A stretch of 64,000 nt of DNA. It comes from Morinoia aosen (lineage: Eukaryota; Arthropoda; Malacostraca; Amphipoda; Talitridae). How positions within the stretch are numbered: position 1 is the stretch's first letter; each line of letters starts with the position of its first letter. This document shows positions 1-64,000 of this stretch, in pieces. The notes beneath the pieces were generated by a model. It was not told where the DNA came from. It did not search any database and worked only from the letters and a program-made list of their open reading frames with translations. The stretch spans positions 35,254,139-35,318,138 of the forward strand of contig CM059563.1 in the NCBI GenBank assembly GCA_030386875.1. The letters run 5' to 3'. The translations under genes were made by a program, and so were the position numbers.

Positions 1-250
1 CCAGCGACGCTAAGCAAATCTCAAGAGAAATGTTAGGAAGTAGCCAGTCATCATAAATGAACGCTACATTTTAATGCACCAGCAGCAAGTCAAAACAAAT
101 CTCAGAGAAATGTGAGAGGATACGGGGCTGTCGACACAAATGAGCACTACATTCTAACGCACAAGCGAGTTGAAGTAAATCTGAATAGACAAGATGTTCA
201 ATGGGAGAGGATGTGGCCGCTCAATCATGTACGATTGCACACGTAAAATA
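1..250. repeat. Imperfect tandem repeat, about 80-bp period
   Basis: About two and a half diverged units, recognisable by AAATCTCA followed by GAGAAATG and then AATG(A/C)(A/G)C(A/G)CTACATT, recurring near 16, 96 and 177. No coding content seen. Confidence 0.6.
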
Positions 251-473
251 AACCAATGACTGCACTAAAACAAATGAAAATAATTTTTATTTGCTGATGC
301 AACATGAAATTCTATCAGCTGCCATTACCATGACCACTAAATTCCGAAGAAATTGCATCCGTATCAAGTATAACTCAAGAGTTACAGGAACAATTGAGGA
401 GAGAACAAGAGGTGCTGGCAAGAAAATTTTATGCTTCAGTATTTTAGTGGACACTGAACTTCAGTATTTTAGT

Positions 474-510
474 GATATGGTAACACGAGTGGCACTCGTG
501 TTACCATATC
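474..510. other. Perfect 17-bp hairpin with 3-nt loop
   Basis: Arms GATATGGTAACACGAGT (474-490) and its exact reverse complement (494-510) around GGC. No mismatches. Function unknown. It lies in non-coding sequence between the window edge and the mariner-like remnant. Confidence 0.85.
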
Positions 511-1480
511 CGCCCTCACATCACGCTGCTCACACTCCTACTTACCCTCACTCCACCACATCCAGTTATTCAGCTCACGTGACAATGTCAATGGAAATTT
601 CGCTCTTCAAAGCGTTTTTTCAACGTTTCAATATCGTCATACAATTTTTTTGCCACCATTTCGGTTTTTCAAACACGCTACCATGACCGAGCACTTAATG
701 CTCTTTGCCCAGTTTTCATCGTTGGATTATATTTCATCATTTCACAAATATATGATAATTGTGTTAACTATTTCGATATATCTACAAACAAAGGTTTTTA
801 TTTTAAAAGATTTTTAAAAATCCAATATGATGCAGTACCAATTATGAAAAATGTTCTGGAAATACTTTTTGCTCTCTTTTTCCTTCCACAACTTTACTCC
901 TGAATGTTCTGTCTACCAATTAGCTACAACGCACGTAAAATATTTACAGGGTGTACCACGACAAGCAAAACTTGAAATGAAATTATGGTTCAAAAATATC
1001 TGCTGCATTTCATTCCGTATTGACCATATTCTACGTTGAACAGTTTCCAACAAATGCTTCATATTTTGCAAAATATTTCCTTGTAATTACTCTACCAAAG
1101 GTCCTCAGAAACATGTTTGAGCAGGAACCAACCAATATAATGTGCATGCCACAATTTAACTTTAGTTCACGCTTTAGAAAACAGCAAATTATCAATTCAT
1201 GGAACCTTCGCATGCATATGTGATACCAATATTTGACAAAACAAGTTAAACAACCAACTTTTGTAGTACATTGAATTCATTAGGGATTTTCTTTTTTTCA
1301 TTGTTTACAGAGGGACTGGAATATTTGTCTGTAAGTGTCCCCATAGAAAAATAATCCCACGGTGATAGATATGGGGATTTTATGATTTAATGCAACTATG
1401 CGGTTGTTAAAAACTCTCTCAGCCATATTTTCACAGCTTTCTGTCTACTGACAGCATCATAATATGACTCAAAGAAGTTT
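511..1480. other. Intergenic or intronic sequence with nothing recognisable
   Basis: AT-rich sequence with only short chance open frames. The piece ACAGGGTGTACCACGAC near 948 resembles the start of a DNA-transposon end, but no matching partner was found. If Nipped-A continues left of the window this is intron. Confidence 0.4.
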
Positions 1481-1504
1481 TTAATAAACGTATAATTGCA
1501 CTGA

Positions 1505-1755
1505 ATCAATATATTGATTGGCCTCCAAAGTCCCCAGATCTAACACCGTGCAATTATTTTCTATGGGAACACTTAAAAATGAATATTCTAGCCCTCCTCA
1601 AACACTACAGAACTGAAAGAAAGAATCACTAACAAATATAATGTACTAAAATATGAGCCACAGTTAATATAACGAGTTGTTTCATCAATGCGATCAAGAG
1701 TGTGGACAGAAATAGATATGTGAAAGGAATTGGAGCTGAAGGGGGTCATCCGAGC
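1505..1755 (+). pseudogene. Decayed mariner/Tc1-like transposase C-terminus
   Basis: Read forward from 1515, one frame gives DWPPKSPDLTPCNYFLWEHL. This is the signature around the second catalytic aspartate of a widespread arthropod transposase group (WPPRSPDLTPLDFFLWG). A second, frameshifted stretch (1685-1755) gives SSMRSRVWTEID and, after a stop, an EGGH-like end (AAGGGGGTCAT), as in the tail of those proteins. Stops and indels between the pieces make it a fossil. No terminal repeats identified. The family name is from memory of the motif. Confidence 0.7.
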
Positions 1756-1947
1756 GATTTTCAAATTTCGAGCCGATTGGTCTAAATAATAATAATAATA
1801 ATGAGGGGTGTTGATATAGTCAACATTAAAGCACGGATGCGGGTCCTTTGTTGCTCCCCCCTACGCATGTTGTCTGTGACCGAAAGCCCAATTCAACCGT
1901 TTATCATTAAATGTAAGTCAATTGCCAAATAAAGTTGCTGAAAACAC

Positions 1948-4900
1948 TTAAATTAGGTCATAAGCGTCTATCACACGAAGATAGTTCATCAATTCTCTAA
2001 CGTCTAATTGGCGTCCCAATACCGTCTCGACGGTAGGTCGTTGTAGCGTTCGGCAAGCCTTTATACAATTTCTACTATTGGTGAGACTTTCACATTCTAT
2101 GATTAGATGTTTGACTGTTAGTGTTGAGTTATTGCAAAGCTCGCATACTGGTGCGATATCGGGTACTTCATTATTCATCAGGTAGCCATGTGTTAAGAGT
2201 GTATGTCCTATTCTGAGTCTGTTAACTATTATCTCCTCTTTACGTGATATTTTACCGAAGTCCAACTCTATTCCTGGTGATGGTTGTATTTCCCTTAATT
2301 TGTCTCTGCAATTTTCCCACCTAGTTTTCCACTGGTTAATCACGGCTTGTCGAATTAATGGTTTCCAATCTGTGTTGCAAATTAGGATAAATTCTTCGTT
2401 TTTTTTGGGTTGCGTTCTTGGCTGCAGTATCTGCAGCATCGTTATCGCCTATTCCGACATGGGAGGGGATCCAGCATATGTTGATGGCTTTGCCGCCTTT
2501 TTGTTTTTCGTGTATGTCGTGTTGTATTCGGCGTAGTACTGGATGGTATGTCTCGTACTTTAGGCTGTTAACGACACTCAAGGAGTCGCAGTAAATTACG
2601 AATTTTTTATCTCTTTTTTCATTAATGATGCCAAGGGCCAAGTGGATGGCGTGTATTTCGGCTGAGTATATTGAGGCCTCTTTCGGTAGCGTAGCAGAGC
2701 GGACAATGGTGCCACATACTGCTGCCGCTCCTGTGCCATTTTCTCCTCTTGAGCCGTCTGTGTATATAGTTACATATCCGTCATATTTTTCTTTGGGCAT
2801 TCTTTTAAACTCTTGACGGATTATGTGTTCAGGGGTTTCGTTTTTTGGTAGTTCGGTGAGGTCGGTATTTATTGTTGGTTTTGTTAGTGCCCATGTGGGA
2901 GTAGTAATGTTTAGTAGTCGGTATGAAAAGTCTGGTTTAACTCGATTTTTCCGGAGGCCAAATTTTTCTATCAGTATTTGCATTTTAATAGCGAATGTTG
3001 GAGTTATTTTCCTATTTTGGAAGAGTAGTCGGTTACTCGGCGTCACAGTGTAATTGAAGGCGGGGTTTCCATGTTGACTTCGAATTTTGTAGTAATAACA
3101 GAGGGATAGATAGTTTCGCCTAAGATCGGGAGGCATTACATTGCAAATAATGTGTAGACTATTTATTGGGCTGGATTTGAATGCTCCTGTAGCGATTCGT
3201 AGTGCTTCGGATGTAATAGACTCGATGGGCTTTAGAGTTGTTTGGCTGGCAGAGTTATAGATTATTGATCCATAATCGAGGATTGATCTTGTAATGCTTC
3301 GATAGATTTTGAGGATCGTGGTTTGGTCTGCTCCCCAGCTTTGAGCTGTTATTGATTTTAATAAGTTCAGGCTATCATTCACTTTTTTCTTTAAAGCAGT
3401 GATGTGTTGTTGCCAGTTCAATTTTTCATCGAAAATCAGGCCGAGGAATTTATGTGAGTTTGTGTATTGAATGTTTTCATCATTGAGTTTAAGTATTGGG
3501 CTGAGGAAGAGTCCGGGTATGGTATTGAAATGTATTGCTTTGCTTTTACTGGATGAGAATTTGAAGCCATGATTTTGGGACCACTTAAATATTTTATTAA
3601 TACAGGATTGCATTTTGTCTTGGATAACCTTGAGGTCTTGGTGGTGGTATCCAACTTGTAAGTCGTCAACGTATAGTGAGTGGTGGAATTTGTTGTCCGG
3701 TGGGATCTGCTTGGCTACGTCGTTTATTTTGAGGGCGAATAACGTGACCGAGAGGACACTGCCTTGAGGAACTCCGTTTCGCTGTTCGTAAATATTTGAG
3801 CTATAGTTGTCTATTCGGACACTTAGTGTTCTACGTTCTAGGAATTTGGCGACAAAAGTTGGTAATCTGCCCCTGAGTCCGATATCGAATAAATCCCGTA
3901 TGATCCCATATCTCCATGTTCTGTCGTAAGCTTTTTCAAGGTCGAAGAACACTGAGATGAAGTGTTCTCTGTTTGCGAATGCTAATTTTATGGTTGAGTC
4001 TAGTCTGACCAGATGATCTGTAGTGCTACGCCCCTTTCTGCATCCACACTGCTCTTTACTAATTATATTGTGCATATCTAAGTATTCTATCAGTCGATTA
4101 TTGATCATTCGTTCCATTAATTTGCACAGACAGCTCGTGAGTGCGATGGGTCTGTAGTTATTTGGTTTACTATGGTCTTTCCCGGGTTTTGGGATTGGTA
4201 TTATTATCGAGTGCTGCCATTGTGGTGGGAAGTAGCCCGTTGTCCAGAATTTGTTAAAAGTGTTCAAGATGTATTGTTTAGCTGGTAGTTTTAGGTGTTT
4301 GATCATGTCGTATGTTATTTTGTCGTTTCCTGGTGATGTGTTTTTAGTTTTTCTTAGGGCGGATTCAAATTCATGCATATGGAAAGTTTGGTTATAGATT
4401 TCTACGTTTGGCGAACTGAAATGGATCGGTATAGTTTCATTTGCGGTTTTTATTTGTTGAAATTCAGGGGAGTAGCTTTGATCGCTTGACACTTCGCTGA
4501 AATTCTCAGCCAGTTTATTCACAATATCAGGGATTGTGCTGTAGTGTATATTGTTTTCGATCAATATATGGACTTTTCTTTGTACTCGACCTTTTATTTT
4601 CCTTATTGTTTCGTATACTCTGGCCATTGGTGTATATCTATTAAGTTGGTTTACGAAATTCTTCCACGTTTCCTGTTTGCTTGCTCGGATTTTGTATTTA
4701 TGATTTGCCCTTGCTCGTTTCCAGTTAATAAGTTAGTAAGATTTTTATTGCGGTGGTATTTCTTGTAAAGTTTTTCTCTTTCTTCTTTTGATTCTTGGAG
4801 TTCTTTTGTCCACCATGGTTTGGGGTAGTATTTTCCTGGTATATAAGTTGGGATGGCTTTTTCAGCTGCTGAGTAGAACCGCTGGTATAAGTCGGTGAGT

Positions 4901-5676
4901 AGTTGTTCGTTATTAGTTGTTGTGTTCAACATCGGCTTGTTCCATGCATTGTTATTGGAATATAGATCCCAGTTAGCTTTTGAGTAGTTCCAGATAGTTG
5001 ATGGGGGTTGGTTGGGACGATTTTCGTTAAGGTAGGTGATCAAAATTGGGCAATGATCGCTATCACCCGGCGAGTCGACAGCAACCCAGTCTAATAGCAC
5101 GGCCAATGTAGGTGAGCAAATTGTCAGATCAATAGCTGATTCTGAATTGTATCCTATTCTAGTGGGTGAACCGGTATTTAATAGGCAAAGGTTATTGTTT
5201 GTAATAACAGTTTCTATCAGCTTCCCCCTATTATCTGTATTCTTGCAGCCCCATATGGTGCTGTGTCCGTTGAAGTCGCCGGCTAGGATGAAAGGATTCG
5301 GTAGTTGGTGGATTAGGTTATTTAGTTTTTCGTTTGTGACTGTTTGTCTACCGGGTATGTAGATGCTGCAGATGGTTATCAGCTGTCCTATGTTTACTTG
5401 AATGGCCACGCTTTGTAGTTCAGTCTGTAGATTCAGTTCACAAAAAGGTATTGAGCTATGGACATATATTCCAACACCTCCATGGGGGGTTCTGTTGTAA
5501 TGACCGTGTCGTAGCACATCACTGTAGCCGTTTATTCTAAACTGGCAGTTATCCCATAGCTTTGTTTCTTGAAGTGCTATTATACTGGGTTGGTGGTTGT
5601 TTATTGTTTCCATTAGTTCATCTTTCTTTCCCCTGATGCCTTGGCAGTTCCACTGCAGGATTCCTACGTTAGCCAT
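1948..5676 (-). pseudogene. LINE ORF2: endonuclease, reverse transcriptase, RNase H, frameshifted
   Basis: The endonuclease part (5676-4651) begins ILQWNCQGIRGK with ALQETK, ILAGDFNGHS and SDHCPILI, covering the Mg-binding and catalytic positions of the EEP fold. The RT part (4627-2336) has YRPIALTSCLCKLMER, FFDLEKAYDR, GVPQGSVLS and the YVDD catalytic box in HHSLYVDDLQ. RNase H follows with IYTDGSRG, AEIHAIHLAL, IYCDSLSVV and WIPSHVGIGDNDAADTAAK, so the D-E-D-D set is present. The 2439-1948 part adds CELCNNSTLTVKHLIIEC. The frame is broken near 4690 (between endonuclease and RT) and near 2400 (in a run of eight A). All catalytic motifs survive, so decay is recent, or the breaks are sequence errors. 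Confidence 0.92.
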
Positions 5677-5719
5677 GGGGTGTGTTTGATTTGATTTTGT
5701 TATTCAATCGTTCAATTAG

Positions 5720-8261
5720 TTACTTTCTTTTGGGTGATCTATCTCTAATCCTAGAGTCTCGAGAGTAGTGTGATTGTTCCTCATCTGAGTAAATTTGTCG
5801 TTTATCATGTCTGTTGCGGCTGTAGGTGGGGGATCGTGATTTTGATCGTGATCTTGGTCGCTTCTTGTTTTGGGTTTTGGAAGGTTTGTGCTGCTTTGGG
5901 GGTTTGAATTCGTTGAATATTCGTCTGGCTTCTTGTCTCATAATAGGGTTGCATTCGCTCGTGCCATCTTCCTCGTTTTCAGATCCTTCGGCTGTAGTTT
6001 CAATATTAATTGTGGGTTTGAGCAATTGTGTTGGGTTGGGTTTAATGCGGAGTATTTCTTTTTCGCATGTTTCGTGGTCGCGTTGTGAAGTTTGCGGTGG
6101 TTTGGTTTCTGGTGTATCGGTTGTGTTATCAGTTATACCTGTTTCGTTACAAAGTGGGGGAGCCATATTTTGTTCGGTGATCGTTTGGTTTTTGGTAGCC
6201 ACCATAAAGGGTTGGGGGGTTGGTACTTTGGGTATTTGATCCGTTCGATTTCTGGTTATTTGTGCGTAGCTTTGATCGAGTTGTGGGGATCGTTTGTGGT
6301 ATATTATAAGGGCTTGTTCTCTTGATACGTTTTGTTTAGTACGGATAGAAATTAGTTCTTGTTGCTTGCGTTGTTCCGGGCAAGTCCGGTCTCCAGTTTT
6401 GTGATTGTTTCCGCAGTGATAGCATGTCAAGTTGTTTTCCGTGCAATTTGTTGCTTCATGGCCTTTTTTGCGCATTTTCCACACACGAACTCTTCACTGG
6501 TGCATCTTTTAGCAGTATGGTTGTATTCCAAGCACTTTTTACACATCATAGGGTGGTCGAAGTATTCATATATCCTACTCTTGCAGTCTTGGCCAAGGAT
6601 GTCGATATACTCAGGGGGGGTTGAGCCTCTGAAAGTTAGAAGTATTGCTTTTGCATTTGTGTTACGGCTTTTTATCCAATTTGCTGGTTCAACATTTTTG
6701 ATTATATGGTTTTCCATTAAACCTTGTTTGAATTTCTCGAAGTTGGTGAAGTCGTAGTTATAGATGTAGGTGAGTCCTTTTGAAAGATTTACATAGTTAT
6801 TTTCTGTTACTTGCACAGGGATGTTGTTTATGTCTTTGATTTTCTGTATTTCATCTTTTGTCGTGTGTGATCTAATTCTACAATAAATGTGTTTTTGCCG
6901 CCCGATCGAATAGATTTGGGTTTTCCTTGAATTTGGTTTGCAATACATTTTTCTAGGAGCCATGGAGTAATTTTCCGCTTTTCGTTTTCCTGCATTGTTA
7001 TATTGAAATGAGTTGTGGGGGTGTTCGTATCTGATATTGGTATCTCGGAGTGTCCTGTGACTATCTGTACAGCACGACGCCTATTAACTCGTTGTTCTTG
7101 TTGGACTTTGCATATTTCTGTTTCCATGATATGTTTCGGGCATTCTCTGTGGCCAGTTTCATGTTGACGCTTGCAATGCATGCAGGAGAGGGCGCTGCCA
7201 CAGTGTTCGCTGTCATGGCCTGTTTCTCCGCAGCGTTTACAGTTTGCTTCGTTATGGCAGTGTTTGGCTGTGTGGCCGTAGTTTTGGCATTTGTGGCAGA
7301 TCATTGGTCTATTAATAAATGGGTATACTATCGTATCTGATTTTTCGCCTGGGATATATATAGAGTCTGGTGTAGTGTAGCTATTAAAGGTTAGTAGGAG
7401 TGGGGTGGTTTGGGAGAATCGAGTTTTAATGAAGCTGGCACGGACAGCGTCACTGATATTGTACTGGCTCTTCAGGCCTTCCACAAAATCTTCCATATTA
7501 TCTACATCGTATTCTTGAATACATATTAGTCCTTTGGATTGATTGTAGTATGGGTGTTCGCTGATCTGGCAATTAATGCCGTCGACGTTAGTAAGTCTGG
7601 TGATGCGCTCAGATTGGGGTTTGTTTCGAGTTTCTATGATAAAGCTATCTTTACCTGAATAAGTTATTCTTTTCGCCTTCAAACCAGTTATTTTGACTCT
7701 TTCTTCTTGGAGGCAAAATGGATTTATTTGGTTTCTCTCTTCGATTTTGAATTTGACCAAGAAGAACTTTGTATAATGGTCGTTCTTCGTCATTTCTTGG
7801 TTCAACGATATGGGTGTGTATTTGTTAGCTTTGCTTTGTTGTCTCACATTTTCTTTCTCGTAGCCCATGATTTTACTGTTTTTTCCTATGTTCTGCGCTT
7901 TCGTCATTTCTAGGATTTTTTCGAGTGTATTTTCGATTTTCCTTATTCGATCGTCTACATTTTGTGCTTCCTTTTCAACTTCATGTTTATCGGGGTTGAT
8001 GCATTTGGTTGCATCACCTGCCGCAAGTCTATTCAGCACTTCATTTAATTTAGCCTCCAATTGGTCCACCTTACAGGTAGCACCGTTTGGTTCCGGTGGA
8101 GTTTTTTCGGTTGTTTGGTCAGATGTGTCATTGTTTTCGCTTATCTTCCTGGTGATAGTGTTAGTTTTGGGGTTTGTTGCACCTACGCTGGTAGCAGTGC
8201 TTAGGTTGTTTTTGTTGGGGTTTATTCGTTGTTTTAATTTGTTTTTATTTTTGGCGTACAT
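5720..8261 (-). pseudogene. LINE ORF1: gag-like protein with duplicated nucleic-acid-binding module, frameshifted
   Basis: The first part (8261-6828) has a coiled-coil-like N-terminus, an RRM/PRE_C2HC-like domain and three zinc knuckles: CHKCQNYGHTAKHC, CKRCGETGHDSEHC and CMHCKRQHETGHREC. The second part (6963-5720) repeats the same architecture: SKGLTYIYNYD, ILLTFRGSTPPEYI and CKKCLEYNHTAKRC, then two more knuckles. It ends in a basic Ser/Arg-rich tail. Two single-base breaks, near 6865 and in an A run near 6461, split it into three open frames. Counterparts between the halves include SKGLICIQEYD / SKGLTYIYNYD and LLLTFNSYTTPDSI / ILLTFRGSTPPEYI. Confidence 0.85.
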
Positions 8262-8660
8262 ACTCCCGGCTTCAGAGGGGGTTTCCCCGCCTCGAAGTCG
8301 GGGTTTGAGGTATTCGCTGATTGTTGCCAGGAGTGCTTAAAGTTTTACTTTGGGATCCAAAGTAGTAGTCCAAAATGGACTATTGGTCTGCGTAACTTAA
8401 GTCTATTCTTATAGGTTATTTAAGGGCCCTGGAGTATAGGGCAAATTAAAGAGAAAATAACTACGCAAATGAGACCCAAGCTCCGAAGAGCTCGGGCCGC
8501 CGCCCGACTTTGTTCTACCCAACAACGGGGAATTGGAAAAAAACCTAAAATCTTAATCCCTCGAAAGAAAACTCAAAAGATAGAGGAAAGACCAGTTGGG
8601 TATTTCAACGGTACCACCACGAGAAGGTGCCGGGTCAGCTGGATACCTGCTCGTGAGTAG
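8262..8660 (-). other. Probable 5' UTR of the LINE
   Basis: Precedes the ORF1 start codon on the minus strand. GC-richer than the AT-rich sequence to its right. No second start codon continues the ORF1 frame, and the element's 5' boundary cannot be fixed by eye. Confidence 0.45.
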
Positions 8661-8869
8661 GTATTCCTGTATCAATCCTTGTCTACGACTTCTTTCCCTT
8701 CACCAAGCTCAATAATTCAATAATTTGGTACCAGTAAACGTGGTAAAGGGAACACGTAAAATTTCCAGGTCTAAAATTTGGCCAGTATATGTAGTTGTTG
8801 AAAATAAACATATTTTACTCCTGTAACTTTTTCGATTTAGGCTTTTTTTGAGAAAGTACGAAATATTAG

Positions 8870-9697
8870 TTTTTTGGTACATTTTTATGGATATTTCAAA
8901 GGAATAGAACTCATTGAGTTTTATGCTAGAACAAAATCGAAGACAGTTTTAGAATCCTTGAAGCATTGCAAACAAAGTTACGGTCTCAAATTTTCCATTT
9001 GAAACTTTTCGTCTTTTCTATATGCGATATTTGATCACTAACTTAATATAAACAAATTTTGGGTTTTGAGCTATGCTAAAAAAAATTATATGTACAATTG
9101 GGAAACAAGGGGCCGTAACTTTGTTAGAAATGTTTCAAGAATACTAAAACTGTTCTTGTTTTTTCCTAGCATAAAAACTCACTGACTGCTATTCTTTTGA
9201 AGGTTGAAAATTAGGGTTGTTAGTAATAATGCATAAATACATTTTTATCTGAACTGTAATACAATGGACAATTTATGTAATTGAATGCTGTTTTCATTTT
9301 TACATCGATAATCTCCATGCATAACTTCATATTCACACTGTGAATTGTAATTTACAAAAAAAAATTATTGAATTTTAAAAATTATGACCTTTTATATTTG
9401 CAGTCTGATTTTTATGAAATTTGACTATAATATTTAATATTAATAATGTTACGGAAACGTTTCTACCGGGGTCGCCAGCGTAACGTCATATGATGTGTAA
9501 TTTTTAAAAAGAAACACAATTTTTTCTATTCATTTTTCAGTTTCAGGCCTTCGTTCATTGAAAAAATTGGACATATTGGTTTTTCAGTTAATTTTTTATT
9601 AATATTTCAAAAGAATAGAACTCACCGAGTTTTATGCTAGAACAAACCAAAGACAGTTTTAGAATCCTTGAAGCATTGTAAACAAAGTTACGCTTTC
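8870..9697. repeat. Three copies of a roughly 105-bp repeat, two direct and one inverted
   Basis: Direct copies at 8875-8985 and 9590-9697 share TAGAACTCA then GAGTTTTATGCTAGAACAAA then TTTTAGAATCCTTGAAGCATT. An inverted copy lies at 9105-9210. The arrangement could fold into a long hairpin or represent the terminal repeats of a non-autonomous DNA element about 800 bp long. No coding sequence is seen. The region 9700-10538 beyond it holds nothing I recognise. Confidence 0.65.
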
Positions 9698-10538
9698 AAA
9701 TTTAGTTTCCCTTTCCGGTTTGGTTTTCTTTTCATATGGGGTCGAAAATTCAGGATTTTTGGTCCCCTTACACCCCCCTGGGGGGAGGGGATCTAGTGTC
9801 CGTAGCGCCATAAAATTTTAGGACCGAATAGTCCACCATCTAAGGGTCCTTTTCAACAACAACAAAAAAAAAATGCTCATCGGACCGACAGGGGCCTGGA
9901 TGACCCTTAAAATCTTTGCAGACAATTTATCAATAAAACGAGTTACTACACAGTAATTTCGAAGAATTCTTTCCTAAAACTTAAATATAAAGTAAAGTGT
10001 GGCTAGCATGTACATTTTATTGTATGACTTTCCTGTGCGAACATGTTTCTGAGAGCCTTCGGTAGAGTGATTATGGGGTAAATACTTCTGAAGATCTTAG
10101 ATGTTTCTGAAGATTTCCAGTAATTACACGGTAAGTATTTCTAAAGGTATTTTATCAAAATGTATAGCATTTGTTCAAAAGCATTCAATGAAGAATGTAG
10201 TCGAAATAATAGTAATACCGGCAAATAGTTTTAGAATTATATCATTTTCATTTGGGGTTTCCTTTTTGGTGGGATACCCTGTATACTGTAACCAACTAAC
10301 AAACCAAGCACTTCAATCTGGTGCATATCTAATTCCACATTCATGGCCGTATTTTCACAACCGTCTTTACACCATACAAGATGTTGGGTTCTCGCAACAA
10401 AAGAACGATCATGAGAATTGCATAGGTAAATAAATGAAAATACGACCACAGAAATAATATCAAGGACATGCTAAAACAAGTCTCCATCACAGAAGCGCCA
10501 AACGCCGAAGACGAAAGAAGTACCAAATGAGCAGCTAC

Positions 10539-10732
10539 CTTATGCCAGGTGATGATTTCATCCCTGAGGATGGCCCTGAGCAGCGACTGGAGCTTGAAGG
10601 AAGGCGTGGCGAGGCAGCGCGCCGCCACCATCATGGACGCCGTGAGGGGGCCCGTCACGCCCACGCTGGTGCACAGCGCCGCCAAGTTCGGTGTCAGGCG
10701 GAAAGGCACAGCGCGGCTTCCGTCTAACTCGC
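10539..10732 (-). CDS. Nipped-A: Nipped-A exon 23 (last in window), pseudokinase C-lobe
   Basis: Visible residues 3348-3412: [40 protein letters not shown] and [14 protein letters not shown]. Matches [23 protein letters not shown] and LRDEIIAWHKK. Acceptor ACTATTTGCAG, donor CATAAG|GTAGCT at 10538, phase 0. About 60-70 residues including FATC should follow on one or more exons. None was found down to base 1, although the region is mostly transposon. Confidence 0.95.
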
Positions 10733-13700
10733 CTGCAAATAGTAGCTTAGATTAGATTGTTAGTTTGAGCCTCACTATCCGCCCCAAAGGCGATCCAAGG
10801 AGAGGAAAGAAGAAGGCAGCATTTAGTATGGAGATAAGGGAACGAGGAATCAATGCAGGAAGGGCATAGAAACAGTAAGTTGAGAAAGAAGTTCATGAAA
10901 TAAAATCAAAGTTGAAGAAGAAAGCAGTAGGTGTGGAAGAACAGTATAGCAGTGAAACGAAAGAAGATGGTCCTTAACAAAGTGAACATTTTATAACAAA
11001 AAGAAGGCCTAACAAATTCTCAGCTCAGGGCATCTCAATTTCCCCCTGGAAGCACTAATACCCATAAATGCAATAGTTGTTCTCCTCTAAGGGCCGACGC
11101 TGTACATCTTATGTAATAATTCCCTTATTTGAATCCATTTTAGTTTTCCTTGCAGTCAATGACATCATCCAAAAAACAGCAATGAAAATCACTTCTGCGC
11201 ACATTGCATCTGTATATTCTACGTGGCATTGAAGCCTCACATGGCAGAGACAACACTTAAATTGATAACTTATTCACATTGCGAATTTTTGCTCCAACGT
11301 AGGATACAATATCCACGTAAATTATTCTTTCATGAACCTAAGAATTCTTGACCTAACCTAATACCACTGATTATCTCTTCGAAGTTCCCAACACAAAATA
11401 CTTGAAACTAAACAAAATTCTAACCTTCGGCAACATATTTTACACCACTTTGACTGCCATAATTCATGAAATTGAAGTAACCGCTAAGTCACGTATGATA
11501 CTAGGAAAGCCCCTACCTACACAGCATTCAAAAGCACCCTTAAATCTTACATTCTCTGACACATGCAAAATAAAACTAAAACAAACGATAGAACTAAATT
11601 AAGAAAACCAGACAATAAATCATTTCTAAACTTAATCCACTGGCATGAATAACGTGCAGGACAAAACTTCTACGCTAAAGTCATGAAAAAATCACCTAAT
11701 TAATAAACAGCCAAAAAGTCAACTTCTTTCTCGCAGCTTAATATTAGCATACTTACTTGTCTCGTACGCTTAACTAAATTTAAGATAAAACTGCACGTAC
11801 ATGGACTATTTTTAATGCTATACTTCGGAATTTGTTCCCTTGCTGGAAGGCTGCCAGAAATCTCAAAGCGCACTTGGCTCACAATGCTAATTTTGATGAC
11901 AGTTAGATACTAGGTATATAATTGTTTCACTCGCAACTATCTACAACTCATAGTAAATGAATCTTCCCCGCCTCTTTTGCAAACAAAATTAGTCAACTTT
12001 CTTTAGCTCTAAATTCCAGAACAAGAACTTTATCTCTACATATCAAGCTAGAAGCTCTATTCTAGATTAGATTATTTGTTAGTTTAAGCCTCCCTATCCG
12101 CAACAAAGGCTATCCAAAGAGAGGAAGGAAGAAGACACCATTTAGTATGGAGTTAAGGAAACGCGAAATCTAAGCAGAAAGGACACAGAAACAGAAAGCT
12201 GAGAAAGGAGATCATGAAACTAGAAAAAGTTGAAGAAGAAAGTAGTAGGTGATGAAAAACAGGACAGCAGTGAACCGCAAAAAAAATGGTCCGTAACAAA
12301 AAAAAAACCTATTCTATTTTAACAAAAAGAAAGCCTACCTAACCTTTAGCTCGGGCCCTTACATAGTTCCCCAAGGAGCGCTAATTCCCATAGATACAAT
12401 AGTTGTATCCCCTTGAGGGGAGAAGCTCTATTGTAATTCAATCAAGAATCACATTTATCTTCGACCAACCAAGCACCTGTCATGCCCAAAACTGACATCA
12501 GCAGTGCATACCTTTAGTGTCGTCCAAGTCGAACTTGAAATAGGCAACATTAATTTTGATCAAAAATCCCATTATTTTATTTTCGACCAATAGAGCAACT
12601 AACATGTCCGAAACTGACACCAGCAGCGCATACCTTTGGTGTCGTCCACGTTGAACTTGAAATAGGCGACATTAATAAGACCAGAGTCTCGGTGGAGATA
12701 GAGCATGTCCGGGTAAAGACGGGCCAAGTGCAGCACGTACTCCATGAGGCCCAGCACTCCCAGCTGTACAGTGACCATCTTGCGGAAGGTCCAGTAGTCC
12801 GTGGCATTAGGAAATGCTGCCAGTGCCCACTCGCTCAGCATTGTGCGTGGCACCATGCCGCTCTGCACCTCCTTTACGATGTCACGCAGCACCTACACGC
12901 CACACAACATACATAACTCAGATTTTCAACGATAGAAATGTTGAATGCATGCCCAGCTTCCAACAAATGTGCAAGTGAAATATTGATCCTTTAATGTATG
13001 TAAAAATTAATCTATTAAAATTGTGAACTGTAAATGAAGTTATTTCAACAAATGTTAATGTGTGAGCTCAATTAAATCAGGCTAGTTCGAGTCAAATGAC
13101 ATTAGAACCTCCCATATAAGCTTAACGTGGCGTAGTAAATACGTGAAGTGCTGTAAGATGCCAGCTCTTCGCTGACTAACAGCATGTCGCCGTATGATAT
13201 AAAGGTTGATATTTGTGCATGGTGCTTATAATTACAACAAAGTATTTCGTTCGGGACACAATACAGAATTACAGTAAGTCCGAGAACGCTTTTGTTTGCA
13301 TCTTATCAGTCTCAGATCAAAGAAAAGAAGAGCATTGCCTCGAAAGGCTCCAATATTTTAGCTATTATACTTCAACCAGATTCTTGCTGCATGATTCTAT
13401 ACTTCGTACCTCTAGAAGGGTATCAATCAATTCCAGAAAGATATTCAGGGTGGGGTGGAATGTTGAAGGGACTTAGCTCAGATTCCGCTCATGTCACACA
13501 CACTAATACAACACAGTAGTTCATCATTGACGCTACACCATTAAAGTGATTACTTTGGTCAGGCAGGACACTTGGCGAGAGAATGCCTATAGGTAAGAGG
13601 ATCGCGACTCAGTTAGCCAAGTGGTTGAGAAAGACATTCATTCCATGAGACGGCTGTGGGTCAGCTTGACATAACCGATACAAAGGAGGCATAAGACCAC

Positions 13701-16700
13701 CTCCATCCGGCGACTGCAGCAATTTGATGTGGTCCACCTTCCAATTTGGTTCCACCTTCCACAAATCAAAACGGTTCACAACGTCTCATTAATTCTGCCA
13801 AAGGTCCCTCAACGCTGCTTAATACGAAGCTAATTATTAAGGCTAGTGACTGATAGGTTCAGGATCATCGCTATAGTGGCGGCAGCACGCTTTGCCTCAA
13901 GGTCAGCTCTCTCATTTTCTGAGGCACCAACGTGTTCAGGCACCCAGATCTTGATACGACTGGTGTTTAGCAGAAGGCGCATCAGCCTCCCAAAGATTTC
14001 AACAACTAGAGGGGGGTACTGGCATTACCGTAGATAGTATCTATGGCACTCTTGGAGTCTGTAAATACGGCATAGTGGTGTGGACAAATCTACACTGAAT
14101 CAATGGCACTGCAAATACGGTAATGTGGTGCAGATAAATCGACACTGAATCTATGGTACTGTAAATAAGGTAGAATGGTGTGGAAAAATCTACACTGACC
14201 TGATGAGATGCTTGTGCTCCTCTAGCCTGGACGCCTGCCAGCCGCTCGTAGTAGCGAGTGATGGGAGTATCAGGCTCCAGGTGTTTGACCTGACACCTCT
14301 CACGGTAGATGTCCATGAGGCTCAGCGAGCTTGGGTTGTCTTCTACCAGCCGGTTCTGTGGAGAGAACGCCACCACTCTGCTCACGTACAGGTGGATGAA
14401 GCGGCGACTTGACTCCTGTAACAGATGTAAATTATTTAAGAATGCCTTATACATTTACTCAGCAATATAGAAGCTTTCCTAAGTCATAGATGAGAACTTC
14501 CCATGAATACAGAACTTTCTAGTGCCCAGAAAATGTGGGTGGCAGCACAAACTCCAAGACACACCAGACACGTCCCTCAACACGAAGAATCATTTCCGAA
14601 AAGCTACAAGAAATATACTCTGTACAAATCCCACAATTTACACTTGAATGCCTTTTTACTCCTAACTGTGTTTATATTTTACAGCTACTCTCGGTTATTG
14701 AGTCATGAAAAGAATTATTTCCGGGGGTTAAATAAAAACAAAACATTCAAGCAAACAGTCATATTTACATCAATTCTCTTCAACTAAGTGTTCAACAATG
14801 GCACCCGCGCGAGTGCAGCTCATGAACAATACAGTCAACAACAACATTATGAACAACACTGAATATAATTATAAAAAAGAATAAAAATCTTTGCTTCACT
14901 AGGTGACGGAGCAAAAATTAGGCAATCTAGCATCTTAAAGCTAAAAGCCCCTTACATGGAACACGACACCAAATATTACGAACTCGTGCAAAAATCCGCT
15001 GATTGCAATGGTTGAACGAGATGTGGATGGACAGGAAAGGAAGGCATTTGAGGTCATGGGTATTTAAATTCAGCAAAAGTAATCGCAATGCAGAACAAAG
15101 TAATTCAAAGGTAATTAGAGAAAAAGGCATGTCAAATAAGGACATACAGTAATGTCTGCTTAGCTGGTTAGCTGCAAACCTTTTAAGATGCGCACTTGTT
15201 TTTGTGACTGTTCATCGAAAGTTGTACAACTTCAGGGGCAGTTATCATACATCACTATCTTTACAAATGTTTTATCAACAGCACAAACCTTTTAATTACC
15301 TTTTTACTGCTGAAAATATCGAGTGAAACCCAGCAGAGTAACAAAAGAAGAAAGGAGAATGTTCAAATGTTGCACCTAGAAAATCAAAAAAAAAATAAAC
15401 GATGTAAAGAGTTTAGCGGTGAAAGCTGGTTTTTAGAATGTAACATCACATAATATTGAAGAAACGTTGGAGAGCCATGAAATTTAATTAACAAATGAAG
15501 AGTTGATGGAGGTTTACAGCAACATCGCAGAAAATTTTGCTCCTCAAGAGTATGTTGAGCCTTTTCTCAATGATCAAAATAACAATGTGACAGCAGAAAA
15601 AGTATTTGCCTGAATTGCTGGGTTCAGCAGGAAAAACTCAGTGAGAAAGTATCAGAACTAGAATTTGAAAAAAAGGGTAACTAGCTTCAGAGATTCTATT
15701 CATGCACTTGTTAATTATTATGAAGATAAATAAACATGCGAGCTTCATGTTGTGATTGTTGTTGTAACTTGTAAGATTTATAATTTTATTTCTTAAACAT
15801 AAACAAGTTTTTTAAAAACAACAAACTTTTGTGGGAATAACGCATTCTTTTTTTTTCATTGGTAAAATATTACAATTTAAGTAAGTTTTGTATCCAACTT
15901 AGGCAATTATACGAATTACTAAATACGATAATGTTTACAATAAATTAAAAACTCCATCAAACTAAAATTATTGTATTACCATACATGTTTATCTTTTGAA
16001 GTTAATGAGGCATTTTGATTAATTATTAGATGTATAGAAACCCTTACCTTAGGTATTGCATTTATTTCTAAAAATGAGATTTTGTTTGCTACCGAATATC
16101 TGGTTAGCTGCTTGCATCGTTAGCTGCGCTAGAAAATTGGTACGTATCTCCGCAGTTAAGCAGGTAATACTTTATTATGTAGGTCATAACAGAGAAGAGA
16201 CCAGGAGGATTGCAGTCCGGGCACGACGGTACCTTCTGCTTCTTGCCATATCAGTTTATAACAACATAAGGACATTTTATGGAATTTATAACAACGGGAG
16301 AAGAGAGCAGAACTGAGGCAGTCCGGACACGACGCTACCTTCTGCTTCGTGTAGAAGACGTTGAGCATCCTGAAGAGCTGCTGCAGGCGCTCCTCCCTGC
16401 GCGACTCGCTGAGGCTGGAGTCGCTGACCACGAGGTAGGGGTACACACGGCCGTTGTGCCCCCGGATGTGCAAGCGGCGGGGGGCAGACAGGTGCTTGTG
16501 CACAATGTCCACTTTCGGCAGGAAGCGCGCGATGCGGATGTAGTAGCGCGAGTTCTGCTCACCCAACAATGGCGCAGTGAAATACATTTGAGCAATGTAG
16601 AACTCAGGGAGGTGTCGAGTTGCATTGCAACTTAGCTACAAATAATCACCATGTGGTCATTTCATACATTTCAACTCTTATTCAAGATGTACTCAATTCA

Positions 16701-19700
16701 AACTATTTCAAATCGTGCACCTGTTATAGAATGGGACACTCATTGTTTCTCCCATTCGTCACAGTACAAGAACATCTCGCGGTTTAGCAACCGGGAGTTA
16801 AGAAGGTCACAGAGGTTGGCGTAGGAAAAACTGAGGTGAGGGAGAAACGAAAGAAAAACCTGACGACTGAAACATTTTGAGAAGAAAGGACTATTCTTGC
16901 CCGTAAATAAAACTGATGAATATTTTGTCACACGTTCCGGCAATTGCACTTCAGCACCGTTGAGTCGTAGGCTATGTAAACTTGAACTTGATTTGGGTTT
17001 GTAAAAAGTTATATATTCTACTGTTAAAACAAGCGAATTATACTAGTATTGAAATAGTACTAATTCTTTCTCAAGTACAAGGCTTGCCATTATTATGCAC
17101 GTTAATGCAATTGCAAAATATACAAGACCTTGACAATTTGATAGCTAAATAAATTTTCGTGAAGTTGAACTGTGAACATTTTCATTTACACGAGATGCGT
17201 AGAAGAAGGTACATAAGCCATACTGCGAAAAAGCTAACAGGACGCGGGATAATTAATCCCCAAGAAATAATAGACACTTGCCTCAGGCAGGTCTGCTCAA
17301 AACTTTCAATAAATGCACTAAGTAATCAGAACCCGAACACTACCAAATAAAATGTGCCCCGTACCAAATTTGCACGCTCTGAAAAAGAAATGAATGTTTT
17401 CATGCAGCACGAAGAACAGATACTGAAAGAACTAGGTATGCATTGCACTGAAGGATTGAGAGTCAATATAGAGATAAGCCTCGGCCACGAGCAGCAAGAA
17501 TGAAGACGCGCACCTTAGGCATGAGACACTCCCCAGGCAGCTCCACCTCCGCAGTTTGTACACTGAAGTTGCTCAGGAACCTGCACTTGTCTTCGATCAG
17601 GAACCACCTGAAATGAACCACACTATACAACAAGTGAAAATCATACACTGCGGTAAATGGGTACCATTCTACGACACAAAATATAACCACAGAACTCAGC
17701 CAGATAAAACCCTCATTCAGTTCATTTTACTGAAAGACTTGAAGGCTACAGGAAGAAACAGCCACGGCAATGACCGAGTGCAGCACTTACTGAGATAAAC
17801 CACTTCACTAGTTTGCTGTACTGAATTGGTGCCCCCAACGGGTTATGATGGTAAGTACTTATCATGTGCCAAGCATAGTTTATACTTGAAGAGGTAAAAG
17901 AAAATTGTAATTAACTAGCAATTCCTTTTCAGATCAAGTACAGAAGCCACTCAGTACAACATTTCACACACACTAACACCACGCAGTAGTTCATCAATAA
18001 CACATCATTACTTTGGTAGGAGCTTGACGCGAGCCTCGAGGATTTTGATCCATTTCTTAAGCTTGTGGATGAGGTTGTGAAGCTTCACAGACCCAGGCTG
18101 GGCAAAGTCAAAGTCTGCAGTGAACTGCCCTTTGAGCTTATGGAAGACGGGGTCCTGCACCGTGGCCTGCGCTCGTCTAGCTAGGGACTCGGAGCCTGTG
18201 CTGGTGTGGTGTGTTGTTGAGCTGCTGTTGTTACTGCTGCTACTGTTGCTGCTGTTGTTACCGCTGCTGTTGGTATTTGTGTTGCCACAGCCACTCACGC
18301 CCACCCCTGAGCTGTTTAGGTTCTCTGAGGAGGTGCATAGCGTCAGGTCAATATATTTGCATGGAAGAAGCTCTTCATAAATCAATAATGGACTCTAGTA
18401 TTTCACAGAGCATTTAGCTTAGCTTATTTATTCATTCTCAGAATCATGTTATAATTGACTCAAAAAAAGCAAAGACACCCAATGAAAGAAACTATTCGTC
18501 GATGCTAATGGTCTCATCACCAACGTTACACGGATATTTGTAACTTCAAGGAAATGTGTGACTATTCTTTCAACATTTTACTAGCATGCAGCTCATTGGT
18601 AGAAGTGCATGCAATTCTGCTATGGTAAGCCCACCGTCGAGCGTATGGTGCTATCATGGCTTGCTCAATGCACTCATTGGCAATCCAACTACAACGATGT
18701 AACACATAAGATCAAGCCGGGCATTCACACCACAATTTTTTTAGTGTTTCACATCAAAATGAATGTAAATTCAATATATAAATCCTTTAAGTAGAGTGAC
18801 GAAGTGAGTTTCAAGGAGATACAATTTCATTGTTTTTTAGATAGCATATGTTTAACGATTGCCTCTCATTCTTCAGCTGCGATATGATTGTTGAAATCCA
18901 AAAACCATTTGTACTTCATACGACATTGTGGAACCAACACAAATATTGTATTGGAAACTGGTGAAATGGTTACAAAACAATAGCAGCACAAATATTAAAC
19001 TTGCAACTGATGACACATTACAGTATAAAATGGTTACAAAACAGCAGCTGAGCTGAAGAGAGCCTCACCTATGCCCAGTCCAAAAGTGGCGACCAGTTTC
19101 TTGACAAAGGACTGAGTGTGTGGCGTGATGACGGCTTCCGACACTGCAGCTGAGTTCTCGAAAGCTACAGAGTAGCACTTGGCGAGAGCCTGCCGCAACT
19201 GTCGGAGAACTTCTTCATACCAGTTCTCTCTGAACCATGTCATCTGTAACACCAACGCACGTATCATGAGCCACAACGCTAACAAAACGTGAGTTATGAA
19301 CATGTCTCTTTGGAAAACAATAAAAAGCAATCCTTGCCAATACAGAACTATGCACACTTTTCCACATGCACGCTTTTTCCAAAACATCTAATCCAGTTAC
19401 AAAACCTTGAATCAAAGCACTTCCAAAGTACAAGAGTGTAAAAGTCTAAATAAAGAATGGAATAATTTCGAATGATGTGTTCAACAACCTCCTCTCTTCG
19501 AAAGTCAAGAAAAATTCCAACGTGAATTGACAGAGCAACAGAGCAACCAACGTGAATATTTCCACACTTTCATCTTGCTAAAAGATATTCAAATTCATTT
19601 TCCAATGTATCATTACACAATACATGAATTTCAAGCAAAAGATGTAAAAGCCATATTCAGTAACACTGTTTATCTCGTAAATTTCTGGGGAACCAATACT

Positions 19701-22700
19701 AGCAACAGCAAATGAGTAAAGCAACGAAGCCTCCATCATTAGGTCTTGGTCCCAATCCTACTGGCTCGGTTGTGATGAAAAAATGAGTAAAATTTTCTGA
19801 CGCCCTCGAGAGAGAGACGAGTTTACTGATGGTAGGCAATTGTTAGGTACTTTTGACCTGGTCGACGATGGCCTCGAGAGAGAGACGAGTTTACTGATGG
19901 TAAGCAATTGTTAGGTACTTTTGACCTGGTCGACGATGCCCTCGAGAGAGAGACGAGTTTACTGATGGTAGGCAATTGTTAGGTACTTTTGACCTGGTCG
20001 ACGATGCCCTCGAGAGAGAGACGAGTTTACTGATGGTGGGCAATTGTTAGGTACTATTGACCTGGTCGACGATGCCCTCGAGAGAGAGACGAGTTTACTG
20101 ATGGTAGGCAATTGTTAGGTACTTTTGACCTGGTCGACGATGCCCTCGAGAGAGAGACGAGTTTACTGATGGTAGGCAATTGTTAGGTACTTTTGACCTG
20201 GTCGACGATGCCCTCGAGAGAGAGACGAGTTTACTGATGGTAGGCAATTGTTAGGTACTATTGACCTGGTCGACGATGCCCTCGAGAGAGAGACGAGTTT
20301 ACTGATGGTAGGCAATTGTTAGGTACTATTGACCTGGTCGACGATGCCCTCGAGAGAGAGACGAGTTTACTGATGGTAGGCAATTGTTAGGTACTTTTGA
20401 CCTGGTCGACGATGCCCTCGAGAGAGAGACGAGTTTACTGATGGTAGGCAATTGTTAGGTACTATTGACCTGGTCGACGATGCCCCCGAGAGAGAGACGA
20501 GTTTACTGATGGTAGGCAATTGTTAGGTACTTTTGACCTGGTCGACGATGCCCTCGAGAGAGAGACGAGTTTACTGATGGTAGGCAATTGTTAGGTACTT
20601 TTGACCTGGTCGACGATGCCCTCGAGAGAGAGACGAGTTTACTGATGGTGGGCAATTGTTAGGTACTATTGACCTGGTCGACGATGCCCTCGAGACAGAG
20701 ACGAGTTTACTGATGGTAGGCAATTGTTAGGTACTTTTGACCTGGTCGACGATGCCCTCGAGAGAGAGACGAGTTTACTGATGGTAGGCAATTGTTAGGT
20801 ACTTTTGACCTGGTCGACGATGCCCTCGAGAGAGAGACGAGTTTACTGATGGTAGGCAATTGTTAGGTACTATTGACCTGGTCGACGATGCCCTCGAGAG
20901 AGAGACGAGTTTACTGATGGTAGGCAATTGTTAGGTACTTTTGACCTGGTCGACGATGCCCTCGAGAGAGAGACGTGTTTACTGATGGTAGGCAATTGTT
21001 AGGTACTATTGACCTGGTCGACGATGCCCTCGAGACAGAGACGAGTTTACTGATGGTAGGCAATTGTTAGGTACTTTTGACCTGGTCGACGATGCCCTCG
21101 AGACAGAGACGAGTTTACTGATGGTAGGCAATTGTTAGGTACTTTTGACCTGGTCGACGATGCCCTCGAGAGAGAGACGAGTTTACTGATGGTAGGCAAT
21201 TGTTAGGTACTATTGACCTGGTCGACGATGCCCTCGAGAGAAAGACGAGTTTACTGATGGTAGGCAATTGTTAGGTACTTTTGACCTGGTCGACGATGCC
21301 CTCGAGAGAGAGACGAGTTTACTGATGGTAGGCAATTGTTAGGTACTATTGACCTGGTCGACGATGCCCTCGAGAGAGAGACGAGTTTACTGATGGTAGG
21401 CAATTGTTAGGTACTTTTGACCTGGTCGACGATGCCCTCGAGAGAGAGACGAGTTTACTGATGGTAGGCAATTGTTGGGTTCTTTTGACCTGGTCGACGA
21501 TGCCCTCGAGAGAGAGACGAGTTTACTGATGGTAGGCAATTGTTAGGTACTATTGACCTGGTCGACGATGCCCCCGAGAGAGAGACGAGTTTACTGATGG
21601 TAGGCAATTGTTAGGTACTTTTGACCTGGTCGACGATGCCCTCGAGAGAGAGACGAGTTTACTGATGGTAGGCAATTGTTAGGTTCTATTGACCTGGTCG
21701 ACGATGCCCCCGAGAGAGACACGAGTTTACTGATGGTAGGCAATTGTTAGGTACTTTTGACCTGGTCGACGATGCCCTCGAGAGAGAGACGAGTTTACTG
21801 ATGGTAGGCAATTGTTAGGTACTATTGACCTGGTCGACGATGCCCTCGAGAGAGAGACGAGTTTACTGATGGTAGGCAATTGTTAGGTACTTTTGACCTG
21901 GTCGACGATGCCCTCGAGAGAGAGACGAGTTTACTGATGGTAGGCAATTGTTAGGTTCTTTTGACCTGGTCGACGATGCCCTCGAGAGAGAGACGAGTTT
22001 ACTGATGGTAGGCAATTGTTAGGTACTTTTGACCTGGTCGACGATGCCCTCGAGAGAGAGACGAGTTTACTGATGGTAGGCAATTGTTAGGTACTATTGA
22101 CCTGGTCGACGATGCCCTCGAGAGAGAGACGAGTTTACTGATGGTAGGCAATTGTTAGGTACTATTGACCTGGTCGACGATGCCCTCGAGAGAGAGACGA
22201 GTTTACTGATGGTAGGCAATTGTTAGGAACTATTGACATGGTCGACGATGCCCTCGAGAGAGAGACGAGTTTACTGATGGTAGGCAATTGTTAGGTACTA
22301 TTGACCTGGTCGACGATGCCCTCGAGAGAGAGACGAGTTTACTGATGGTAGGCAATTGTTAGGTACTATTGACCTGGTCGACGATGCCCTCGAGAGAGAG
22401 ACGAGTTTACTGATGGTAGGCAATTGTTAGGTACTATTGACCTGGTCGACGATGCCCTCGAGAGAGAGACGAGTTTACTGATGGTAGGCAATTGTTAGGT
22501 ACTTTTGACCTGGTCGACGATGCCCCCGAGAGAGAGACGAGTTTACTGATGGTAGGCAATTGTTAGGTACTTTTGACCCGGTCGACGATGCCCTCGAGAG
22601 AGAGACGAGTTTACTGATGGTAGGCAATTGTTAGGTACTATTGACCTGGTCGACGATGCCCTCGAGAGAGAGACGAGTTTACTGATGGTAGGCAATTGTT

Positions 22701-25700
22701 AGGTTCTATTGACCTGGTCGACGATGCCCTCGAGAGAGAGACGAGTTTACTGATGGTAGGCAATTGTTAGGTACTATTGACCTGGTCGACGATGCCCTCG
22801 AGAGAGAGACGAGTTTACTGATGGTAGGCAATTGTTAGGTACTATTGACCTGGTCGACGATGCCCTCGAGAGAGAGACGAGTTTACTGATGGTAGGCAAT
22901 TGTTAGGTACTTTTGACCTGGTCGACGATGCCCTCGAGAGAGAGACGAGTTTACTGATGGTAGGCAATTGTTAGGTACTTTTGACCTGGTCGACGATGCC
23001 CTCGAGAGAGAGACGAGTTTACTGATGGTAGGCAATTGTTAGGTACTTTTGACCTGGTCGACGATGCCCTCGAGAGAGAGACGAGTTTACTGATGGTAGG
23101 CAATTGTTAGGTACTATTGACCTGGTCGACGATGCCCTCGAGAGAGAGACGAGTTTACTGATGGTAGGCAATTGTTAGGTACTATTGACCTGGTCGACGA
23201 TGCCCTCGAGATAGAGACGAGTTTACTGATTGTAAGCATTTGTTAGGTACTATTGACCTGGTCGACGATGCCCTCGAGAGAAACGAGGACGGTGGGGTGA
23301 TAGTCGCGCTGGATTTGCAGGATGCGGGAGCAGTGGCGCATGGGTTCCGTAGCCCTGATCGTCTCCCCGGACTGCTGCTGGCCGGGCTGCGTACTGGCCT
23401 GCGACGCGCCCGACGGGTCTGGTCGACAGGCATCATTAATTACTCACACCAATAATTATTATTTTATTTCATTCATTAATGATTAATCATTGATTAATTA
23501 ATTGATTAATAATTAATCATTGGTTATTTCATTGATTGATAATTATTGATTAATTAATTGGATCATTGATATCAATGACTATTAGATAATTAATAATCGA
23601 TTGATTACTTGAGTAATTGGCATCAATTATTATTGATGTCTGACCGGCTTCGGCTGTACACTAGCAATTTTTAATGCATCGCTTCATCACTGACCATAAT
23701 CAGTGACACCAATCATAAGAGAGACACAAAAGAAGGCAAGGGAAAATCCTTTGGTCTCGCAACTGCACCCATTGTTCACTTAAGCTCCGAGAAGAGTGCC
23801 GATACAAGATTATAAGATTATAAGTTAGTTTAAGCCTTCCTAACCGCTGCAAAAATAGAGCGTATCAAAGAGAGGAAGGAGGAAGGCACCATTTAGTATG
23901 GAGATAAGAAAATGAGGAATCTATGCTGAAGGGGCATAGAAACAGTAAGATGAGAAAGAAGTTCATGAAATAAGATAAAAGTTGAAGAAGAAAGTCAGAG
24001 GTGCTGAAAAACAGGACAGTAGTGAACCGAAAAAAGGTGGTCCTTAACATAACAAAAAACATTTCATTTCAACAAAAAGAAGGCCTACCTCACTCTCAGC
24101 TCTGGCCCTCACATTTTTCCCCTGTGAGCGCTAATTCCCATAGATACAATAGTTGTATCCCCCTGAGGGGGAGTGCCGATACAACAAAATGCCCAATTTG
24201 ACTACAGAAGGACCCTCTTGTCCAGAAGCCAATAGACCAGAGCAATCATCTCCAACAGAACAGAACAATTGTCATCTGCGATAGACCAGAGCAACATCCA
24301 TCAGAATGTTCCATTATCTCTCACGTGAAGCGCAGCCATTGTACACCTCTTTCATTGCCCACCATTTAGAACTCCTCACAGTTGCCTCTCAGAAGACAGT
24401 GTATACAGATTTCTCTCAGCTAACTCTGATAAGGTAGGGCAGAAGTACGGAGGCTAGTCTCGTGTTTCTCTACTTGAAAAATTTATACTACACTCAATTA
24501 ACAATAAATTTAACTGCACGGACTATCTTTCAATGAGCAATACGGAGCATATCCACTGAACAGAAAGGATTGATCAATTGGAATTTCGCACTTGAACTTT
24601 ACAAGTTCTCCAGTAACTTCTCCAAACGTGAAAATTGTGGGAAAAGAAATATATTATTATTATTTTAGGGTTTTGAAAAGGAATATAGGAAGGAATGAAA
24701 TCGTACCTCTCTTGAAGCGGCCTCGCTGCTCAATGCGGAGGGTGAGGTACAGGGTGCGGACTGGCAGGTACACTGCCTGAGGGTACAGCTTGCCCACATT
24801 ATTCAGCAAGTTCAGGATAACCTGCAACAAGACACATTTTATTATGCCAGACTCCTCAACTCTCTAGAAATAAACAGCACATGAACCCCCATGACTGGAC
24901 ACAACATGAGCGTTATCGTCACCACTACACGCCCTAGCACATGCACACCAATGTCTGGACATAACACGACCACGCACGTCACCACTACACGCCCTAGCAC
25001 ATTCACACCAATGTCTGGACACAACACGACCACGCACGTCACCACAGCGCAGGCGACAGACGCATGTCACCCCAGCACGGGCGACAGACGCACGTCAACC
25101 CAGCACGAGCGACAGACGCACGTCACCCCAGCACGGGCGACAGACGCACGTCACCCAGCACGGGCGACAGACGCACGTCACCACAGCAAGGGCGACAGAC
25201 GCACGTCATCCCAGCACGGGCGACAGACGCACGTCATCCCAGCACGGGCGACAGACGCACGTCACCCCAGCACGGGCGACAGACGCACGTCACCCCAGCA
25301 CGGGCGACAGACGCACGTCACCCAGCACGGGCGACAGACGCACGTCACCACAGCAAGGGCGACAGACGCACGTCATCCCAGCACGGGCGACAGACGCACG
25401 CCATCCCAGCACGGGCGACAGACGCACGTCATCCCAGCACGGGCGACAGACGCACGTCACCACAGCACGGGCGACAGACGCACGTCACCACAGCACGGGC
25501 GACAGACGCACGTCACCACAGCACGGGCGACAGACGCACGTCACCACAGCACGGGCGACAGACGTACGTCACCACAGCACGGGCGACAGACGCATGTCAC
25601 CCCAGCACGGGCGACAGACGCATGTCACCACAGCACGGGCGACAGACGCAGGTCACCCCAGCACGGGCGACAGACGCACGTCACCCCAGCACGGGCGACA

Positions 25701-28700
25701 GACGCACGTCACCTCAGCACGGGCGACAGACGCACGTCACCACAGCACGGGCGACAGACGCACGTCACCACAGCACGGGCGACAGACGCACCTTGCCCTC
25801 TCGCCTGACGAGGCACGTGAGGAGCTGCGGGATCCAGGCGAGCCACTGCAGCGGGGGCACCCCACACCCATACTTGTCCAGGGCGTCCGTCAGCTGACAT
25901 CCGCTCACAGGCTCGAAGCTCAGCAGCCAAAACACCTTCGCGATGTACTTCCTGGCCTTCACTTCGTTCTCACACCTGCTAACACAAAGTAGTCGTCACG
26001 TGATGTGCCTCCACATCACTTTGTACAACATAAATATAGAACATGAAGTGTGAGGCAGGCTACTTTATGCGCGAGTACTAAGTAATCTGTGATTAATTGC
26101 TTACAAGAGGTAGGCAGTGACTGAAGCAAGTAGTGGCAGAGGCAAACGTACAATCTGCGTCAAGCAGCTATCAAATGCAACATAATAGCATTGTGGCAGA
26201 TAGATATCTGACATTGAAACGAATCATATAACTGAGCTTTATTCCTTTCAACTAAAAGGTAAATAATTATTTCTTTTTTTAATGAATAATAAAATATTCT
26301 ACATTTTAGTACTCTAGCTATTCACAGCGGTTGGACTCAAGCTTTTAGCATGAATGTGCTCATGCCGTTATCGAGAGAAAGTGCAGTAATTATTGTACAT
26401 CAGTTAGTTGTAAGAATTCCTAGCAACAACCAAGGTTTTCTCAAAAAGCGAAAAACAGGAACCCTTCACTATGAACTGTAGAAAAAGGGGAATCTATGCA
26501 TAAAACGTGTTCCCACACAGGCACATAGAAAAAGTAAGTTAAGAAGGGAAAGGAATAAAAAAGAAATAAGAGACAAAAACTCAAAAAAAAACAACGCGAG
26601 TACAAAAGATAGAAGTTCCGAAGGTCTACCTGGAGCTGACATAACCAAACAGCATCTCATCCAGGGTCACCAGTCTCCATAGCATAATATAGGACAAACT
26701 TTACTAACATTGATTTATTAATTCCCTATCGTACGTCCCCAGAGAGGAACTGAAGGCACACCATATTTCCTGCTAAAGTTAGCTACTGAAGACTCGATGC
26801 ACATTTGTGTGCACCGTGGAACTCAAATCATTTCCAGAAAACGGACGGACGGTAGTCTTGAAAAAAAAAAATCAAATGCAAACTTCCACTCACTACAAAT
26901 TCAAATCTCTGGTTTGAATTGAAACAACTACCTCTGAGAGGGGATAATCGGAAATTTATCTAATTTTAAAGAAATCTATGACTTATCATTCATTCCAGTT
27001 GAAAACAATCAGAACTTCCTGCAAGATTTTAGCCAGAACTTCCTGTAAGGTTGTGGTCAAAACTTCTTATAAAATTTTAGCAAATAAAACGTGCCAAGTG
27101 TCAAACTGCCAAGATCTGCCTCAAAAATAGAAAATGAACTGCATCAACCTACACGGTCGCATTCGATGGTGCGGACCACAGCAGGCATATGAACTGCATA
27201 GCAAATCAGCCTTAAATTCTGCCGTAGCTGCCATGAACAAAATTCAACATTCACTCATATACTCGAAATATGATGATGCAGGGAAAATTAAAGCATAACT
27301 GATCTCGACCCAATCATTGTGGATTGAGTTAGCAGTTATAATGATGCCAAACTACATAGGCAAAGCACTAGTTAGATCCCACAAAATTTGTTGTTCTTGA
27401 AAAGCAAAGTTTTGAAATAAGAAAATAAGACCTAAATGTAGGACGTTCGTTTCAGAGAAAGTACACTTCACGACTCGTTAATGAGATACAAACAAGACTA
27501 TAATGACTTAAATCTGTAATAAGAGTTTCACCACAGCACAAGATAAAGAACATTTTAATCGCGGGTTCCAACGGGTAGGATATATTTATTTGCAATCCAC
27601 ATCTGGAATATTTAGGTTAGGTAAATATTGAATCCCGTCATTTTTTGACGGGCCGTATACATTAGGAAAGAATAATGACCGTGCAGCATGGAGGAAGCAG
27701 ATGATAGCCTGGGCTGCAGAGTTGAGGTTGCTGGGGTCCTTCACAAAGGCCGTCTCGATGAAGTCACCCCAGAGTGCCCAGCCCTTCAGGAGCATTTCGT
27801 GGTACTGCACCCCGGCGCTGAACGACTTGTTCGCCTCTTCTGCGCGACCTGCACAGCACCACCTCTCTTTTAGCCACGAACACCAAGAATGATCGAAGTA
27901 TGACGCAACCTGAATACAATAACAAATGACTCAGGCTTCACATACTCGCAGACAGCGATGCTGTGACACGCATCTGGAAACAGTACGCCATGCGCCGCTC
28001 GAATATACACGTAAAATTTAATAACTTCCTTGGGAGAGGAATAGGAGCTATAATAAAGCCTGACCTCAGAGATGCATAACCCTTGCATAATCTAATCTGA
28101 TGCAAGTACAAGCCTTGCTTGTACTAACTCATTCTGTACATTCAAAAACAGAGTATTTCTTAGCTAGTTAAACTAAGAACTGCTAACTTTGCTAAAATAT
28201 ACAGAGCGCACAATTATGGGAGCATACAACTTCATGTCCCTTCATTGGAAGGTAGGCTATATATTGTATATTTAGTATTTTTAAACCCGCTATTATAGAA
28301 ATATTTCAGAGTATCTCGGTAAGACGAATGAAGCAGAAGGCAGAGTTGACACAGATACAGAGAAGCAGGCGTGTGCCGTGAGAGCACAAACTCAAGTGTG
28401 TGCAAGCTGCGGCACTCACCGAGGTGTGACAGGAATAGTCCTTTCAATGCGTAGAATTCTGAAGTCATTTCTTTAGTGAAGAATTTCAAGTTGGTAGAAT
28501 CAATAACTTCCAAGCCCTGCAAAGAAACAAAAAGTTAGATAGAGCTGAGTACCTGTTTAACAGCAGTTTAATGGTCTAATTAGTCTGAACAAATTAAAGC
28601 AGGCAGTCAGAGCAATGAAGTGTTCACCACAATTAAAACTAGTGCACTCCCAACCTTTCTGGAGCAAAAATGTAGAATCCTATTTATTCCGGTGGCTTCG

Positions 28701-31700
28701 TTTCCGCGGTTGTTAACATTTAGTTTGGTTAGGTTATTCGATTTAACGGCTCAAATGTATTTTTTCCTTCCTAAAAACTACGAGAAATGCAATTGCACAA
28801 TAAAATTTTACCTCGTACCTGTGTCAAATTATATTCTAAATAGGTTGAGAAACAGGCTAAATGCCATTCACTTATTCCAGTATGTGATTGAGAGATTTAC
28901 CTAGTGATACACATATGTACACATATATATGAGTTACAAGCAAAAGTCTCCCAGACACACTGCACTATAGCCTCAGTCTGTCCCTGACACTGGCACACCA
29001 GGCACCCTCGAGACATCGCTGCCAGCCAACCCAAGCATCGCTCCACACAAAAGCGGTCGGTGCGTGAGAAAATAAACAACAGCCACTACATCTTTGACAG
29101 GAAAGGCACGGAGGCTTTCCTAAGTAGTCAAAGTAGAATCGAAAAGAAATGTCGGAGTAGCCAAGTACTATTGTGGCATTTCTTCCCGAAATTGGTACAC
29201 GAGACGCCACTTTTCATCTATTATTTCCGGTCAATTGAACCTTGCAATGCTGTCAGACCACGTGGATCACGTTGTCTGTTTTCTAGTATAAAGTCAATGC
29301 TGCAGAAAGAAATTCACCCATAATGTGCAGGTAAAACATTCTTTCACTTGGCACAAATGAAAACAGCGAAATGATAATATTTCACCACCGATGGAACTAG
29401 AAAGCAGAATTTCAAAGTAAAAAAATCAATAAAATTTTAGAACTAGGAGTTGAATTCATCTTATTTTCACTACTTGCTTCTAAACCAATCAAACAGAGAG
29501 CTTGTAATAAAACGAGAAGTGTCCTGGTCTACAGCAAGTGACCTGATAAAAACGCCGTCACCGACAAGCACGGGACAACACACTCGAGCACAACACGCGG
29601 CCATAAAACTGGTACTTCTCAACAGAAATGCAGTAATTTGGGCAGACGCGAGTGTGCAAAAGTGTCTGGAGGAACCAAACACAGTGCGGGGGGGATAGCA
29701 CTCGTTAGCCCTGCAACACAGTTTCGCACCACTGCAAATAAGAATTCGTTCGCAGAATATCGCATTACGCATTAGCATACATCAAACACGCGGTGAAACT
29801 ACATAGTTTCATAAATACGAGTGCACACGGCCCGTCAAAATAATGACAGGATTAGATATAGGACCAACTGAGCTTCAACATGGCTTTCCCATGATTTCCC
29901 ATACTATTCTATGGCTTTCCAATACTTCCCCCAGTCTCAACCGCTGACATTCTATTCAACCTAATCTAACCTACCAATACATGCGATATTCATTCCGACT
30001 CCCAATCTGCTGGGTTAAAGCATCGAAAATTGCGGAGTTGCTGAAGCTTGCATCACAGATACGCTCATCTCACACTTTCGGCTGGTGGGCGTGACACACA
30101 GACAGACGGACGGACGCGGATCCTTTATAATCTAGATATGGAAATACCAGAATTTATGTATTTAGTTCAGTCAAACAAGTTTTGTTTAAGAATTTCATCT
30201 TAAATAGATCAAGTAAGTTAAATAGATCGAGTGAACTTAGTGAAGGAATTAATAAAAAAATAAACGTTATGGCACTGGTGGAGACGACATCCGATAACAC
30301 CCGTACCTCCTGAAGCTCGGTCTTCCCCATGTTGTTAGCAACGGCCATGTGGAGGTAGCACTTGACCTGCTGCCTTATCTTCTGGAAGCAGTCAACGATG
30401 GGCACAGAGGGAATGGAGTGGATGCGCGAGAGGGACTCGAGACACACGTTGGTCGAATTGTGCTTGCGTGCGATCTTGCCGAAGTGGATGATGCCTTGCG
30501 CCGACGCGTGCACCCCTTGCATGCTGTGGCTTTGTTGCTGCACGCACAACACTCGACACTTCGAACGCAATTGTGGAAACTTAAGTTTAACATTCAGCTC
30601 AAATTTAAAAACACTTGTAGTAAACTAAGTTGAAATAGCAAGCGTTAGAAGGATCGTGCCTTCATTTAGTTTTGATTTAGTATTCATGGAAATTAGGTTT
30701 GTGACTACTGGTCAGTCAGTAGCATTATGAAAACTCCCCCAGTGACCACCGGTGGCTCACGTCACAGTCAAAGTGTCAAATGGGAGGGAGTAACTCTGCA
30801 CCACACGCCGTGAGCAACACTGGGTCTGGGAGCCCCACGCTCAAACCACACAAAGCAACAAAATGGTTGCACAGTATAACTTGGCTACTACAAAACCTGC
30901 TACTTATCCAGCAAAACCTGAGACACTAACATTCGAATTCATACAGGAGAAAATGAAGGGCTACTTATGGGTGCGTCTCTGTAAAACAAGAGATACTGAA
31001 ATTAGAACTTAGAAATGCAGAAAGATGAAAGACAAAGCTTACTTTAGTTTCAAAATTACGCCTCGGGTGTCTTTTGAATTCATCATCAATACACCCACAA
31101 AATTATGACGTGCCATTTGTATGCCTGTCTACAACATAAAATACGGAACGTGTTCTAGAAAGCAACTGAAATCAAGTGTATGATTAAATATATTCACCGC
31201 TAATAATTTTACATCTTTTGCCTAAACCCAAAATTCTGGCATTGCAGTCATTGCAACCAAATTGCCCAGACAAATGCACCCTACCTGGCCAGCCTCGTTA
31301 GACTCTGAGTAGTGGTTGACGATGTACTGGTAGTGCTGCTGGCGCCAGGTGAAGATATCCGACCAGTGGCTGAGGTCGTCAGCGATGACGGGCAGGCGGT
31401 TGCGCCAGGTTTTCATGATGGCCTTCATGTCGTGCACGCTGCTCGAGCGACCCTGCACTAGGCCTTGGTGTATCTGCCATGCCTCCTGTAGCTCCATCAC
31501 CTACAAGCAACATCAAAGTCATTATTTTTGCCCAGCAGATGTGCTGTAGGCATTTATCACCCAAACCCTCACGTATACACGTTTTATTCAAAGAAAAAAA
31601 AAACGCCGCCACTGACATGCACAGCACAATACACTGAAGTACACCACAGCTGGAATGTTCCAACAGAAATGCGTTAATTTTCGCAGACGCGAGTAAGCAA

Positions 31701-34700
31701 AAAGTGTCTGGAGAAGTCCAAAAAAGGTGCGCGGGGTAGCCCTGCGACTCAATTTCATACCAATGCAAATAAAATTTGTCCGTAGAATACACACATCAAA
31801 CACGCGTTACAACACGCACCTGTTGCGCGGCTTGCAGGAAGGGCAGATGAATGTGCGACACGATGCTAGGCAGGCGTTTCCACTCCCTGATGCAGAGAGC
31901 CGATGTCAGCTCAACGATTTTGTCCACTGCGGTAGTGGCCGTCTGGTCGTCCACCACACAGATGGCCAGGTAGCCTTTGTATAGGTTAACTTTCCACTGG
32001 TACTCTCTGGAAATTATACACTTGAATTAACTATAAGAGATATATAGCCCAATGGATCCAAAATATCTTTTATGTGTATTTTAGCACGTTAAATGCTAAA
32101 TGTTAAACTACAGTTCAATTTTCAACTCAAATTAGAATTAATTTTTGGGATCAATTATGGAAATAACGAACACTAGATAGGTCGCCCCTACATTTAGTTT
32201 TCACTAACAATTTATCGAAATTGAGTTAGTGACTGCTGGTCGGTCTGTAGCATCATGAAAATCTCCTCAGTGACCACCGGTGGGTCACGTGGCACCTAAA
32301 GAGTTCATATGAAATATGCATGATAAATTTTCTCCACCACATTATTAGTTTTTAATATTCAATGGTGTTTTCAAAGTAGCTGAGCAAGTTGAATGGGCTG
32401 ATAGCAAAACATTCTTTAGTCCATGTTTAATAAATTCAGTTATTCTTGAACTGCCACAAACCTACTTTCTGCAGGCTATCACAATCGTTTTGCACAAGCT
32501 GATGTTAACTGAAAGGTTGATGTGAGAACTTCTCGCTTAGCCTTGTACCTTCAGTCACAGCAGCGGCACCAAAATCCAAATTTAAGAAGCAAGAAAAAAA
32601 AGAGACAAACACGACTCACTGATCACGCATGCTTAGTGAACTAAACGAGAGGGTATCATCACAATGAAAGCCAATCACTTGGACCCTCAAGCCAGGACGG
32701 CTAAAGGGGTAAGTTAATCAGACGACATCAGGCACTGAGGCAACAAAGATACTACGAGGATGTTGCAGTGTCGGCAGTGTCATGTATTGAAGTCAATTGG
32801 TTTGCTAACTTATGAAAAAGTTGGTTTTCAAGACCTAAACCAATTTGCTATTAAATTATATTGTTTGTAGGTGAATGCGATACAAAATCACACTCATATT
32901 CATGGACAAAAGAAAATGAACACAAAACTTATTTTAAACGCGAATTGTATTACCCAACCCGTTTCCATTAGGGGACCCACTGGCAGATGCTCTCATGAGT
33001 TTATGAGAAGTAAAATATCAATTGTAAGCCCATACGGTTGTTCCACAACAGCACAAAACACTTGTCGAAAAACAGGACAGCAGTGAACCTTTAAAGGGGG
33101 CCCTTAACATAACGAAACAAAACATTTTAACTCAATAGAAAGAAAGCCTACCTAACTCTCAGATCAGGCCCTTACACATTTCCTCCTTGAAGTGCTAATT
33201 CCTATTGATACAATAGCTGTATCCCCCTGAAGGGTAATTCCCATAGGTACAAGAGTTGTATCCCCCTTAGGGGTATCTCCCATAAATACAAAAGTTGTGT
33301 TGCCTGAAGGACGAGATCCAAATGAAAGCATCGTCAGATTTCACTTCAGGTTACCACAAGAAGAGAGTAAAGCAGCCCTGCGGTGATCACACCACGCAGA
33401 GGCAATTTGCACGTCACACTACCTAAGAACGAGCGTAAAAGGCAGTACCTGGGGTACGAGGCGCGCTCCAGGGCAGTGAGAGCGTCCCTCATCGCAGTCC
33501 AGTCGGCAACACGCCACGCGCTGTCCAGTACCAGTTGGGGCAGGCCGTTGTTCGGATCCGAGCCAAAGTCGCGCACAATTTCCCACTGGTTCAGCTCCTT
33601 CGAGCATCTGAGCACAACGCTCATCATTAGTGCACCATTGACTTAAATCATGTAGCAAAATAAGTTTTCCACCTCCTACAAATTAACACTTTAGACAGTG
33701 GCAAGTGAAACTGAAGTTTAATATATTGAGTTCAAATTTGAAGTAAATTGTTGTAAGCAATGGTGAAAATACCTAACATTAACTGGATCGTGTTTTCATT
33801 TAGTTTTGATTCAGTTTATTTTTCAATTGAGTTTGTGACTACTGATTGGTCAGCAGCATAACGAAAACTCCCTGTCATCAAATATGACCAACGTTGCAGT
33901 CGAAGTGTTGACCAAGCGGGTGAGTACAAACAGCATCGTACCAATAACAAATAATGTGGTGTCGAGTACTTTTTGCCTAACTCTTCTGTCTCTTTGCATA
34001 AAAAATATACAGCACCTCTCCCGGTAGAAGCTATCCACCGAAATGATAATGCAGCTCGGTGTCTCGCAACAGAAATGCTAGTTCATGTTCATGGAAAGCA
34101 TCAAATCGTGCAGCTATGAGACAGCCTAACACTGGTATCACCATATCATCAGAACTTCTGAACAGCACACCAAGCATCGAAGTGGAGATACCTACACTTA
34201 GCCAGATGCAAAATTTCAACACATACTCAAACATAATTCGTGAAGAATAGCAAGACAAAATATTTAATCCTACTTAACCTTCATCAAAGGAAGTACCCCA
34301 CTCAGAAGTCATTAAAAATATTTAATTGAACTTTGAATGCAACCTTTGCAGGAAGTAAGGAACAGCATACAAGACGAAATACAAGTAAGAGCTGTGCTAT
34401 CCGCAGGACAACAACACATATAAAGTTATGCAACACACAACAAAATACAAGAGTGGCACAGCTAAGCCAGCACAAACACACAACAATCAAGGTCTGCACA
34501 GCTAAGCCAGCACAAACACACAACAATCAAGGTCTGCACAGCTAACCCAGGCACAAACACACAACAATCAAGGTCTGCACAGCTAACCCAGGCACAAACA
34601 CACAACAATCAAGGTCTGCACAGCTAACCCAGGCACAAACACACAACAATCAAGGTCTGCACAGCCCACCCAGGCACAAACACACAACAATCAAGGTCTG

Positions 34701-37700
34701 CACAGCTAACCCAGGCACAAACACAACAAACAAGGTCTGCACAGCTAACCCAGGCCCAAACACACAACAATTAAGGTCTGCACAGCTAACCCAGGCACAA
34801 ACACACAACAATCAAGAACTGCACAGCTAAGCCAGGCAGAAACACACAACAATCAAGGTCTGCACAGCTAACCCAGGCACAAACACACAACAATCAAGGT
34901 CTGCACAGCTAACCCAGGCCCAAACACACAACAATCAAGGACTGCACAGCTAAGCCAGGCACAAACACACACAATCAAGGTCTGCACAGCTAACCCAGGC
35001 CCAAACACACAACAATCAAGGACTGCACAGCTAAGCCAGGCACAAACACACAACAATCAAGGTCTGCACACCTAAGCCAGGCACAAACACACAACATTAC
35101 AATTCAGGGCTGCACAGCTGCGTGAGATCACCTGAGCCACTGGCGCTCCCAGAGCTTGACCTCAGCATTGTGGCGAGGGGGCAGAGCCCTGATGGCCATG
35201 TCGGTACTGCCTTTGTTCATGGCCACTTCATACGCAGCCACCGCTTGCTCCATGAAGCCATGTTGCTCAAATGTCACAGCCTGAAAATTAGAAAATGCAA
35301 AAATTAACTAATGCGAGAGAATGGATGATTGATGGATTATAAGAAAGTTCTAGCCTCTCCTAGCGTTAACCACAACAAAGATGTTCAAAGAGAGGAAGAA
35401 TGAAGGCATCATTTAGTATGGAGTTGAGGGAATGCAGAATCTACGCACAAGGAGCATAAAAACATTAAGCCAAGAAAGAGGTTAATGAAACGAGATAACA
35501 GTTGAAGAGGAAAGTAAGTGCTGAAAAACAGGACAGCAGTGAGCCGAGAATAAAAAAGTCTGTACCAAAACAAAAACCTATTCTATTTCAACAGAAAGAA
35601 GGCCTACCCAACCCTTAGCTTGGGACCTTGCATAATTCCTTTGGGAGTGTTGGCTCCCAGGGATACAATAGTAGTATCTCCTTAAGTGGGGGTGAGAGAA
35701 TGAAATAAAAAATTCTCAACACTGCTCTACCCCGTTAACGTGAAACAATTAACATAAAGTGGCAATAAAAAACTTTGTGGCTTCATGAAACTTCTTCAAA
35801 AACTTGCGGCATAATGCATAAGAGTTATCAAGGAAGACTCAACCTCACGATACAGGTTTGAAGAAGATAAATTAAACTGGAACTTCACAGTTATTAAGCC
35901 TGAATCAGTGTTTTTTCTGGCACATCATAACAGAATAAAAACACATTCATAATTTCATCAATTCAGACTGTCCGCGCCTTTTAAAATTGACATTATTCTA
36001 AGACCCAAGACAGGAATGGAGGAATTTCTCTGCTCAGGGACTGTTGTTGCTTCTCGCTGAGCACACTCCAGATGCGCGGGAAGAGCTGCTTCCACACCCA
36101 CTCTGCCAAGCCTGTGTCCATGTGGCAGAGCTGGGCCGTGCCCGCCAGAAAATGGTTCGTGAACGGAGAAGAGGAATAACTATATCTCATCTAAGATACA
36201 CAGATTGAAAAATAAACAATTTAATAAGAGGAACAATTGAATCTTATCTAGGATACACAGGGTGAACATTCAACAACTTAACAAGAGGAACAATTGAATC
36301 TTATGTAGGATACACAGGGTGAACATTTAACAACTTAACAAGAGGAACAATTGAATCTTATGTAGGATACACAGGGTGAACATTTAACAACTTAACAAGA
36401 GGAACAATTGAATCTTATCTAGTATACACAGGATGAACAATGAGCAATTTAACAAGAGGAACAATTCACGCACAACAGCCAAAAGCACTCTAACACCGGC
36501 ACTTACGAGCTTGGTCTCTGGGTAGTGGGCATACGTCTGCCATAGTCCGGCCCACAGATCGTCCTCTCGCATCTGGGAGTATAGATCGCTCAGGCCCACC
36601 ATCGCTTCCTGTCAAATTCAATACTGCATAGATTAACACTTAAGCCACAATTGGTAAAACTAGGGTTCAATATTTAACTCAAATTTAATGCCAATTGTTG
36701 CAAGCAATTTTGTAAATACCAAAAATTATTAATTAAATCTTGCTTTCTTTTAGCTTTGATCAAGTACTTAGGAAAATTGAGTTGGTGACTACTGGTTGGT
36801 AGTATGCATCACAGGGTCACCAGCATTATGGAAATCCCCTCCGTTCTCACCAGTGGGCAAGTTGCGATCAAAGTGTTTAAACATAGTAAAAACTGGCGTG
36901 CTTAACAGTACAATACACAAGCCACAGTTCTGAAAACACTAAAATAACCTCTAATTATTGTTAATTTCGCTCAAATGCAATGCAGTGATAGCTTGAGACA
37001 TTCTATTCATCATTAATGGTTTAAAGAGAAAAATAAGTAATGGTAGCAGCAGCAGTAGAGAAATAATTTCTATCGTTTGAGAAATTGGATGCCTCGATTA
37101 GTTTAAATTGAAGGGAATTTGAGCAGGAGCAATAATGAAAATAGACCAGCTTTTAAAGGTGTGACGGATGAATCCCACACTCCACAAAAAAGTTTTCCTG
37201 AGTAAAACAAAAACAGCAAAAAATAACTAAGAAAACTAACCGTGAAGACTTGGCAAGTAGGAGAGCTGAAAAAACCAAAGGTGTCCTCAGAGCAAAGCGT
37301 AAATTAGAGCAAAAATGAGTGGATGAAAAACAACCACAAAAATTCTAGAAACTTAGCAAATAGAAGAGTTGAAAAAAAAACGAGTGGCTGACCTGCTGCA
37401 GTGTGAGAAGTTGGTCGGGATAGTCCAAGTCCCTCTTGAGGGAGCCAGATGGAGGTGACCCTTGACTGGCATGCATGATGGCCTCCAGCTGGAGGCTCAT
37501 GCGGTGCCAGAGGTTGTGTCCCTTGCCCAGGTACTGAAGCAAGAAGGGCCGCATGGACACGCTAGGCTGACACAAACATAAAGCTTCCACGAAAGTTTGG
37601 ATGGCCGACGGATGGCTCTCCTTCTGAACGATGTGCGCGCCAGATGACAGGAATGGAGGAATTTCTCTGCTCAGGGACTGTTGTTGCTTCTCGCTGAGCA

Positions 37701-40700
37701 CACTCCAGATGCGCGGGAAGAGCTGCTTCCACACCCACTCTGCCAAGCCTGTGTCCATGTGGCAGAGCTGGGCCGTGCCCGCCAGAAAATGGTTCGTGTA
37801 CACTTCGTTAGCACCTTGGTAAAACTTCCACTGGGTTGAAATCAGCATCAAAACTTTGGCTCTTGAGTTTGTTGAGGAACGCGAACCAGAAAGAGAGCTC
37901 TCTCCAGGTACAGTTGAAGAGAGTTCCATGTCAATGTCATCCTGATTAGTTTCTGAAGAGTTATTTGCAGAGGACGACTCGACATCTTCTTCCTTTACAT
38001 TTGCAAGCATGGAGAAATGAGCGCGATCTGCCGGCTCTGCCCAGCCAATAACAGAGGCAACGCTAGGTAGCATGATGTCACTGCGGGAGACTTGGATGGG
38101 GATTTTCTCGTAGGCAGTGCTCAGCAGGATTTGAATACACTGCTTGATCCAATAATGAGGCCCGATACCGTCCCAGTTCTGGGAACACACGATGTAGAGC
38201 AGGCGACTGTGCAGCCTGTTAGGCATGCTGTCCTGGAACACTTGAAGGAAACTCGCGCGGATCTGTGGCTGATTGCAACGCAGACCCGTCAAGAAGGCCG
38301 TCTCGAGTTTGCTAACAAGCTCAGTCGTCTTCAAATACTCATCACGATACACAAAAAGCACGATGTTCAAGAACTGCGCCATCATTTCGTCATCAAGTGG
38401 GAAACGTTTCTCGACGTACTGCATGAGCTTCACGAGCAAGATGCTCTTTTCACGCAGGCTGGGCGCTTGACCAGGCAGCGAGGCAGTGTGTTTCATCCGC
38501 ACCCACTCGCCCACAACTTTGGTGATGGCCTTCATTACTTTGACGTCAGGTGTTTTTTCAATGAGCCCCACCATCACGTTGCCAATGAAGACCTTGCGCA
38601 TTTCGCTGCTCAGCACACACACTCTGTTCTTGACAAGCTCGAGTAGCACGATGAGAGTGTCCACGCGGTTGGCTTCATCTGGAAAATATTGCAGTTACGC
38701 CTCAAATCTTCAATAAAGATTACACACATCGTTCAGAAGATATACTATCTAATTCACAGGGTGCGTACAGGCTCTGAGGTTCAAAATTCCACTACTTTTT
38801 CATGACTCTTTATGCCAACCAAATCACATTTTCACTACCTCTCTCTGCCCAAAATAATGTCACACAAAGTTAAATTGCAGCACAATAAATGTATTTCAGT
38901 CATAAACTTCACAGAACATTCATCATTACTTGCAGGTCTTGTTTTCATAAATGTGTAAATGATCATCACAACACCAAACAGTCATGCTGGACAGTTCAAT
39001 AGCATCTGCTATGCATTTGCCAGTGCATTAAGTTTGTCATTAATTTCCGCATTCAGCCCCTTGAGTTGTTCTTGCTTGTCTTTGGCTGATTTCCTCAATG
39101 CATTTGACTTTGCCAGTAGGCGCAAATCATTCTTGTCCTCTGCCTTCCGTGCAAAGCTGTCAGCATCCTCCACCAGCGCTTGCAGACTCTCCTCCATCCT
39201 CTTCCGTTTTGTCTTCAGGTTCTCCACTTCATCCAGTTCTCTCTTCCTCTTCTCTTCCTTCTTCTGCTTCTCTGCCTCTTCCTTCTTTTGATCCAGGTAG
39301 TGTTGATAGCGCTGTCTGCCCTGTGAAGCTGAAAAGAGGAGTTTCTTGGAAATGTCAACCTTGGAGATACCTCCTACATGTTTGATGTGGTCCATGACCA
39401 CTCTCTGCGCCACGATGGTGTTCTCACCCATGTTGACTTCCATGAGCTACTTGCTCACAGAAAAGCCCCTTTCCACTGAAGCCTGGCCATGTGACAGGAC
39501 CAGTAGCATCTTCACAACCAGCCACAGTTTCTTGAGGGAGGATGTGGCCAGCTGGCTGCTCCAGAAGACATCTAGCCAATCAGCGTCTTGCTGAAAACTG
39601 TTGAAAGTGCTGACCTTCCTCTGTGCCTCATCAAAGAACTCTGAAAACTGGCTCATCACCTCATCGATGTCACCCTGTGGTAGCCTCTTAGCATCGCTGA
39701 GCAGCTGCAGACAGTTTTTCAGCATGGACTTGGTCTTCTCTCTCTTTGTGCGATCCACAAAGACACTTGGCACCAGCCAGCCCATGTTTCGGGCCAACCC
39801 GAACTTCAAAGGTGACTTCTCAACAATCTTCTTGATGACAGCAACAAGGAAATTCTTCACATCATCCCTGAAGGAGAAAGCAAGCCTCTCATTCACTTTC
39901 TTTGCAGCCATCTGATCTTTCAAAATACTTGCAGCAACAAGGCCAGGGTCAATCTTGCTATTTTGCAGGTAGATGGTCTTGTCATTGAAGTCAAGGGCAG
40001 CATACTTAGCTGGTGTGGTCAGTTTTTCCAGCACCTCTGCTTTCACACACCTCTCCAACAGAACCTTCAAAATCTTGATGATGTCATTGCACATGAAAGG
40101 CAGGAGTGGCGCGTCTCCTTGAAACTTTTTGAGAAAGGGGTTCAAGATCTTCGCAACTGACAGGAACCATTGTTGAAAGTCTTTGTCTCGCAACCACAAG
40201 TTGTTGAAAGAACAACTGCCTGGCATGACGATAATTCCTCAGCTCAGTCTCGGCACCGTAACTCTAGTCACACACACACGGGATGGTCAAGACCGATGAT
40301 AAAAACTCAGCTCGAAAATGTTCAACAGTGGCGACAGGTCAACAATGGTCCGAGCGAGCGCGTGTCTTCAGTCACACTGAGCGCGTTTGGTTTCACGTGA
40401 CGCCTGAGAACCAATCAAAATCGCGGACACTAAAGACGTAGCTGTATCAACCAATCAGAGCCCAAGTAACACTCGAAGGTTACTGACAACGCCTCGCTCA
40501 ACGCGGACCAAACGGAACGAAAATTTTCAACAGTAAAATTTTCTTTTCACGAAAATCCTAAAATTTCATGACTTTCAATGACCATTTTTAAAATTCCACT
40601 ACTTTCGAGGCCTTGAATTTTATTTTCGAAATTCAACTACTTTCCATGCTTCTCCATGCCTGTACGCACCCTGATTATTCAGATAGCCTTCAGATTTTGA

Positions 40701-43700
40701 GAATACAATCAAGGGGAACCAATTTTGACTACCTAATTCAGCGGACAGCGATTCGATTATGACATTACCTAATTCAGATAGTTTTAGATTTCTGAAAATT
40801 AAAAAACTGGAAATAAGAGTATGTTTCATTAACCCGTCTCCACGTGGTCGACCTACCGGGAGGTTTGAAGAAAATGGGTCAACTGTGCAACTTACTGTAC
40901 ATTCATTTTTCAAGTTAGAAGTTACATTGGGGGTTCATTGTAAAGAGAGAGAGTTGTTCTTTCTGTCAGTGGGGGGAAAAAATGCTGCTACCCCAACAAA
41001 AATCTACGAAATTTGAGTTTTTATTTCGGTAAAATACAAAAAACAGAAATCAGAAAATCACTGGCCATTTTTTATTTATTGCACTTTCATGTTTTTTTAT
41101 GATGCATTTTCATAGATTCTGAGTTGCTGAATCTTGTGGTATGTGAATTTTTTTTTCAGGTCTAATAGTTCCGGAGTTGTGTGCATTATATGTAAAACAC
41201 AGTTTTTATTTTTTAGTTCATTTTGTGTATAGGCTGTTATCAAGCAGTTTCATTGCTTGTAAAGAGTTTGATATGCATGGAGCTTTTCCTCCCGAATACA
41301 ATGGTGGTATTATTTTTTGCCTAGGAGTAAATCTGTGGATTTGGACTCCTATTTTTGGAACAAAAAACATAAAAAAATAAAAATGATGGCGACCTTCTAA
41401 GAGGCAGAGTGTGTGCTGGTATGCCTCAGCTACACTGCTGGCCTTCCAAGAGGTTGTGCAGCGCCGGGAGCTACACTCCAGACTGAGCAGAAGAATTCAT
41501 ACAGATTTGAGCTTGTTACCTCTCCTTCCCTGTTCCCACCTAATTTTACCTTACACCAATGAATAGCGCTCAACGAGACGCTTAAGACCATATATGGCAA
41601 CCCTAGGTTTGCTGATGTGAAACATGCACTAGCTTTGCCGACCTTCTAAGAGTCCAGGACGTGGCGACGGGTTAAAAATCAGTACGCTAATTGTTCTGTA
41701 ACTGGGCACTCGCATACGAGGTGAGTTTATGGTGAATCATCTTGGGTTATTCCCTCACATCGGTAGCAGACAGAAAATCTGCAGTATGGTTTGATATACC
41801 GGCACAGTTGTAGTGGGGCATTGAGTGCAGCACTAAAACACAAGGCGCTCTAGAAGTTGTAGTGAAAGTGATCCGTGTTTTTGATGCTCAAAATAACGGT
41901 ACTTTAACCACAAGAAATGCAAATAACTGTATTCGTTTTCTCTGTGTTTGCGTGGTGTAACATTCACAAGAATTAATCACCACATGAATAAGACATGGAC
42001 GTCGTCTTCCATACTTAAAATGAAGCGCCGGTCAGCTTATTTCTCCACCAAACTGCTTATATAGATTAGATTAGATCATTAGTTAGTTTACGCATCCCTA
42101 TACGCAACAAAGGCGATCCAAAGAGAGGAAGAAGGTATGAACTCCATTCCCTTAACTCCATTTAGTATAGAGTTAAGGGAACGCGGAATCTATGCAGAGG
42201 GGCATAGAAACAGTAAGTTGAAAAAGAAGTTTATGGAACAAGACAAAGTATAAGAAAGTAGTGGATATTGAAAAACAGGACATCAGCAAACCAAGAAAAA
42301 ATGATCATTAACAAGAATAAGATTTACGGTAACAACAAAACAGGTCTACCTAACCTTCAACACGGAACCTCACATTTTCCCCTGGGATTATGCCACTAAC
42401 GCATCGAACATCAGAACAATACGTAAAGAAGCGCTCTCTGTGGCCATTATTGATTTCCTCAACATTGAAGGATTATTTCCTCAACATTGAAGTGCTTACA
42501 GAGATATTGTTCAGCGTAAATACTATCAAGAATATATATCATATTATATAAGTATGTGTAAGACTTCCTAGCTACAACAAAGACGATCTCCAAAGAGCAA
42601 AAAGGAGGCATCATTTGATTCGGCCTGTAGAAAATGAGGTGCGTTCCCACAGAGGAGACTCAGAGCACAGAAATAGCTTGTTCAGTTAGAAGGGAAAGAA
42701 AATACAAAGAAGAGACTAGATTAAATCAGTTTAGGCCTCCCAACCACAACAAAGGTGTTCAAGAGAAGAAGGTTGAAGGACCCATTGATATGGTTTTAAG
42801 GGAATGGAAATCTACGCACAAGGTGAGTTCCTATACAAGATCCTTTAGGGAACAGTAGCATAACTGGTCAGTAGCAGAGGGAAGCCAACATAATTAGATC
42901 AAACATCAACAAGATTTCAAAGGCATCAACCCATCAGCACACTACATCAATTACTTGAGATATCAGGTCCAAGCGGCGCCATGTGGGAAGCCGTCATTTC
43001 ATCAACAAGACATCAAAGAAATGCATTAATCTATCAGTACACTAAGGCAATTACTTGAGATATCAGGTCCGATGGGCGTCAAGTGGTCCCGCGTAATTTT
43101 CTGCAGCACTTTCATGACCGACGCCATCAGCTTGTCCAGGTACTGGGTGGAGTGCTGTGCGACAGCTCGCATCACCATCAGGGCGGGGTACAGCGTCAAC
43201 ACGGAGCCGGGAGGGCCGCGGTCATAGTTATTGAGAGTGTCCTGCACTAATTTTGTCGCTCGTGACATCAGCTCCTCAAGATCATCCACCCCAAAAGTGG
43301 TGAACAGGGTTGAGAGGAGAGGATGAAGCAGACGGATGATGCGAGGGTTGGAACAAGCGCAGCAGCACAACAACCCGCGGTATAAGCCTTTCACGGCGGA
43401 CAGCATTTGTTCTCGTTTCAGTTTCCCCACCAGGAAAGTAAGCAGCTCCAAACCAGAGCACACATTTCCCTGGCTGTACTGGGGAGAATCCACGCCTTGG
43501 AAGAGCTTGTCGAGCCAACCGAGCTTGGGGTCGGCATTTGGCCAGACGACGAGAGCGCGTTTGAGCAGGAGAGAGCAACGTCTGGATAGCAACTCGCTGG
43601 CAGTGGCAGCCGGCAATGGAGGGCTGGCATTGGGCAGCAGCGCTGAGGTGGCCGTGCTTGTCTCGTGCACTTGACACGGCAGCCGTACGAGGAAGTACAC

Positions 43701-46700
43701 GACTGTGTCTGCATGCACGGCGGGCCGGTACTGGTCGAGAAGAGTGCGACCCTTCATGCGCGTCTCGACCGCAGGAGTCACTACGCCGGCCTTCTCATCC
43801 GCCACACGCCGTTCTTCCCATTTGATGCAGACCTGCCAGAATTTATGGCTTCGTCATCAGTGTAAAGCCCTAATTGCTATGAGAAATACTCTAACACTGG
43901 ATGTGCATATAAAATGAGTACTGTAAAATATAAAATGAAATTTGAAAATTAGGAGCAATAGAATGAGAAATACTCAAATTCTGCGTATGAATTTATAATA
44001 TGTGTACCGTAACATGAAGTGCAGCACTGCATGTGAACATAAAATACGTATGTATACTGCAAAATAAATTGTGGGCATAACAAGTAGGAACAATTGAGAA
44101 TTGAATTTTATAATGACCATGCCCATGAGCAAAAAACTATAATTATTCGAATGAGCTATTTATTCAAGACAGTGGACATTTGCAGGTAGAATAGAGAATA
44201 GAATAATTTACAAACATACAGTAGACAGGTTGACTTGTACTCTGAATCAGACCAAGGAACGACTACGACACTGTACCTGATGAGGCTAGATTATATCATG
44301 TTAGTTTAAGCCTCCATAACCGCTACAAAAATGAGGCGTATCAAAGAGAAGGAGGAAGGCACCATTAAGTATGGAGATGAGAGAATGGGGAATCTATGCA
44401 GAATGGGCATAGAAACAGTGTGTTGAGAAAGAAGTTCTTGAAAGCAGATCAAAGTTGAAGAAGAAAGTAGTAGGTGCTGAAAAACAGGACAGCAGAGAAC
44501 CGAAAAAGGGGGTCCTTTAATATAACACAAAAAAATTTCATTTCAACAAAAGATAGGCCTACCTAACTCTCAGCTCGGGCCCTCACACATTTTCCTCTGG
44601 GAGCGCCAATTCCCATAGATACAATAGTTACATCCCCCTGAGGGGTATACGTGATAAGGATGGAAAACTAAGAATAAACTATAAACAGGTAGGGATGCAT
44701 CATGAGCAAAGTAGGGGGCCATGAGCAGGAGATAATTTCATACAGATATAACTACAAAATGGACCGACGGAAGGGAAATCCTGGAAAGCAATAAGATCAA
44801 CTGGCAGCTGAAGAGGGTAGGAGCTTAAGAACTACCAGCCCACGAGGGTCAAGTTAAAAACTTACACTCTTTGTTAGAAAATGTTATTTAACAAACATAG
44901 GCCTCAACAGTGCCTCAATTGACATTCTACTTATTAACCAACGCACTTAGTCCAGCAAGTCACACCAAATTTTGTATGCCATCAATGAAAAAGTTTTTTG
45001 AGTCGGTCTCGAGTTCATTTCACGTATTTGGGTTTGAATAACTTCTCAAATGAAAACTCAGATGAGCAGAACCATGACTGATGCGCAAAAGAGATGCCTC
45101 TTCACCTATGGAGACAAGCTTGTATGCTATAACTACACATCTCTCTAGCTCATGCAGTTGCCATGGGTGATCAGTCAAGGTTGATGACACCCACTGTCTT
45201 CTTTTTGAGGTACACTGATCCACCCATTATAGAACTGATCAATCAATAAGATATGTCTTCCCAGGACGAAGACACAGTCCCTCCTAAGCTAAAGAAATTT
45301 CCGATAAATTGTAGTATTTTTCATACTTTGACTTTGAAAATGCGAAGAGCTATTTTTCAAACTGACTATGGATTCGCCATGGCTGCTGTTCTGGGTGATG
45401 CGATCGCTATAAATCTTCGCAGACAAACTACTGAAGCACACCAACTCAGCGCATGCGCATGCAACACAAACTTGAGAAAAATAACATGCGAGCATTTTCA
45501 TTGAGTGAGCCACTCGTGGCACAAGGGGCAGTTGAGGGTTAAGTGACACCATGAGGGCTTGAAATTTGAGCCGTAGATGGTACAGCTCGTAAAGCTGGTA
45601 TTAGAAGGCGTTCATATCTTAATGAGACAAAAAAAAGAGTTAGAATTTTAAGGCAGTTTAAGCTCCCCTAACCGCAATGGAAGCGTTACCAAGAGCTGAA
45701 GGAGATATCATTTAGTATGGAATGAAGGGAATGAAGAATCTATGCGACTGTTCCGACCCTTTCAGTATCAGGTCGTAACTAAACGCGAATGAGGTTCGGG
45801 AGTGACTCAACAGCCGAATGTGGTTATCCTTTATTGTTACTTCAGAATTGACACAGGCTTCGCAATTGGTAGAGAATCTTTAGATCGGAAGGTAATCTCG
45901 TTACTTCTATAGCGCATCTGTGATCTCTACAGATGCTTTCTCGACAGCCGAGCTTCCGCTACTGACAGCGACGCTTCTGTTTGTAAATGCTACCTCTACG
46001 GCAAGCCACCGCTAATGAACGACGGTGTCTCTCGCCGATTCTATTTATATGCCTGGCGGGCGCACATCTAGGACCCCCCAAGCACAAAAATTTTTTATTA
46101 CAATAAAAATATTTTTAAAACGTCAATCAATCACATTGATTATCCTTTGACGATCAATAATTCTTACAACCCGTCAAGTTAATTACACAGATCAGAACGT
46201 ATGACAAATTGCTTCCGAATTATGAACGGAGGTAGGCAGGTATGGCCTTTGCTGTCCGAAAAAACAAAAACAAAATTGCTTCCGAATTATGAACGGAGGT
46301 AGGCAGGTATGGCCTTTGCTGTCATCATAAACAAATTTCAACGGTAATCCTACATCTTGTTAAACATTATTTTTAGTGTCAATATTATATTTTAGTGTCA
46401 ATTCAATACTAGATTTATTACCCAAAATCAACCAAATAATCACTCTACGCACTTAGCTCAAACAATTTGTTTATTCATTATCAAGTTATTTATCAATTTA
46501 TTCTTAGAATTCTTGGATACTCCAGATATTTCGGATACAAATGGATACACCACACAATTTTATTAACATATCAAAATATCAAAATCAAACATCAAAACGC
46601 GTATTTAATAAATCCTTTCCATAAGGTACACTTTCTTGAACAAACTGGACACCTACCGTCAGATCGAGAACAAAATTTCTATTTTGAATTAACATATTAA

Positions 46701-49700
46701 CATATTTCGAGAACAGAATTTTATTCGCAATATAATACTTCGTCGCAATATTTCACGTGAATACATGAACAAAATAATCTATAAAATAGAATACATAATC
46801 CGTATATAATAGAGATTTTTTCCGTATAAAATAGAATTAATCTAAGACATGGAAGGTTACTACTCCGTTGGAGATTGGATAATCGGAACATGATATTCTG
46901 ATCTATGGTATTCAGATTCAGAGTGTGGGAGTCTAGCGTTGTAATGTTACGCGCTAACTTGAGGTGGAAGTGCAACTAGTTGTTCAGGAGTCGCCCAAGG
47001 AATCTGAAAGGAACCGAGACAGGAAATTAGCAAGGCCACAAGTTTAAAGTAAGCAATTGTCGTTTCATAATAAGGCAACGCTTCATTCTCATTAAGACAC
47101 ATTCATTTCAACTACACTACCTAGCATTGTTGCCAAACAATTTGCGGCAGAAGCGCAGATCTCGCGGCTTCGCGCTCGCACTCTCGTGTTGACATTTCCA
47201 AGATTGCATCTCAGTTTATCAACTCTAGCTGACGGCTTGACGAACACAGCCTTTGATGTCGCAACAACAGTATGACAACATCCTAAGCTCAACATCTCGT
47301 CACAAGGTGTTTGCGCAAAACAATATTTCCTAACGCAAGACATACATAAAGTCTTAAGAAAGAAACTCATAGAACGCACTTCAAAACTAAAAACTGTTAA
47401 TTAACCGTTTCTATCGTGAGCAAAACTGTGGCATTTTCAGCCTCGATGCACAATGAAAAAATAAATTTCTGCAAGGTCATCAATGTTTCTTGCCACGACA
47501 GATCACAATCAATAATCACGTACTGCTTTTGCACAAGAAAATTACGTATTATTATACTGTACTTGTTGAACTGTTACACTGTGAACGGGTACTTCACGTT
47601 TCACTTATCGCGTTACGTTAATGCCTCAATCAAAAAGGTTAAATACTAAAGCATATACGAGGTTAAACATGAAGCATAAGCAAATACAGCAAAAAGAATG
47701 ATTGAACACGTAAGGACATACTCTTACAGTACGTACACAAAAAGTTGTCAAGGCAAAAATCAATATTGACGTTAAATACTCTAAATTTTAATCGCTCAAT
47801 CAATTGTAAATTATCCCGTAGAAACCTTGGGAGACTTGACGACAAATTTTTAATTCTTTTGCGTTTGATTAATTTCAAATTACACAACATAACTTTACTG
47901 ATTATGAAATTCTAGAAGACTTGCAAAAATGACTGTTATGACGCACTAGATCGTAAACGTGCTCAAAAAACATTACGGGCAGCCACTCTCGTTTAACGGA
48001 TAACTAAGAATTAAGTTGAATATTTATTGACTTTTAATTAGTTTTCACTATTCAATTATTTGTCAATTCTTCAAAACACATCTTATTCATGACTATTTAC
48101 CAGTCATATTCATGCCCACGCCTTCGTACCTCGGCTGCCAACTGTTGCTAAACAGAGCCACAGGAAGTTCGGCGTCTCACTGTCTGGCGAATGTATCGCC
48201 TTGGTATAGGGTTCATTGCCTTGTGCAGCCGGCGCTGCGCGCTGCTCTGCACACTCTACCTCTATTACTCGTTTCTCTTAACTAATTACCTCACCACCAC
48301 GCGTGGTTAATTAATGGGCGTCTAACGCCTCTCATTACTTCTCTTGTATGTTACTTCTGTTCGCCAGCACAATGACAACCGCAATCTACAATGCTAAACT
48401 CTGATCATCATGGTATCAATGGCATTAATTCCTAGTTCATCAACACGAATATCGTTACAACAATGCCTCGGTTCTACAGATACTACCCCAACGTCTTTAC
48501 CAGAGATGGCATTGAAACTTTCACCACAAACACTGTCGACCCTGGGTAGACTCGCATTACCGGGAACATCGCAAACATTCGCTTCTCTAAAGCTTACTCA
48601 CTTAATTGTCTGCGCGAATTCATTTCTACTTCAATACTTTGACCTCGCTGATAGAATTACCTGGTACTAATTTGCCTTTTCCCAGATAGCCCCACAGCAT
48701 TTCTGTCTCGGGGTTATTCGCTGCCCCACAGCATTTATCGCTAGGCTATCTAGTTGCCTTCCGCCATTTTCTAGGCTCTCTATACCGTAGCAAATATTAC
48801 TCCTTACGCCTCCTCTGGACAACCACGTCTGTCATCAGACACTTGATATCATTATTTAATTTCCGCCGACCACGGGCTACTTCTTTGGAATCAGAAACGT
48901 ACCCTTCGCCGACAACTCCTGTGATCCCGACAGATTTACTATTAGTGTCTTTCTTCTCGACATCTAAATGACTGTCCTGAACAACACTCGTTGCCTGCAC
49001 AAAGGTACTCAATCCTCCCTTTAATTCTCCTTGTACATCTGACAAGTAAACTTCGGATTCAACATGATCCTTCTCCACTTTTTCTAAGGTACTTATAATT
49101 GCATTCTCTGGTAAAACAATCGCTCTGTCGGAGCTATTAATTAACAACGGAATCTTTCTCCTATTGTTAACTCTCACAATTGCTTCTGCGACACAAATGC
49201 CTTCTTTTAAAGTTGCTTTCTTTATTATGTATTCTCCATTTTTACACCTTCCAACATGTCCAACATGTTTCAAAATTACTTTGGGAGCAATCTCCACTTG
49301 TCGAGTATGCACTCTTAACGGCCTTGGCCTTGTGTGGGAATTGGTAACTGCAACTGCGCCTCGAACAGGCTGATTTTCTCTCTTACCATCCCTTTTTACT
49401 TCCTCGCCTGCTCTCTCAGCAATGCACGTCCTGAAGTTTTCTCTCTTCTCTCTTAGCTTATTTAGGACTTTTTTCTTAGCTCTGGACGTAATCGTGTCTG
49501 CCATGAGACACTCAGTATTCTCTATTAAATACTCGAGACACTCTGTCTTTCTCTTTTTTCGTCGTTTTACCTCTGCAAAGGGGATTTTCTCGTCCTTGAT
49601 AATTAAACATCTTTATTTCAAGTCTACAACGGCGTTCTTGTCCAATAAATCACGCCCAATAATGACGTCATAATTTTAAATACCATCTTTAATTATTAAA

Positions 49701-52700
49701 GCATTTGTCTTTAAACTTATACCGTTTTTTAACTTTAGGACAAGCTCCACCTCGCCTTCAACATTACTCTTAGCGTTAACGCCTTTTATAGTCAGAGAAC
49801 TTGGCTTCACGTCATTACTTATCTCACTTATTCTGGGGTAGCTGATTAGGCATTTCTCTGATCCTGAATCAATCAATGCATTCCACAGGTCTGCGTCTTT
49901 TCTAAGCACAATCATGGGCTTATGACTTTTTCGTATTACAAATAATTCATTATGTCCTGTGACTTCAACTTCTTCATCTTCTTCGTATTTACAAACGTTC
50001 GCCGTGACATGGCTTTCGCTTAAATCCGCCTCTCCCAGCGATTCATATCTATTTTGACACTTGATTATTGGATCTATCATCTCAACATTTCTAACGAGGG
50101 AATCTTCAGACATGTTTAACACATCAACTCTCTCAACATTTTTAACGAGGGAATCTTCAGCACCAGAATTCTCCTCGGGTTCACAGGGATTTGTCGCCGT
50201 AGAGTCATACTTAGTTATTGTAGCTTCATTTTTACCATTGACGTTATTTCTATCGGAAATGAAATCGTCTCTGCTGTTTACGCTAAAAAATCATTGCCAC
50301 TGTTAGTTTGGTAAGTTTCTACCTGGCCTTTTTCTGACATACGAGTTTTATACTGTCCTCGCGCACGGAAACGATCCGATCTGCCTGGTCTGATTAAATA
50401 GTCTCTTCTGGACCTACAATCTCTTGCGTAGTGTCCTAACTTATTACAACGAAAACAAACTACATCACGCAGTGAATGCTCGGTGGCTGAGTTGAACCTG
50501 GTTTGTACCAATCAGTCGGTTTCCTAGCCACCGTGGTTACCGACTCACTTTGGCCTTGACAGACACACACATGATTGTAACACTTCGAGCAACGCTTTGT
50601 TTCAGCTGTCTCCAATGCCTGGACTTCTAGAGTCCCCAATTCCCGGTCTCCAACATAAGATTTGACGTAAGGCCTAGCACGGAAAATTGGTCTTGGGTAG
50701 TTTGGTCTAGAGTAGGGCCTACGCGTCCTACCTCTACCTTGAAATCCGCCTCTTGTCATTGTATGCACTTCGGCCTCATCACAGGCTGCATCAAAGTTTG
50801 ATTCGGACGAATGGTCATCTTCTGCACAATAGATTTCCACAGATCTCTCAGATCGAGTCGCTAACATTTTGGAAAAATCTTCTGTTACTAGGGGGTTGAT
50901 GATGGCCATAGCTAACGCAACAATTAAAGTATTCTCGACATAAACACACAATACTCTTATATTCTTAGACCTCTAATCACCATTAAGAGAACCAATGTTA
51001 AAAATGTTCTACACACATTAAATCATTAAATGAAAACATTCTACATTCGATAAAATGATAACTCAACTCACATTTTCAGTGGACTTAAAACAGGCTATTT
51101 CCAGCACTACAAAGTCAAAACTCGTGAAGGTCGGCAGCAACTGAACAGAGCAAGCCGCTCCAGCTTACTCTTATGTGCCAGGGAACAATGGCCCGAGAAC
51201 AATAGCAACAACTTCCTTCAATTGTTCTGGAGAACAATGGACTACCTCTCCACACAACGTTTCCGCGTACACGCTCGCTCTCCCACTTACCAGGAATCAG
51301 CTTGCTTACTGCGCTTTCGCAATGCCTATGCTGCTAGCTCTCGCCGCACAACTTCCACTTCCCGGAATCAGCGCTTGCAATGCTTACCGCTTACTGCTCA
51401 ACTTCCTACTCATTAATTTTATAATGATGATGTATAATCATTAATTTGAGCGCATGCTTATTTAATTTGCAAGCAACATTATCGGCGTACACTTAACTTA
51501 ATATTTTGGCGATGCGTAGCTCTCGTAGATCTTCTCGTTGCAGATGACGGTGCGTAAATGCGTAGATCTCGTCGACAGACCAGGTTGTTGGTCTGGACCC
51601 TTCACTTCATCTTCTCCTTTGAGTAGCGATGTAAAGCGTGTAAATTTTCGATTTTTTCTCCCTCTAAGAGTTTCTTTCTCGAAGAGTTTCTTTCCCGAAG
51701 AGTTTCTTGGAAAGAACTTCGTTTTTCTGCGTCTTTCTTCCTTTTCTCGATGCTCTGAAGTAATGTGATAACTATGCGACGTTACTCCAAACAGGGTGAC
51801 ACTCCTCACACTTAAAATTACGGATCAGCAGAACCGAAGATCAATTCTTGATATCTTTCTTCTTCAATGGGGCAATGTGGCAATGTGGCTATCTTTAATG
51901 TGGCATCCCCATACACGGGCCACCAGAAATGTTCCGACCCTTTCAGTATCAGGTCGTAACTAAACGCGAATGAGGTTCGGGAGTGACTCAACAGCCGAAT
52001 GTGGTTATCCTTTATTGTTACTTCAGAATTGACACAGGCTTCGTAATTGGTAGAGAATCTTTAGATCGGAAGGTAATCTCGTTACTTCTATAGCGCATCT
52101 GTGATCTCTACAGATGCTTTCTCGACAGCCGAGCTTCCGCTACTGACAGCGACGCTTCTGTTTGTAAATGCTACCTCTACGGCAAGCCACCGCTAATGAA
52201 CGACGGTGTCTCTCGCCGATTCTATTTATATGCCTGGCGGGCGCACACGACAAGGTGTGCGCCCTACACCCTGTGCACAGAAATTGTTAGATTGAAAAAA
52301 ATTATTGAATATTATGGAAGTTGACGAAGAAAGCATTAGGTGCTGAAAATGAGGCAACATCAATGAATCAGAACAGAAGGTCAGAAATAAACAGCCTATT
52401 TTATATCAAAGGATCTATCTTTAAGCTGGCAGACTCAAAATTTTCCTCTAGAAGCACTAATGAAAGATAAAGAAGTGAAGAATGAAAGACGAGGCCTACC
52501 TAATTACAAATTTAAACGAACATCAGACTCTCGCAACAAGTGTAGCTAGTTGTTTGGTGGGTAGCTGTGGTTATCATAAAGGAGAGTTTGTTCCCCAATG
52601 GTATACTGCCGAGGACAAACCTTACCAGCATACCTCCTCTGAGTGTAGCCCGGTGGTACACGGAGGCAATTTTCGTGATGCTGCTGACCGACCAGTAGTC

Positions 52701-55700
52701 ACAAACTCAATTTTCATAAATACTTAACCAAAACGAAATGAAGGCACGATCTCGTAAATGTTTGCCATTTTAAACGTTGCTCATTACAATTGACTTTCAA
52801 TTCAAGTTGAATATTGAACTTCAGTTTTACCTGAAGCAGTCAAAGCGTAAAGTCTCCTGCATATCCCAGAAAGGTGGCAATCCCACAAGATGTGCTGACG
52901 CGAAAAGAATAAAGAAGGAGCGCAAAGAAATTTTGAGTAGGAAAAAAAGAAGCAATATACTAGGCAACACCAAGAAGGACCACCAAACTATGCTAGATCC
53001 TGACAGCTACAAGTCCTAACTGGCAAGGAAGAAACAATGAGAGCAAGGCAGGCAGGCATGCATTAGTACTTGGCAAGAAGGTTACTAGCGCCTCAAATTC
53101 AAAGCCTATATCGGGCCAGGCGTCTTAGCTTACGCAATAACGATTATTTAAATAAAACAAATATAGCAGGACTCACAAAGAACATTACCACTAGAAATAG
53201 GTTCACAAAACTTATTTGTTATTACAACTTCAAAGTTCTCAGTAGGCAGAGGTACTATAACTTGTTCACAAGAGACGAGTCGATCAAAAGGCTCACGAGT
53301 AGGTCCTCCCAAAATTTAGGTAAGCAATTTAGTTTCACCGTTACGATCATTTTATCTTGTGCATAAAAACTGTCCCATATAAGCCTATTCTTCTGAAAAT
53401 ATGTACTCTAATGCATTCAAGCATGTGTACATTTTATTACTATTTCTCGAAAATGCGACCTCTTGAAAAAAACTACTTCTCTATTACTATTTTTTAAAAG
53501 TATTACTATTTCTTGAAAGTATTACTTCTTCTTGAAAGTATTACTATTTCTTGAAAGTATTACTATTTCCTAAAAGTATTACTATTTCTTAAAAGTATTA
53601 CTATTTCCTAAAAGTACTACTATTTCTTGAAAGTATTACTATTTCTTGAAAGTATTACTATTTCTTGAAAGTATTACTATTTCTTGAAAGTATTACTATT
53701 TCTTGAAAGTATTACTATTTCTTGAAAGTACTAGTATTTCCTGAAAGTATTACTATTTCTTGAAAGTACTATTTCCTGAAAGTATTACTATTTCTTGAAA
53801 GTATTACTATTTCCTGAAAGTATTACTATTTCTTGAAAGTACTATTTCATGAAAGTACTACTATTTCCTGAAAGTATTACTATTTCTTGAAAGTATTACT
53901 ATTTCTTGAAAATCGTACCTCAGCGAGGTCGACAGCGAGGCGCTTCTGGTCCATGTTGGCGGTGATGGAGAAGCCGAGCTTGTGCATGGCGCTGGTGATG
54001 TGGTGCACCAGGTGCTGCCGGACTGGCTGGTACACGTCCACGTGCCGCACCACCAGCTGCAAGATATGCACCAACTGCCCGATACTGTGCCCTTCTTCCA
54101 CCAGGATCTTGCGAGTCCAATGAGTCAGCATCGTGTTACCTGTAGCGGTGGTAAAAGTAGGAACATTGGTTTGCTGGCGCTTCAGTTACTCAAACTATAC
54201 CGCACCGAACGCCGCATAATTTAACAAGTCTCAGACCTCTCCATTTTACCACACGAGTTTATATTTACATGAACATCTAAATTATAATGATAGAAGATCA
54301 GAGTTTTCTGCCCATAGAAATATTGTTGTTGCAAGACAAAATAATTGGGAGACAATTTTTGTTATTGTAACGGCCTCTGCGACCGTGTTACATAGCAACA
54401 CCGCATTTCACGTCCTGCACATCATGCTACCTCGCCACATCTTAACCTGTTAATGTAGGAATTTTTGTACTCATATTACAGTTATCACAACCACCGTCAC
54501 TAAACTGGCACCGGCATCAGGCAGTCACCAACTTCAGGATGAGGAAGGAACTGCCAAATTCAAATTATTTCAAGACCGCGATTTTTACCATGGCCCGTGT
54601 CATGATTTTGAACGCATTGTAAAAACTAAAATTGAATTTTGTTACATGAAACAGTAGTTTGTGATTGTGATAATGGTGATATGAAATTTTCGATGAAATT
54701 TAAACCACAAGTCGAAACGATAACTAAACTTTCACGTCAGTGGTGAGAAACTGTCAAATCTGGTCTTCCACGCAAACATATTAGACGTCCAAACAAATTT
54801 AGCATGAAACTTTATCTATTGGCTAGTCACCATCATTTATTACAAAACTTTGAACTAGCTACACGCAAATATTAAGAAAATAAAAGAGTACATACATTTT
54901 CACCAGGGCTCAGCAATTGTAATGTTTGGTTGCGCTAAATAAAAGAGAACACAAAGTCTAGATTAGATAAATTAGTTCTAAGCTCCTAAACTGTAACAAA
55001 AGCGTTCCAAAGAGAAGAAGGATAAAGTTACCATAGAGTACAGAGTTAGGGAATGGAGAATCTATGCACAAGATGTGTTCCCTTACAAGATCCCTCGCGC
55101 ATACAAACAATAAATTAAGAAGGAAAGCTGAGGAGCAAGAAAAAATTAGAAGAAAATAGTTTGAGCTGAAAAGCAGGCCAGCAGTACCCCAAAAATAGAT
55201 GGTCTGAAAAGATGAGTGAAGCCAACACAAAAATGCATTTTACATTAACAAAAAGAAAATCTACATAAGTAACTCCCTCAGCTCGGGACCTCAGCGCGAG
55301 ATCTAAGTTAGCTGGTGAATACAAATTAAGGACATGACATAAATCACGAGATCATACAATGAGCAGGCACTCCACAAGCCAGCAACCACAACGGAGCAGA
55401 CATTGAAGCAGAACCAAAAACAACACTGTACACAAACTGGCGACCACAACGGAGCAGACATTGAAGCAGAACCAAAAGCAACACTGTACACAAACTGGCG
55501 ACCACAACGGAGCAGACATTGAAGCAGAACCAAAAGCACAGCACCACTGTACATTAACCATCACTCACCGTCTTCCATGCGAGCGGGCATGGCAGGAGTG
55601 AGTATTTCGAGAGCTTGCTTGACGACTGTGCGCGCCTCCATAGCGTGAGCCTTAAGCAGACTGTGAAACACTTGTAGCACGATGCGCCTATTGATGGCAA

Positions 55701-58700
55701 ACTTGGCGATGATGTGCGACAGTAGGAGGTGTCCGTGGTACTTTGTGGCTGGGTCGACGCAGTTCTTGGCGAGCAAACACGGCCAAGTGAATGTCATCAA
55801 GCGACGCAGTTTGTCACCCTGCCGATGTTTCTCCCCTTGGCGGTGGCTGGCCTCATCGTGGAAGTAGTTGTAGGCCTTGTCCACCAGGAGGCATGACAGT
55901 TGCAACAGGAGAATGCGAAGCGCGTCGATGAAGATGCCGTTGTTGTCAGGGTTCATGATGCGGTTGATGAACACCGACACAATGTTGTCAGGGGAGTCCA
56001 CATTGGGAGTTTCACTGTTGCTTATCAGCAAGTCTCGCTCGCCGCGCTCCAAGCTCACAGAGAAGCTAGGAATGATGATATACTGAAGGACACATGCTTT
56101 GAGTTCCTGAATTACGGATGCATCTTCAAACAAGTTGACAAACTCAAAGAAAGCCTTTCGCTTCCATTCAACGGGGTACGTCTTGGCTACAGTTTCTTCC
56201 AGAAATTCTCTCAAAAATTGGAACTCAGGAATGTAACGACCAATGAAAGCTTTGACCAACTGGAACAAAAGTGGAATGTCGTCGCTGTGATTTTTATAGC
56301 AGATGAGTAAAATTGAAACCACCATTCGAGGAACTTTCCAATGGCTGAACTCAACTGACGCACACATGATGTGCTTGTTGTGGAATTCCTCTGAATTCCA
56401 AAGATCGCGGAAACTCCGCAGAAGAGCAGGTTGCGACTCGAGCCACGCATTATTGTTGCGAGCAACAAGTAGAGTCATACGGATGGCCAGGAAATGCTTT
56501 TGAGCTGTATGCGCAGGAGTCACGTCACATTCTGACATGAGACAGAGTAATCGGTCTCCTTGCAGCTCCATTTGACTACGGAGGCGAGCAGAAGATGGAT
56601 GACGGAAAATGTACTCGAGATAACGTCCCCACTGCTCGTTGCCTGCATGGGCGGGAGACAGGAAAAGCTCGAGAGTTTCCACGGGGTGAAGAACTAGGAA
56701 CTTGACGAGAGGCTCACGCAGAGGACTCCCTGCTTCAATAAGCAGCGCTTGTTCTGTGCTGAGCACCTTGGTCACCATGTGCTCAATGCAGCGAGGCGAG
56801 GCAGAGGGCATACGATGGAAAAGATCAAGCACACTGGCTGCGAGTTGAAACTCTGCAGTGGACCTCGGGTTGAGAGCAGCTGTGTCCAGCAGTGTATAGC
56901 AGTACTTCAGCAGTTCGTTACAAACGAACTCGGTGAACAGGTTCGGAAACAGACGCGAGATGTAAGAGATCTTTGATACCATTTGGGAAGAAAGTCTTAT
57001 GCTGCTGCAGATTTGAGATACCAAAGGACGCACTACTGCTGTGATGGATTCTGAAGGCACTCTCCCATCTAACATCTTCTGTAAACCTTCAAACGCAGCT
57101 TCCTGAATTTCTGTATTGCTACTGGTGATCAGAGCTTTGTAGATTGAGGTGAAGATCTTGTCCTGAATAGCATGAATGTAATGGCAGGTTGAGAGAGCAC
57201 GCAATGCTGACTTTTTCAGAGGGATCAAGTTACTGACATTTTTATAGCAGGAATACTTCCGTAGATGGGCTTCATCACTTTCAACTAGATTCAAGAGTTC
57301 ATTGAGGAATAGCTTGTGCTCCTGTACATTTGTATCCAAGGTGAAGAGCCGAGGCTCTAAGGTGGTGCAGAAGGTGTTGCCTTCCATGAGGCCAATTTGA
57401 ACATTAGCAGGCTGATGACGCAAGAGGTGCTTCTTGGGCGGAACCATGTCTACAAGCACCTCCTTGTGTGGCAGCATGACTTCCGTAACTCCTCGTCCTG
57501 TGAGCCTGCCCAGAAGGCGCAAGGAGTGCATGGTCTGCTCTCTCACTATTGTGTTGGAGGAGGTTACCTGCAAAACAAGTTCTTGAGTCACCTCTTGCAG
57601 CGACTTTTCTTGGATGGCCTGCATTTCTTGCGTATCGTGCGGAGGTAACAGAGGAGATGCACACAGATGTAAGATTTTTTCCAGATTAGTTTTGGCCATG
57701 TCCACTGCCCCCGTGGACACCTCGCCAGACAGGTCCATCATGACATACATGAGAGCTCGAAGGAATGCAAACTGGTGCTGAAGTACCCACTTGAGTGGCA
57801 TGTGTTCACAAAGTATCTTAATGGCCAAGCAACCACCATGTTTGGCGTACCACGCACGCTGGTAGCACAACTGACACATTTTTACGGCGAGGTATTCCAT
57901 GAGAGGAAGCCGAGAGGCTCTGTCCTTGCTCCCTAAAATGTCACTGGCAGTACTGATGATCAAGACCAAAGTCACATGGCCTGGTTTGCAGAGCTCCTTC
58001 TCCTCATGCCCCATGACTACAGCCAGAGCGTCGATGAGCACGTAGGGGTCCATGCCTTGTATTTTATTGTGCACATTGAAAGGCCCTGCTTGTTGCACAA
58101 CGGCTACCATGGTGTAATGTCGCACCACAGACACCATGCTTGGCAGCACCTGCTTGCTGAGTTCCTTGATGGCAGCGGTGACGAGCATGGCGGTGAGAGC
58201 CATCTGGTGAACTCTGCGCGCAGCCTCGTCTCGACACTTGTACGGTTCGCAAGTCAAAATATCACCGTCTTTGAAGCTCGGGTGGTTTATAAGTTTTGAC
58301 AACAGACCTCTGTCCTGATCCTTGAGCATTGAGCCAATCAAAAAGCAACGTACAACTTCCCAGCACTGCTGGCGATACCAAGGTTCAGTAGTTGACGTTT
58401 TGAGGGCATTGAAAGCAACTTCAATGATTTTCTCGACAGGTAGCACAATTGGCACTTTATGCTCAGCAAAAAGTACATTGATACAAGTGCTTGGGGTTTC
58501 TTGCTCTTCATAGGACAGCTTTTGAGGTTCTATCATCATTTTCCTGTTACCCCCACCAAATTTGCCAAGAACCCTGAAAGCCACTTGGGCTGTCGTGTCA
58601 TTGGGATTGCGCAAAGTTTTCCACAGGGCCTGCATGAGCTCAGCTCTGACGGGCTGGATGTGCTCATACAGGAAGTCTGGCTGCAGGTTGTCGACACACA

Positions 58701-61700
58701 GTTCAAGAGTTCGTAGACCTTGAGAAATGAGCATTTGAGAGCCATTGAGAGCGGACACAAGAGGATCCATCAACATTGGCAGGTAGGGAAGAAGTGATGA
58801 CAAACGAACAGGAACCGTCAAACACAACTCGACGAACAAGTCCTTCATGTGTTGCTTGTGAAGGCCGCTCTGTAGGCTGTTCAGCCCTTGCAACAAAGTT
58901 GGAAGTAAAGGCAGAAACTCTTGGTATAGCAAGTCATGGCTTCCTCCACCAATTGACCTGAAAAGAGCGCGTAACAAAAGAAAATAGTTGTAAGGTTCCT
59001 TTGCGCTCATGGCCAGCTCCATTGACTTATTTACTATTTGATGCAGGTGAGGTTTCAACATTTGCTCATTCGGTGTTGCAAAGAGTGAAACGCTACCAAA
59101 CACAAGCTTAAATAACTTCAAATAGAGGCTGGATCTTTCGACTGGTTTGCCCATTTCTTCCATGTGTTTGAGAAGATATTCCACCAGAATAGTGGCAAAT
59201 ACAGGCGAAGGGGTGGGGTTAGCAAGGAACGTGTTGGCCACTCCTTGCAGTGCGTTGTTCAAGTGGATTCGGTCGACTACATAATCGATTGAAGTAGAGA
59301 ATATTTCTTTGAAGGTGGCGGGGTTGAGCAGAGTGAACACGCCAGCAAAATGCTCAAGCACTTCCTTCTCTTCTTTGGACCGTCCTCCCGTCGTCACGCC
59401 CGACGCTCGCTGAGACGAAGACACCGAAGGTCCACTTTGTGTGGTGCCGTGGGTGTTGATTGTATAGATGTCCAACGCCTGCATCGCCCACTTCACAAAC
59501 CTTATGAATATCAACACTTCCTTCGGTTCGAAGATTTTTTCTCCATTTGCTTTATCAGCACAGAAGCGGGAGTTAGTATAACCCCAAGTTATGGTTTTGA
59601 CCCCAGACACCAAAGTTTTGACAAGCGCTTTGCAGTCAGGGACGCTGTAGTTCTGAGTGATGTTGGGAGGCGCACCAAGCTTCTGAATTTGATCCTTGTC
59701 TTTGCCAGTATCAGACTCTGAGGGAACACTAGCGCTGGCCGCAGGAGCACCCGCCAACAATTTTGAGTCCTTGATATCCTCTTGCTTGATGTCTTGAGCC
59801 CCCTCTACGCCGCCGCTGGTGCTCGACCCAGGCGTGCTGTTGGCTGTGGAGGGCACCGAGAACGGCGCAGCGGGAACGTTTGACACCTCCTTTTCACTGT
59901 GCTTCTGCTTCAGGTATGGCACCTGCAACTGCGCTATGGACTTGAACTTGTCCACAAACACCTGCAGCATGCGAATGAGCAAGTCCTTTGGGAGCTGAGG
60001 ATCGTAGGAATCGTCTTGATTGTAGGTTCTTATGCCATCTACCAAGTTCAGCAAGAGCTTGCATGACATCGTTTGGATGCTCGTTGGGAGCGTCTCGTCA
60101 TGGATGTTTTTTGAAAACAAATGGACGGCACGGTTCAGTGCTTGAAGGTTTAGTTTTGTTCTGTAAGAAACACCATTATTTTAACAACATAGAATGAGCA
60201 AATCTCCTAGAATTTAAATGTAAAACCGATACATCGTGGGGGGAAACAACTGTTTGTATACCATGAAATTCTACATTTAATACGCATTTAACTAATCAAA
60301 ACACTACACATCCTTCTTACACTTCAACAAAAGTATGTCATGATAGAATATGCATAAAAAGCGAAAAAGATCACACGCAAGCTGATCGTACCTAAATCTC
60401 CATACTTAGATGCAAATAAATTACACAAAACAATTATTACAATTCAATCCTTTGCAGCAGAGCCATCACTCAGTTCTGCAGTATTCTTCTTCTGTAATTG
60501 GTGCGTGATTCGCAGTTTGGTGTTAATATTACATTGTTCCCCCTCACATACTTCCTTCCACTCCACCAAGCTATAAGAAGCTCTTGGTTGATGCTAAATA
60601 AAAAAGCAAATATTGGCTTTGGGTCAAGAAAAGGACTAGAGCATTCTAGCGTATCGACATAGGTTTTAGTTAGCAATTTATTTAGAAATAATTTAGATAT
60701 AGATAACTTCATAATTTCGCCACAAAGAAAGGGTAAGAGCGCGGAACTCAAATGGGGCATTCGTGGCGTGTGATAGGCAAATTACAACAAGGATAGCCTC
60801 GTAAAAGAAATTTTTAACTAATAGAAGTTGAGAATTTTTGTTGAATTAATATTTTCTTCAACAAAAATTTTATAACTAACACATTTTTCAATTGACACAT
60901 ACTGTATCTCATCATCAGGTAATTACGTAGAATCAAGTTAGACAATGGTACGTCAATTACCATGGAGCATGTGAAAATAACCATTTTGTAGAGTACAAAT
61001 ATTTATTTTACAACAAATAGCACCATTGACACTGACTGTATACTCCTATATACTAGTAAAAACAGTAATTAGTCTAGTAAGAATTATTACAAATACAATG
61101 AAACCGACAAATTGTTTTTCCATGCACTGCATTTTTCTAGAGGCAAGCATGAGTAGTAAAATACCCATGAGTAAGATCCACAAAATCTGAGTTATAGGAA
61201 TAAATTTCGTAATACATTGTACAGATGCATCAGGCACAAAAGAATGTCCCCATTCCGCACAAAGGCAAGTGAGGGGAAAATCCTAAGCTGTTAAAATTTA
61301 AACAAATGAGAACATTTTTTTAAACCCGTGAATGCACGACATTATTTCCAAAAAACTTACACAGTGGGATCATTTTGCCCCTAACTTTTCTATAAAAGAA
61401 AAAATTCACATGAAGGTTAACCAGTTTCAGTTATTAGGGGAAAGCAACAAAGCCATGTTCACGTATTAGGATAAAATGCGCAGTTATTTGAGTTTAAATT
61501 AAGTTGGGATCATTTAGACGCCCCCGTGCATTCAGGGGTCAAAGCAGACCACTGGCGGGGCCAGGCGGGGGTTCACCTGACGTGGTGCACGAGGTCGGCG
61601 AGGGTGGAGTAGGCCAGCGGCCGCAGCGTCTCGTGCGCCGTCCAGCCACTCCCGAACAGCAGCTTCTCATCGAACAGACGGTCGATGTGAGGCACAAACT
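10539..61700 (-). CDS. Nipped-A: TRRAP/Tra1/Nipped-A orthologue, 23 exons, partial at both ends
   Basis: Giant PIKK-family pseudokinase scaffold. In known orthologues it is the nuclear activator-binding subunit of SAGA and TIP60/NuA4 acetyltransferase complexes and has no kinase activity. Spliced exons (listed separately, 23 in total) give about 3,412 residues that follow human TRRAP from about residue 345 to the pseudokinase C-lobe: HEAT solenoid (visible residues 1 to about 2330), FAT domain (about 2330-3100), then FRB-like and PI3K-like domains. Signature stretches include [44 protein letters not shown] and VPFRLTPN. Every intron is GT-AG and phase is kept across all 22 junctions, so the gene looks intact. 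The active-kinase catalytic loop (DRHxxN) and DFG motif are absent where expected in exon 22, as is known for TRRAP. The start codon and first exons lie beyond 64000, and the FATC tail was not found. Introns range from 319 bp to 10 kb. Confidence 0.97.
10742..11110 (-). repeat. SINE-like copy directly upstream of the exon 23 acceptor
   Basis: The TAATC tail ends about 10 nt before the AG used by exon 23, so the intron's last about 40 nt, including CTAAC and CTAAT branch-point-like sequences, derive from the repeat. The neighbouring 11110-12060 stretch holds nothing recognisable. Confidence 0.8.
12438..12676. repeat. Tandem duplication spanning the exon 22 splice donor
   Basis: Two diverged copies with an offset of 122-123 bp. 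The exon-side copy (about 12560-12676) contains the last about 45 exon bases and the real donor AAAG|GTATGC. The intron copy (about 12438-12553) carries the matching exon-like bases and ACTAAAG|GTATGC at about 12509-12511. Shared markers on the plus strand are AAACTGACA, CAGCAG, GCATACCTTT and GAACTTGAAATAGGC. Confidence 0.88.
12634..12892 (-). CDS. Nipped-A: Nipped-A exon 22, pseudokinase catalytic-loop region
   Basis: Visible residues 3262-3348: [40 protein letters not shown] and [15 protein letters not shown], as in [25 protein letters not shown] and NVAYFRFDINDATG. The stretch that would carry DRHxxN and DFG in an active PIKK has neither. Acceptor GGCGTGTAG, donor AAAG|GTATGC at 12633, phase 1. 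The final about 45 nt and donor are duplicated 122 bp downstream. Confidence 0.96.
13845..14075 (-). pseudogene. Decayed LINE RNase H fragment
   Basis: Minus-strand frames give [16 protein letters not shown], then after a frameshift [20 protein letters not shown] and EAKRAAA. These are the second-aspartate and last RNase H motifs of non-LTR retrotransposons (compare WVPGHVGIRGNERAD). It is a different family from the 1786-8660 element. Stops and a frameshift separate the parts. Its right end runs into the three-unit repeat at the exon 21 donor. Confidence 0.75.
14041..14200. repeat. Three-unit repeat beginning at the exon 21 donor
   Basis: Three imperfect units of about 50-60 bp with shared plus-strand markers CT(G)(T/C)AAATA(C/A)GG, T(A/G)(A/G)TGGTG and ACACTGA. 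On the minus strand the first unit begins within GTCAGTGTAGATT, the donor of exon 21. The other two have TTCAGTGT there and so lack the GT. Confidence 0.8.
14200..14415 (-). CDS. Nipped-A: Nipped-A exon 21, pseudokinase
   Basis: Seventy-two codons (visible 3190-3261): [40 protein letters not shown] and SHQ. Matches [25 protein letters not shown] and RYYDRLATVQARGTQASHQ. Phase 0 both ends. Acceptor ATCTGTTACAG, donor CATCAG|GTCAGT at 14199. A three-unit repeat starts inside the donor. Confidence 0.96.
15452..15733 (+). pseudogene. Fossil open frame, 94 codons with three in-frame stops
   Basis: One frame reads [10 protein letters not shown], stop, [36 protein letters not shown], stop, [15 protein letters not shown], stop, [20 protein letters not shown], then a terminal stop. 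The composition and acidic LTNEEL motif resemble C-terminal tails of Tigger/pogo-type transposases, but I cannot confirm this. Only point nonsense changes and no frameshifts. It lies in intron 20-21, opposite in strand to Nipped-A. Confidence 0.5.
16186..16348. repeat. Tandem duplication spanning the exon 20 splice donor
   Basis: Two copies, 106 bp apart. The exon-side copy ends exon 20 with CAGAAG|GTAGCGTCGTG. The intron copy (16186-16243) has GAAGCAGAAG|GTACCGTCGTG at about 16231. Flanks AGTCCGG and AGAGAAGAGA are shared. The second donor is at least as good a match to consensus as the first. Read-through from exon 20 stays open across both copies before a stop. Confidence 0.88.
16339..16554 (-). 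CDS. Nipped-A: Nipped-A exon 20, pseudokinase N-lobe
   Basis: Seventy-two codons (visible 3118-3189): [40 protein letters not shown] and [19 protein letters not shown]. It matches TRRAP YYIKIARFMPRVEIVQKH and RRLYIRGHNGKIYPYLV. Acceptor GGGTGAGCAG, donor CAGAAG|GTAGCG at 16338, phase 0. The exon end and donor are duplicated about 106 bp downstream. Confidence 0.95.
17514..17607 (-). CDS. Nipped-A: Nipped-A exon 19, FRB-like region
   Basis: Visible residues 3086-3117: [20 protein letters not shown] then [11 protein letters not shown], the [25 protein letters not shown] and EIPGEFLMPK segment. Acceptor TTCATTTCAG, donor CCTAAG|GTGCGC at 17513, phase 0. Confidence 0.96.
18012..18324 (-). CDS. 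Nipped-A: Nipped-A exon 18, with poly-Ser/Asn insert
   Basis: Visible residues 2982-3086. After ENLNSSG comes an insert of about 45 residues rich in Ser, Asn and Thr (18170-18300, made of AGC/AAC trinucleotides) that vertebrate TRRAP lacks. Then [39 protein letters not shown] and [16 protein letters not shown] follow, as in TRRAP. Acceptor CACCTCCTCAG, chosen because it continues GI-ENL in phase 1. Donor CCAAA|GTAATG at 18011, phase 2. Confidence 0.93.
19069..19243 (-). CDS. Nipped-A: Nipped-A exon 17, end of FAT domain
   Basis: Visible residues 2924-2982: [40 protein letters not shown] and [13 protein letters not shown]. It equals TRRAP MVWFRENWHEEVLRQLQQGL and onward. Acceptor GGTGTTACAG, donor ATAG|GTGAGG at 19068, phase 1. 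Confidence 0.96.
19805..23273. repeat. 68-bp minisatellite, 51 units, each carrying the exon 16 end and donor
   Basis: Unit landmarks on the plus strand are CTCGAGAGAGAGACGAG, TTTACTGATGGTAGGC, AATTGTTAGGTAC, then (T/A)TTGACCTGGTCGACGATGCC. The first CTCGAG is at 19805 and the one in exon 16 at 23273: 3,468 bp, exactly 51 x 68. On the minus strand each unit reads GGCATCGTCGACCAG|GTCAA, the codons for GIVDQ and donor of exon 16. Compared with the exon, the unit has two extra bases in the GA run. Units differ by rare substitutions only (TTTTGACC/TATTGACC, CCTCGAG/CCCCGAG). The exon-proximal unit is the most diverged. Confidence 0.97.
23258..23418 (-). CDS. Nipped-A: Nipped-A exon 16, FAT domain; source of the 68-bp array
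   Basis: Visible residues 2870-2923. A Gln/Ser/Gly-rich stretch is followed by [20 protein letters not shown] and VSLEGIVDQ, the TRRAP ATAPMWRCSRIMHMQRELHP and SLEGIVDQM region. The acceptor CTGTCGACCAG is short on pyrimidines. The donor GACCAG|GTCAAT at 23257 is weak. The last about 30 nt of the exon plus this donor form part of the 68-bp unit repeated 51 times downstream. Read-through past the donor meets TAA after four codons. The exon is flanked upstream by an AT-rich low-complexity tract. Confidence 0.93.
23455..23640. repeat. AT-rich ATTGATTA-type low-complexity tract
   Basis: Degenerate (ATTAATTG/ATTGATTA) sequence just upstream of the exon 16 acceptor. It contains many TTAAT/CTAAT-like branch-point motifs but no pyrimidine tract. 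Confidence 0.85.
24707..24821 (-). CDS. Nipped-A: Nipped-A exon 15, FAT domain
   Basis: Visible residues 2832-2870: [20 protein letters not shown] then [17 protein letters not shown]. Matches TRRAP NLISQVGRVYPQAVYFPIRT followed by LYLTLKIEQRERYK. Acceptor TTGTTGCAG, donor AGAG|GTACGA at 24706, phase 1. Confidence 0.95.
24890..25045. repeat. 60-bp tandem repeat, about 2.5 units
   Basis: Marked by ATGTCTGGACA and CACCACTACACGCCCTAGCAC at 60-bp spacing (24951 and 25011). It abuts the distal end of the 28-bp array and shares ACGCACGTCACCAC with it, so the two may have a common origin. Confidence 0.8.
25040..25791. repeat. 28-bp minisatellite starting at the exon 14 donor, about 26 units
   Basis: Plus-strand unit CACGTCACCACAGCACGGG then CGACAGACG. 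On the minus strand each unit contains GAC|GTGCGTCTGTC, matching the real donor AAG|GTGCGTCTGTC of exon 14 from the GT onward. A few units are 27 bp (CACCCAGC instead of CACCCCAGC). Because the unit lacks stops in two plus frames, long open frames appear across it. They are not genes. Confidence 0.95.
25792..25975 (-). CDS. Nipped-A: Nipped-A exon 14, FAT domain
   Basis: Visible residues 2770-2831: [16 protein letters not shown], then [20 protein letters not shown] and [14 protein letters not shown]. This is the TRRAP KYLAKVLWLLSF through [15 protein letters not shown] segment. Acceptor TGTTAGCAG, donor GGCAAG|GTGCGT at 25791, phase 0. The donor is the first base of a 28-bp tandem array that fills most of the following intron. 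Read-through reaches TGA after eight codons. Confidence 0.95.
25982..27610. other. Intron 13-14, no gene seen
   Basis: Non-coding. Contains one partial SINE-like copy (26465-26640). A 19-base hairpin CCCGTCATTTTTTGACGGG lies at its left end (27630-27648). Nothing else recognised. Confidence 0.5.
27680..27848 (-). CDS. Nipped-A: Nipped-A exon 13, FAT domain
   Basis: Visible residues 2714-2770: [34 protein letters not shown] and [10 protein letters not shown]. It matches TRRAP EEANKAFSAAVQMHDVLVKA and ITCYLHACR. Acceptor GTGCTGTGCAG. The donor GCACG|GTCATT at 27679 is weak, but it is the only position that keeps phase 2 with exon 14. The open frame runs on past it without homology. Confidence 0.9.
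28420..28516 (-). CDS. Nipped-A: Nipped-A exon 12, FAT domain
   Basis: Visible residues 2682-2714: [20 protein letters not shown] followed by [13 protein letters not shown]. It corresponds to TRRAP GLEVIESTNLKYFTKEMTAE. Acceptor TTTCTTTGCAG, a strong pyrimidine tract. Donor CTCG|GTGAGT at 28419, phase 1. Confidence 0.96.
28521..30306. other. Intron 11-12 with dispersed repeats
   Basis: Contains one copy (29590-29800) of a roughly 200-bp repeat whose other copy (31610-31815) begins at the exon 9 donor (shared AGACGCGAGT, AAAAGTGTCTGGAG and CATCAAACACGCG). At 29820-29880 there is an inverted relative of 27610-27655 (ACGGCCCGTCAAAA, ATGAC). At 30085-30145 the tail CACAGACAGACGGACGGACG followed by TTTATAATCTAGAT resembles 3' ends of arthropod RTE-type LINEs. 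No coding sequence. Confidence 0.55.
30307..30537 (-). CDS. Nipped-A: Nipped-A exon 11, FAT domain
   Basis: Seventy-seven codons (visible 2605-2681): [19 protein letters not shown] and [20 protein letters not shown] then QVKCYLHMA. It matches the highly conserved TRRAP segment [20 protein letters not shown]. Phase 0 both ends. Acceptor TGCGTGCAG, donor CAGGAG|GTACGG at 30306. Confidence 0.96.
31285..31500 (-). CDS. Nipped-A: Nipped-A exon 10, FAT domain
   Basis: Seventy-two codons (visible 2533-2604): [14 protein letters not shown], then [20 protein letters not shown] and [18 protein letters not shown]. Near-identical to the TRRAP run around [16 protein letters not shown]. Phase 0 at both ends. 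Acceptor GCTTGTAG, donor GGCCAG|GTAGGG at 31284. The intron before it is the shortest in the gene (319 bp). Confidence 0.96.
31610..31815. repeat. Dispersed repeat at the start of intron 9-10
   Basis: Begins within 5 nt of the exon 9 donor and occupies most of this short intron. It is the partner of 29590-29800. The two copies share about 150 aligned bases with scattered substitutions and small indels. Confidence 0.75.
31820..32006 (-). CDS. Nipped-A: Nipped-A exon 9, FAT domain
   Basis: Encodes visible residues 2470-2532, including [17 protein letters not shown] and [15 protein letters not shown] followed by LPFLQAAQQ. This matches TRRAP WKVNMYRGYLAICHPEE and LLQAAQQIIELQEA. Acceptor AATTTCCAG, donor CAACAG|GTGCGT at 31819, leaving in phase 0. 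Confidence 0.95.
33449..33607 (-). CDS. Nipped-A: Nipped-A exon 8, FAT domain
   Basis: Encodes visible residues 2417-2470 with [15 protein letters not shown] and [19 protein letters not shown], matching [20 protein letters not shown] and LECAWRVSNWTAMKEAL. Acceptor GTTGTGCTCAG. Donor CCCCAG|GTACTG at 33448. It joins exon 7 and exon 9 in phase 2 on both sides. Confidence 0.94.
34430..35115. repeat. 41-bp minisatellite downstream of the exon 7 donor, about 16 units
   Basis: Unit landmarks are CACACAACAATCAAGG then TCTGCACAGCTAACCCAGG. Its right end (GCTGCACAGCTG, 35109) is about 15 nt from the donor at 35131. On the minus strand units contain TGGCTTAGCTGTGCAG, resembling the exon end TGGCTCAG. 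The array is therefore another repeat rooted at an exon-intron boundary, though the GT itself is not duplicated. Confidence 0.9.
35132..35280 (-). CDS. Nipped-A: Nipped-A exon 7, FAT domain
   Basis: Encodes visible residues 2368-2417: [20 protein letters not shown], then [11 protein letters not shown], equal to the TRRAP YEQHGFFEQAQESYEKA and LWEDHWIRCSKE region. Phase 0 in and phase 2 out. Acceptor TAATTTTCAG and donor CTCAG|GTGATC at 35131. A 41-bp array of about 16 units lies just downstream in the intron. One copy of the SINE-like family ends about 45 nt upstream of the acceptor. Confidence 0.94.
36009..36161 (-). pseudogene. Nipped-A: Identical 153-bp copy of part of Nipped-A exon 5
   Basis: Every base matches 37646-37798 at an offset of 1,637. 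It encodes the [20 protein letters not shown] through REIPPFLS part of exon 5. It lies in intron 6-7, two junctions downstream of its source, in the same orientation. No AG precedes it at the break (TTCTCCGTTCAC|GAACC) and no convincing donor follows, so it is probably not an alternative exon. Identity over 153 bp, in contrast to diverged neighbouring repeats, implies a very recent event or an assembly artefact. Confidence 0.95.
36183..36470. repeat. 57-bp tandem array downstream of the exon 6 donor, about 5 units
   Basis: Unit landmarks AACAATTGAATCTTAT, AGGATACACAGGGTGAACA and TTTAACAACTTAACAAGAGG. GAACAATTGA recurs at 36231, 36288, 36345 and so on, exactly 57 bp apart. It ends about 40 nt from the donor at 36506 and about 20 nt from the exon 5 copy on the other side. 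Confidence 0.92.
36507..36608 (-). CDS. Nipped-A: Nipped-A exon 6, FAT domain
   Basis: A 34-codon exon (visible 2334-2367) reading [20 protein letters not shown], which is the TRRAP FAT-domain motif LAELYSLLQEEDMWAGLWQ. Phase 0 at both ends. Acceptor AATTTGACAG and donor CTC|GTAAGT at 36506. A 57-bp tandem array starts about 40 nt downstream of the donor. Confidence 0.94.
37393..38678 (-). CDS. Nipped-A: Nipped-A exon 5, end of HEAT solenoid, start of FAT
   Basis: Encodes visible residues 1905-2333. Conserved pieces are [38 protein letters not shown] and [14 protein letters not shown]. An acidic and serine-rich insert (about 60 residues, around 37860-37990) corresponds to the variable acidic loop of TRRAP. 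Acceptor ATTTTCCAG at 38679 and donor CAGCAG|GTCAGC at 37392, phase 0. A hAT transposon ends 78 bp upstream of the exon. A 153-bp internal piece (37646-37798) recurs unchanged at 36009-36161. Confidence 0.95.
38757..40673 (-). mobile_element. hAT-like DNA transposon, internally deleted, 1.9 kb
   Basis: Bounded by inverted repeats CAGGGTGCGTACAGGC (38757-38772) and the exact complement GCCTGTACGCACCCTG (40658-40673). Flanking 8-mers CTAATTCA and ATTATTCA match at six of eight positions, compatible with the 8-bp target duplication of hAT elements. It carries a transposase-derived reading frame on the minus strand. It sits in intron 4-5 with its left end 78 bp upstream of exon 5, in gene sense orientation. 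Confidence 0.9.
39009..40226 (-). pseudogene. hAT transposase remnant, one in-frame stop
   Basis: Starts [20 protein letters not shown] and runs open for 259 codons to a TAG at 39447. It then continues in the same frame to 39009, about 405 codons in total. [15 protein letters not shown] near 39450-39500 resembles the hATC dimerisation motif (VERxFS). The C-terminal about 120 residues form a charged coiled coil ([18 protein letters not shown]). The protein is much shorter than a typical hAT transposase (600-700 aa). The N-terminal zinc-finger/BED part appears to have been lost by internal deletion just after the first 25 residues. Catalytic residues could not be placed. Confidence 0.8.
40674..42060. 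other. Intron 4-5, no gene recognised
   Basis: Non-coding, with an inexact duplication of CGACCTTCTAAGAG(G/T)C around 41390 and 41639. Nothing else identified. Confidence 0.4.
42903..43090. repeat. Tandem duplication spanning the exon 4 splice donor
   Basis: Two copies offset by exactly 100 bp. TTACTTGAGATATCAGGTCC occurs at 42951 (intron copy) and 43051 (exon end, donor CTCAA|GTAATT). The flanks CATCAACAAGA and ATCAG(C/T)ACACTA are also shared. The exon-like part in the intron copy is diverged (CAAGCGGCGCCATGTGG against CGATGGGCGTCAAGTGG). Confidence 0.88.
43055..43832 (-). CDS. Nipped-A: Nipped-A exon 4, HEAT region
   Basis: Encodes visible residues 1646-1905. It begins VCIKWEERR, the TRRAP VIKWELQR position, and includes [31 protein letters not shown] and [16 protein letters not shown]. 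It lacks most of the variable linker vertebrates have after the KWELQR motif. Acceptor TTCTGGCAG. The donor TCAA|GTAATT at 43054 is weak but keeps phase 1 with exon 5. The final about 45 exon bases plus the donor are duplicated 100 bp downstream in the intron (42903-42990). Confidence 0.93.
44285..44650 (-). repeat. SINE-like copy in intron 3-4
   Basis: A nearly complete member from the TAATC-type tail (AGATTATATCATGTTAG) to the hairpin end (CCCCCTGAGGGG). To its right, 44650-45650 contains only unremarkable non-coding sequence. Confidence 0.85.
45749..46066 (-). repeat. 3' LTR of the gypsy-like element
   Basis: 318 bp, starting TGTTCCGACCC on the plus strand and ending GGCGCACA. Identical to the other LTR except C versus T in GGCTTCG(C/T)AATTGG. 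Confidence 0.95.
46202..46322. repeat. 51-bp duplication inside the LTR element
   Basis: AAATTGCTTCCGAATTATG through GGCCTTTGCTGTC occurs at about 46204-46252 and again at 46272-46322, apparently identical. Confidence 0.9.
48797..49504 (-). pseudogene. Pol linker remnant between protease and missing reverse transcriptase
   Basis: Open frame of 235 codons. A basic N-terminus is followed by [20 protein letters not shown] and [20 protein letters not shown] with [17 protein letters not shown]. This resembles the barrel-like segment that precedes reverse transcriptase in gypsy elements (pattern xxVxxSLVxVxxxxxPVxxxN, then a turn and VxxGxxI). It ends at a stop without any reverse transcriptase motif, so it is truncated. 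Confidence 0.65.
49615..50122 (-). pseudogene. Retropepsin-like aspartic protease of the LTR element, one stop
   Basis: [19 protein letters not shown] holds the DSG active site. After an in-frame TAA (at about 49676) the same frame continues [19 protein letters not shown], the second hallmark (IIGxDxL) of gypsy-type proteases. Without the stop, spacing of the two motifs is normal for the family. Confidence 0.85.
50278..50951 (-). pseudogene. Gag C-terminal remnant with zinc knuckle
   Basis: An Arg/Gly-rich stretch ([17 protein letters not shown]) is followed, in a neighbouring frame, by [14 protein letters not shown], a CX2CX4HX4C nucleocapsid knuckle. The main gag matrix/capsid portion is missing, and a frameshift near 50490 separates the two parts. 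Confidence 0.8.
51930..52247 (-). repeat. 5' LTR of the gypsy-like element
   Basis: 318 bp, partner of 45749-46066. The plus-strand CTATTTATATGCC near its right end is a plausible promoter TATA region when read on the element's minus strand (GGCATATAAATAG). Confidence 0.95.
53470..53912. repeat. 19-bp minisatellite abutting the exon 3 donor, about 22 units
   Basis: Unit ATTACTATTTCTTGAAAGT with variants CCTGAAAGT and CTTAAAAGT, and several 14-15 bp deletion units. It starts 7 nt after the donor GAG|GTACGATTTTC on the minus strand. Confidence 0.93.
53919..54139 (-). CDS. Nipped-A: Nipped-A exon 3, HEAT region
   Basis: Encodes visible residues 1572-1645: [16 protein letters not shown] followed by [13 protein letters not shown] and ending [10 protein letters not shown]. 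It matches the TRRAP segment [16 protein letters not shown] very closely. Acceptor is CCGCTACAG and donor GAG|GTACGA at 53918, phase 0. The donor is followed within 7 nt by a 19-bp tandem array, so the start of the next intron is entirely repetitive. Confidence 0.95.
55375..55560. repeat. 58-bp tandem array abutting the exon 2 donor, 3 units
   Basis: Units carry CGACCACAACGGAGCAGACA and GAAGCAGAACCAAAA at 58-bp spacing (55441, 55499). The array ends within about 10 nt of the donor at 55568. Confidence 0.92.
55569..60160 (-). CDS. Nipped-A: Nipped-A exon 2, giant 4.6-kb HEAT-repeat exon
   Basis: A single uninterrupted exon of 4,592 bp encoding about 1,530 residues (visible 42-1572), over 40% of the visible protein. 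It contains [76 protein letters not shown] and [20 protein letters not shown], all close to TRRAP HEAT repeats. A low-complexity Ser/Thr/Gly/Ala linker sits at about visible residues 120-165, where vertebrate TRRAP has a proline-rich linker. The donor is GACG|GTGAGT at 55568, phase 1. A 58-bp tandem array begins a few bases beyond it. Confidence 0.97.
60161..61576. other. Intron 1-2, no gene seen
   Basis: AT-rich, non-coding. No members of the main repeat families recognised. Confidence 0.6.
61577..61700 (-). CDS. Nipped-A: Nipped-A exon 1 (first in window), HEAT region
   Basis: Encodes visible residues 1-41, starting [11 protein letters not shown] and ending in [14 protein letters not shown], one of the most conserved TRRAP stretches. 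The acceptor is TTGTGCAG at 61701-61708 on the minus strand and the donor is CAG|GTGAAC at 61576. The exon enters needing two bases of a codon and leaves in phase 2. The upstream exon that supplies the preceding G was not found between 61701 and 64000. Confidence 0.95.
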
Positions 61701-64000
61701 CTGCACAAGTTAAAAGGCTTGAGAATTAAAAAAAACAGTGTTGTTAAAGTTATTCTCAGCTCGATTTGAGAACTAAATTACGTGTGCACAGCGTTTCCGC
61801 GTTAGTGAACAATTGGTTTGGTTGGGTTGTAAATAGCAGACTAGAGAAATCGAGTGAAGAGCATGAGTCCATTTTCCCCTTACCAAGAAATATGAAAAGA
61901 GCAATTGCACGATAACATTCCACCTCGTATGACAATATTTATTTTTTAAAAGAGGTGACACAGCAGATGAAATGCCATTCATTTACACCGGTACGTGTGT
62001 GGCCAATTCGCATATTGTTCCACATGTGGCCCCATACGCGAGGAACGTGGTAAGACTAGATTAGATTATTAGTTAGTTCAAGCCTCCCTATCCGCCACAA
62101 AGGCGATCCAAAAAGAGGATTGGATTGGATTAGATTAGTCATTAGTTTTAGCCTCCCTACCTGCAGTAACAAATGCGATCCAAAGAGAGGAAGGAGGAAG
62201 GCACCATTTTGTATGGAGTTAAGGAAACGCAGAATCTATGCAGAAAGGGCTTAGCAACAGTAAGTTGGAAAGAAGATTATGAAACAAGATCAAAGTTGAA
62301 GAAGACAGTAATAGGTGCTGAAAAACAGGTCAACAGTGAACCGAAAAAAAGTGGTCCTTAACATAACAAAAACATTTTATACAAACAAAAAGAAGGTCTA
62401 CCTAACTTTCAGCTCAGGCCCTCACATTTCCCCCCTAGGAGTGGTAATTCTCAGAGATGCAATAGTTGTATCCCCCTGAGAGGCGAGGTAAGCCTAGTAT
62501 CCAAATTATTTGTTCTAAGACGCTATTTGACACAAATGGAAAAAATTTATGATACGATTCCAAAAACGTGTTTCAATGTAATGCAGGGGCTTCAAAAATG
62601 AACAAGCTTCTACAACAGAAACGTACCCGACCATTGACTAGTACCAACACTTTCCGCGGTTATCGATTTCTATTTGAAGCATAAATTTTAAATTTTAAGA
62701 CAGCTACAAATTCAATTCAAAGTAACGACCTTGAAGACATGTTCATTCAAGAAATTACTCCTAAAACGTTGCTTTTGAGGACGAAAATACGCACTGAAGA
62801 TAGTAAATCTAAAATTTACAAAATATAATAGCTAGCAGCAGCATAGCCGCTCGTATCGACTTCAAGGTATTGCTCCACAACACAGTATATCAAGCTTTAT
62901 GAACGAAAATTTCACCTACGAACACTTTTAAGAGTACATCAAATGATTTACCATAAACAAAGCAGAAGGATTACATGACTCAGTCAATGAGCGTTAGATT
63001 TACATTCAGCACCTAGGCAGCAGCGCACGCCTCATTTGCACACTGCGCTGGCTAGGTTTACACTGCACACGGCACACACAACATCTACACTTCATCTGGC
63101 AGCCATCGCCAGCATCTGAGTCCTGTTGACCTGACGGCATCAGCCGCTGACCTAGATGATGTGAGGACAAGCATGCACGGTCTCAAAAGTTACAGGGCTG
63201 ATATCAGCTGAGGCCAGAGGCAAGTATTTCATAAAGTCCCCAGGTGGTACATGGATACATGAATTTGCACTGAGTTACATGCATTAAAATGGAATAATAA
63301 GTTTGATTTAATGGAAAAAATACTGTCAAACAATAACAAGTTAGAACCAGGCCTACAGAATGAGCATAACGTCATCCAAGAGGAGCGAAATGTAGCGTGC
63401 TGTGCTAAAACAGCAGATTCTCAATAAGCCAAATTATCTATATTTCCAATCTCTGTTTTATACGTATCGTAATATGAAATTTACACCTGCAGTGGGTTCT
63501 CAATGAGGTAAAAGATTAGATTAGACGTTAGTAGTTTAAGCCTCCCTAACCACGAAAATAAAAAGCATTCCGAAGAGAGGAAGGAAGAAGGCACCATTTA
63601 GTGTGGAAATAAGGGAATGCAGAATCTATGCAGAAGAGGCACGGAAGCAAAATTAAGAAAGAAGTTTATGAACCAAAATTAAAAGTTGAAGAAGAAAGTA
63701 TTAGGTGTTGAAAAACAGGACAGAAGTGAACCAAAAAAGGGTGCCCTTTAATATAACAAAAAAAAATTTTCTACAAAAAAAAAGGCCTACATAACTCTCA
63801 GATCGTGCTTATCTCGGGCTATCATGGGAGCGCTAATTCCCATAGCTACAATAATAGTATCCCCTTGAAGGGAATCAATGAGCTCATTGATTCCATGAAG
63901 GGAATCTATACACCAGGTGTGTTCCCCCAAAAGATCCCCTACGCATGGAAACAGTAAGTTAAAAAAGAAGATTATAAAACGAAAGAAAAATTGAAGAAAA
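61701..64000. other. Intron upstream of exon 1, SINE-like copies only
   Basis: Holds two SINE-like copies (62055-62490 with a doubled tail, and 63513-64000). A perfect 24-bp palindrome, GGAATCAATGAG with its complement, lies at 63871-63894. The 62500-63510 stretch shows no conserved coding segment, so the preceding Nipped-A exon is outside the window. Confidence 0.6.

Follow-up and report, generated by a model that had tools for sequence, protein, structure and literature searches.

The TRRAP/Nipped-A gene of Morinoia aosen carries, in one of its introns, an array of 68-bp units, each of which repeats the end of the upstream exon together with its splice donor. We consider this array most probably (roughly 70%) a minisatellite that was seeded by the donor and is removed in splicing chiefly by way of the first donor. 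The gene was modelled on the minus strand of the window, the whole stretch of 64,000 nucleotides analyzed here, which belongs to a 69-Mb contig of a 1.99-Gb genome. The model comprises 22 exons (A to U plus B2), encoding 3,371 residues without a stop. An earlier note on this DNA had named the gene Nipped-A, and the matches of exon C (E=1e-117) and of the joined exons M-N-O (E=8e-62) to human TRRAP chains confirmed that identity. TRRAP has a role in SAGA/TIP60. When spliced from the first donor to exon O, the protein aligned with human TRRAP free of gaps and without extra residues at the N/O junction, and the first donor is therefore the conserved one. Exon N alone gave no match as a PDB query, and neither Rfam, at gathering scores, nor a tRNA scan gave a hit in the window. 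The label "exon 16" could not be kept for exon N, which is the 15th exon found in the window, with at least five more upstream.

The 68-bp array of intron N and its donors

According to TRF, the array matches its consensus at 97% with 0% indels (score 6603). It begins about 23 nt within the 3' end of exon N, crosses the donor (first G at 23257) and ends 557-580 nt ahead of the intron N acceptor (Table 1). As in donor-anchored VNTRs, the donor of the upstream exon is included and each unit holds a donor-like GT. The array has 51 donor cores, and all 50 spacings between them are exactly 68, which bore out the earlier description of fifty-one homogenised tandem copies with no net indel. The number of decoys, previously given as 51, came down to 50, the remaining donor being the authentic one. 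The exon portion, put at about 30 nt per unit, reaches that length with a 2-nt CT insertion allowed; the ungapped stretch is 22 nt. Two other claims stood as they were. The decoys lie in an exon-like context, with CAG|GTCAA kept in 48 of the 50 (one has CGG and one CAT before the GT) and GT present in all, and read-through of the first donor encodes VNST and then a stop, as does every decoy product.

Table 1. Features of the TRRAP gene in the window (positions from the first letter of the window).
Feature	Position	Strand	Remarks
TRRAP exon O	19069..19243	minus	175 nt, not a multiple of 3
Intron N	19244..23257	minus	4,014 nt, mostly array
68-bp array	19802..23281	minus	51.2 copies (TRF); holds exon end and donor
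Authentic donor of exon N	23252..23260	minus	CAG|GTCAAT
TRRAP exon N	23258..23418	minus	last 22-30 nt copied in every unit
122-bp duplication	12454..12676	minus	with about 42 nt of exon T and its donor
50-bp array	14059..14198	minus	x 2.8, from +3 of exon S donor
Diverged duplication	16240..16350	minus	exon R end and donor, copy at about +95
28-bp array	25032..25791	minus	x 27, starts at donor of exon L; 60-bp repeats then to 24876
41-bp array	34456..35096	minus	x 16, from +37 of exon E donor
57-bp array	36169..36466	minus	x 5, from +42 of exon D donor
Duplication of exon B2 end and donor	42950..43069	minus	copy at about +86
19-bp array	53482..53911	minus	x 23, from +9 of exon B donor
58-bp array	55385..55538	minus	x 2.7, from +32 of exon A donor

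The authentic donor is not strong, with a leave-one-out score of 5.2 where the 22 donors of the gene span 0.7-10.0. Its 9-mer, CAGGTCAAT, recurs unchanged in 23 of the 50 decoys; 27 differ, and A stands at +6 in 26. The 51 donors thus comprise 25 CAGGTCAAA, 24 CAGGTCAAT (including the authentic one), one CGGGTCAAA and one CATGTCAAT. Besides its own donor, intron N contains 47 GT sites with an equal or higher score, where shuffles gave 9.5; the other 20 introns together contain 67 sites that reach the score of their own donor, where shuffles gave about 79. In the genome search with the 68-bp unit, in which common words were skipped and counts are lower bounds, the matches listed fell only in two TRRAP loci, which is not the picture of dispersed satellite DNA.

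A second gene copy with a longer array

The stretch of exon N and array recurs about 2.1 Mb away on the opposite strand. All 22 exons are present in this second copy at 97.5-100% identity and without a stop. The coding sequences differ at 35 of 10,114 nucleotides, affecting 33 codons synonymously and 2 non-synonymously. Over the roughly 79 kb compared, blocks at 95.8-99.8% identity total about 58 kb; one block of 1.4 kb breaks the common order, and two gaps, each about 8 kb, lack a long match. Since kinesin and SNF2 matches likewise occur in near-identical pairs on one contig, the assembly in our view holds both haplotypes in places. The second copy is probably the other haplotype, which would make the two arrays alleles, although the two loci may instead be a true duplication, in which case a spare copy would relax the constraint on one of them.

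Repeat numbers differ between the copies. The 68-bp array has 51 units in the window and 72 in the second copy, where the spacing is 68 in 70 cases out of 71 and 70 in the remaining one, giving 71 decoys. The 28-bp array has 27 against 59 units, the 19-bp array 23 against 31, the 41-bp array 16 against 14 and the 57-bp array 5.2 against 4.2; the small arrays of introns A, S and T are unchanged. Turnover of the arrays has been largely independent in the two copies, whereas the coding sequence has been kept constant. A T/C difference at position 137 of exon N tells the copies apart. At a third codon position, exon N of the second copy departs from that of the window and has the base of the repeat unit, which could be due to exchange with the array or could be ancestral.

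The donors of the second array comprise 32 CAGGTCAAT, 27 CATGTCAAT, 10 CAGGTCAAA and 3 others. Among its 71 decoys, 40 differ from the authentic 9-mer and 27 carry G>T at -1; one of the 40, with GTCAGT, may be stronger. Variants that should weaken the donor have spread in the arrays of both copies. The commonest variant of each array sits in the donor 9-mer, +6A in the window and -1T in the second copy. Selection for weaker decoys is at most suggested by this coincidence, for which we roughly estimate a chance of about 3 in 68 from position only.

Arrays at other donors of the gene

That most of the substantial arrays of the gene sit at donors had escaped the earlier note. We merged TRF arrays scoring at least 150 over 28 introns (21 between modelled exons and 7 flanking) and obtained 13, of which 10 begin at -45 to +50 nt of a donor. 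Only 1.6 were expected when each array was placed at random within its own intron (P ~4e-11), with the score and distance limits chosen after inspection of the window. The ten include two upstream of the window, 23-24 bp x 120 and 27 bp x 35. The position of the intron L array is uninformative because the array fills the intron. The three arrays away from donors lie inside intron B, inside n4 and 40 nt before the intron U acceptor. The seven added introns (n1-n5, U and V) serve as a partly independent check, with a large donor array in two and an array 40 nt from the acceptor in one. Arrays in intron F (score 117, at +152) and intron M (about 126, 44 nt from the acceptor) fell below the limit and were left out.

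Independently of TRF, we compared 60 nt around each donor with the next 200 nt, calling a near-copy at a score of at least 28, and mirrored the procedure at acceptors. Near-copies were found at the donor flanks of 9 of 21 introns and at the acceptor flanks of none of 21 (Fisher P 0.0013). Those in introns C and O, two of the nine, are weak; in shuffles with a 300-nt target the 99th percentile was 22.7 and the maximum 26. In B2, N, R and T, exon sequence is copied along with the donor. In a sliding map, 12 of the 21 introns had a duplicated segment that touched or spanned the donor, and 12 more such segments were located elsewhere in the roughly 39.5 kb of intron.

A general donor bias was not seen in myosin, SNF2 and kinesin genes of the same genome, where near-copies occurred at 6 of 57 donors and 6 of 61 acceptors (P 1.0), and random interior windows reached the same score in 6.5%. 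TRF arrays stood at 3 of 57 donors (L044, L051 and L055) and at 4 of 61 acceptors, all four in kinesin genes. Single donor-anchored arrays thus do exist elsewhere, as in L044 (62 bp x 24, at +26) and L055 (25 bp x 4, at the donor). These sites derive from 77 exon matches (33 myosin, 27 SNF2 and 17 kinesin), reduced by dropping unclear splice sites; a scoring matrix defined the exon ends, and some sites may be wrong. The myosin sample covered 30 loci of 79 matches plus one region, with one duplicate exon removed. The SNF2 regions were picked as multi-exon genes from 57 matches, and the kinesin set comprises 17 of 20 exons that had been chosen among 126 matches ahead of any look at their flanks. 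Against the three families, the TRRAP gene showed an excess both of near-copies at donors (9/21 versus 6/57, P 0.003) and of TRF arrays at donors (10/28 versus 3/57, P 0.0006). We treat this excess as a lead rather than as proof that TRRAP is special because the sets are not alike in how exons were defined or in the length of the loci.

It is conceivable, if rather doubtful, that TRRAP donors act as hot spots where tandem arrays arise, with junction duplications seeded repeatedly at donors and not at acceptors by a donor-directed process, for instance one tied to germline transcription or to U1 occupancy. If true, much of the intron length of the gene would be donor-derived repeat, and dozens of decoy donors would have to be ignored in every transcript.

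Origin of the array and choice among its donors

For the 68-bp array itself, we propose that a tandem duplication spanning the 3' end of exon N and the first part of intron N placed a copy of exon end and donor inside the intron, and that unequal exchange then expanded and homogenised the array to 51 and 72 units. Because a junction duplication leaves the upstream exon and its donor intact, the extra copies are intronic and would cost little as long as the first donor is used. Splicing would run essentially from the first donor, which alone adjoins a full exon, to exon O. The decoys would be largely silent; multiples of 68 nt would be retained rarely at most and would bring in the stop after four codons. 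The sequence itself displays the anatomy of the array, the conserved junction, the freely varying unit number, the decay of the decoys and the recurrence at further donors of the gene; we infer the order of events, the choice of the first donor and the removal or decay of stop-containing RNA.

The closest published cases among the literature matches listed are ABCA7, UBC and a potato RdRp gene. The VNTR in human ABCA7 intron 18 opens with the GT that forms the donor of exon 18, and its 25-bp units vary widely in number, from 12 to about 427 (De Roeck et al., 2018, PMC5954066). There the first donor is dominant, and retention of one unit is low (apparently about 2%) and independent of length (PMC5954066). 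By analogy, rare retention of 68-nt multiples with an early stop is expected in TRRAP. Like the ABCA7 array, the array of intron N lies directly at the exon and has donor-like sites in its unit. The ABCA7 unit, however, is intronic only and a single such array is described for that gene, whereas in TRRAP the unit contains part of the exon and donor-anchored arrays are numerous.

In ABCA7, longer VNTRs also went with more skipping of exon 19, the next exon (PMC5954066), and this suggests another possibility for TRRAP: skipping of exon O, rather than use of decoys, might grow with array length. The 175 nt of exon O would then shift the frame. Both gene copies are nevertheless under coding constraint, one at 51 units and the other at 72, and we regard such an effect as unlikely.

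The earlier note had left the array as either a tolerated accident or a dose-sensitive brake, and our results favor the former. As a brake, the decoys would capture U1 by their number, and a longer array would yield more degraded, stop-containing forms and less TRRAP. Every decoy product does run into the same stop, and nearly half of the window decoys equal the authentic 9-mer. Yet the array has 51 units in one intact copy and 72 in the other, the decoys are not kept intact (the -1 G is lost in 27 of 71 in the second copy), and in ABCA7 unit retention did not follow array length (PMC5954066). Array length that drifts and decoys that decay while the protein remains constrained (33:2 codons) argue against a finely set brake, which is possible but not needed and, in our judgement, quite improbable.

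The repeated junction could also act as acceptor and donor at once, so that stepwise removal at CCAG|GT restores the donor and ends in normal mRNA. Every unit holds a branch-like CCTAAC and a pyrimidine run, CCAG|GT scores 3.3 as an acceptor, and arrays of such dual-specific sites are used in human UBC (PMC10809524). That score exceeds only 4 of the 22 authentic acceptors, which range from -1.3 to 12.8, and the AG is lost in 27 of the 71 second-copy decoys. In UBC the units are coding monomers whose sites were shown to serve as donor and acceptor. The TRRAP array resembles them in the AG|GT site per unit (48 of the 50 decoys). Unlike the UBC array, it is intronic, and its unit of 68 is not a multiple of 3; nor does the repeat, which stops short of the acceptor, occupy both ends of the 4,014-nt intron or make the intron a multiple of the unit. 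Recursive removal is very improbable. We also considered in-frame micro-exons of 15 nt (GIVDQ) between mini-introns of 53 nt, which would keep the frame, and rejected them since the acceptor needed is poor: with GAG at its end, it has a score of -1.0, which exceeds that of just 1 of the 22 authentic acceptors.

Long near-identical arrays are hard to assemble and the unit numbers come from the assembly alone, but an artefact is scarcely credible when the array was assembled in two loci, at corresponding positions, and the common variant is not the same in both (+6A in 26 of 50 decoys, -1T in 27 of 71).

For the donor-seeded minisatellite, weak leakage, low-level decoy use or a length effect is possible. 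Leakage could exceed what we assume, given the 23 decoys identical to the authentic 9-mer and the 47 further sites with scores no lower than that of the intron's own donor. In a potato RdRp gene, a new intron arose at a tandem duplication on the acceptor side (PMC4974935). The TRRAP duplication likewise crosses an exon-intron boundary and copies splice signals, but it lengthened an existing intron on the donor side. Arrays in TRRAP/Nipped-A introns were not reported among the top open-access literature matches listed. Donor-anchored VNTRs are already known; what is new is the exon-carrying unit and the many donor-anchored arrays of one gene.

The array has the appearance of a tolerated repeat of variable length and is not a proven switch. 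It nonetheless offers a natural experiment in donor choice, with 51 and 72 near-identical donors in an exon-like context within one essential gene, and two array lengths in one genome make the rules of first-donor use directly testable by copy-specific long reads. The unusual concentration of arrays at TRRAP donors, and their absence at acceptors by the near-copy test, turns the birth of minisatellites into a testable question.

A second copy of the TRRAP gene part and paired loci

A second intact copy of this part of the TRRAP gene lies inverted on the contig of the window's locus, C8, 2.1 Mb from the window, and the coding sequences of the two copies differ at 35 of 10,114 nt. Many matches to kinesin and SNF2, two other gene families sampled in the same genome, were likewise paired: two matches with equal or near-equal scores share a contig and are separated by 0.1 to a few Mb, as in the three examples tabulated below. 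These pairs may represent either uncollapsed haplotypes or recent duplications.

Exon boundaries, coding run and upstream arrays

The 9-mer GTCGACCAG ends both the intron preceding exon N and exon N itself, and the acceptor context therefore matches the donor context at this exon. Coding exon P carries a low-complexity run rich in Ser, Asn and Gly, which is not known from the human TRRAP protein. Arrays starting at or near donors were also seen in the upstream TRRAP introns: one of 120 copies of 23-24 bp, and others of 35 copies of 27 bp and 25 copies of 33 bp.

Features and their coordinates (window positions unless a contig is named)
Feature	Location	Strand	Context
Second TRRAP copy	C8:33131137-33180541	inverted	G000; regions L010-L015
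Kinesin/SNF2 pair	C16:45757691 + C16:47110390
Kinesin/SNF2 pair	C3:20912622 + C3:22748945
Kinesin/SNF2 pair	C13:30216562 + C13:31957223
GTCGACCAG sites	23410-23427 and 23255-23266	-	exon N
Ser/Asn/Gly-rich run	18212-18324	-	exon P
Upstream arrays	70108-67288 and 79133-77298		within 64001-84000 (regions L018, L019)
Long open frames	39012-40238	-	intron B2
1.4-kb block	38757-40167	-	intron B2
Overlapping long open frames	2339-8336	-
Gag-like frame	50281-50972	-	intron B

Possible mobile elements

Judged by eye, the overlapping long open frames at the low-numbered end of the window resemble a non-LTR retrotransposon, and intron B holds a Gag-like frame with a zinc-knuckle-like motif. Long open frames also occur in intron B2. 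There, a 1.4-kb block finds a 99.4% match in the second TRRAP copy, where it lies inside intron B rather than B2; because the intron differs between the copies, this block may be mobile.
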